In this document: one piece after another, positions 1-35,402 of the stretch | Layout of the letters: the number at the start of each line of letters is the position of its first letter | How positions within the stretch are numbered: the stretch's first letter is position 1 | NCBI GenBank assembly: GCA_013362315.1 | Contig: JABFWL010000345.1 | Span: 1 to 35,402 of the forward strand | DNA: 35,402 nt | Source of the DNA: Catenulispora sp. | GTDB taxonomy: Bacteria; Actinomycetota; Actinomycetes; Streptomycetales; Catenulisporaceae | Direction of reading: 5' to 3' | Notes under the pieces: generated by a model | What the model was told of the DNA's origin: nothing | The model's input: only the letters and a program-made list of their open reading frames with translations | Database searches by the model: none | Position numbers and translations under genes: made by a program

Positions 1-2217
1 GCTGTCCCAGCGTTCCCAGATCGTCGTCGCGCCCTGCGTCACCGGGTACAGCCAGGACGGGCACTCGGTCTGCAGCAGCAGCCGGTAGGCGGCGTCGAGG
101 TGGCCGGTCTCGGTGAGGGCGTCGCAGATCAGCGGGGTGCCCACGAAGCCGGTGGCGACCTTGTAGCCGCCGGCGCGGACCAGCTCGGCCAGCCGGTCGC
201 CGGCGCGTGCCCGCTGCGTGGCGTCGGTGAGCAGCGCGAACTGCAGCGCCAGCGCGTAGGCGGTCGGCGCATCGGCCATCAGCCGCCCGGCGCCGGTGAC
301 GTACTCCGCCTGGAACGCCGCGCGCACCTCGGCGGCCAGCTCCGCGTAGATTGCGGCGTCCTGCTCGCGGCCGAGGACCGTCGCGACGCTCGCCACGATC
401 TCGGCGGAGCGGGCGAAGTACGCGGTGGCGACGATCTCGGCGGGGGTCTTGGCCAACTCCGGACGTTCGGCCGGGGCCGTCGGGTCGAGCCAGTCGCCGA
501 ACTGGAATCCGGTGTCCCACAGCCGGGACGGTCCGGCCGCCACGGACTCGCGGTCGACCCAGGCACGCATGCTGTCGAACTGCGCCGCCAGCAGGCCGGC
601 GTCGCCGAAGCGCTGGTACAGCACCCACGGGACGACGGTCGCGGCGTCGCCCCAGGCCGCGGTCGGCAGGTCGGCGCCTGGGACGCACTTGGGGACCACG
701 AACGGCACCGTGCCGTCCGGGCCCTGCTCGGACGCCAGGTCGGCGAGCCAGGAGCCGAGGAAGCCAGCACTGTCGTACAGGAACGAGGCAGTGGGGGAGA
801 AGACCTGGATGTCGCCGGTCCAGCCGAGGCGCTCGTCACGTTGCGGGCAGTCCGTGGGGACGTCCAGGAAGTTGCCGCGCATGCCCCACACGACGTTCTC
901 GTGCAGCCGGTTCACCAGCGGGTCGGAGCACTCGAAGAAGCCGGTGCGCTCCAGGTCGGAGTGGATGACGACAGCTCGCAGGTCGTCCGCGCGCAGCTCA
1001 CCGGGCCAGCCGGTGACCTCGGCGTAGCGGAAGCCGTGGAAGGTGAACCGCGGCTCCCACGTCTCCGGCCCTCCGCCGCGCAGGATGTAGCGGTCGGTGG
1101 CCTCGGCAGTTCGCAGTGGGCCGACGGCCAGCTCGCCGTCCTCGAGCACCTCGGCGTGCCGCAGAGTGATCTCCTGTCCGGCGTCCCCGGACACGGTGAG
1201 CCGGATCCGGCCGACGAGGTTCTGTCCGAAGTCGAGGAGCGGCTTGCCCGACGGGGAGGTCTGGATCGCGACCGGCGCCACCTCCTCGATCCGCCGAACC
1301 GCCGGACCTGTCGGGGCGACTAGCGTGGCGAGGTCACGGGACTCGACCCGCACCGCGTGCCACTCGGTCGGGGCCAGGCGCGCGTCGTGGGTTTCGCCGT
1401 CGTAGATGCTGCTGCGGCGGATCGGCCCGGTTGCCGCGCTCCAGCGTCCGTCGGCGTCGGTCGCGATCGTCTCGACGGAGCCGTCGGGGTAGCGGATCTC
1501 CAGCTGTGCGAGCCATGCGAGCCGGTCTCCGTAGATGGCGCGGGTCTTGCCGTCGAAGCCGATACGTCCCCGATACCAGCCATCGCCCAGGATCGCGCCG
1601 AGGGTGTTGTCGCCTTCGCGGATCAGGTCCGTCACGTCGTAGGTCTGATAGCGAAGCCGCTTGTCGTAGGGTGTCCAGCCTGGCGTCAGGACCTGGTCGC
1701 CGACGACGGCCCCGTTCAACGACGCCTCGTATACGCCCAGGGCGGTCGCGTAGAGCCGCGCCGAGCTGAAACCGGGGCGCACAGTGAACTCGCGCCGCAG
1801 CTCGGTGGCCGGCTGGTCCTGCTGAGCGTCCTCGTCCCAGTCCGCCGAGAGGAACTGCGCCGACCAGTCCTCGGGCCGCAGCAAGCCGGCCTCCGCGTAT
1901 GCGACCGGGCTCCAGTCCGAGGCCAGTCCATCGGAACCGGTCACCCGAACCCGCACACCCACCCGCTCACGGGAAGACAAAGCAGAGAACGGCCACGGCA
2001 CGAGCACCGACTCGTCGGTGGCGACAGCTACCCGTGCCGGTGCGCTGTCATCGGGCCCGACCAGCTCCACCTCATAGGACGTCTGCTGCCACCCGGGAGA
2101 GTCGGTCCGCACCCGCCACGACAGGCGCGGCCTTGTTTCACCGATGCCCAAGGCGAGTCGGTGGTGCTCGAAACGGACCGCCTCGACGACCGGCGGCAGC
2201 AGGGGCGACACAGACAC
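1..2217 (-). CDS. Alpha-L-rhamnosidase, GH78 family (3' end outside window)
   Basis: Releases terminal L-rhamnose from rhamnosylated glycosides or polysaccharides. Reading the minus strand from GTG at 2217 gives 739 uninterrupted residues that run off the left edge, so the C-terminal part is missing. The order is an N-terminal Ig-like/carbohydrate-binding region, the 'LDFGQNLVGRI' segment typical of bacterial rhamnosidases, then an (alpha/alpha)6 catalytic domain. The catalytic domain contains 'DCPQRDERLGWTGDIQVF' (carrying the general acid Asp/Glu cluster), 'WGDAATVVPW' and, at the very edge, 'TIWERWDS', whose Glu fits the general base. No signal peptide is seen at the chosen start, so a cytoplasmic enzyme is likely. 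The start is supported by GAGGAAG about 8 nt upstream. A perfect TATAAT -10 element with an overlapping LacI-type palindrome lies just upstream. The divergent neighbour is an MFS transporter. Family assignment is firm; the exact substrate is not known. Confidence 0.93.
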   Translation of the reverse strand, partial: MSVSPLLPPVVEAVRFEHHRLALGIGETRPRLSWRVRTDSPGWQQTSYEVELVGPDDSAPARVAVATDESVLVPWPFSALSSRERVGVRVRVTGSDGLASDWSPVAYAEAGLLRPEDWSAQFLSADWDEDAQQDQPATELRREFTVRPGFSSARLYATALGVYEASLNGAVVGDQVLTPGWTPYDKRLRYQTYDVTDLIREGDNTLGAILGDGWYRGRIGFDGKTRAIYGDRLAWLAQLEIRYPDGSVETIATDADGRWSAATGPIRRSSIYDGETHDARLAPTEWHAVRVESRDLATLVAPTGPAVRRIEEVAPVAIQTSPSGKPLLDFGQNLVGRIRLTVSGDAGQEITLRHAEVLEDGELAVGPLRTAEATDRYILRGGGPETWEPRFTFHGFRYAEVTGWPGELRADDLRAVVIHSDLERTGFFECSDPLVNRLHENVVWGMRGNFLDVPTDCPQRDERLGWTGDIQVFSPTASFLYDSAGFLGSWLADLASEQGPDGTVPFVVPKCVPGADLPTAAWGDAATVVPWVLYQRFGDAGLLAAQFDSMRAWVDRESVAAGPSRLWDTGFQFGDWLDPTAPAERPELAKTPAEIVATAYFARSAEIVASVATVLGREQDAAIYAELAAEVRAAFQAEYVTGAGRLMADAPTAYALALQFALLTDATQRARAGDRLAELVRAGGYKVATGFVGTPLICDALTETGHLDAAYRLLLQTECPSWLYPVTQGATTIWERWDS

Positions 2218-2585
2218 GATCGATGCTTCCTCACCGCCGGGATGCCGCCCGGCTGATTATAACGATTCAATACAACGCGGCTCGCGGGCTGCTTGGCCCG
2301 GATTTCCTCGTCCGTAACCCTAGCGTTGAAACCCAAATAGAGCTAGGTTTCGAGCACGTTAACGCAGGCAAGCTGCGGCGACGGGTCGGCGACATGGGCT
2401 TCGCTCCTCGACGACGCCGTCCGCCGCATGCGCTGAAAGGGTTCAACGCCCATCGGCTCGCCGATGCGCACTGCCCCATTCGATACCCATCCGACCCACC
2501 CGACCCTCCGGGCCCAGAAGCCCCAGGCCGGGTCTCGCGCTCCGCGTAATCTGCGGCAAGCGCCGTCAACGAGAGGCACACCGCT
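2218..2585. promoter_or_regulatory. Divergent intergenic region between rhamnosidase and MFS genes, with TetR-like operator
   Basis: This 368-bp stretch holds no convincing gene. Apart from the rhamnosidase -10/operator it contains an inverted repeat at 2329-2350 (AAACC at 2329-2333, GGTTT at 2346-2350). Ungapped alignment of 2323-2352 with the region before the GH3 gene (4774-4803) gives 20 of 30 identical bases, starting with the shared GCGTTGAAA. The site is therefore probably a second operator for the TetR protein at 4134-4745. About 235 bp separate it from the MFS start codon, and I see no clear -35/-10 pair for the MFS gene in between. Confidence 0.5.
2256..2269 (-). promoter_or_regulatory. 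-10 element and LacI-type operator of the rhamnosidase gene
   Basis: On the minus strand TATAAT (2261-2256) forms a perfect -10 hexamer about 40 nt before the GTG start. Overlapping it, 2258-2269 reads TATAACGATTCA on the plus strand, 10 of 12 matches to the palindrome TGAAACGATTCA seen (as its complement) in front of rhaI. A repressor bound here would cover the -10 element. Seen directly; binding by the LacI protein at 7149-8183 is inference. Confidence 0.6.
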
Positions 2586-4094
2586 GTGACATCCTCTGCA
2601 CCTTCCACCGCAGCGCCGCGCGCCGGCGCTGACGGCGACGCGGGCGCTGCCCGCGGTGCGCGCTACGCGCTGATCGTGCTGGCCCTGCTCTGGCCGGCCC
2701 AGCTGCTGTCGCTGATCGGCATGCTGACCGGCAACGCGCAGGCCAAGGTCGCGCTGCACTTCCACACCACCCAGATCCAGTGGTTCCTCCTGTCCTCGGC
2801 ACTGGTCGGCACCGCGATCGCGCCGTTCGTCATCAAGGCCGCCGACCTGTACGGCAAGCACCAGGTGATGATCGTCATCACCGTGCTCGGCCTGATCGGC
2901 GACGTCATTGCAGCGGCCGCCCCGAGCTACGGCGTCATGCTCGCCGGCCGTGCCATCGCCGGCTTCTACGCCCCGATCGCGGCGCTGGCCTACGCCGCCG
3001 TCCGCGAGGTGTTGCCGCCCAAGAAGGCCGTGGCCGCCAGCTCGATCATGGGCTCCGGCATCGCCCTGGTCGCCCTGGGCGGGCCGTTCCTGACCGGATG
3101 GCTGCTGGACTCGTTCGGATTCCGCGGCGTGCTGTGGGCGATGGCCACGGCCACCGCGATCAGCCTGGTGCTGTTGGTCGGCTTCCTGCCCGGGACCGAC
3201 TACCGCGACCCCGAGGCCCGGATGGACTGGATCGGCGGCACGCTGCTCGGCGGCGGACTTGCCGCGCTGACCTTCGGCATCGGCAAAGGCACCGAGTGGG
3301 GCTGGACGAACGCCTCCACCCTGGGATTCATCATCGGCGGCCTGATCGCCCTGGTCCTGTTCGTCATCTCGCAGAACGTCGTCAAGCACCCGTTCGTCCA
3401 CCTGGCGATGCTCAAGCGCCGGCCGGTGTGGACCGTCGTGATGGCCACCGCGCTGACCGGCGGCGCCGTCTTCGGCGCCGCGGTCATCTCCCAGCTGCTC
3501 GCGCTGTACCCGAAGGTCGTCGTCCCCTATCCGATCCCCGGTGGCAACGGCGCGACCACCATGGTCCACATGTCCGACGGCCTGGGCTGGAGCGCCACCC
3601 ACAACGCGATCGTCGGCATCCCGGCCAGCATCACGATCCTGGCGTTGGGCTTCGGCACCGGCATCGCGGTCCGCAAGATCGACAGCCGTCTGCCGTACCG
3701 GCTCGGCGCCTTGCTGGTCGCGATCGGCTTCGCCCTGCAGGCCTCATTCCACCACAACGCGACCCAGCTGATCGCCGCCAGTTTCGGGTACGCATTGGGT
3801 TTCGGCATGATCGTCGCGGTGGGCCCGGTGCTGGTCATCGAGGCGGTCGCCCCCGAGGAGCAGGCGCTGGCCTCCGGCGTGCAGAACATGGCGATGGGCG
3901 TGGTGACGACCCTGGTCACCACCTTGTGCTACGTCGTTCTGTCCCACCACCAGATGGTGCTGCAGGGTACCGCCCTCTACCTGGACCAGGGATACAAGGA
4001 TGCGTTCTACTTCGGTGCGGCTGTGGCAGCCGTCGGCCTGCTGGCCGCTCTGCTGATTCCGCGACTCAAGCGAGTCAGCGAACTTCAGGGCTGA
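2586..4094 (+). CDS. MFS transporter, DHA2-like (14-helix type)
   Basis: A 502-residue major facilitator superfamily protein of the inner membrane. After a polar, alanine-rich N-terminus (about 1-27) the sequence alternates hydrophobic helices to the end, with a length suited to 14 helices. A motif-A-like 'ADLYGKH' follows helix 2. A motif-C-like segment 'ALVALGGPFLTGWL' in helix 5 is typical of proton-coupled antiporters. The GTG start has GAGAGG about 10 nt upstream. The gene converges on tetR across a strong terminator. Its upstream region carries an element similar to the operator before the GH3 glucosidase, so co-regulation by TetR and transport of a glycoside or aglycone are reasonable. 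The family would equally allow drug or metabolite efflux. Substrate unknown. Confidence 0.85.
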   Translation: MTSSAPSTAAPRAGADGDAGAARGARYALIVLALLWPAQLLSLIGMLTGNAQAKVALHFHTTQIQWFLLSSALVGTAIAPFVIKAADLYGKHQVMIVITVLGLIGDVIAAAAPSYGVMLAGRAIAGFYAPIAALAYAAVREVLPPKKAVAASSIMGSGIALVALGGPFLTGWLLDSFGFRGVLWAMATATAISLVLLVGFLPGTDYRDPEARMDWIGGTLLGGGLAALTFGIGKGTEWGWTNASTLGFIIGGLIALVLFVISQNVVKHPFVHLAMLKRRPVWTVVMATALTGGAVFGAAVISQLLALYPKVVVPYPIPGGNGATTMVHMSDGLGWSATHNAIVGIPASITILALGFGTGIAVRKIDSRLPYRLGALLVAIGFALQASFHHNATQLIAASFGYALGFGMIVAVGPVLVIEAVAPEEQALASGVQNMAMGVVTTLVTTLCYVVLSHHQMVLQGTALYLDQGYKDAFYFGAAVAAVGLLAALLIPRLKRVSELQG

Positions 4095-4105
4095 TTCCGG
4101 CGTGT

Positions 4106-4131
4106 CCGGGCACTGCGGGAGCAGTGCCCGG
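4106..4131. terminator. Bidirectional terminator-like hairpin between MFS and tetR
   Basis: A perfect 11-bp stem (CCGGGCACTGC at 4106-4116 with GCAGTGCCCGG at 4121-4131) and a GGGA loop sits between the convergent stop codons of the MFS gene and tetR. There is no U-tract, as is common for actinobacterial terminators. It ends 3 nt before the tetR stop, so it can serve both strands. Confidence 0.75.
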
Positions 4132-4133
4132 CC

Positions 4134-4745
4134 TCATGCCGTGGCCCGGACGGTGGTGTCGCGTGGTGCGCACAACTGGTTGAAGACCTCGATGGCGGCG
4201 GCCATGTCCACGCTCCGATCGAGCAGCCACCTGATCTGAAGTCCGTCGGCGACCGCCAGCAGTAGCCGAGCCAACTGCCGGGCGTCCGCGTCCGTCCTGA
4301 CCGTTCCCTGGTCCTGCCCCTGGCGCAGTCCCTCCGTGACGGCGTCCTCAAGATCCGTGTACCGCTCCGTGAAGTACGCGTGCGCCGGATGTGCCGGATC
4401 GATGGCCGCGGCCGACAGGGTGACGAACAGCTCGACCAGTCCCGGAGTCTTGGTGTTGTGCTCAGCGGTGCGGGCCACGGCCTCACCGGAGGTGGCCACC
4501 GAGTCGCGGGTCGCACTGGTGTCCCGGGCGTCGCGTTCGGCGAGGACGGCGACGAACAGCTCTTCGCGGGAGCCGAAGTAGTGCAGCAGCCCGGCCTGTG
4601 ACATGCCGAGGCGCTCGGCGATCTCCTTGAGCGAGGAACCGCGTTCGCCGTGCTCGGCGAACACCTCCAGCGCGGTCTGCAGGATCTGCGCGCGGCGTTC
4701 GACGCCCTTGCGGTAGGGCCCGCGCGTCTTCCGTTCAGCGGTCAC
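4134..4745 (-). CDS. TetR family transcriptional regulator
   Basis: A 203-residue repressor. The N-terminal HTH covers about residues 17-62, with the recognition region 'SLKEIAERLGMSQAGLLHYF'. The C-terminal ligand domain contains 'GLVELFVTLSAAAIDPAHPA' and is all-helical. GTG at 4745 is chosen as start because it gives the usual short basic lead before the HTH. The gene diverges from the GH3 beta-glucosidase and converges on the MFS gene. An inverted repeat at 4780-4802 overlaps the glucosidase promoter, and a related one lies before the MFS gene, which points to TetR control of both. TetR regulators beside GH3 glucosidases usually sense a sugar, glycoside or aglycone; the ligand here is unknown. 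Confidence 0.88.
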   Translation of the reverse strand: MTAERKTRGPYRKGVERRAQILQTALEVFAEHGERGSSLKEIAERLGMSQAGLLHYFGSREELFVAVLAERDARDTSATRDSVATSGEAVARTAEHNTKTPGLVELFVTLSAAAIDPAHPAHAYFTERYTDLEDAVTEGLRQGQDQGTVRTDADARQLARLLLAVADGLQIRWLLDRSVDMAAAIEVFNQLCAPRDTTVRATA

Positions 4746-4776
4746 GGGGTTGACGGTATCGCGGAGCGCGCGGGCG

Positions 4777-4805
4777 TTGAAAACTGAATAACATTTGGTT
4801 TTAAT
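4777..4805 (+). promoter_or_regulatory. Promoter with TetR operator before the GH3 gene
   Basis: TTGAAA (4777-4782) and TTTAAT (4800-4805) with a 17-bp spacer form a good sigma70-type promoter 35 nt before the ATG. An inverted repeat, AAACTGAAT (4781-4789), AAC, ATTTGGTTT (4793-4801), lies across the spacer and -10 element. One further complementary pair (4780/4802) brings it to 8 of 10 arm positions. The stretch is AT-rich against the surrounding GC-rich sequence. A dimeric TetR bound here would block RNA polymerase. Confidence 0.7.
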
Positions 4806-4839
4806 GGCGACATGGCGACATCACGAGTGTGAGGAACTT

Positions 4840-7065
4840 ATGACAAGTCCCGATCTGACCCTCGACGAGAAGGCTTCCCTGCTGTCCGGCCGCGACCTCT
4901 GGTCGACCAAGGCCGCGGAGCACGCGGGGATCCGCGCACTGGTCCTGACCGACGGCCCGCACGGCGTGCGGTTCCAGACCGGTGAGGCCGACAACCTGGG
5001 CATCAACGCGTCCGTACCGGCGACGTGCTACCCGCCGGCGGTCGCCCTTGCGTCCAGCTGGGACGCCGATCTGGTCGCGCGGGTCGGGCAGGCGCTCGGC
5101 CGGGAAGCCCGAGCTCTGGGCATCGACGTTCTGCTCGGGCCCGGCGTGAACATCAAGCGCTCGCCGCTGTGCGGACGCAACTTCGAGTACTTCTCCGAAG
5201 ACCCGCTGCTGGCCGGCGTCCTCGGCACGGCGCACGTCAAGGGCCTGCAGAGCCAAGGCGTCGGCGCCAGCGTCAAGCACTTCGCGGCCAACAACCAGGA
5301 GACCGACCGGATGCGCGTCAGCGCCGACGTCGACGAGCGCACCCTGCGCGAGATCTACCTGCCGGCCTTCGAACGCGTCGTCACCGAGGCCCGGCCCGCC
5401 ACGGTCATGGCCGCCTACAACAAGGTCAACGGCACCTACGCCACCGAGAACACCTGGCTGCTGACCAAGGTTCTCCGTGCGGAGTGGGGCTTCGAAGGGC
5501 TCGTCGTCTCCGACTGGGGCGCCGTCAGCGACCGGGTCGCCGCCCTCGCGGCCGGCACTGACCTCACCATGCCCGGCGATGCCAAGGGCGACCACACTGT
5601 CGCCGCCGCAGTCCGCGCTGGGGCGTTGGACGAGGCCGTGGTGGACCGGGCCGTGGCCCGGCTGCGCGCAGTGGCCACCACGACCGGCAGCGAAAAACAG
5701 GACGTGGATTTCGCCGCGCACCACCGGCTCGCCCGCGAGGTCGCCGCCGAATGTCTGGTGCTGCTCAAGAACGACAATGCCGCGCTGCCACTGGCCGACA
5801 CGGGCTCGATCGCCGTCGTCGGCGAGTTCGCCACGACCCTGCGCTATCAGGGTGGCGGCAGTTCCCACATCAACGCCACCGAGGTCGACAGTCCGCTGGA
5901 GGAACTGCGCAAACTGCTGCCCGAGGCGCACATCGACTACGCGCGCGGGTTCGACCCCACGGGCACGGCCGACGCCGCCGGACTCCGTGCGGGAGCCGTC
6001 GCCGCCGCGGCGAAGGCCGACGTCAGCGTGATCTTCGCCGGGCTGGCCGAGCGCGACGAATCCGAAGGCTTCGACCGCGAGCACATCGCGCTGCCCGCGG
6101 AGCAGGTCCAGCTCATCTCGGCCGTGGCCGGCGCGAGTCGCAAGACGGTCGTCGTGCTGTTCAACGGCGGCGTGGTCAGCATGGAGGGCTGGCACGACTC
6201 GGTGGACGCCGTCGTCGAGGCCTGGCTGCCCGGCCAGGCCGGCGGCGGCGCGGTCGCCGACGTGCTCACCGGCCGGACCAACCCCTCAGGTCGCCTCGCC
6301 GAGAGCATCCCGCTCCGGCTCAACGACACGCCGTCCTTCCTGAACTTCCCCGGCGAAGCCGGACACGTCCGCTACGGCGAGGGCGTCATGGTCGGCTACC
6401 GCTACTACGAGACTGCCGACGTCGCCGTGCGCTACCCGTTCGGGCACGGCCTGAGCTACACCACCTTCGAATACAGCGATCTGCGCTTGGCCGACGTGAC
6501 CGCCGACACCGCGACGGTACAGGTCCGGGTCACCAACACCGGCGACCGCGCAGGCAAGCACGTGGTCCAGATCTACGTTGCCGCGCCCAAGCGGCCCGTG
6601 AGCACCCCGGTCCGCGAACTGCGCGGGTTCACCAAGGTCGCTCTGGAACCGGGTGAGAGCGTCGTCGCCGAAATCCGCCTCGACCGTCGCGCATTCGCCT
6701 ACTACGACATCACGGCTGGCAAGTGGGCCGTGGCCGGCGGCTTCTACCAGGTCCAGGTCGGGTACTCGGCGCACGACATCGCCGTGCAGGTCGCGCTCGA
6801 GCTGCCCGGAGACGCCGACGTCAGGCCGCTGACGATGGACTCCACAGTCGGCGAGTGGTTCGGACACCCCGTGGTCGGCCCGGCGCTGACGGCGTACATG
6901 GCCGAGGGGATGACGGAGGAACAGGCGGCGGCCGCCGCCGAGCACCAGGACATGGTGCGCATGGTCGAGTCCATGCCGATGCGTCCGTTCCTCGGCTTCC
7001 TGCCCAACCCGATCCCGGAGGACAAGCTCGCGGAGTTCATGGCCATGAGCGTCCAGGCCGTGTGA
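4840..7065 (+). CDS. Beta-glucosidase, GH3 family
   Basis: Hydrolyses terminal beta-linked glucose (or a related sugar) from glycosides. The 741-residue protein has the GH3 N-terminal TIM barrel with 'LTDGPHGVR' near residues 36-44 and 'KHFAANNQETDR' around 147-158. The nucleophile motif 'VVSDWGAV' places the catalytic Asp at residue 225. The C-terminal alpha/beta domain follows, then a fibronectin III-like domain beginning around 'GLSYTTFEYSDL'. No PA14 insert and no signal peptide are seen, so it is probably cytoplasmic. ATG at 4840 is preferred over an in-frame GTG at 4795 because GAGGAA stands 4 nt before it and the promoter at 4777-4805 would overlap the earlier start. Substrate preference cannot be read from sequence; the rhamnosidase nearby suggests rhamnoglucosides. 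Confidence 0.93.
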   Translation: MTSPDLTLDEKASLLSGRDLWSTKAAEHAGIRALVLTDGPHGVRFQTGEADNLGINASVPATCYPPAVALASSWDADLVARVGQALGREARALGIDVLLGPGVNIKRSPLCGRNFEYFSEDPLLAGVLGTAHVKGLQSQGVGASVKHFAANNQETDRMRVSADVDERTLREIYLPAFERVVTEARPATVMAAYNKVNGTYATENTWLLTKVLRAEWGFEGLVVSDWGAVSDRVAALAAGTDLTMPGDAKGDHTVAAAVRAGALDEAVVDRAVARLRAVATTTGSEKQDVDFAAHHRLAREVAAECLVLLKNDNAALPLADTGSIAVVGEFATTLRYQGGGSSHINATEVDSPLEELRKLLPEAHIDYARGFDPTGTADAAGLRAGAVAAAAKADVSVIFAGLAERDESEGFDREHIALPAEQVQLISAVAGASRKTVVVLFNGGVVSMEGWHDSVDAVVEAWLPGQAGGGAVADVLTGRTNPSGRLAESIPLRLNDTPSFLNFPGEAGHVRYGEGVMVGYRYYETADVAVRYPFGHGLSYTTFEYSDLRLADVTADTATVQVRVTNTGDRAGKHVVQIYVAAPKRPVSTPVRELRGFTKVALEPGESVVAEIRLDRRAFAYYDITAGKWAVAGGFYQVQVGYSAHDIAVQVALELPGDADVRPLTMDSTVGEWFGHPVVGPALTAYMAEGMTEEQAAAAAEHQDMVRMVESMPMRPFLGFLPNPIPEDKLAEFMAMSVQAV

Positions 7066-7093
7066 GATCTGGTGACAACCGATGCGCCGTGCG

Positions 7094-7133
7094 GCCGGGA
7101 TCCGATCCTGGCGGCACGCCGCATAGCCGTGCC
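7094..7133. terminator. Probable terminator hairpins between convergent GH3 and lacI genes
   Basis: Two inverted repeats lie in the 83-bp convergent gap. GCCGGGATC (7094-7102) faces GATCCTGGC (7104-7112), with one G-U pair in RNA and the innermost bases necessarily unpaired. GGCACG (7113-7118) faces CGTGCC (7128-7133). Either could end transcription, but neither has a U-tract, so support is moderate. Confidence 0.45.
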
Positions 7134-7148
7134 CAGCGAACTCGTGCC

Positions 7149-8183
7149 TCAGCGGACGCGGTACATGCTCGAAGCCCGGACAACCAGTTCCGGCTGCAGG
7201 ATGACGTGCCGGTGCTCGTGCTCGGTCTCCGTCTCGTCATCGGCGGAAACCTCCTGCAGGAGCAGTTCGGCGGCCAGCCGGCCCATGTCGGCCGAGGGCT
7301 GACGGACCGACGTCAGCGGCACCGCGGTGGCCGACGCGAAGTCGATGTCGTCGTAGCCGACTACCGCCATCTCGTCGGGCACCTTCACCCCCGCGGCGAA
7401 CAGGGCCTGTTGCAGTCCCATGGCCAGCAGGTCGTTGGCGCAGAAGACCGCGGTCGGCCGCTCCGGCAGGCCGAGCAGCCTCGCAGCGGCGTCGCGTCCA
7501 CCGGCGATGTCCAGATGCCGCGTCGGAATCTCGGTGAGGGTTTCAGCAGGCAGACCGGCAGCTGCGATCGCCTGGAGCGCACCGGTGCGCCGGTCCTTGA
7601 TCTGCTGCAAGTGCTGCGGGCCGCTGACGTACGCGATCCGGCGGTGCCCCTGCGCCAGCAGATGCCCGGCGGCCAAGGCGCCGCCGGCGACGTCGTCCAC
7701 TGACACCGAGCAACCCTGCGACTCCTCGGCCAGGCGGTCCACCATCACGTGCGGGATGCCCTGGCGGCGCAGCGGGGCCAGAGTGCGGCCACTGGGATCG
7801 GCGGGAGTCACCAAGACTCCGCGAACCCTCTGCTCGATGAACAGCTCGATGTACTCGGCTTCCTCCGCCGGGGACTGCGCGGTGTTGCACACCATGACGC
7901 CGAGCCCGGCGGCGCGGGCGGCGCGCTCGGCACCCCGCGCGACGTCCACGAAGAACGGGTTGCCCATGTCGAGCACCAGCAGGGCGATGATGCGGCTGCT
8001 GCCGGAGCGCAGCTGGCGCGCGGACTCGCTGCGGACGTAGCCGAGCCGCTGGACCACGGCGTTGATCCGCTCCCGGGTTTGCGGCGCCACCGACTGGGGC
8101 CGGTTGAAGGTGTTCGAGACGGTACCGACCGAGACCCCGGCCGCCTTGGCGACGTCCTTGATGCCGACCGCCTGCTTGGCCAC
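7149..8183 (-). CDS. LacI family transcriptional regulator of rhamnose genes
   Basis: A 344-residue LacI/GalR repressor. The HTH near the N-terminus reads 'IKDVAKAAGVSVGTVSNTF' (about 8-26), followed by the hinge helix and a periplasmic-binding-protein-like sugar domain. That domain contains 'IALLVLDMGNPFF', 'GYDDIDFA' and 'LTSVRQPSADMGRLA'. GTG at 8183 directly precedes the HTH and has GGAG about 10 nt upstream. The gene diverges from rhaI-rhaEW-rhaB. A palindrome TGAATTGATTCA lies 22 bp before its own start, a close relative sits at the rhaI promoter and another at the rhamnosidase gene. This points to autoregulation and control of rhamnose use. The inducer is presumably rhamnose or a derivative (inference). 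Confidence 0.9.
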   Translation of the reverse strand: MAKQAVGIKDVAKAAGVSVGTVSNTFNRPQSVAPQTRERINAVVQRLGYVRSESARQLRSGSSRIIALLVLDMGNPFFVDVARGAERAARAAGLGVMVCNTAQSPAEEAEYIELFIEQRVRGVLVTPADPSGRTLAPLRRQGIPHVMVDRLAEESQGCSVSVDDVAGGALAAGHLLAQGHRRIAYVSGPQHLQQIKDRRTGALQAIAAAGLPAETLTEIPTRHLDIAGGRDAAARLLGLPERPTAVFCANDLLAMGLQQALFAAGVKVPDEMAVVGYDDIDFASATAVPLTSVRQPSADMGRLAAELLLQEVSADDETETEHEHRHVILQPELVVRASSMYRVR

Positions 8184-8204
8184 GTCCTCGCCGCTCCGTC
8201 CGAG

Positions 8205-8216
8205 TGAATTGATTCA
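8205..8216. promoter_or_regulatory. LacI-type operator before lacI
   Basis: The 12-mer TGAATTGATTCA is an inverted repeat with half-sites TGAATT and TGAATC (complement). It lies 22 bp upstream of the lacI GTG and probably mediates autoregulation. It shares the half-site TGAA(T/A)C with the sites at 2258 and 8314. Confidence 0.6.
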
Positions 8217-8266
8217 TTGTCTGCGGCGATGGTAGCGCGGATACCCGCTGGTGATCTCCCAGGGTG

Positions 8267-8325
8267 TTGACGGCTGAAACTCGAACGGCCTAAGGTCTTG
8301 GCATCGACGGTATTGAATCGTTTCA
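8267..8325 (+). promoter_or_regulatory. rhaI promoter with downstream LacI operator
   Basis: TTGACG (8267-8272) and TAAGGT (8291-8296) with an 18-bp spacer match the actinobacterial housekeeping promoter pattern. They place the start point near 8302. The palindrome TGAATCGTTTCA (8314-8325; 5 of 6 half-site positions match) lies just downstream of that point, where a bound repressor would block initiation or early elongation. A further half-site TGAAAC is at 8275-8280 in the spacer. Confidence 0.6.
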
Positions 8326-8365
8326 TCTGACTCGTTTCCTTTGACAGACGTGGGGTGTACGGCCG

Positions 8366-9532
8366 ATGGCTGAGGTGTCCGCGGTGCAGGCCGCGCTTTC
8401 CGCGCAGGTGATCGAGACTCCGTCGTGGGGTTATGGGAACTCCGGGACGCGGTTCAAGGTGTTCGCCCAGGCCGGTGTGCCGCGCGATCCGTTCGAGAAG
8501 ATCGCGGACGCCGCGCAAGTGCACGCCGTGACCGGCGTGGCGCCGCTGGTGTCGCTGCACATCCCCTGGGACAAGGTCGAGGACTATGAGGCCTTGGCGC
8601 GGCACGCGGCCGAGCACGGCGTCCGGATCGGAATGATCAACTCGAACACGTTCCAGGACGACGACTACAAGATCGGCTCCGTCGCGCATCCGGATGCGAA
8701 GATCCGGCGCAAGGCGGTGGACCACCTGCTGGAGTGTGTCGACATCATGGACGTCACCGGCTCGGACAGCCTGAAGCTGTGGTTCGCCGATGGCACCAAC
8801 TACCCGGGCCAGGACGACATCATGGCGCGGCAGGACCGGCTGTTCGAGGCTTTGACCGAGGTGTACGCGCGGCTCGGCGACGGGCAGCGGATGGTGCTGG
8901 AGTACAAGCTGTTCGAGCCGGCCTTCTACACCACCGATGTGCCCGACTGGGGAACGTCGTACGCGCACTGCCTGAAGCTGGGCGACAAGGCGCAGGTCGT
9001 CGTCGACACCGGCCACCACGCGCCGGGCACCAACATCGAGTTCATCGTGGCTTTCCTGTTGCGGGAGAAGAAGCTGGGCGCGTTCGACTTCAACTCGCGC
9101 TTCTATGCCGACGATGACCTGATGGTCGGCTCGGCGGACCCGTTCCAGCTGTTCCGGATACTGCACGAGGTGGCCAAGAACGGCGGCTTCGACCCGGCGA
9201 ACAAGGTGGCCTTCATGCTCGACCAGTGCCACAACATCGAGGCCAAGATCCCGGCGGTCATCCGCTCGGTGATGAACGTGCAGGAGGCCACGGCCAAGGC
9301 GCTGCTGGTGGACCTAGATGCCTTGAAGAGCGCGCAGCAGTCCGGAGACGTGCTCGGCGCGAACGCGGTGCTGATGGACGCGTACAACACCGACGTGCGT
9401 CCGCTGCTGCGTGAAGTACGCGAGGAGATGGGTCTCGACCCCGATCCGCTGGCGGCGTACCGGGCGTCGGGCTACGCCGAGAAGATCGTCGCCGAGCGGG
9501 TCGGCGGCACGCAGGCCGGCTGGGGCGCGTGA
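8366..9532 (+). CDS. rhaI: L-rhamnose isomerase (RhaI type)
   Basis: Converts L-rhamnose to L-rhamnulose, the first step of rhamnose breakdown, in the cytoplasm. The 388-residue protein has the xylose-isomerase-like TIM barrel of the Pseudomonas stutzeri/actinobacterial RhaI type, not the enteric RhaA type. Metal and substrate segments are visible: 'MVLEYKLFEPAF' (metal-binding Glu), 'VVVDTGHHAPGTN' (Asp and His) and 'GAFDFNSRFYADDD' (Asp). The ATG at 8366 has only a weak Shine-Dalgarno sequence. The gene leads the rhaI-rhaEW-rhaB operon, and its stop overlaps the next start by one base (TGATG). A LacI operator sits at its promoter. Identification rests on context as well as sequence and is strong. 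Confidence 0.94.
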   Translation: MAEVSAVQAALSAQVIETPSWGYGNSGTRFKVFAQAGVPRDPFEKIADAAQVHAVTGVAPLVSLHIPWDKVEDYEALARHAAEHGVRIGMINSNTFQDDDYKIGSVAHPDAKIRRKAVDHLLECVDIMDVTGSDSLKLWFADGTNYPGQDDIMARQDRLFEALTEVYARLGDGQRMVLEYKLFEPAFYTTDVPDWGTSYAHCLKLGDKAQVVVDTGHHAPGTNIEFIVAFLLREKKLGAFDFNSRFYADDDLMVGSADPFQLFRILHEVAKNGGFDPANKVAFMLDQCHNIEAKIPAVIRSVMNVQEATAKALLVDLDALKSAQQSGDVLGANAVLMDAYNTDVRPLLREVREEMGLDPDPLAAYRASGYAEKIVAERVGGTQAGWGA

Positions 9533-11574
9533 TGACCGAGGGGACGGACACTGTGAAAGCTCTGATCGAGCGGTCGAACCGGCTCGGCTCCGATCCGAAG
9601 AACACGAACTACGCCGGCGGCAACACCTCGGCGAAGGGGATCGAGACCGATCCGGTGACCGGCGAGGACGTCGAGCTGCTGTGGGTGAAGGGTTCCGGCG
9701 GCGACCTAGGGACGCTGTCCGAGCCGGGTCTGGCGGTGTTGCGTCTGGATCGGCTGCGCGCGCTGACCGGGATGTATCCCGGGGTCGAGCGCGAGGACGA
9801 GATGGTCGCGGCGTTCGACTACTGCCTGCACGGCAAGGGCGGCGCGGCACCGTCGATCGACACCGCGATGCACGGCCTGGTGGACGCCGCGCACATCGAC
9901 CATCTGCACCCTGACTCGGGCATCGCCCTGGCCTGCGCGGCGGACGGGGAGAAGCTGACCGCCGAGTGCTTCGGCGACGCGGTCGTGTGGGTGCCGTGGC
10001 GGCGCCCCGGCTTCCAACTGGGTCTGGACATCGCCGCGGTCAAGGAAGCCAACCCCCAGGCCATCGGCTGCATCCTGGGCGGCCACGGCATCACCGCCTG
10101 GGGTGCCACCTCGGCGGAATGCGAGGCCAACTCCCTGCACATCATCCGGACCGCCGAACGGTTCCTCGCCGAGCGCGGCCGTCCGGAGCCGTTCGGCCCG
10201 GTCGTCCCCGGGTTCGAGCCGCTGCCGCAGGACGAGCGGCGGGCGCGCGCCGCCGAGCTCGCTCCGCATATCAGGGCGCTGGCGTCAGCTGACCGGCCGC
10301 AGGTTGGGCACTTCACGGACACCAATGTGGTGTTGGACTTCCTGTCCCGTGCCGAGCACCCGCGGCTGGCGGCGCTCGGTACGTCGTGTCCAGACCACTT
10401 CCTGCGGACCAAGGTGCGTCCGCTGGTCGTGGACCTGCCGGCGACCGCCCCGATCGAGGAGGTCATAGCCCGGCTCGGTGAGCTGCACGGTGAATACCGT
10501 GCGGACTACGCGGCCTACTACGATCGGCATGCGACCCCTGATTCGCCGCCGATGCGGGGCGCGGACCCGGCGATCGTGCTGGTCCCGGGGGTCGGGATGT
10601 TCAGCTTCGGCCGGGACAAGCAGACGGCGCGCGTCGCGGGTGAGTTCTACGTCAACGCGATCAACGTGATGCGCGGGGCGGAGGCGGTCTCGGCGTACGC
10701 TCCGATCGAGGAGTCGGAGAAGTTCCGGATCGAGTACTGGGCGCTGGAGGAGGCCAAGCTCGCCCGGATGCCCAAGCCCAAGCCGCTGGCCACCCGGGTG
10801 GCCCTGGTGACCGGCGCGGGATCGGGCATCGGCAAGGCGATCGCGCACCGGCTGGTGGCTGAGGGTGCCTGCGTCGTGGTCGCGGACCTGAACACGCAGA
10901 ACGCCGAGGCGGTCGCCGCCGAGCTCGGCGGCCCGGACAAGGCGGTCGCGGTCACGGTCGACGTGACCTCCGAGGACCAGATCAGCGCCGCGTTCGCCGC
11001 GGCGGTGCTGGCGTTCGGCGGCGTGGACCTGGTCGTGAACAACGCCGGTATCAGCATCTCCAAGCCGCTGCTGGAGACCACGGCTCGGGACTGGGATCTA
11101 CAGCACGACATCATGGCGCGCGGCTCGTTCCTCGTCTCGCGAGAGGCGGCGCGCGTGATGGCGGCGCAGAAGCTCGGCGGTGACATCGTCTACATCGCCT
11201 CGAAGAACGCCGTCTTCGCCGGCCCGAACAACATCGCCTACTCCGCGACCAAGGCCGACCAGGCCCACCAGGTGCGGCTGCTGGCCGCCGAGCTCGGGGA
11301 GCACGGGATCCGGGTCAACGGCGTGAACCCCGACGGCGTGGTGCGCGGCTCGGGGATCTTCGCCGCAGGGTGGGGCGCGCAGCGTGCGGCCACCTATGGG
11401 ATTCCGGAGGAGAAGCTTGGCGAGTTCTACGCCCAGCGCACCATCCTCAAGCGCGAGGTGCTGCCCGAGCACGTGGCCAACGCGGTGTTCGCTCTTGTCG
11501 GCGGCGACCTGACCCACACCACCGGCCTGCACATCCCCGTCGACGCCGGCGTCGCGGCGGCGTTCCTGCGATGA
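9532..11574 (+). CDS. rhaEW: Bifunctional rhamnulose-1-phosphate aldolase / L-lactaldehyde dehydrogenase
   Basis: Cleaves L-rhamnulose-1-phosphate to dihydroxyacetone phosphate and L-lactaldehyde, then oxidises the lactaldehyde with NAD. The 680-residue fusion has a class II aldolase domain at about 1-410 (zinc-binding 'DHLHPDSG' and 'GGHGITAWG'). A short-chain dehydrogenase domain begins near 420, with 'VTGAGSGIG' at 426-434, 'NNAGIS', and the catalytic Tyr570/Lys574 pair in 'YSATK'. This architecture is that of Bacillus-type RhaEW (TIGR02632). The ATG at 9532 overlaps the rhaI stop; a GTG one codon earlier is also possible. The stop overlaps rhaB by ATGA. The two reactions are coupled on one chain, probably to limit release of the reactive aldehyde. 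Confidence 0.94.
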   Translation: MTEGTDTVKALIERSNRLGSDPKNTNYAGGNTSAKGIETDPVTGEDVELLWVKGSGGDLGTLSEPGLAVLRLDRLRALTGMYPGVEREDEMVAAFDYCLHGKGGAAPSIDTAMHGLVDAAHIDHLHPDSGIALACAADGEKLTAECFGDAVVWVPWRRPGFQLGLDIAAVKEANPQAIGCILGGHGITAWGATSAECEANSLHIIRTAERFLAERGRPEPFGPVVPGFEPLPQDERRARAAELAPHIRALASADRPQVGHFTDTNVVLDFLSRAEHPRLAALGTSCPDHFLRTKVRPLVVDLPATAPIEEVIARLGELHGEYRADYAAYYDRHATPDSPPMRGADPAIVLVPGVGMFSFGRDKQTARVAGEFYVNAINVMRGAEAVSAYAPIEESEKFRIEYWALEEAKLARMPKPKPLATRVALVTGAGSGIGKAIAHRLVAEGACVVVADLNTQNAEAVAAELGGPDKAVAVTVDVTSEDQISAAFAAAVLAFGGVDLVVNNAGISISKPLLETTARDWDLQHDIMARGSFLVSREAARVMAAQKLGGDIVYIASKNAVFAGPNNIAYSATKADQAHQVRLLAAELGEHGIRVNGVNPDGVVRGSGIFAAGWGAQRAATYGIPEEKLGEFYAQRTILKREVLPEHVANAVFALVGGDLTHTTGLHIPVDAGVAAAFLR

Positions 11575-13016
11575 GCACGGGCACCAGGACCGTCGCGGCG
11601 GTCGATCTCGGGGCGTCCAGCGGCCGGGTCATGGTCGGGCGCGTCGGCGGCGACACGCTGACGCTGCAGGAGGCGCACCGGTTCCCGAATCGGCCGGTGT
11701 CCGTCAACGGCACCCTGCATTGGGACATCCTGGCGCTGTATCAGGGCGTCCTGGACGGGCTGCGCGCCGCGGGGCCGGTCGACTCGGTGGGGATCGACAG
11801 CTGGGCCGTGGACTACGGGTTGCTCGATGCCGACGGAGTACTGCTCGGGAACCCGGTGTGCTACCGGGATGCCCGCACCGAGGGCATCGCCGAGCAGGTG
11901 TGGAAGTCGGTGCCGGCCGACGAGCTCTATGTCGCGACCGGTATCCAGCACGCGCCGTTCAACACCCTGTATCAGCTGATCGCCGCGCGCGGCACAGCGC
12001 AGTTCGCCGCCGCGCGGACCGCGCTGCTGATCCCGGACCTGATCGGGTACTGGCTCACCGGTGCGGTGGGGACCGAGGTCACCAACGCCTCGACGACGCA
12101 GTTGCTGGACCCGGTCACCCGGGACTGGTCGCGTGCGCTGGCCAGGCGGCTGGGCATCGACACCGGCTTGTTCGGGCCGCTGCGGCAGCCCGCAGACCGG
12201 ATCGGTGGCTTGCTGCCGTCGGTGCTGGAGGCGACCGGTCTGACCGGACCGGTTCCGGTGACCGCGGTGGCCTCGCACGACACCGCGTCGGCGGTGGCCG
12301 CCGTCCCGGCGGCGCCCGGCGAGCGCTTCGCCTACATCTGCACGGGCACGTGGTCGCTGGCCGGTCTGGAGCTGGACGCCCCGGTCCTGACCGAGGCCGC
12401 CCGGAAGGCGAACTTCACCAACGAGGCCGGTATCGACGGCACCATCAGGTTCCTGCGCAACATCATGGGCCTGTGGCTGCTGCAGGAATGCATGCGCCAG
12501 TGGGGGATCTCCGACGTCCAGCCGCTGCTCGCGGCCGCCGCAGAGGTCCCGGCGCTGCGCTCGGTGGTGGACGCGGCCGACCCGGTGTTCCTGGCCCCCG
12601 GACACATGGCCGACCGTATCGCGGCAGCCTGCCGGGACAGCGGCCAGCCGGTTCCGGCGGCGCCGGCGGAGTTCACCCGATGCATCCTCGACTCCCTCGC
12701 GCTGGCTCACCGCGCCGCCATCGAGCAGGCCCAGCAGCTGGCCGGCCACCCGGTTGACGTGGTCCACATCGTCGGCGGCGGCTCCCGCAACGCTCTACTG
12801 TGCCAGCTGACCGCGGACGCCTGCGGCCTGCCGGTGGTCGCGGGCCCCGCCGAGGCCGCCGCCCTGGGAAACGTCCTCGTCCAGGGCCGCCCTTTCGGCC
12901 TGGGCGGAGACCGTGCCGCCATGCGGTCACTGCTGGGCCGCACCCAGCCGCTGGTCCGGTACGAACCGTCGGGCGACCCGGCCACCTGGAGGGAGGCGGC
13001 TGCGCGGATCGCCTGA
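11571..13016 (+). CDS. rhaB: Rhamnulokinase
   Basis: Phosphorylates L-rhamnulose at C1 with ATP to make the aldolase substrate. The 481-residue FGGY-family kinase shows the N-terminal phosphate motif 'VDLGASSGRVMVG' (about 11-23), 'GIDSWAVDYGLLD', the mid-domain 'CTGTWSLAGLE', 'FTNEAGIDGTIRFLRN' and the adenosine-binding 'HIVGGGSRNALLCQLTAD'. The length is usual for RhaB. The ATG overlaps the rhaEW stop (ATGA), showing tight translational coupling. It is the last gene of the rhamnose operon; 349 bp without a clear gene follow. Order in the pathway is isomerase, kinase, aldolase/dehydrogenase, and all are present. Confidence 0.95.
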   Translation: MSTGTRTVAAVDLGASSGRVMVGRVGGDTLTLQEAHRFPNRPVSVNGTLHWDILALYQGVLDGLRAAGPVDSVGIDSWAVDYGLLDADGVLLGNPVCYRDARTEGIAEQVWKSVPADELYVATGIQHAPFNTLYQLIAARGTAQFAAARTALLIPDLIGYWLTGAVGTEVTNASTTQLLDPVTRDWSRALARRLGIDTGLFGPLRQPADRIGGLLPSVLEATGLTGPVPVTAVASHDTASAVAAVPAAPGERFAYICTGTWSLAGLELDAPVLTEAARKANFTNEAGIDGTIRFLRNIMGLWLLQECMRQWGISDVQPLLAAAAEVPALRSVVDAADPVFLAPGHMADRIAAACRDSGQPVPAAPAEFTRCILDSLALAHRAAIEQAQQLAGHPVDVVHIVGGGSRNALLCQLTADACGLPVVAGPAEAAALGNVLVQGRPFGLGGDRAAMRSLLGRTQPLVRYEPSGDPATWREAAARIA

Positions 13017-13365
13017 CCGCACGCCATGGCCGCCGCCGCAGCACCCTGCTACCCGACCACCACATCTACGTCGTCCGCGTGCCCGACCAGCACCTGCGGG
13101 TGTGGCGTGGTCCGCGGGAAAGAGGATGCACCGAACGGCACCCACATCAGCAAGCCCGCGGCGACCGCCCCCAGGGCCCGCTCGATCGGTGCGCCCCGGC
13201 GGGTGACACGGGGCGGGGAGTGGAACGGTTCAGCCGCCAGATGGCTGTGATGGGTGGATAGGGGGAAGCCCTGCCGCCGAATGAATGCGGTCGCCACAGC
13301 GTCAGCCCGCGCTGCGATGTCGTGAAATCGCAAAGCATTGACGTTGCGACGGCGGCCCCGAGACG
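13017..13365. other. Intergenic stretch after rhaB; no supported gene
   Basis: No reading frame here is convincing. A minus-strand frame (13333-13049, 94 codons) is open, but it would start with TTG, has weaker third-position GC than the neighbours and no recognisable domain. Near the right end an inverted repeat TCGCAA (13328-13333) / TTGCGA (13344-13349) with a 10-nt spacer could be an operator for the gene at 13366. I see no clear terminator after rhaB. Confidence 0.5.
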
Positions 13366-14175
13366 ATGAGTGCCATGGGTCTGCTGCGCCGGATACGGGC
13401 CGAACTGTCCACGGGGGAGAACCTCGAGCTCTACACCACCGTCCTGCTCGCGCTCACGCTGGCCGCACTCGGGATGTTCGATGTGGTCGGCGACAAGGTC
13501 CTGGTCGCCGCCACCCTCGCGACCCTGGCGCTGCTGGCGATCGGATCACTGGGCAGCCGCCGGCGAGTGGAGGACCTGACCGAACTGGTGCGCGCCCACA
13601 AAGCCGGCGAGCCGTCCGCGACCGAATTCTTCGCCAAGGACAAGCCGAACCTGCGCGAGCAGGTCCGCGACGCCCGGGACATCAGAATCCTGGGAGTCAC
13701 CCTGTCCCGAACGATCCGCAACATCGTCGACGAGCTGCAGCACAGCGCCCGCAGCGGCGGGATGATCAAGGTGGCGCTCATCGATCCGACGACCGACGCC
13801 CCGGCCCAGGCCGCCGCCCGCAGCACCATCTCCGCCCCACCCGGCGTGTTCGAGAACCGGCTGCGCCCGACGATCGACCTGTTGATCGAGCTGGCCCGCA
13901 CGCCGGGCGCCGAAGGCCGGGTCGAGGTGCGGTTCCTGCCGTTCGTTCCAGCCTTCGGTCTCGTACTGCTCGACGCCCAGCGCAGCGGCGGCCGCATCCA
14001 CGTGGACGTCTACTCGCACAAATCCGCCGGCGGAGACGCGGTGTTCACCCTCGCGCCGCACCGCGACGGCGAGTGGTACCCGCATTTCGAGGCCGAATTC
14101 GAACGTGTCTGGGAGGCCGGCCGGCCCGCGGAGGCGTCCGACGGGTTCCCGGCGTCAGCCGCCACGGCGACTTAG
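13366..14175 (+). CDS. Unrecognised membrane-anchored protein, two N-terminal helices
   Basis: A 269-residue protein. Two hydrophobic helices lie at about 24-42 and 48-66, separated by a short turn, so both ends should face the same side, probably the cytoplasm. The remaining 200 residues are soluble and mixed alpha/beta. Segments such as 'RDIRILGVTLSRTIRN', 'VEVRFLPFVPAFGLVLLD' and 'RIHVDVYSHKSAGGD' recall the strand pattern of phospholipase D-like (HKD) folds. However, the canonical HxKxxxxD signature is not intact, so enzyme activity should not be assumed. ATG at 13366 and ATG at 13375 are both possible starts. It stands alone between the rhamnose operon and a convergent ABM gene. Codon use fits a real gene; function unknown. 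Confidence 0.75.
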   Translation: MSAMGLLRRIRAELSTGENLELYTTVLLALTLAALGMFDVVGDKVLVAATLATLALLAIGSLGSRRRVEDLTELVRAHKAGEPSATEFFAKDKPNLREQVRDARDIRILGVTLSRTIRNIVDELQHSARSGGMIKVALIDPTTDAPAQAAARSTISAPPGVFENRLRPTIDLLIELARTPGAEGRVEVRFLPFVPAFGLVLLDAQRSGGRIHVDVYSHKSAGGDAVFTLAPHRDGEWYPHFEAEFERVWEAGRPAEASDGFPASAATAT

Positions 14176-14198
14176 CCGGTGGTCGCTGAGGGTGATGC

Positions 14199-14504
14199 TC
14201 ACTGGCTGAGCTGTGCCTCCACGGTCGTCCCGGTGAAGCGCCGCGTCGGACCGTCGGCGTACTCCGAGACGGCCTTGATGAAGCGCTGGAAGTTCTCGCC
14301 GGCTCTGTGGAGCTCCACGGCCGCCTCGTCCACGTATGCCTCGTTGAGGTAGAACACCAGCGGGTCGTCGGGGTCGACGAGGACGTCGAACCGCAGGCAG
14401 CCCGGTTCGGTGGCCAGGGAGCCCCGCGCGTCTCGCAGGGCTTCGGCGATGAAGTCCGCGCGGCGCTCGGCGCGGACGGTGAAGCTGACGGCGAACTGGT
14501 ACAC
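14199..14504 (-). CDS. ABM-domain protein (putative quinol-type monooxygenase)
   Basis: A 101-residue protein of the antibiotic biosynthesis monooxygenase fold (dimeric alpha-beta barrel; YgiN/LsrG-like). The pattern is N-terminal strand 'YQFAVSFTVRAERRADF', helix, then 'PGCLRFDVLVDPDDPLVFYL' and 'EAYVDEAAVELHRAGENFQRF', the standard ABM order. GTG at 14504 is chosen because GAGGAG stands 6 nt upstream and the protein then begins at the first strand; a longer frame to 14567 adds unrelated residues. It is divergent from the lysR gene, so it is probably that regulator's target. Members act as cofactor-free monooxygenases or only bind ligands; the substrate is unknown. Confidence 0.85.
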   Translation of the reverse strand: MYQFAVSFTVRAERRADFIAEALRDARGSLATEPGCLRFDVLVDPDDPLVFYLNEAYVDEAAVELHRAGENFQRFIKAVSEYADGPTRRFTGTTVEAQLSQ

Positions 14505-14639
14505 GGTGGGCTCCTCAGCTGGGAATGAGCGGTCGCCGGCGCGACGAAGTGCTCCGTGCGGGAGCACCTGCTCGGCGGCTCAGCCCCAAGGAAAGCCCAC
14601 GAGGTCCCGGCCGCGCCAATAGCCCCGCGAGGCCGGGAC

Positions 14640-14655
14640 ATAGGCTCGGGCCTAT
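14640..14655. promoter_or_regulatory. Inverted repeat before lysR
   Basis: ATAGGC (14640-14645) TCGG GCCTAT (14650-14655) is a perfect 6-4-6 inverted repeat 20 bp before the lysR GTG. It lies in the 171-bp divergent region with the ABM gene. Size and place fit a LysR binding site, though the T-N11-A form is not exact. No clear promoter hexamers are seen. Confidence 0.45.
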
Positions 14656-14675
14656 CGCCAGAGCAAGGAGCGGCC

Positions 14676-15575
14676 GTGAACGACCACCGGGACGTCGAAC
14701 TCCGCCATCTCCGCTCCTTCGTCACCGTCGCCGAGGAGGGCACGATGACGGAGGCCGCGCGGGTGCTGCGGATTTCGCAGCCCAGCCTGAGCCAGCAGAT
14801 CAGCACCCTGGAACGGCGGGTCGGGGCCCCGCTGTTCCACCGCAGGCCCACGGGGATGGAGCTGACCGAGGGCGGCCGGATCCTGTACGCGAGCGCCAGC
14901 CGTGCCCTGGCCGAGATCGAGTCGGCGCTGGTGCAGGCACGCGACGCGCGACGCCGGGTCCAGGTGGGGATCTGCGGCACCGTTCCGGAGCACCTGCTGG
15001 CGCGGGTCGAGCGGATCTTCGGCGACGACGGATCCCTGGACGCCGAGTTCGTCGGGGCCGACTCCCAGGAGCAACTAGACCTGCTGCGGACCGGCACCCT
15101 GGCCTTCGGCGTGATGCGGGTCTTCCACACCGCCGAAGGCCTGGCCGCGCTGACCCTGGCTGACGAGCCGCTGGGCGTACAGCTCCGTTCCGACCACCCG
15201 CTGGCCGAACGCAAAGTCCTGACGTGGGCCGACCTCGCAGGCCAAGAACTCCTGTGGTTTCCCGCCAAGCGCAACCCGCGCTTCGCCGAATACGTTCTTG
15301 CCCACCTCGCCGCTCACGGCTGGTCGCCACGCCTGCATATCGTCGACGCGAACAGTCCAGCCCTGTACCGTCACCACCTGCGTAACAGCCAGAACCTGGT
15401 CACCCTGCAAGCCAGGAACGGCAACACAGCGGATGCGGCGATGACATGGCGGCCGCTCGCGTCCGACCCGCCGCGCCAACGCTTCATCCTCGCCACACTC
15501 GGCGACAGCCCGTGGGCGGGACTGCTTGCTCACCTCGGGAGCCGTTCGGCCGGCGAAAGCTCATTCGGTTCCTGA
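14676..15575 (+). CDS. LysR family transcriptional regulator
   Basis: A 299-residue LysR-type regulator. The N-terminal winged HTH reads 'ELRHLRSFVTVAEEGTMTEA' and continues through the recognition segment 'LRISQPSLSQQISTLERRVG' and 'LFHRRP'. A linker helix and a two-lobe effector domain follow ('VQVGICGTVPEHLL', 'LTLADEPLGVQLRSDHPLA'). GTG at 14676 with AAGGAG 6 nt upstream is far better than the open frame reaching back to 14556. The gene diverges from the ABM protein and ends 12 bp before the convergent ammonia-lyase gene. It most likely controls the ABM gene and itself through the repeat at 14640-14655. The effector is unknown. Confidence 0.9.
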   Translation: MNDHRDVELRHLRSFVTVAEEGTMTEAARVLRISQPSLSQQISTLERRVGAPLFHRRPTGMELTEGGRILYASASRALAEIESALVQARDARRRVQVGICGTVPEHLLARVERIFGDDGSLDAEFVGADSQEQLDLLRTGTLAFGVMRVFHTAEGLAALTLADEPLGVQLRSDHPLAERKVLTWADLAGQELLWFPAKRNPRFAEYVLAHLAAHGWSPRLHIVDANSPALYRHHLRNSQNLVTLQARNGNTADAAMTWRPLASDPPRQRFILATLGDSPWAGLLAHLGSRSAGESSFGS

Positions 15576-15587
15576 GCGGTCTCGAGG

Positions 15588-17027
15588 TCAGGGGGATTCG
15601 CCAAGTGCCTGCACGAGATTCGGCAGCAAGGCGGTGGCGGTTTCGATGTCGGGGGTGAGATCGCGGTCCGCGGTGTCGCGGGGCAGCACCTCGCACAGAT
15701 CCAGCGCCAGCCGCAATCCGTCGGGCGTCTTCCGGTCCCGCATGCGCAGCGCACGGACTGCGGCGACCAGTTCGCAGGCCAGCAGCGTCCGGTAGTTCTC
15801 AGTCGCCGTGAGCGCCTGTTTGGCGGCCAGCGACGCGAAGCTGGCGTCCTCTTCCACACCGCGCGACAGGGTCACGCTTTGCAGCCCCGCGGGTGTGGCG
15901 GCGGCGCGCAGTTCGGCCAGGGCCGAGGCGGCGACGTACTCCAGGATCATCACGCCGGAGGCCCCGGGAGTCCCGTCCCCGAGGAACGGGGGGAGCCGGG
16001 TGAAGAAGGGTTCGATCAGCGCGGCGAGTCGTCCCAGGATGAGCTGCCCGGTTTGGGCCACGCCCAGGACGGCGGTGTCCAGCGCCATCTGCAGGTGGCT
16101 GGCGTGGAAGCCGCCGTGGTGCGCGAGCGCGGTCTCCTCGGGCTCCCCGGACAGGAGCACGGGATTCTCCGAAGGTGCGTTGACCATCGGGGTGATGGTG
16201 TCCGACAGTGCGCGCAGCGAGTCCAGCGCGGCGCCTTGCGACTGCGGCAGGACCCGCAGGCCGAGCGGGTCCTGGATCCGCGCCGGCGGTGAGTCGGACG
16301 CGGTCAGTGCGCGCAGCCACGCGTTCACCCGCCGGGTGCCCGCGAACGGGGTGACCCGGTCGACGCCCCGGGAGAAGGCTTCGCGGTTGCCGTCGACGGC
16401 GGCGAACGTCAGGGCCGCGACCACCACCGCGGCCTGCGCCGTCCGCTCGAGGTCGACGCAGGCCAGCGCCGCGTCGGCGAGGGTGGCGGCGTTGCTGCTC
16501 AGGAACGGCAGCGCGTCGTGCGCGGTGAACGGGATGACCGCCGGCAGCGGTGCCGCAGTGGGCCCCTCGCCCATCAGGGCCAGCGCGGTGGTCGCCAGGG
16601 CCGACAGATCGCCGGTGCCTATGCCTCCGTGTTCGCGGATCGTGGGCAGCGCGTCGGCCCGGATCATGGCGGCCAGCCCGTCCAGGACCACCGGGTGGGC
16701 GCCGCTGCCGCCGGCCGCGAGCTGGTTGAGCCGGATCACCAGCATCGCCCTGACACGCTCGGCGGACCGGACGGGACCGGCGGCGGTGGCGTGGCTGCGC
16801 AGCAGCGCGACGGCGTGGGCGGCCGGATCGTCCACCGGAACCATGCGGTTCGCGCCGACTCCGGTGGAGCGGCCGTACACCGTGCGCACCTTGGAGATCT
16901 CGGCCGCGATCCGATAGGAGGCCGCGGCACGCGCGCGGCCGGAATCGGCGAGTTCCACCGGCTCGCCACGCCGCGCGGCCTGCGCGATCTGCCCGCAGTC
17001 CAACCGGGTTCCGTCAAGGTCGATCAT
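15588..17027 (-). CDS. HAL/PAL-family ammonia-lyase homologue with altered MIO site
   Basis: The family removes ammonia from histidine, phenylalanine or tyrosine using an MIO cofactor made from an Ala-Ser-Gly triad. This 479-residue protein is a clear member: 'TVYGRSTGVGANR' carries the conserved catalytic Tyr51, 'RSHATAAG' the His79, 'FLSSNAAT' the Asn179, 'QDPLGLRVLPQSQGA' Gln252 and Arg258, and 'SRGVEEDAS' the Glu. Two key positions differ. The MIO segment reads 'GGIGTGDLSALA', so Gly137-Thr138-Gly139 replace Ala-Ser-Gly. Leu255 replaces the Tyr usual in 'QDxYSLR'. It may be a divergent lyase or mutase, or may not use MIO. The start ATG at 17027 has GGAGGAG 6 nt upstream. It diverges from iclR and an OpuC-type transporter, suggesting that the substrate is imported by that system. 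Confidence 0.88.
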   Translation of the reverse strand: MIDLDGTRLDCGQIAQAARRGEPVELADSGRARAAASYRIAAEISKVRTVYGRSTGVGANRMVPVDDPAAHAVALLRSHATAAGPVRSAERVRAMLVIRLNQLAAGGSGAHPVVLDGLAAMIRADALPTIREHGGIGTGDLSALATTALALMGEGPTAAPLPAVIPFTAHDALPFLSSNAATLADAALACVDLERTAQAAVVVAALTFAAVDGNREAFSRGVDRVTPFAGTRRVNAWLRALTASDSPPARIQDPLGLRVLPQSQGAALDSLRALSDTITPMVNAPSENPVLLSGEPEETALAHHGGFHASHLQMALDTAVLGVAQTGQLILGRLAALIEPFFTRLPPFLGDGTPGASGVMILEYVAASALAELRAAATPAGLQSVTLSRGVEEDASFASLAAKQALTATENYRTLLACELVAAVRALRMRDRKTPDGLRLALDLCEVLPRDTADRDLTPDIETATALLPNLVQALGESP

Positions 17028-17098
17028 GACCATCTCCTCCTGGCGACGGCGGTCGTCCGCGCCAGTCGTCCACGCCGGTTGCGCCGGGGTCTTCCGCA

Positions 17099-17156
17099 GT
17101 GGCGCCAAGTGTGCCACGCTTTCGTCTGCTGGCAAGCCCCTTTCATCTGTTGGCAA
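17099..17156. promoter_or_regulatory. Direct repeats in the lyase-iclR divergent region
   Basis: TTTCGTCTGCTGGCAA (17120-17135) and TTTCATCTGTTGGCAA (17141-17156) match at 14 of 16 bases with a 21-bp period, two turns of the helix. Just upstream GTGGC (17099-17103) and GCCAC (17113-17117) form a small inverted repeat. The region lies between the lyase start (17027) and iclR (17201). It is the natural place for IclR tandem binding sites. Confidence 0.5.
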
Positions 17157-17200
17157 CCTCGGCAATCCTGTGGAAACAGGTGAATGCGAAAGTGGCGGCG

Positions 17201-17902
17201 ATGACCTCGACAGCCGAACAGTCGAATCCTGCGACCCGCACGGTGGAACGCGCTCTGGGCCTGCTGGCCGTGGTCTGCGACGAAGGCTCGATCAGCCTGT
17301 CCGACTCGGCCCGCAGCGCGGGCCTCGCGCCGAGCACGGCCCTGCGACTGCTCCGGACCCTGGAGAGCGGCGGGTTCGTGCGCCGCGACCCCGACGGCCT
17401 GTTCCACGCCGGGCCGCGGATCATCCAGATCGGAGCGACCGCGCTCGGCCGGCAGGAACTCGTCAAGGCGGCCGAACCCGCCTTGCACCGGATCGTGAAG
17501 GCCAGTGGGGAGACCAGCTATCTGAGCATCCGCGGGGCCGGCGAGCGGGCGCTGTACATCGGCATGGTGGAAGGCGTCCACGCGGTGCGGCACACGGGCT
17601 GGGTCGGCCGCACCATCCCGCTGGACGGCACCGCCGCCGGGGCGGTGCTGCTGGGCGCCGTCCCGGACTGCGGCTACATGATCGTCCGGTCCAGCGTGGA
17701 ACCGGACGTGTCGTCCGTGGCCGCACCGATAACGTGGCCCGGCGGGGTGGTCGGCGCGCTCAGTGTCGTCGGCCCCACCTATCGTATCGACGAGGAACGG
17801 GCGGAGGTGTTCGGACGGATCGTGAGCGAGGAAGCTCGGGCACTGTCCGGACAGTTCACCACACCCAGCCGAAGAGCACGCGACGGAGGTGAGAGCCGGT
17901 GA
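17201..17902 (+). CDS. IclR family transcriptional regulator
   Basis: A 233-residue IclR-type regulator. The winged HTH covers about residues 12-70, with 'RTVERALGLLAVVCDEGSIS' and the recognition part 'GLAPSTALRLLRTLES'. The effector domain has 'GETSYLSIRGAGERALYIGM' and 'VGRTIPLDGTAAGAVLLGAV', both standard for the family. It is slightly shorter than the usual 250 residues. ATG at 17201 is the best start; a GTG at 17192 is also in frame and the Shine-Dalgarno is weak for both. Its stop overlaps the ATPase start (GTGA), so regulator and transporter are one operon. It probably senses the transported compound or a breakdown product and controls the divergent lyase too. Confidence 0.9.
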   Translation: MTSTAEQSNPATRTVERALGLLAVVCDEGSISLSDSARSAGLAPSTALRLLRTLESGGFVRRDPDGLFHAGPRIIQIGATALGRQELVKAAEPALHRIVKASGETSYLSIRGAGERALYIGMVEGVHAVRHTGWVGRTIPLDGTAAGAVLLGAVPDCGYMIVRSSVEPDVSSVAAPITWPGGVVGALSVVGPTYRIDEERAEVFGRIVSEEARALSGQFTTPSRRARDGGESR

Positions 17903-19011
17903 TCCGGTTCGAATCGATAACGAAGACCTATCCTGACGGCACCGTGGCCGTCGACTCGCTCGATCTCGAAGCTCCCTCCGGCCAGATCACCGTGCTCGTC
18001 GGGCCCTCCGGATGCGGCAAGACCACGTCGCTGCGGATGATCAACCGGATGATCGAGCCCACCTCGGGCCGGATCTGGCTGGACGACCGGGACACCGGCC
18101 GGATCCCGGCCGCCGAGCTGCGCCGCGGGATCGGCTACGTCATCCAGCACGCCGGGCTGTTCCCGCACCGCACCATCATCGACAACGTCGCCACGGTGCC
18201 GTATCTGCTCGGCTGGGACAAGAAGAAGGCGCGCACCCGCGCCGCGGAGCTGTTGGAGCAGGTCGGGTTGCCGGCCCACTTCGCCAAGCGCTACCCGGCC
18301 CAGCTGTCCGGCGGCCAGCAGCAGCGGGTCGGCGTCGCCCGGGCGCTGGCCGCCGACCCGCCGGTGATGTTGATGGATGAGCCCTTCAGCGCCGTCGACC
18401 CGGTCGTGCGCGACCAGTTGCAGGACGAATTCCTTCGCCTGCAAAGCGAACTGGGCAAGACCATCGTGTTCGTCACCCACGACATCGACGAGGCGATCAA
18501 GCTCGGGGACCAGGTCGCGGTGCTGCGCGTGGGCGGCCGGCTGGCGCAGCTGGCCACGCCGGCGGAGCTGCTCAACCGGCCGGTCGACGCCTTCGTGGCC
18601 GGCTTCGTGGGCCGGGACCGCGGCTATCGCGCGCTCGCCTTCAGCACCGCCGGCCGGCTGTCCACCCGCGAGGAGCCGACCGTGCGGCTCGGCGCGCCGG
18701 TGCCGGCCGGCACCGACGACGCGGACGGGTGGCTGCTCGTCGTCAACGATGCGGACGAGCCGCAAGGCTGGCTGAAGCTGGGCGAGTCCGGCGCCGACGG
18801 AGAGGTCGTCACCGACGCCATGCTGCACCGCGGCGGAACCCTGGCCCACCAGGGCGGATCGCTGCGCGCGGCGCTGGACGCGGCGCTCTCCTCACCGTCC
18901 GGGCGCGGGGTCGTGGTCGAGGAGGACGGCCGGCTGGCCGGCTCGCTCACCGCCAGTGAAGTGCTCGCCCTGATCGAGAACCCGCTGCCGCAGCCGGAGC
19001 CGCAGCCGTGA
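17899..19011 (+). CDS. OpuC-type quaternary amine ABC transporter, ATPase
   Basis: Energises import of a quaternary ammonium compound. The 370-residue protein has Walker A 'GPSGCGKTTS' (about 35-44), a Q-loop in 'GYVIQHAGLFPH', signature 'LSGGQQQRVGVARAL', Walker B 'VMLMDEPFSAVDP' and the H-loop in 'VFVTHDIDEA'. After the nucleotide domain a C-terminal extension (about 265-360) contains a CBS-like segment ending 'GRGVVVEEDGRLAGSLTAS'. That layout is typical of OpuCA/ProV proteins, where the CBS part senses ionic strength. GTG start overlaps the iclR stop and the stop overlaps the next permease, both as GTGA. Confidence 0.92.
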   Translation: MIRFESITKTYPDGTVAVDSLDLEAPSGQITVLVGPSGCGKTTSLRMINRMIEPTSGRIWLDDRDTGRIPAAELRRGIGYVIQHAGLFPHRTIIDNVATVPYLLGWDKKKARTRAAELLEQVGLPAHFAKRYPAQLSGGQQQRVGVARALAADPPVMLMDEPFSAVDPVVRDQLQDEFLRLQSELGKTIVFVTHDIDEAIKLGDQVAVLRVGGRLAQLATPAELLNRPVDAFVAGFVGRDRGYRALAFSTAGRLSTREEPTVRLGAPVPAGTDDADGWLLVVNDADEPQGWLKLGESGADGEVVTDAMLHRGGTLAHQGGSLRAALDAALSSPSGRGVVVEEDGRLAGSLTASEVLALIENPLPQPEPQP

Positions 19012-19709
19012 TCCTCGCCGATTCGAGCTCGTCGAGCTCCCCCCTGCACTTCTGGGGCTACTTCCTGGACCATCGCGCCGAAGACCTGCGCTGGCTGTGG
19101 GATCACACGTACCTGTCCCTGATCCCGGTCGTCATCGGGCTGGTCATCGCGCTGCCGCTGGGCTGGCTGTCCCGCCGCTACGGATGGCTCTACCCGCCGA
19201 TGGTGTCGATCTCCGGCCTGCTCTACACGATTCCGTCGATCGCGCTGTTCGTCATGGTGCCGCCACTGCTCGGGCTCAAGTCGTTGGACCCGTTGCAGGT
19301 GCCGATCGCGCTGACGGTCTATTCGGTCGCGCTGTTGGTGCGGGTGGTCGCCGACGGCCTGGCCTCGGTGCCCGAGGACGTGGCGCAGGCCGCGACAGCC
19401 GTCGGCTACAAGCGTCTCAGCCTGCTGTTCCGGGTCGAGCTGCCGATCGCCGTCCCGGTGATCGCGGCGGGTCTGCGGGTCGCCACCGTGTCCAACGTCA
19501 GCATGGTCGCCATCGCCGGGACCATCGGCCAGGAGAACCTCGGCCGGCTCTTCGACCAGGGGAAGCAGTTGTCGACCACGGGTCCCTACTACCCGCCGAT
19601 CGTGCTGGGCATCGTGCTCTGCGTGCTGCTGGCGCTGACCTTCGACCTGCTGATCGTCTTCGGTACCCGAATGCTGACACCTTGGCGCAGAGCGGTGGTG
19701 GGACGATGA
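19008..19709 (+). CDS. OpuC-type ABC transporter permease 1
   Basis: A 233-residue inner-membrane permease of the ProW/OpuCB group with about five or six helices. After a polar lead, the first helix is 'YLSLIPVVIGLVIALPLGWL'. The cytoplasmic EAA loop, which contacts the ATPase, is seen as 'AATAVGYKRLSLLFRVELP'. Then comes 'ATVSNVSMVAIAGTIGQENL', characteristic of OpuC permeases. Start and stop overlap both neighbours (GTGA before, ATGA after). It forms the channel together with the next permease. Confidence 0.9.
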   Translation: MILADSSSSSSPLHFWGYFLDHRAEDLRWLWDHTYLSLIPVVIGLVIALPLGWLSRRYGWLYPPMVSISGLLYTIPSIALFVMVPPLLGLKSLDPLQVPIALTVYSVALLVRVVADGLASVPEDVAQAATAVGYKRLSLLFRVELPIAVPVIAAGLRVATVSNVSMVAIAGTIGQENLGRLFDQGKQLSTTGPYYPPIVLGIVLCVLLALTFDLLIVFGTRMLTPWRRAVVGR

Positions 19710-20470
19710 TCGGCGATGTCCTGACGTGGCTCAACGACCCGGCCCACTGGCGCGACACGCGCGTGGACAAGGGGATCCCCACGCAGCTCCAGACCCACAT
19801 CACGTTCACTCTGATCGCCCTGGCCATCGCGCTGGCGCTGGCGCTGCCCCTGGGTCTGTTCATCGGTCACACCGGGCGGCTGACGTTCCTGGTCACCGCC
19901 GCCAACGCGCTGCGCGCGCTGCCGACGGTCGGCGTGCTGGTGCTGCTCACGGTGATCATCTCGCCGCACTTCCACGGGCGCACAGACCTCGGCTTCGTGA
20001 TCCCCACCGAGATCGTGCTGGTCTTCCTGGCCGTCCCGCCGATCCTGTCCAACACCTACGCCGGCGTGCAGAACGTCAGCGCGGCGGCCCGGGACGCGGC
20101 GGCCGGGATGGGCATGACGGGGACCCAGGTGCTCCGCAAGGTCGAGCTGCCCTGCAGCCTGCCGTTGATCTTCTCCGGATTCCGCAGCGCCACCCTGCAG
20201 GTGATCGCGACCGCGACCGTCGCCTCCTATGTGACGCTGGGCGGCCTCGGCGCGTTCATCTACGACGGACTGCAGCAGCAGGACTTCCCGCAGATGATCG
20301 GCGGGGGTGTGCTCGTGGCACTGCTCGCGCTGCTGGCGGACCTGCTGCTGGCGACGATCCAGCGCTATGCGGTCTCGCGCGGGATCTCCGGCCGTTTCTC
20401 GACGAAGTCCGTCATCCCGGCGGACGCGGCCACAGCTCAGGTCCGCACCGCGGAGGCGTCAACGGTCTGA
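19706..20470 (+). CDS. OpuC-type ABC transporter permease 2
   Basis: A 254-residue partner permease. The first helix region reads 'ITFTLIALAIALALALPLGL', followed by 'NALRALPTVGVLVLLTVII', the EAA loop 'DAAAGMGMTGTQVLRKVELP' and 'ATATVASYVTLGGLGAFIYD'. These are the standard features of ProW/OpuCD proteins. The ATG at 19706 overlaps the preceding stop as ATGA, which fixes the start. A polar tail of about 30 residues ends the protein. A 49-bp gap with AAGGAG leads to the binding protein gene. Confidence 0.9.
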   Translation: MIGDVLTWLNDPAHWRDTRVDKGIPTQLQTHITFTLIALAIALALALPLGLFIGHTGRLTFLVTAANALRALPTVGVLVLLTVIISPHFHGRTDLGFVIPTEIVLVFLAVPPILSNTYAGVQNVSAAARDAAAGMGMTGTQVLRKVELPCSLPLIFSGFRSATLQVIATATVASYVTLGGLGAFIYDGLQQQDFPQMIGGGVLVALLALLADLLLATIQRYAVSRGISGRFSTKSVIPADAATAQVRTAEASTV

Positions 20471-20519
20471 CGCGTCGCGCAACCAGTACCGGGCCTGTCA
20501 ACACCGACCAAGGAGAATA

Positions 20520-21488
20520 ATGAATCGCAAGGCCATCACCGTCGGCGCGGCTGCGGCCGCCCTGGCCCTGGCGCTCACCGCCTGCGGAAGTGACAGCGGC
20601 AAGAGCACCACCTCCGGATCCACCGGATCCACCGGATCCGGAGGCTCAACCGCGACGATCGCCAGCAAGCTGATCCTCGGCGGCCCGCCGGAGTTCAAGA
20701 CCCGCACGGACGGCGTCCCGGGGCTGCAGAAGAACTACGGCGTGGTCTTCAGCGGGTACAAAGTGCTCGACACCGGCGGTCCGGTCACCGTGACCGCGCT
20801 CAAGAACGGCCAGGTCGACGCCGCCGACCTGTTCACCACCGACCCGTCGATCGCCGCGAACGGCTTCGTGATCCTGCAGGACCCCAAGAACAACTTCGCC
20901 GCTCAGAACGTGCTGCCCCTGATCTCCAAGGCGAAGGCCACCGACGGGGTCACGAAGGTCCTGAACGGGATCTCGGCCAAGCTCGACACGGCGGGCCTGG
21001 GCGCGATCCTGACCAAGGTGCAGAACGACAAGCAGGACCCGGACGCCGTCGCCAAGCAGTGGCTGAAGGACCAGGGCCTGGACGCGGCCGGCACGGACGC
21101 CGCCGGCGTGACGCTCACGGTCGGTTCGGCCAACTTCCCCGAGAGCGTGGTGCTGGCGCAGATCTACGCCGAGGCGCTCAAGGACCACGGCGCGACTGTT
21201 TCGACCAAGTTGAACATCGGGGCCCGCGAGGTGTACGTCCCCGGACTCAAGGACGGCTCCATAGACCTGATCCCGGAGTACAACGGCTCCATCCTGCAGT
21301 ACCTCGACAAGAATGCCACCGCGACCTCGTCGGACGACGTGTACGCCGCACTCCAGAAGGCGCTGCCGCCCAACCTGGTCGTGCTGGACCAGTCCAAGGC
21401 CCAGGACAGCGACGCCATCGTCGTCACCAAGGCGACAGCCGACAAGTACGGCCTGACCTCGATCGCCGACCTCGCCAAGACACAGTAG
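20520..21488 (+). CDS. OpuC/ProX-type binding lipoprotein with swapped halves
   Basis: The extracytoplasmic substrate-binding protein of the upstream importer, 322 residues. A lipoprotein signal ends in lipobox 'LTAC' with Cys22, then a Gly/Ser/Thr linker (23-46). In the usual OpuC-type protein the mature chain opens with a 'VGSxNFxES...LIPEYNG' half and closes with a 'LGGPPEFxTR...DPxxVAKxWL' half. Here the order is reversed: 'LILGGPPEFKTR' starts near residue 51 and runs to 'DPDAVAKQWL' near 181. 'TVGSANFPES' starts at residue 200, 'GSIDLIPEYNGS' follows and the chain ends 'SIADLAKTQ'. Both halves look complete, so this looks like a circular permutation and not a truncation. Start ATG is fixed by AAGGAG and the signal peptide. 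Ligand probably a betaine or other quaternary amine. Confidence 0.9.
   Translation: MNRKAITVGAAAAALALALTACGSDSGKSTTSGSTGSTGSGGSTATIASKLILGGPPEFKTRTDGVPGLQKNYGVVFSGYKVLDTGGPVTVTALKNGQVDAADLFTTDPSIAANGFVILQDPKNNFAAQNVLPLISKAKATDGVTKVLNGISAKLDTAGLGAILTKVQNDKQDPDAVAKQWLKDQGLDAAGTDAAGVTLTVGSANFPESVVLAQIYAEALKDHGATVSTKLNIGAREVYVPGLKDGSIDLIPEYNGSILQYLDKNATATSSDDVYAALQKALPPNLVVLDQSKAQDSDAIVVTKATADKYGLTSIADLAKTQ
20616..20639 (+). repeat. 9-bp tandem repeat in the lipoprotein linker
   Basis: GGATCC recurs at 20616, 20625 and 20634 with ACC between copies, a 9-bp period encoding Gly-Ser-Thr units of the flexible linker after the lipid-modified Cys. Repeat slippage here would only change linker length by three residues. 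Confidence 0.8.
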
Positions 21489-21554
21489 TCCGGTACTCGG
21501 TACGCCGGCCGGCGCGACTCGGGGACGAAACATCGGTGCTCTAGCTTCCGCAGG

Positions 21555-22268
21555 ATGACGAGCCCTCCGAATCGGCGCAGGCCGGTGGCCGGTTGGATCT
21601 GGCAGCTGGCGGCCGACCGGCCCGGCACCATGCACGAGGTGATCCGCGACGAACTGCGCGCGGTGATCCTGGCCGGGCCGGCGCGGCCGGGCATGCCGAT
21701 CAACGTGGACGACGTGGCGCAGCGCTTCGGCGCCAGCCGGATCCCGGTGCGCGAGGCGCTGAAGACCCTGATCGGCGAGGGCCTGGTCGATCACGAGCCG
21801 CGCGCCGGGTATCGCGTCGCGCAGCTCACCCGCACCGAACTCGCCGAGCTGTACGTCGTGCGCGAAGCTCTGGAGTCCGCGGCGCTGAGCACCGCCGTGG
21901 GGTCGGCGAGCGCCGAGGACGACGCGCGGGTGGCCGCCGCGCACGACGCGCTGACCAGCGCGATCCAGGAGCACGACGCCCGCGGCCATCACGTGCACAG
22001 CCGCCGCCTGCACTTCGCGCTGGCGGGTCCGTGCCAGATGCGACGGCTGCTGGGCATGCTCGAAACGGCGTGGAACATCACCGAGCCCCTTCAGCCGATG
22101 GCGCACCTCTCGCACGAGATGACGTCCTCCTTGCACGACGACCACCGCTTGATGGTCGAAGCCTTCCACGCGCGCGACGCGGCGGCGCTGCTCGCGGCCT
22201 CGTCCGCGCACTACCGGCGGCTGCAGGAGGTCGTCGCGAGCCTTCCCGCCACCCGGCTGCGTACCTAG
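21555..22268 (+). CDS. GntR family transcriptional regulator (FCD type)
   Basis: A 237-residue regulator. The N-terminal winged HTH (about 25-85) contains 'LRAVILAGPARPGMPINVDD' and 'FGASRIPVREALKTLIGEGL', the typical GntR pattern. The C-terminal FadR-like FCD domain is all-helical, with 'LYVVREALESAALSTAV' and the metal-type His residues in 'DDHRLMVEAFHARDA'. ATG at 21555 begins the only plausible frame. It is the first gene of the nitrogen-compound cluster, followed after 96 bp by the NCS1 permease gene. By position it resembles HpxS of Klebsiella, the GntR regulator next to allantoin racemase. Ligand unknown. Confidence 0.9.
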   Translation: MTSPPNRRRPVAGWIWQLAADRPGTMHEVIRDELRAVILAGPARPGMPINVDDVAQRFGASRIPVREALKTLIGEGLVDHEPRAGYRVAQLTRTELAELYVVREALESAALSTAVGSASAEDDARVAAAHDALTSAIQEHDARGHHVHSRRLHFALAGPCQMRRLLGMLETAWNITEPLQPMAHLSHEMTSSLHDDHRLMVEAFHARDAAALLAASSAHYRRLQEVVASLPATRLRT

Positions 22269-22272
22269 CTTT

Positions 22273-22284
22273 CGGATATATCCG
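22273..22284. promoter_or_regulatory. Perfect 12-bp palindrome between gntR and the NCS1 gene
   Basis: CGGATATATCCG is fully self-complementary and AT-rich at its centre, 80 bp before the NCS1 start. It may be a GntR operator. A second element further on, TTCCTA at about 22310-22315, resembles the putative -10 elements of the amidase and binding-protein genes. Confidence 0.45.
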
Positions 22285-22364
22285 CGCGGTCATCGTCCCG
22301 CAACAGCGCATTCCTAGCATCTTCGGCATCAGGCCAGGCCAGGTGAATGCGAAGGAGGACAAGG

Positions 22365-23819
22365 ATGACCGTCACCGAAAGTCCGGGCGAGGTCCGCCGC
22401 GAATACGATCCGCGGCTGACGAACGAGGAGCTCGCCCCGCTCAAGCAGCAGACCTGGGGCACGTACAACATCTTCGCGTTCTGGATGTCGGACGTGCACA
22501 GCGTCGGGGGGTATCTCACCGCGGGCAGCCTGTTCGCGCTCGGCCTGACGAGCTGGCAGGTCTTCATCTGCCTCATCGTCGGCATCGTCATCGTGCAGTT
22601 CTTCTGCAACCTGGTCGCCAAGCCGAGTCAGCAAGCCGGCGTGCCCTACCCGGTGACCAGCCGCGCGTCGTTCGGCGTGCTCGGCGCGAACATCCCCGCG
22701 ATCATCCGGGGACTGATCGCGGTGGCGTGGTACGGCGTGCAGACCTTCCTGGCCGCCGAGTCGCTGAACATCGTCTTCCTCAAGCTGTGGCCCGGACTCG
22801 CGCCGTACGCCGACGTGCATCGGCACGGCCTGCTCGGCCTGTCCTACCTCGGCTACCTGAGCTACGCGATCCTGTGGGTGCTGCAGGCGGCGCTGTTCTG
22901 GCGCGGTATGGAGACCATCCGCAGGTTCATCGACCTGGCCGGTCCCGCCGTGTACGTCCTCATGGTCGTGCTCTGCGTCTACATGCTGACGAAGGCCCAC
23001 TGGCACGTCGATCTGAACCTCTCCAGCCGGCACCTGAGCGGCTGGTCGCTGGTCTGGACCCTGTGCGGAGCCACGGCGGCCGTGGTCGCGTACTTCTCCG
23101 GACCGATGCTCAACTTCGGCGACTTCTCCCGCTACGCCAAGTCCCACTCCGCGGTGAAGCGGGGCAACCTGCTCGGCCTGCCGGTCAACTTCGTGATGTT
23201 CTCGCTGCTCACGGTGCTGACCGCGGCGGCGACGGTGCCCGTCTACGGTCAGCTGATCACCGATCCGATCCAGACGGTGCAGAAGATCGGCAACACCTTC
23301 GCGATCATCGTGGGCGGCGTCACGTTCGTCACCGCCACCGTCGGCATCAACATCGTCGCCAACTTCATCTCGCCGGCCTTCGACTTCTCGCACGTCAGCC
23401 CGCAGAAGGTGAGCTGGCGGGCGGGCGGCATGATCGCGGCCGTCGGGTCGCTGCTGATCACGCCGTGGAACTGGTACAACAACCCGGACGCGATCTTCTG
23501 GACGCTCGGCCTGCTCGGCGCGCTGATCGGTCCGTTGTTCGGCATCCTGATCGCCGACTACTACCTGATCCGCGATCAGAAGATCGTGGTCGACGACCTG
23601 TTCACCCTGGAGGAGGACGGGGCGTACTACTACCGCCGCGGGTACAACCCCGCGGCCATCAAGGCCGTCGCCGTCTCCGGTGCCGTCTCGCTCGCCTCGG
23701 TCATCGTGCCCAAGGTCGGGGACGTGCTGACCTGGCTGCCGCAGTACGGCTGGTTCGTCGGCTGCGGCGTCGGCTTCCTGTCCTACTGGCTGATCGCGCG
23801 GCCGGCTCAGCAGCGGTGA
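22365..23819 (+). CDS. NCS1 family nucleobase/hydantoin/allantoin permease
   Basis: A 484-residue cation-coupled permease of the NCS1 family, which carries nucleobases, hydantoins and allantoin. Twelve hydrophobic segments fit the length. Family segments are visible: 'WGTYNIFAFWMSDVHSVGGY' near the N-terminus (helix 1), 'PVTSRASFGVLGANIPAIIR', 'FSGPMLNFGDFSRY', 'NIVANFISPAFDF' and 'LIADYYLIRDQ'. ATG at 22365 is fixed by GGAGG 6 nt upstream. The stop overlaps the racemase start (GTGA), so transport and racemisation are coupled. A ureide, hydantoin or nucleobase is the likely cargo; sequence alone does not say which. Confidence 0.92.
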   Translation: MTVTESPGEVRREYDPRLTNEELAPLKQQTWGTYNIFAFWMSDVHSVGGYLTAGSLFALGLTSWQVFICLIVGIVIVQFFCNLVAKPSQQAGVPYPVTSRASFGVLGANIPAIIRGLIAVAWYGVQTFLAAESLNIVFLKLWPGLAPYADVHRHGLLGLSYLGYLSYAILWVLQAALFWRGMETIRRFIDLAGPAVYVLMVVLCVYMLTKAHWHVDLNLSSRHLSGWSLVWTLCGATAAVVAYFSGPMLNFGDFSRYAKSHSAVKRGNLLGLPVNFVMFSLLTVLTAAATVPVYGQLITDPIQTVQKIGNTFAIIVGGVTFVTATVGINIVANFISPAFDFSHVSPQKVSWRAGGMIAAVGSLLITPWNWYNNPDAIFWTLGLLGALIGPLFGILIADYYLIRDQKIVVDDLFTLEEDGAYYYRRGYNPAAIKAVAVSGAVSLASVIVPKVGDVLTWLPQYGWFVGCGVGFLSYWLIARPAQQR

Positions 23820-24571
23820 TCATCAAGGTCGTCAATCCGAACACCACGGCGTCGATGACGCGGATGATCGCCAAGGCGGCGAGCGCCGCGGCCGGCCCCG
23901 GCGCGCGCGTGGTCGCGACCACCTCGGGCAGCGGGCCGGCCTCGATCGAGTCGCACTATGACGAGGCGCTCAGCGTCCCCGGCCTGCTCGCCGAGATCAC
24001 CGGCGGCGAGCCGGCGGACGGGTTCGTCGTCGCGTGCTTCGGCGATCCGGGACTGGACGCGGCCCGCGAGGTCGCGTCCGGCCCGGTCGCCGGGATCGCC
24101 GAGGCGGGGATGCGCGCGGCCACCTACCTCGGCCGGACGTTCGGCGTGGTCACGACACTCGGGCGCGCGACGGGGCGCACCTGGGAACTCGCTCACCGCT
24201 ACGGTGTCGCGGCGCAGTGCCGCGGCGTCCGCGCGACGGACATCCCGGTCCTCGATCTCGAGGCGGACAGCTCGGCACGGGCTCGCATCCTCCTGGAGTG
24301 CCGCGCGGCGATCGAGACCGACGGCGCCGAGGTCATCGTGCTCGGCTGCGCGGGAATGGCGGACCTGTGCGCCGATCTGCGCCGCGAGCTCGCGATCCCG
24401 GTGATCGACGGGGTGGCCGCCGCCGTCGCCGCGGTCGAGGGTCTGGTCCGGCTGGGCCTGGGCACCAGCCGGATCGGCGAGTACGACCGGCCGCCGGCCA
24501 AGCCCTACCGGGGGCTGCTCGCGGGGTTCGAACTCGGCGGCGGCCCCGGCGCTGTCACACGGGTTCGATGA
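23816..24571 (+). CDS. Hydantoin/allantoin racemase family protein
   Basis: Asp/Glu racemase superfamily, hydantoin racemase (HyuE/HpxA) branch, 251 residues. It interconverts enantiomers of 5-substituted hydantoins or allantoin by proton transfer between two Cys. Both are present: 'VVACFGDPGLDAARE' in the N-terminal half and 'VIVLGCAGMADL' in the C-terminal half. The opening 'IKVVNPNTTASMTRMI' is also typical. The GTG start overlaps the NCS1 stop. A much longer open frame exists upstream in the same phase but crosses two other genes and is not used. The stop codon lies inside the palindrome at 24569-24584. Confidence 0.9.
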   Translation: MIIKVVNPNTTASMTRMIAKAASAAAGPGARVVATTSGSGPASIESHYDEALSVPGLLAEITGGEPADGFVVACFGDPGLDAAREVASGPVAGIAEAGMRAATYLGRTFGVVTTLGRATGRTWELAHRYGVAAQCRGVRATDIPVLDLEADSSARARILLECRAAIETDGAEVIVLGCAGMADLCADLRRELAIPVIDGVAAAVAAVEGLVRLGLGTSRIGEYDRPPAKPYRGLLAGFELGGGPGAVTRVR

Positions 24572-24584
24572 AACAGGATTTTCA
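24569..24584. promoter_or_regulatory. GAAA-N6-TTTC type operator before the amidase gene
   Basis: TGAAACAGGATTTTCA, a near palindrome (5 of 6 half-site positions), 46 bp before the amidase ATG. It matches the sites at 27322 and 27354 in length and pattern. A probable -10, TACCTA, follows at 24614-24619. The binding protein may be the RpiR or the GntR regulator of the cluster. Confidence 0.55.
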
Positions 24585-24629
24585 AATCCGGGGCACGCCG
24601 GTGAAACGCCGCGTACCTAGCTTCACGGC

Positions 24630-25727
24630 ATGACCACGGCTACCGCTCAGATTCTGCAGCCGGATTCCGGTCCGGTGCGGGCCCGGCACTATCTGCCCGC
24701 CACGACCGGAACCGTGCTGTGGGGGCGGCTGCCGTGCGAGCTGGACGCGCCGGTGCTCACCGTCGACCCGGGCGCCGAGGTGACCATCGACACCGTCAGC
24801 CACGAGGGCGTTCTCGAGGACCAGGGGCGGGACCCGGTCACGTTCTTCGCCGGGCACGGCGTCGAATCGGAACTGGTGTTGCGGGACGCCATCGCTCTGG
24901 CGCGCTCGTTCCCGGGGCGCGATCCCGCGCGCGACGGCCCGCACGTGGTCACCGGGCCGATCCGGATACGCGGGGCCGCGCCCGGCGACCTGCTGAAGAT
25001 GACGGTGCTCGAGACGCTGCCGCGGGTGCCGTACGGGATCATCTCGAACCGGCACGGCAAAGGCGCGCTGCCGGGTGAGTTCCCGCGCGCTCCGGGTACC
25101 GTGAGCGTCTTCGCCGAGCTCGACGGGACCGGCTGCGCCGCGATGGCGGCGCGCGCCGGGCTGGCACGCACGGTGCGGTTCCCGGTCGCGCCGTTCCTCG
25201 GGATCATGGGTGTCGCCGTCGCCGGGCACGAGCGCCCGCACTCGGTGCCGCCCGGGGCGCACGGCGGCAACCTCGATATCAAGCTGCTGACGGCAGGCAG
25301 TTCGCTGTACCTGCCGGTGCAGGTCGCCGGAGCGCTGGCATACGTGGGCGACCCGCACTTCGCCCAGGGCGACGGCGAGGTGGCCCTGACAGCGCTGGAG
25401 GCCTCGCTGCGGGTCACCGTGCGGTTCGACGTGATCGGTCAGGCCGAGGCGCTCGACCGGTTCGGCCGGCTCGCCGGGGCGCTGGCCGAGACCGCCGACC
25501 ATCTGATCCCGACCGGGCTCGACACCGATCTGGACGAGGCGATGCGCCGCTGCGTGCGCGCCGCCGTCGCACTGCTGCAGGCCAGGTTCGGCATGGATCC
25601 CGAGCACGCGCTGGCCTATCTGAGCGCCGCGACCGACTTCCACATCTCGCAGGTCGTGGACGTGGTGAGCGGGGTGCATGCCCGGATCCGCGTCGCCGAC
25701 TTCGATGTCGCCGCGGCGTCGCGGTGA
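24630..25727 (+). CDS. Acetamidase/formamidase family protein
   Basis: A 365-residue member of the FmdA/AmdA family, which hydrolyses short amides such as formamide to ammonia and acid; some members act on other small amide compounds. Family signatures are 'TIDTVSHEG' near the N-terminus, 'GPIRIRGAAPGDLLKMTVL', 'PFLGIMGVA', 'PGAHGGNLDIKLLTAGS' and 'GDPHFAQGDGEVALTALE', which carry the metal and substrate residues. ATG at 24630 follows a TACCTA -10-like element by only 10 nt, so the leader would be very short; no good Shine-Dalgarno is seen. In this cluster it may release ammonia from a formamide- or urea-like intermediate (inference). Confidence 0.9.
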   Translation: MTTATAQILQPDSGPVRARHYLPATTGTVLWGRLPCELDAPVLTVDPGAEVTIDTVSHEGVLEDQGRDPVTFFAGHGVESELVLRDAIALARSFPGRDPARDGPHVVTGPIRIRGAAPGDLLKMTVLETLPRVPYGIISNRHGKGALPGEFPRAPGTVSVFAELDGTGCAAMAARAGLARTVRFPVAPFLGIMGVAVAGHERPHSVPPGAHGGNLDIKLLTAGSSLYLPVQVAGALAYVGDPHFAQGDGEVALTALEASLRVTVRFDVIGQAEALDRFGRLAGALAETADHLIPTGLDTDLDEAMRRCVRAAVALLQARFGMDPEHALAYLSAATDFHISQVVDVVSGVHARIRVADFDVAAASR

Positions 25728-25784
25728 CGTCGAAGCCGCGACACCCCACCTATCGACCATCGACCATAGAGAGGAAGCCCGAGC

Positions 25785-26393
25785 GTGATAGAGCTCGCGA
25801 AGGAATACCGTGTGCGGCTGCCCGACTGGATCGAGGACGAACTGGCCGAACTGCCGGACGCGGTCCCGGACCTCGAGGACCGGATGCGGTTGCTGCACCG
25901 GCTGGCCGACCGCAACTGGCGGGAGGGCAACGGCGGTCCGTTCGCGGCGCTGGTCGCCGAGCGCGACACCGGCCGGATCGTGTCGATCGGGGTGAACGTG
26001 GTGCTCGCCTCCGGGGTCTCCAGCGCGCACGCCGAGGTGGTCGCCCTGGGCCTGGCCCAGGCCGGGATCGGCGGCTGGGACCTCGGCGGCACCGGGCTGC
26101 CGACGCACGAGCTCGTGGTCAACTGGCGTCCGTGCATCCAGTGCTACGGCGCGGCGATGTGGTCCGGCGTGCGACGCCTCGTGATCGCGGGGGAGGGGCC
26201 GGAGCTGGAGGAGATCACCACCTTCGACGAAGGCCCGCTCGGCGCCGACTGGGTCGCGCAGTTCGAGGCGCGCGGTATCGAGGTCGTGCGGGACGTGCTG
26301 CGCGACGAGGCCCTGGACGTGTTCCGCGCCTACCGGAAGGCCGTCGACAGTGACGGCCTCGTCGTCTACAACGCCCGGGGAGGCGCGGAATGA
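25785..26393 (+). CDS. Nucleoside/nucleobase deaminase family protein
   Basis: A 202-residue zinc deaminase of the CMP/dCMP deaminase superfamily. Zinc ligands and the catalytic Glu are in 'HAEVVAL' and 'PCIQCYGAAMW', the HxE...PCxxC signature. About 45 residues precede the core, starting 'IELAKEYRVRLPDWIEDELA', and a C-terminal extension follows. The arrangement is closer to the guanine deaminase/TadA-like group than to tetrameric cytidine deaminase, but the substrate cannot be assigned. GTG at 25785 has AGGAAG about 8 nt upstream. The stop overlaps the TIM-barrel gene (ATGA). In the cluster it may deaminate the ring of an imported nitrogen heterocycle. Confidence 0.88.
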   Translation: MIELAKEYRVRLPDWIEDELAELPDAVPDLEDRMRLLHRLADRNWREGNGGPFAALVAERDTGRIVSIGVNVVLASGVSSAHAEVVALGLAQAGIGGWDLGGTGLPTHELVVNWRPCIQCYGAAMWSGVRRLVIAGEGPELEEITTFDEGPLGADWVAQFEARGIEVVRDVLRDEALDVFRAYRKAVDSDGLVVYNARGGAE

Positions 26394-27352
26394 CGGTGCC
26401 GCCGCCGCTGTTCGCCACCGACATCATCACCTTCTACCACCCGGGCTTCTGGGGGATGGACTCCACCGCGGACTTCCGCGCCTGGGCGTCGAAGAACCCG
26501 GAGGACTTCTGGCGGCGCGTGATGGACGCCCTCGAAGAAGCCGGAGTCAGCGGCGTCGAGCTGACCTTCGCGCCCGGCGACATCGGCTCGGTCCTGCGGG
26601 CCTACGGCTCACCGGCGGCGTTCCGCGGCGAACTCGCGGCGCGCGGGCTCGCCGTCGTCAGCGCGTTCATCGCGGACGAGGAGAGCCTGGACTGGCGGGA
26701 CCCGGGGAACCTGCCGGCGATCGTCGCCGACGCCGAGCGGCGCGCGGCCTTCCTCGCCGAGACGGGCGCGCGGATCCTCGTCGCCGGGCTGCCGATGCGC
26801 AAGACCTTCGGCACGCGGCCGCCGTTCTTCGTCGACGCCGCCTACCTGACGCAGATGGCCGACGTCGCGCACGCCGTCGGCGCGGCGACGGCGGAGCACG
26901 GCGTGCGGCTCGCCTTCCACACGGAGTCGAACAGCACGCTGTGGTACGAGCGCGACATCGACCTGTTCATGGCGTTGACCGATCCGCAGTACGTGTGGCT
27001 GTGCCCCGACTCGTGCCACATCGCGCTCGGCGGGGGCGACCCCGTCGCGGTCGCGCGCCGGCACGCGCAGCGCGTCGCGCTCGCGCACTGGAAGGACGCG
27101 GTCCAGCCGATCGACCGCGATCTCATCATCGACGAGACGATCTTCGTGCAGCAGCAGCCTTATATGGCCGAGCTCGGCGCCGGCATCGTGGACTGGCCGG
27201 GCTGGGCCGCCGCGATGGCCCGCACCCCGGCGGCGGACGTCGTGCTCATCGAACTCGACGAGGCAGCCGATCCGGTCACCGCGCTCAGGACGGGGAAGTC
27301 GGTGGCGCAGCGCGCCCTGGCTGAAACCCTGGTTTCAGCGGGCGCGCGCTGA
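26390..27352 (+). CDS. Xylose-isomerase-like TIM-barrel protein
   Basis: A 320-residue protein of the AP endonuclease 2/sugar phosphate isomerase-epimerase barrel family. Putative metal ligands follow the family order: Glu in 'GVELTFAPGD', His and Glu in 'LAFHTESNSTLWY', Asp and His in 'LCPDSCHIALGGGDP', His in 'LAHWKDA' and Glu in 'VVLIELDEA'. No member-specific function can be read. It is translationally coupled to the deaminase (ATGA overlap), so it probably acts on the deaminated product or a later sugar- or keto-acid-like intermediate. The 3' end of the gene carries a long inverted repeat including an operator-like palindrome. Confidence 0.85.
   Translation: MTVPPPLFATDIITFYHPGFWGMDSTADFRAWASKNPEDFWRRVMDALEEAGVSGVELTFAPGDIGSVLRAYGSPAAFRGELAARGLAVVSAFIADEESLDWRDPGNLPAIVADAERRAAFLAETGARILVAGLPMRKTFGTRPPFFVDAAYLTQMADVAHAVGAATAEHGVRLAFHTESNSTLWYERDIDLFMALTDPQYVWLCPDSCHIALGGGDPVAVARRHAQRVALAHWKDAVQPIDRDLIIDETIFVQQQPYMAELGAGIVDWPGWAAAMARTPAADVVLIELDEAADPVTALRTGKSVAQRALAETLVSAGAR
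27310..27347 (+). terminator. Long inverted repeat at the 3' end of the TIM-barrel gene
   Basis: GCGCGCCC (27310-27317) pairs with GGGCGCGC (27340-27347). Inside lies CTGAAACC-CT-GGTTTCAG (27321-27338). In RNA this is a hairpin of two 8-bp stems with a small internal loop, placed just before the stop codon. It may end or attenuate transcription ahead of the next promoter. The inner palindrome also fits an operator in DNA. Confidence 0.5.
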
Positions 27353-27369
27353 CTGGAACACGGATTTCA
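27322..27369. promoter_or_regulatory. Two GAAA-N6-TTTC operators before the ABC transporter operon
   Basis: TGAAACCCTGGTTTCA (27322-27337, perfect palindrome) and TGGAACACGGATTTCA (27354-27369) are spaced 32 bp start to start, about three helical turns. A -10-like TGCCTA lies at 27409-27414. With 24569-24584 they form a three-member family that probably coordinates the cluster. Confidence 0.6.
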
Positions 27370-27435
27370 CCCGCGCGGTCCGGGCGGACACGGGCGGGAA
27401 ACACCCGCTGCCTACCGTCGCTTGCACGCGCCGCC

Positions 27436-27479
27436 CCTTCGCTGTTCCTTCGCCTTTCCCTCGCTTTTCCTTCGCTTTC
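27436..27479 (+). repeat. Four 11-bp tandem repeats in a purine-poor leader
   Basis: Units CCTTCGCTGTT, CCTTCGCCTTT, CCCTCGCTTTT and CCTTCGCTTTC follow one another at 27436, 27447, 27458 and 27469. They lie within 27427-27511, an 85-nt stretch with no A and only isolated G on the plus strand. It is probably the 5' leader of the binding-protein mRNA. Confidence 0.8.
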
Positions 27480-27523
27480 CCCTCCCCTCCGTCTTCCCCT
27501 TCGCCTTCGTCAGGAGCCCTGTC

Positions 27524-28621
27524 GTGAACGACGATCTCGCCGCCGCCGGAATCAGCCGGCGTTCGATACTGCAATGGGCGGCTCTGGGCGTGACCGCCCC
27601 CTCCCTGCTGGCCGCGTGTGGATCCTCGAAGAGTTCGGGGAAGAGCCCGGCCGCGGTCGGGTCCGGGCCGAGTTCCGGCGCCGATCTGGGCTCGATCGCC
27701 GTCCAACTGTCCTGGATCAAGAACATCGAGTTCGCCGGGGAGTTCTTCGCGACGACCAAGGGCTACTACAAGGCGGCCGGGTTCTCCGCGGTGAACCTGA
27801 TCGCGGGCGGTTCGGCGGGCACCTCGGCGGAGTCCGCCGTCGCCTCCGGCAAGGCCTTCGTCGGCCTGTCCTCGCCGGGCGCCACCGGCCCCGCGATCCT
27901 GCAGGGGGCGCCGCTCAAGACGGTCGCCACCACATATCAGAAGAACCCGTTCGCCATCCTGTCGATCGCATCCAAGAAGCCGATCGCGACGCCGAAGGAC
28001 ATGGCGGGCAAGAAGATCGGCGTGCAGCAGGGCACGAACCAGGTGTTGTTCAAGGCGCTGCTGACCGCGAACGGCCTGAGCGCCTCGGATGTGACGATCG
28101 TGCCCGTGCAGTACGACCCGACCGTGCTGGCCACCGGCGAGGTGGACGGCTACATGGCCTACATCACCAACGAACCGATCCTGATCAAGTCCAAGGGTCT
28201 TGAGCCCACGACGTTCCTGTTCGCGGACTACGGGCTGCCGCTGGTCTCCGAGACCTTCGTCGTGCTGCAGGAGTCGATCGACAAGGACCGCGCGAAGGTC
28301 AAAGCCCTGCTGAAGGCGGAGATCCAGGGCTGGAAGGACGCCGTGGCCGCGCCCGCGGACTCGGCCGCTCTGGCGGTGAACCAGTTCGGCAAGGACGCCG
28401 GCCTGAACCTCACCGAGCAGACCGCCGAGGCCACGGCGCAGAACGATCTGATCGTCAGCGACGACACCAAGAAGAACGGCCTGTTCACCATGACCGACGA
28501 GCTGATCGCGAAGAACATCGACGCGCTCGGCAAGGTCGGCGTCAAGGTCACCGCCAAGCAGTTGTTCGACCTGTCGCTGCTGGCGGAGGTCTACGCGGAG
28601 AACCCGAGTCTGAAGGCGTGA
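27524..28621 (+). CDS. ABC transporter substrate-binding lipoprotein, NMT1/THI5-like
   Basis: A 365-residue solute-binding protein. The N-terminus has a twin-arginine type lipoprotein signal: 'SRRSILQWAALGVTAPSLLA' ending in lipobox 'LAAC', followed by a Ser/Gly linker. The mature part opens with 'VQLSWIKNIEFAGEFFATTK' and 'GYYKAAGF', the pattern of NMT1/THI5 proteins such as ThiY and SsuA. It continues with 'KKIGVQQGTNQVLFKALL' and 'PVQYDPTVLATGEVDGYMAY'. ThiY relatives bind pyrimidine thiamin precursors, others sulfonates or nitrate. With deaminase, amidase and ureide enzymes around it, a nitrogen heterocycle or ureide is the likeliest ligand (inference). GTG at 27524 has AGGAG 7 nt upstream; an upstream open frame through the repeat leader is unlikely to be translated. 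Confidence 0.9.
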   Translation: MNDDLAAAGISRRSILQWAALGVTAPSLLAACGSSKSSGKSPAAVGSGPSSGADLGSIAVQLSWIKNIEFAGEFFATTKGYYKAAGFSAVNLIAGGSAGTSAESAVASGKAFVGLSSPGATGPAILQGAPLKTVATTYQKNPFAILSIASKKPIATPKDMAGKKIGVQQGTNQVLFKALLTANGLSASDVTIVPVQYDPTVLATGEVDGYMAYITNEPILIKSKGLEPTTFLFADYGLPLVSETFVVLQESIDKDRAKVKALLKAEIQGWKDAVAAPADSAALAVNQFGKDAGLNLTEQTAEATAQNDLIVSDDTKKNGLFTMTDELIAKNIDALGKVGVKVTAKQLFDLSLLAEVYAENPSLKA

Positions 28622-28627
28622 GGCCAG

Positions 28628-29431
28628 ATGCCAGATGCGACCGGCCCCGGCGGCATCGAACTGCGCGCGCTGACCAAGCACTTCAAGGTCGGCCGGCGCA
28701 CGATCACCGCTCTCGACGACGTCTCGCTGCACACTCCCGAGGGCCGCTTCCTGTCCCTGCTCGGGCCCTCGGGCTGCGGTAAGTCCACCATCCTGCGCAT
28801 CGCCGCGGGACTCGAACAGCCCACGTCGGGTGCGGCCGTCATCAACGGGCTGACTCCTCGGGAGCTGCGCCGGGAGCACGCGCTGGGCATCGCGTTCCAG
28901 GACTCCGCGCTGCTGCCGTGGCGCTCGGTGACGGCCAACATCCGGCTGCCGCTGGAGGTCGCCGGGGTCAAGCCGGAGCCCGGCTTCATCGAGGACCTGA
29001 TCCGCCTCGTCGGTCTGGAGGGATTCGAGAAGGCCAAGCCGGCGCACCTGTCCGGCGGCATGCGCCAGCGCGTCTCGATCGCCCGCGCCCTGGTGGTGCG
29101 GCCCTCGGTGCTGCTGCTCGACGAGCCGTTCGGCGCGCTCGACGACATGACCAGGCAGCGGATGAACGTCGAGCTGCAGCGGATCCTCGCCGAGCAGCCC
29201 GCGACGACCCTGATGGTCACGCACGGCATCGCCGAGGCCGTGTTCCTCTCGGACCACGTCGCGGTGATGAGCGCCCGGCCGGGCCGCATCGTCGAGGTCG
29301 TCGACATCGACCTGCCGCGTCCGCGCACCCCCGAGATCATGCGGACCGCGGAGTTCCACGCCTACCACGACCGGCTCTCGGCGCTGCTGTTCGACTCCGA
29401 GGCCGCGCAGTCGGCGGGAGCCGCGGTATGA
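28628..29431 (+). CDS. ABC transporter ATPase, SsuB/TauB/ThiZ-like
   Basis: A 267-residue ATPase of the nitrate/sulfonate/pyrimidine importer group. It has Walker A '[10 protein letters not shown]', Q-loop '[12 protein letters not shown]', the signature '[15 protein letters not shown]' (GGM form typical of this group), Walker B '[14 protein letters not shown]' and H-loop '[11 protein letters not shown]'. It follows the binding protein by 6 bp and its stop overlaps permease 1 (ATGA). It powers uptake through the two permeases that follow. Confidence 0.92.
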
Positions 29432-30192
29432 CGGCGATCGGCCGGCGCCTGGCCGCCGGCGCCGGGGTGCTGATCCCGCTCGCGGTGTGGGCCCTCGTCG
29501 GCGTGTTCGGATTCGGCACGCACGGCGCGGTGCCCACCCCGTGGGCCGTGCTGCACCAGATGACCGTGGACGGCGCGGGACTCTACTGGTCCAACGCGAC
29601 CGTGACGATCACCTACGCGGCCGAGGGTTTCCTGTGGGGCAACCTCGCCGCCTTCGCCGTCGCCGCCGTGACGCTGCTGGCGCCCCGCCTGGCCCCGGCC
29701 GCCTCGCAGCTCGCGGTGCTCAGCTACTGCATGCCGCTGACCGCGATCGGCCCGATCGTGCTGGTGGTGATGGGCGGCCGCGCCCCCACGGTCTTCCTGG
29801 CGGCGATGGCGGTGTTCTTCACGACACTGGTCGGCGCCCTGCTCGGCGTACGCTCCTGCGATCCGGCGGCGCTGGACGTGGTGCAGGCCTACGGCGGCAA
29901 CCGCTGGCACCGGCTCGTGAAGGTCCAGCTGGTCTCCGCTCTGCCTGCGACCATCAACGCGCTGAAGATCGCCGCGCCCTCGGCGATGCTCGGCGCGATC
30001 CTCGGTGAGTACCTCGGCGGCGTGGACAGCGGCCTCGGGGTGGCGCTCACCCTCGCCCAGCAGCAGTTCGACGTCGCGCGCACCTGGGCGCTGGCTCTGG
30101 TGACCGGCTTGCTGGCGTTCGCCGGCTACGGGTTGTTCTCGGTGCTCGGCCGGGTGCTCACCCCCTGGGCCCGGACGGGAGGGACATCGTGA
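29428..30192 (+). CDS. ABC transporter permease 1 (SsuC/ThiX-like)
   Basis: A 254-residue membrane permease with about six helices. '[20 protein letters not shown]' forms the first helix. The EAA loop reads '[20 protein letters not shown]', followed by '[20 protein letters not shown]' and 'LGEYLGG', typical of SsuC-type permeases. The ATG overlaps the ATPase stop and the stop overlaps permease 2 (GTGA). Importers of this class often use two identical permeases; here two different ones are encoded, so the channel is probably a heterodimer. Confidence 0.9.
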
Positions 30193-30974
30193 GGACGGTG
30201 TGGCGCATCATCAACCCGCTGCTGGTCTCGGGCGTGGTCGGGCTCTGCCTGTGGTTCGCGGTGGTGTACCTGTTCTCGTTCAGCCCCTATGTCGTCAAGA
30301 GCCCGTCGGACGTGTGGACGTACCTGTTCTCCAGTCCCGACGCGGCGGCCAACCGTTCCTCGGTCCTGCAGCCGTTGGGCACCACACTCGGCGACGGCGC
30401 GTACGGGTTCTGCTTCGGCATGGCCGCGGCCGTCGCCGCCGCCCTGGCCTTCGTCACCGCGCCCGCCGTCGAGCGCGCCTTCATGCCGCTGGCGACGCTG
30501 CTGCGCTCGGTGCCCCTGGTGACCATGACCCCGCTCATCGTGCTGGTCTTCGGCCGCGGGATCGGCGGCATCGCGGTGATCGGCGGCATTGTCGTGTTCT
30601 TCCCCGCACTGGTCACGATTGTGCACGGGCTGCGCGCGGCCCCGCCGCACGCGCTGGACGTGGTCGCGGTCTACGGCGGCGGGCAGCGCAGCGTCCTGGC
30701 GAAGGTCGCGCTGCCCGGAGCGCTGCCCTACCTGTTCGCCGCCGCCCGGCTCTCGGTGCCCAGCGCACTGGTCGGCGCCCTCGTCACCGAGTGGCTGGCG
30801 ACCGGTCAGGGGATCGGCGGGGTGATCCTGTCCGATATCGGAGCGTTCGGCTACCTCCACCTGTGGGCCTCGATCATCGTGCTGACCTCGGTGTCCGTGG
30901 TGCTCTACACGCTGGTGGGCGCGGCCGAGGCCATCGTGCTCTCGCGGATGGGCATGGCAGGGGCGGACGCGTGA
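30189..30974 (+). CDS. ABC transporter permease 2 (SsuC/ThiX-like)
   Basis: A 261-residue permease paralogous to the preceding one. A first helix near 10-30 is followed by a periplasmic segment with 'VKSPSDVWTYLFSS', then 'LLRSVPLVTMTPLIVLVFGR', the EAA loop 'VAVYGGGQRSVLAKVALPGA' and 'VGALVTEWLATGQGIG'. The GTG start overlaps permease 1, and its stop overlaps the AtzH-amidase gene (GTGA), placing importer and hydrolase genes in one operon. Confidence 0.9.
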   Translation: MRTVWRIINPLLVSGVVGLCLWFAVVYLFSFSPYVVKSPSDVWTYLFSSPDAAANRSSVLQPLGTTLGDGAYGFCFGMAAAVAAALAFVTAPAVERAFMPLATLLRSVPLVTMTPLIVLVFGRGIGGIAVIGGIVVFFPALVTIVHGLRAAPPHALDVVAVYGGGQRSVLAKVALPGALPYLFAAARLSVPSALVGALVTEWLATGQGIGGVILSDIGAFGYLHLWASIIVLTSVSVVLYTLVGAAEAIVLSRMGMAGADA

Positions 30975-32536
30975 CGGGGACGATGTCTTCCCGCGGCCTG
31001 CCCCGCTCAATCCACGGCGACGTGCCGCCGCCGGGGTTGCTGGAGGCGTTCGGCGCATATGAACGAGCCCTGATGGACGACGACCTGCCGGCGCTCGAAG
31101 ACGCCTTCGTCGACGACGGGCGCGCGCTGCGCGGCGACGCCGCCGGGCTGCTGGTCGGGAGAGAACAGATCAGTGCCTTCCGTGGTACTCGCGGCGGCGT
31201 GCCGGCGCGTACGGTGCGCCAGACACACGTCAGGCAGCTGGATCCGGACCATGTGGTGCTGGTGTCGGTCAACGAACCGCTCCAGGGCGGCAGGGGGCTG
31301 GTGACCCAGGTCTGGCGACGCTGTGCCGACGCGCGCTGGCGGATCGCCGTGGCGCAGGTGGCCGGTCCCGAGCGGGCCGCCGACCCGACGATCTGGCGGC
31401 AGCTCGGGTTCCCGCTGATCGCACCGACCGGCTCCGGGGACCTCGACGGCGAGAGCGTGGCGGTCAAGGACCTGTTCGCGGTGGCGGGCCTGCCCGTCGG
31501 CGCGGGGAATCCGGCCTACCTGGCCGAAGCCGGCCCCGAGCACCGGCACGCGAGCGCGGTGCGGATGCTGCTGGACGCCGGGGCCGAGGTGCGCGGCATC
31601 GCCCGGACCGACGAGTTCGCCTACAGCATCACCGGAAACAACGCGCACCACGGAACTCCGCCGAACCCGCGTGCGCCGGGCAGGCTGTCCGGCGGCTCGT
31701 CGAGCGGACCGGCCGCGGCGGTCGCGGCGGGCCAGGCGAGCATCGGGCTCGGCACCGACACCGCGGGCTCGATCCGCGTCCCGGCGTCGTACCAGGGACT
31801 CTGGGGGTTGCGCAGTACTCGCGGAGCCGTCAATACCCGGGGGCTGCTTCCACTGGCACGGAGTTTCGACGCGATCGGGTGGCTGGCGCGCACCCCGGAC
31901 GTGCTCGCCAGGGCGGCGAGAGTGTCCCTGTCCATGCCGTCCAAAATCGTGACGAGTGGTGAATACGTCCTCTGCCCCGATCTGCTGGAGCTGGTGGATC
32001 CGTCCGTACGCGGAGCCTTCACCGAAAGACTCGGCACGATCCCGAAGCCGCGCGAGATCCAGGGTCCTGACCTGGAGGAGACCTTCGCCGCGTTCCGCAC
32101 GGTGCAGGCGGCCGAAGCCTGGCGGACCCATGGGACGTGGATCCGGGAGCACCCGGACGCCCTCGGACCGGACGTGGCCGCCCGATTCGCCTGGGCCGCC
32201 ACCGTGACCGCGGACGAGGAGCACTCGGCTCGCGAAGTCCTCGCCGAGATCCGTGCGCGGCTCGACACCGAGCTCCAGGACGGCGTCCTGCTCCTGCCCG
32301 CGACACCCACACCCGCGCCGTCGAACCGATCCGAGCCCGCCGCACTCGACGCCGTCCGCACCGCCACCATCAGCCTGACCTGCCTGGCGGCGATCACCGG
32401 ACGTCCCGCGCTGTCCGCACCGCTGCTCGAAGCCGAGGGTCTGCCGGTCGGCCTGAGCCTCGTCGGGCCGCGCGGGACCGACCTCGACCTCGTCGAGCGC
32501 GCCGTCGCTCTCGGACCACCCGGAGGCCGTCCATGA
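30971..32536 (+). CDS. AtzH-like domain fused to an amidase-signature hydrolase
   Basis: A 521-residue fusion. Residues about 18-133 form an NTF2/SnoaL-like AtzH domain (DUF3225 type), with 'LLEAFGAYERALMDDDLPAL' and 'VWRRCADARWRIAVAQVAG'. From about 150 an amidase-signature domain follows, with the Ser-cisSer-Lys triad: Lys166 in 'VAVKDLF', Ser243 in 'LSGGSSSGPAAA' and Ser267 in 'GTDTAGSIRVPAS'. The amidase part is short, near 370 residues, like AtzE/HpxY enzymes without an extra C-terminal domain. In cyanuric acid and purine clusters, separate AtzH/HpxZ and AtzE/HpxY genes lie side by side and act on ureido or carbamoyl compounds. GTG at 30971 overlaps the permease stop; ATG at 30983 is an alternative. 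The exact substrate is not known. Confidence 0.88.
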   Translation: MTGTMSSRGLPRSIHGDVPPPGLLEAFGAYERALMDDDLPALEDAFVDDGRALRGDAAGLLVGREQISAFRGTRGGVPARTVRQTHVRQLDPDHVVLVSVNEPLQGGRGLVTQVWRRCADARWRIAVAQVAGPERAADPTIWRQLGFPLIAPTGSGDLDGESVAVKDLFAVAGLPVGAGNPAYLAEAGPEHRHASAVRMLLDAGAEVRGIARTDEFAYSITGNNAHHGTPPNPRAPGRLSGGSSSGPAAAVAAGQASIGLGTDTAGSIRVPASYQGLWGLRSTRGAVNTRGLLPLARSFDAIGWLARTPDVLARAARVSLSMPSKIVTSGEYVLCPDLLELVDPSVRGAFTERLGTIPKPREIQGPDLEETFAAFRTVQAAEAWRTHGTWIREHPDALGPDVAARFAWAATVTADEEHSAREVLAEIRARLDTELQDGVLLLPATPTPAPSNRSEPAALDAVRTATISLTCLAAITGRPALSAPLLEAEGLPVGLSLVGPRGTDLDLVERAVALGPPGGRP

Positions 32537-33816
32537 CCCCCATGACCCCCATGGCCATCCCGAACAGCCCGCCGAGTCCGCTCGACCCGCCGCCGCGCCT
32601 GCTGATGGGCCCCGGGCCGGTCAACGCCCATCCCCGGGTCCTGCGTGCGCTGTCCACCCCGCTGATCGGCCAGTACGACCCGGTGATGACCGGCTACATG
32701 TCCGAGACCTCCGCGCTTTACCGGCAGGTCTTCGACACCGGCAACGAGCAGACGCTGCTGGTGGACGGCACCGCGCGGGCCGGCATCGAGGCCGCGCTGG
32801 TCTGCCTGCTCGTGCCCGGGGAACGAGTCCTGGTGCCGATCTTCGGGCGCTTCGGACACCTGCTGGCCGAGATCGCCTCGCGGGCGGGCGCCGAGGTGCA
32901 CACCATCGAGACGCCCTGGGGCACCGTGTTCGATCCCGAAGCCGTCGTGGCGGCCGTTCGCAGGGTCCGGCCTCGAGTGCTCGCGATGGTGCACGGCGAC
33001 ACCTCCACCACCATGCTCCAGCCGCTCGACGGGCTGGGAGAGATCTGCGCCGAACTCGACGTGCTGCTGTACGCCGACGTGACCGCGAGCCTGGGCGGCA
33101 ACCACTTCGCGGCCGACGCGTGGGGGATCGACGCGGCCACGGCGGGTCTGCAGAAATGCCTCGGCGGCCCCTCGGGCACCGCGCCGGCCACCTTCTCGCC
33201 CCGCGCGGTCGCGGCGATCACCGCGCGTCGGCAGGTTGAGGCCGGACTGCGCGAGGACGGCGACGAGGAGAACGCACTGCGCATCGGTTCCAACTACTTC
33301 GACCTGGCCATGGTCTTCGACTATTGGGGCCCGAGACGGCTCAACCACCACACCGAGGCGACCAGCGCGCTCTACGCTGCCCGCGAGTGCGCCGCCGTCC
33401 TGCTCGACGAGGGCATGAAGGAGGCCGTCGAACGTCATCGGCTGCACGGCTGCGCGATGGCCGCCGGAGTGCGCGGACTCGGTCTGGAAGTCTTCGGCGA
33501 CCAGGAGCACCGGATGAACAACGTCGTCGGCGTGCTGATCCCGGACGGCGTGGGCGACGCGGCGGTGCGCGCGGCGCTGCTGGCGGACTACGGCATCGAG
33601 ATCGGCACGTCCTTCGGCCCGCTGCGCGGCCGGATCTGGCGGATCGGGACCATGGGCTACAACGCCCGCAAGGACGCGGTGCTCACCACGCTCGCGGCGC
33701 TCGAACAGGTGCTGCGCGGCGCGGGCGCGAAGGTCGTCGCGGGCGGGGGAGTGTCGGCCGCGCATGAGGTCTATCAGGACGATCAGGACGGCGCGCGGCA
33801 GGGGGCCGCGCTGTGA
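32533..33816 (+). CDS. pucG: (S)-ureidoglycine-glyoxylate aminotransferase (PucG-like)
   Basis: A 427-residue fold-type I PLP enzyme of the class V group. It matches PucG closely in the segments 'LLMGPGPVNAHPRVLRAL', 'GTARAGIEAAL', 'VPIFGRFGHLLAEIA', 'ETPWGTVFDPE', 'AMVHGDTSTTMLQPL', the PLP-lysine region 'GLQKCLGGPSGTAPAT' (Lys208), 'SNYFDLAMVFDYW', 'RRLNHHTEATSALYA' and 'FGPLRGRIWRIGTMGYN'. PucG moves the amino group of ureidoglycine to glyoxylate, giving oxalurate and glycine in purine breakdown. ATG at 32533 overlaps the preceding stop; in-frame ATGs at 32542 and 32551 follow because of a repeated ATGACCCCC. A generic alanine-glyoxylate aminotransferase is the alternative but fits less well. 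Confidence 0.9.
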   Translation: MTPMTPMAIPNSPPSPLDPPPRLLMGPGPVNAHPRVLRALSTPLIGQYDPVMTGYMSETSALYRQVFDTGNEQTLLVDGTARAGIEAALVCLLVPGERVLVPIFGRFGHLLAEIASRAGAEVHTIETPWGTVFDPEAVVAAVRRVRPRVLAMVHGDTSTTMLQPLDGLGEICAELDVLLYADVTASLGGNHFAADAWGIDAATAGLQKCLGGPSGTAPATFSPRAVAAITARRQVEAGLREDGDEENALRIGSNYFDLAMVFDYWGPRRLNHHTEATSALYAARECAAVLLDEGMKEAVERHRLHGCAMAAGVRGLGLEVFGDQEHRMNNVVGVLIPDGVGDAAVRAALLADYGIEIGTSFGPLRGRIWRIGTMGYNARKDAVLTTLAALEQVLRGAGAKVVAGGGVSAAHEVYQDDQDGARQGAAL

Positions 33817-35054
33817 GCGCGCGCACCGTGCTCGAACGCTGCGACGAGCTGGCCGCGGTCTCCGCCCTCCCGGACGGCTACGTCGAGCGGACCTACCTGA
33901 CCGTGGAACACAAGGCCGCCAACGCGTTGACGGCCACCTGGATGACCGAGGCCGGCATGGACGGCACCTGGCAGGACGCGGCCGGCAACGTCTGCGGACG
34001 GCTGGAGGGCGAACGGCCCGGCCTTCCGGCGCTGCTGCTCGGCTCGCACCTGGACACCGTCCCGCAGGCGGGCCGGTATGACGGCATCCTCGGCGTGATG
34101 ATCGCGATCGAGGTGGTGGCGCGGATCGCCGCGAGCGGCGCGGCGTTGCCCTTCGCCCTGGAGGTCGTCGGGTTCGGCGACGAGGAGGGCACCCGCTTCG
34201 GCACGACGCTGCTCGGCAGCCGCGCCCTGGCCGGCACCTGGGACCCGGCGTGGTGCGGGCTCCTCGACGCCGACGGCGTGAGCCTGCGCCAGGCCTGCGC
34301 GGCGTTCGGTCTCGACCCGGACGCGGTCGGCCGGGCCGCGCGGCGCCCCGAGGACGTGATCGGCTATCTCGAGGCGCACATCGAGCAGGGGCCGGTGCTC
34401 GAGCAGCGCGGCCGGCCGCTCGGCCTCGTGACCTCCATCGCCGGCGCCCGCAGAATGCTGGTCACCGTCACCGGACGAGCCGCACACGCAGGGACGCCGT
34501 ACAGACTCCGCCGGGACGCGCTGGCCGGGGTGAGCGAGGCGATCCTGGCCATCGAGTCCCTCGCCCCGGAGCTCGGGCTGATCGCCACGGTCGGCCGGGT
34601 CGGCGCGCAGCCCGGCGCGGTCAACGTCGTGGCGGGCTCGGCCACCTTCAGTCTCGACGTCCGCGCCGCCTGCGACCCACAGCGCGATGCCGGCCTCGAG
34701 ACGCTGCTGGCGGAAGTGGGCCGGATCTGTACGCGGCGCGAGCTGAGCCTGAGCGTCGAGCACACCCACGCCGCAGAAACCGTGCACTGCGATCCCGCCA
34801 TGACGGCGGTGCTGGCGCGGGGGATCGCGGCTACCGGAGACCCCGCCGCGCTCGAGCTGTTCTCCCCGCCCGGCCACGACGCGATGGCCGTCGCCGCGCT
34901 CACCGGCGTCGGCATGCTCTTCATCCGCTGTGCCGGCGGAGTCAGCCACCACCCCGAGGAGTCCGTTCTCGAAGCCGATGTGGCACTCGCGATCGACGCG
35001 ATGCACGCCGCCGTCCTCAGTCTCGCCGAGGGGTACGGAACACTGGCCGCATGA
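33813..35054 (+). CDS. M20 family amidohydrolase, allantoate amidohydrolase-like
   Basis: A 413-residue dinuclear metal hydrolase of the AllC/HyuC group. Metal ligands are visible in 'LLGSHLDTVPQAGRYDGILG', 'GFGDEEGTRFG', 'EAHIEQGPVLEQRG' and 'GGVSHHPEESV'; the dimerisation domain lies between, around 'VTVTGRAAHAGTPYRLRRDA'. Group members release ammonia and CO2 from allantoate, ureidoglycine or ureidoglycolate, or hydrolyse N-carbamoyl amino acids. Next to a PucG-like gene, allantoate or a related ureide is the likely substrate (inference); with the racemase at 23816, N-carbamoyl amino acids are the alternative. The start overlaps the pucG stop as GTGA. Its stop overlaps the first ATG of a 17-bp repeat array. 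Confidence 0.9.
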   Translation: MSARTVLERCDELAAVSALPDGYVERTYLTVEHKAANALTATWMTEAGMDGTWQDAAGNVCGRLEGERPGLPALLLGSHLDTVPQAGRYDGILGVMIAIEVVARIAASGAALPFALEVVGFGDEEGTRFGTTLLGSRALAGTWDPAWCGLLDADGVSLRQACAAFGLDPDAVGRAARRPEDVIGYLEAHIEQGPVLEQRGRPLGLVTSIAGARRMLVTVTGRAAHAGTPYRLRRDALAGVSEAILAIESLAPELGLIATVGRVGAQPGAVNVVAGSATFSLDVRAACDPQRDAGLETLLAEVGRICTRRELSLSVEHTHAAETVHCDPAMTAVLARGIAATGDPAALELFSPPGHDAMAVAALTGVGMLFIRCAGGVSHHPEESVLEADVALAIDAMHAAVLSLAEGYGTLAA

Positions 35055-35101
35055 ACGAGGTACCGATATGAAGCCGGTGCCGATATGAACCCGGTGCCCA
35101 T
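35051..35101 (+). repeat. Three 17-bp tandem repeats creating mini-cistrons before rpiR
   Basis: ATGAACGAGGTACCGAT, ATGAAGCCGGTGCCGAT and ATGAACCCGGTGCCCAT follow directly at 35051, 35068 and 35085. The first two units encode MNEVPI-stop and MKPVPI-stop; each stop overlaps the next ATG (ATATGA). The third opens the RpiR gene with MNPVPI. The first ATG overlaps the preceding gene's stop. Confidence 0.85.
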
Positions 35102-35402
35102 CGGGCAGCGCATCGACCGCCAGTACGCCGCGCTGTCCCCGCAGGAGCAGCGCGCCGCCGACGTGGTGCTCGACCGGCTCGACGATCTCGCGGTGTACAG
35201 CGCCTCGGAGATCGCCCAGCTGGCCGGCGTGTCCAAGGCCACCGTCTCCCGGCTGGTGCGCCGCCTGGGCTACGAGGACTTCGCCCAGGTCCGGGCCCAG
35301 GCCAGGCTGCTGCGCGGGCTCGGCTCGCCGATGGGCGCGTCGGCCCCGGCCGGGTCCGGCGCCGACCCGCTGGCCGCCCACCTGGCCGCCGAACAGCGCA
35401 AC
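35085..35402 (+). CDS. MurR/RpiR family transcriptional regulator (3' end outside window)
   Basis: The first 106 residues of a regulator that runs off the right edge. The N-terminal HTH_6 domain is clear: 'IDRQYAALSPQEQRAADVVL' (about 8-27), then 'YSASEIAQLAGVSKATVSRL' (recognition helix) and 'VRRLGYEDFAQVRAQARL'. A SIS domain would be expected beyond the window. The ATG at 35085 is the third of three repeated start regions. As the last visible gene of the cluster it is a likely regulator of it. RpiR-type IolR is known to bind GGAA-N6-TTCC, which resembles the GAAA-N6-TTTC sites at 24569, 27322 and 27354. Confidence 0.88.
   Translation, partial: MNPVPIGQRIDRQYAALSPQEQRAADVVLDRLDDLAVYSASEIAQLAGVSKATVSRLVRRLGYEDFAQVRAQARLLRGLGSPMGASAPAGSGADPLAAHLAAEQRN

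What the first reader, a model, noticed from the sequence alone, without database searches (positions are those of the whole stretch)
20520..21488. Circularly permuted OpuC-type binding protein
The two halves of the binding protein are in reverse order compared with the common OpuC/OsmX-type proteins. The 'LGGPPEFKTR...DPDAVAKQWL' half comes first (about 51-182) and the 'TVGSANFPES...SIADLAK' half second (200-322). Both halves look whole and the join falls at the domain linker. Domain dislocation is known between ProX and OpuAC/ChoX proteins. A permutation of this kind within an otherwise standard OpuC operon is something I have not seen described. It could arise from tandem duplication of the gene followed by loss of the outer halves.
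Basis: partly seen in the sequence, partly recalled or inferred. Interest (0 to 1): 0.75.

Follow-up and report, generated by a model that had tools for sequence, protein, structure and literature searches.

The report
Repeatedly permuted transporter binding proteins
The gene encodes a nutrient-catching protein whose two halves are in swapped order, and related bacteria appear to have made such swaps several separate times, which suggests that this kind of protein tolerates rewiring unusually well.

Summary
Confirmed, and larger than reported. The window binding protein (322 aa, PF04069) carries the second half of an OpuC/AfProX-type protein before the first; AlphaFold2 predicts a complete fold (pLDDT 88.7). 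It is not a single event. Of 185 distinct frames found, 137 are standard, 39 have this order (type A), 6 have a second permutation cut about 31 residues further on (type B), 2 are cut by contig ends and 1 is a fragment. On a tree of 96 proteins aligned in a common order, the order changes 13 times; well-supported branches force at least 6 changes for type A and 2 for type B. One clade of permuted proteins is rejected (AU p 3e-7), and each half alone rejects one clade of type A. At 12 of 13 pocket positions the commonest residue is the same in all three orders. The cut lies inside lobe II, not at the hinge. The same topology is known in remote OpuAC proteins, so the kind is known; its recurrence within one family was not among the papers my searches listed. 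A lyase without the MIO triad next door suggests an aromatic amino-acid betaine as cargo (weak; normal HutH beside Kribbella relatives favours histidine). Fold comparison and a type B model could not be run.

The parts
20520..21488 (+). circularly permuted OpuC-type substrate-binding lipoprotein (type A order), 322 aa
20510..20515 (+). ribosome-binding-site-like AAGGAG
   Evidence: read directly
20520..20585 (+). lipoprotein signal peptide, residues 1-22, lipobox LTAC
   Evidence: sequence; motif recalled
20658..21080 (+). D2 half, residues 47-187 (the C half of a standard OpuC-type protein)
21081..21113 (+). new linker, residues 188-198, joining the old C end to the old N end
21114..21476 (+). 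D1 half, residues 199-319 (the N half of a standard OpuC-type protein)
17899..19011 (+). ABC ATPase of the operon (ProV-like)
19008..19709 (+). permease 1 of the operon (PF00528)
19706..20470 (+). permease 2 of the operon (PF00528; start inferred, the open frame begins at 19097)
15588..17165 (-). divergent HutH-like lyase without the MIO triad (GIGTGDL)
17099..17902 (+). IclR-type regulator; a relative is seen at 8 of 21 permuted loci (start uncertain)

Best explanation
The gene is a working, lipid-anchored substrate-binding protein of an OpuC-type ABC importer whose chain has been circularly permuted. The new chain starts inside lobe II, crosses to lobe I, joins the old C and N ends there through a short linker, and crosses back to finish lobe II, so both lobes, both hinge strands and the pocket are kept. 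Shown: the swapped order, the operon, purifying selection, a confident predicted model, and pocket residues largely the same as in standard-order relatives. Shown by phylogeny, subject to the tree: the same cut (type A) recurs in several lineages of Actinomycetota and Chloroflexota, and a second cut about 31 residues further on (type B) exists in Actinomycetota. Inferred: each event passed through tandem duplication and fusion of the inner halves. Inferred and weak (about 0.3): the cargo is an aromatic amino-acid betaine such as hercynine, cleaved inside the cell by the neighbouring MIO-less lyase.
For: Order. Fold: (mean pLDDT 88.7, pTM 0.81, 256 of 322 residues at 90 or more). ATPase and both permeases at 15 of 21 permuted loci examined; at the other six the held DNA ends upstream. 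Independent origins: 5 changes, at least 3 forced, 73 rows; AU p 3e-7 against one clade of the 32 permuted rows; 10 changes, at least 7 forced, 83 rows; 13 changes; type A at least 6, type B at least 2 forced, 96 rows; D1 half alone, one type A clade rejected, p 3.2e-6; D2 half alone, p 0.0044. A second breakpoint. Pocket. Selection.
Against: Changes on a tree are gains or losses and the root is unknown, so the number of independent permutations is not fixed. The single-half trees have few columns; their starred branches force only 2 (D1) and 4 (D2) changes for type A and only 1 for type B, and no AU test was run for type B. The bootstraps had not settled. The AU tests were run after the trees were seen, though the groups are defined by order. 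Many rows are metagenome bins. No structure was solved; fold comparison was unavailable and type B was not modelled. In the window clade the standard-order L052 sits next to or inside the permuted group, so a reversal or separate events there cannot be told apart. On cargo: two of the four aromatic cage positions are not aromatic in this family; a lyase was found at only 6 of 21 permuted loci; and 17 Kribbella loci with standard-order relatives carry a normal CSG-type HutH instead.
Confidence: 0.8

Rival explanations
1. A single ancient type A permutation, blurred by recombination between permuted and standard paralogues, so that the halves carry mixed histories.
For: Standard and permuted copies sit together in several genomes (own genome; G460 and G436; G573, G583 and G651), so gene conversion is possible.
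Against: Both halves, tested apart, reject one clade of type A, so both would have to be replaced repeatedly while the order stayed; type B needs a second event whatever happens.
Confidence: 0.15
2. The permuted gene is a decaying or misassembled remnant.
For: The own genome is a draft of 770 contigs at 81.6% completeness.
Against: Full-length copy in C. rubra, copies in genomes held as one contig (G145; type B in G746), dN well below dS, operon present.
Confidence: 0.02
3. The gene is a member of the known OpuAC/ChoX permuted subgroup, inherited rather than newly permuted.
For: The order is the same as in B. subtilis OpuAC (recalled; PMC2395249, section 11 read, reports circular permutation among 2b4l, 1r9l and 1sw1).
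Against: The profile of the permuted family matches AfProX, EgtUC, OpuCC and similar chains at 4e-28 or better, but 2b4l is not listed up to E 10, and ChoX only at E 0.19 over 46 residues; its nearest sequence relatives found are standard-order actinobacterial proteins.
Confidence: 0.03
4. The importer takes up histidine or another plain amino acid rather than a betaine.
For: hut genes lie beside relatives; 17 Kribbella loci with standard-order relatives carry a normal CSG-type HutH; the positions equivalent to the EgtUC cage residues Y341 and Y443 are N/D and D/E/Q here, with Arg common at 62 and 236; a hut-linked importer of this class that takes histidine is recalled from Sinorhizobium (HutXWV, from memory).
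Against: The lyase linked to the window operon and to 17 relatives lacks the MIO triad needed to expel ammonia (requirement from general knowledge), while the own genome has a normal CSG-type HutH elsewhere beside hutU.
Confidence: 0.4

Closest known systems
OpuC/AfProX-type binding proteins (OpuCC, A. fulgidus ProX, OsmF, EgtUC; subcluster F-III)
   Same: Sequence family PF04069, predicted fold, operon make-up
   Different: Order of the halves; two cage positions not aromatic; EgtU-specific Lys and Gly absent
B. subtilis OpuAC and ChoX, permuted relative to ProX
   Same: The same half order (recalled; permutation among glycine-betaine binding proteins reported in PMC2395249, section 11 read)
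   Different: Remote in sequence; the present proteins are permuted relatives of standard-order OpuC-type proteins, and repeatedly so
Treponema MglB-2, a permuted type I sugar-binding protein (PMC4990184, passages seen)
   Same: A natural permutation in a lipid-anchored ABC binding protein that still binds ligand
   Different: Other fold class, other breakpoint
Ergothionase (PDB 6s7j) for the neighbouring lyase
   Same: HutH-like, lacks MIO (PMC13405746, passages seen); full-length profile match, E 3e-64
   Different: The profile matches histidine ammonia-lyases better (best E 8e-82); the hydratase beside a relative scores as urocanate rather than thiourocanate hydratase

Membership tests
OpuC/AfProX-type binding proteins | Match to PF04069 | tested here: met
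   170.9 bits, cut-off 21.2
OpuC/AfProX-type binding proteins | Nearest solved relatives are ProX(Af), OpuCC, EgtUC and sensors of that type | tested here: met
OpuC/AfProX-type binding proteins | Standard order of the two halves | tested here: not met
OpuC/AfProX-type binding proteins | Four aromatic cage residues for a quaternary amine | tested here: not met
   Y254 and D298 placed by the EgtUC alignment; F105 and Q129 placed only indirectly, by the sensor alignments and residue spacing (EgtUC letters there recalled). D298 and Q129 are not aromatic
EgtU ergothioneine-binding proteins | Lys and Gly at EgtUC 242 and 244 | tested here: not met
   A204 and F206; F206 in 62 of 63 standard, 26 of 26 type A, 7 of 7 type B rows
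OpuAC/ChoX permuted subgroup | Sequence relation to 2b4l / 2reg | tested here: not met
   2b4l not listed up to E 10; 2reg E 0.19 over 46 residues
OpuAC/ChoX permuted subgroup | Same half order | tested here: inconclusive
   Order of OpuAC recalled; the section read states permutation but gives no residue for it
MIO-dependent histidine ammonia-lyase (neighbour) | Ala/Cys-Ser-Gly triad | tested here: not met
   IGT-GDL in the window lyase against GCSGDL in the own HutH; IGTGDL in 15 and IGTADL in 2 of 17 close relatives
Ergothionase (neighbour) | Elimination of trimethylamine from ergothioneine | not testable with these tools
   needs an assay
OpuC-type ABC importer | ATPase and two permeases in the operon | tested here: met

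The most novel reading that the evidence does not exclude
One family of binding proteins has been circularly permuted many times in nature, repeatedly at the same surface loop of lobe II and separately at a second loop, with little change of pocket or operon, so that order switching is a recurrent and apparently near-neutral feature of this family rather than a rare accident.
Probability: 0.78. Interest if true: 0.8.

Novelty: new variant of a known kind. Interest (0 to 1): 0.68.

Why it matters
Natural circular permutations are, as I recall the field, mostly told as single old events. Here permuted and standard forms of one protein, sharing about 40 to 65% of residues per half with the window protein (standard forms), occur side by side across Actinomycetota and Chloroflexota, with two breakpoints. 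This gives natural replicates for asking how permutation happens at the DNA level, which loops tolerate it, and what it costs. It also warns that order-based annotation splits such proteins (two Pfam stretches; NCBIfam OsmF model at 86 of 400 bits). The MIO-less lyases beside some of these operons make a testable case for a trimethylamine-releasing amino-acid betaine pathway.

Tried and rejected
Assembly artefact and decay: rejected. Membership of the OpuAC/ChoX subgroup: rejected by sequence. Ergothioneine as first guess for the cargo: lowered, because EgtU-specific residues are absent and the hydratase beside one relative scores as urocanate hydratase (913 bits, cut-off 375) but below the cut-offs for thiourocanate hydratase (665 of 930) and S-methyl thiourocanate hydratase (714 of 880). 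No Ert lyase model matched the window lyase. Direct repeats in the gene were few, short and imperfect (4 families, longest 32 nt at 72%), no clear trace of a duplication. A fused intermediate (D1-D2-D1-D2) was not among 185 frames.

Papers: searches for permuted glycine-betaine or OpuC-type binding proteins listed 3 of 3, 25 of 39, 20 of 133, 2 of 2 and 20 of 216 papers; among those listed, PMC2395249 and PMC4990184 were the relevant ones. For repeated circular permutation (3 papers) one, PMC4666646 (one passage seen), names two independent permutation events as one of three scenarios for viral polymerases and favours another. Hercynine with urocanate and trimethylamine: no paper. Most listed papers were seen only as title and start of abstract. 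Read: PMC2395249 section 11 and PMC9732360 section 8; passages of PMC2395249, PMC9732360, PMC2861598, PMC4990184, PMC13405746, PMC12667903 and PMC4666646.

Rows dropped: 2 standard frames with short halves, 4 standard frames, 3 of 185 frames. Near-identical rows were thinned to 73 of 126, 83 of 155 and 96 of 182.

Full report
WHAT IS THERE. The frame 20520-21488 (+) encodes a 322-residue lipoprotein preceded by AAGGAG. Pfam gives one family, PF04069, in two stretches, with residues 198-321 aligned to profile positions 2-111 of 257. Against the PDB, the first part of the protein matches the C halves and the last part the N halves of ProX, OpuCC and EgtUC chains and of sensors built from such proteins. 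The two halves are therefore in swapped order. The own genome also holds two standard-order relatives side by side on contig C95, at 45-52% identity per half.

FOLD. AlphaFold2, with an alignment of 33 permuted proteins (A1), gave mean pLDDT 88.7 and pTM 0.81, with 256 of 322 residues at 90 or more; segments of 3 or more residues under 50 are 1-3, 7-19 and 28-42, the signal peptide and spacer. Using the lobe limits of EgtUC (PMC9732360, section 8 read) and the alignment, the new ends lie near EgtUC residue 364, inside lobe II, and not at the hinge. The chain still crosses the hinge twice. The old ends are joined in lobe I by residues 188-198. Fold comparison against the PDB could not be run, and a type B model was not accepted.

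A FAMILY, NOT A SINGLE CASE. One scan of the species-genome collection kept 80 of 86 relatives. Together with the genus search, 115 ORFs carried both halves: 24 permuted and 91 standard, some of them the same gene seen in overlapping loci. Permuted genes occur in Catenulispora, Streptacidiphilus, Pseudofrankia, Patulibacter, Allobranchiibius, several Actinomycetota bins including Intrasporangiaceae and Acidimicrobiaceae, and Chloroflexota bins. Those complete at both ends share a lipobox, a start like IASKLIMGGPPEF, a linker, and an end like SIADLAKPA. Frequency, own genome counted: 5 of 394 genomes of the class at E up to 1e-50, 9 of 296 of the phylum at the same limit, 14 of 396 of the phylum with the profile at 1e-80, one of them type B. 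In the genus, 2 of 10 genomes carry it and all 10 carry standard relatives.

A SECOND BREAKPOINT. Profile searches brought in G753, whose protein starts its first half at FHFKPLDSGGP and ends at ...LGLEKVYGLKFKQS. A search of 148 genomes of its order matched 28 of them, most in part, with several full-length colinear relatives. Scanning all loci held then, the distinct frames were 137 standard, 39 type A, 6 type B (D2b-D1-D2a: L213, L215, L216, L217, L218, L220), 2 cut by contig ends (L212, assigned to A; L219, assigned to B) and 1 fragment. Type B is cut about 31 residues further into the D2 half. G746, a type B genome, is held as one contig.

INDEPENDENT ORIGINS. Halves were aligned separately and joined in a common order. 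With 73 rows (32 permuted) the order changes 5 times, at least 3 forced by starred branches, and none of 200 bootstrap trees has one change; holding all permuted rows together costs 251 log units, AU p 3e-7. With 83 rows there are 10 changes, at least 7 forced. With 96 rows (63 standard, 26 type A, 7 type B) there are 13 changes: type A 10, at least 6 forced; type B 3, at least 2 forced. To meet the objection that recombination mixes the halves, each half was tested alone: D1 rejects one type A clade at p 3.2e-6, D2 at p 0.0044. The single-half trees are poorly resolved: their starred branches force only 2 and 4 changes for type A and 1 each for type B, and no AU test was run for type B. Changes may be gains or losses. 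The window clade lies among standard-order actinobacterial proteins, with the standard L052 next to or inside it.

FUNCTION KEPT. At 15 of 21 permuted loci examined, the ATPase and both permeases lie beside the gene; at the other six (L008, which is the gene of L035, and L038, L048, L049, L054, L060) the held DNA ends upstream. Later loci had only about 1.5 kb flanks and were not examined for this. dN/dS is about 0.4 against C. rubra and 0.27 to 0.36 against three others, whole gene. Of 13 positions compared with EgtUC pocket residues, the commonest residue is the same in the three orders at 12 (two of them tied in type B), and at position 129 it is D, D and E: for instance F206 in 62 of 63, 26 of 26 and 7 of 7, R236 in 60, 26 and 7, D296 in 50, 26 and 6 (standard, type A, type B). 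R62 is less constant in type A (18 of 26, N in 6). The four D2-side positions (58, 62, 105, 129) were placed on EgtUC only indirectly, through the sensors and residue spacing.

CARGO. The divergent lyase at 15588-17165 is HutH-like (PF00221) but lacks the MIO triad and one residue there. The same holds for 17 close relatives at 6 permuted and 11 standard loci: 15 read IGTGDL and the two from Actinoplanes IGTADL. Two rhizobial plasmid operons also pair a standard relative with a lyase in which the triad is missing. The own genome has a normal HutH (CSG) beside hutU on C468. Relatives lie beside hutF and hutI in Nocardioides (L053), and beside hutU, hutF and hutI in Mycobacterium (L091); in Pseudofrankia (L041, permuted) a cut hutI-like frame scores 259 of 298 bits. 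In the two rhizobia CoA-transferase and beta-oxidation genes follow the lyase. Ergothionase, which releases trimethylamine, also lacks MIO (PMC13405746, passages). I infer an aromatic amino-acid betaine, perhaps hercynine giving urocanate and trimethylamine, at about 0.3. Against it: the lyase was found at only 6 of 21 permuted loci; 17 Kribbella loci with standard relatives carry a normal CSG-type HutH, as does a second frame in L056; the pocket has lost two aromatic cage positions; and histidine fits the hut genes as well.

ORIGIN. Tandem binding-protein genes are seen, which fits duplication and loss of the outer halves, but no fused intermediate was found and the DNA shows no clear repeat trace. 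This step is inference.

COMPARISON. Permutation among glycine-betaine binding proteins is known (PMC2395249, section 11), and a permuted type I binding protein is known in Treponema (PMC4990184, passages). The order of B. subtilis OpuAC is recalled to be the same as type A. The present proteins are not members of that subgroup by sequence. Among the papers that my searches listed (three of these lists were capped) I saw no report of permuted OpuC-type proteins or of repeated permutation in this family; the library lacks most subscription journals.

Noticed in passing
window 15588-17165: HutH-like lyase without the MIO triad, divergent from the operon; close relatives lie at 17 other loci of this transporter family, and other lyases without the triad lie beside relatives on two rhizobial plasmids.
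   Followed up: partly
G000:C95:10452-13463: Two standard-order paralogues of the binding protein in tandem in the own genome, with about 1.4 kb between the matches.
   Followed up: no
L043:4711-6837 and L047:5932-7907: Two permuted binding-protein genes in tandem (Patulibacter, Allobranchiibius), so the permuted form itself duplicates.
   Followed up: no
window 22347-35054: Cluster of NCS1 allantoin-type permease, Asp/Glu/hydantoin racemase, formamidase-like protein, deaminase, TIM barrel, NMT1-type ABC importer and allantoate amidohydrolase, with an amidase and an aminotransferase read by eye only: probably a separate purine or hydantoin degradation cluster.
   Followed up: partly
L247, L248: Standard-order relatives on rhizobial plasmids, followed by a lyase, CoA transferase, hydroxyacyl-CoA dehydrogenase and enoyl-CoA hydratase.
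   Followed up: partly
L226, L231, L238: A divergent set of type A permuted proteins with starts like DLTLGGPADC and GGFRD in place of the usual SRE stretch, perhaps a different cargo.
   Followed up: no
Kribbella loci L059, L064, L066-L071, L074, L075, L077, L083, L084, L094, L098, L105, L107: Standard-order relatives beside a normal CSG-type HutH, unlike the MIO-less pairing elsewhere.
   Followed up: partly
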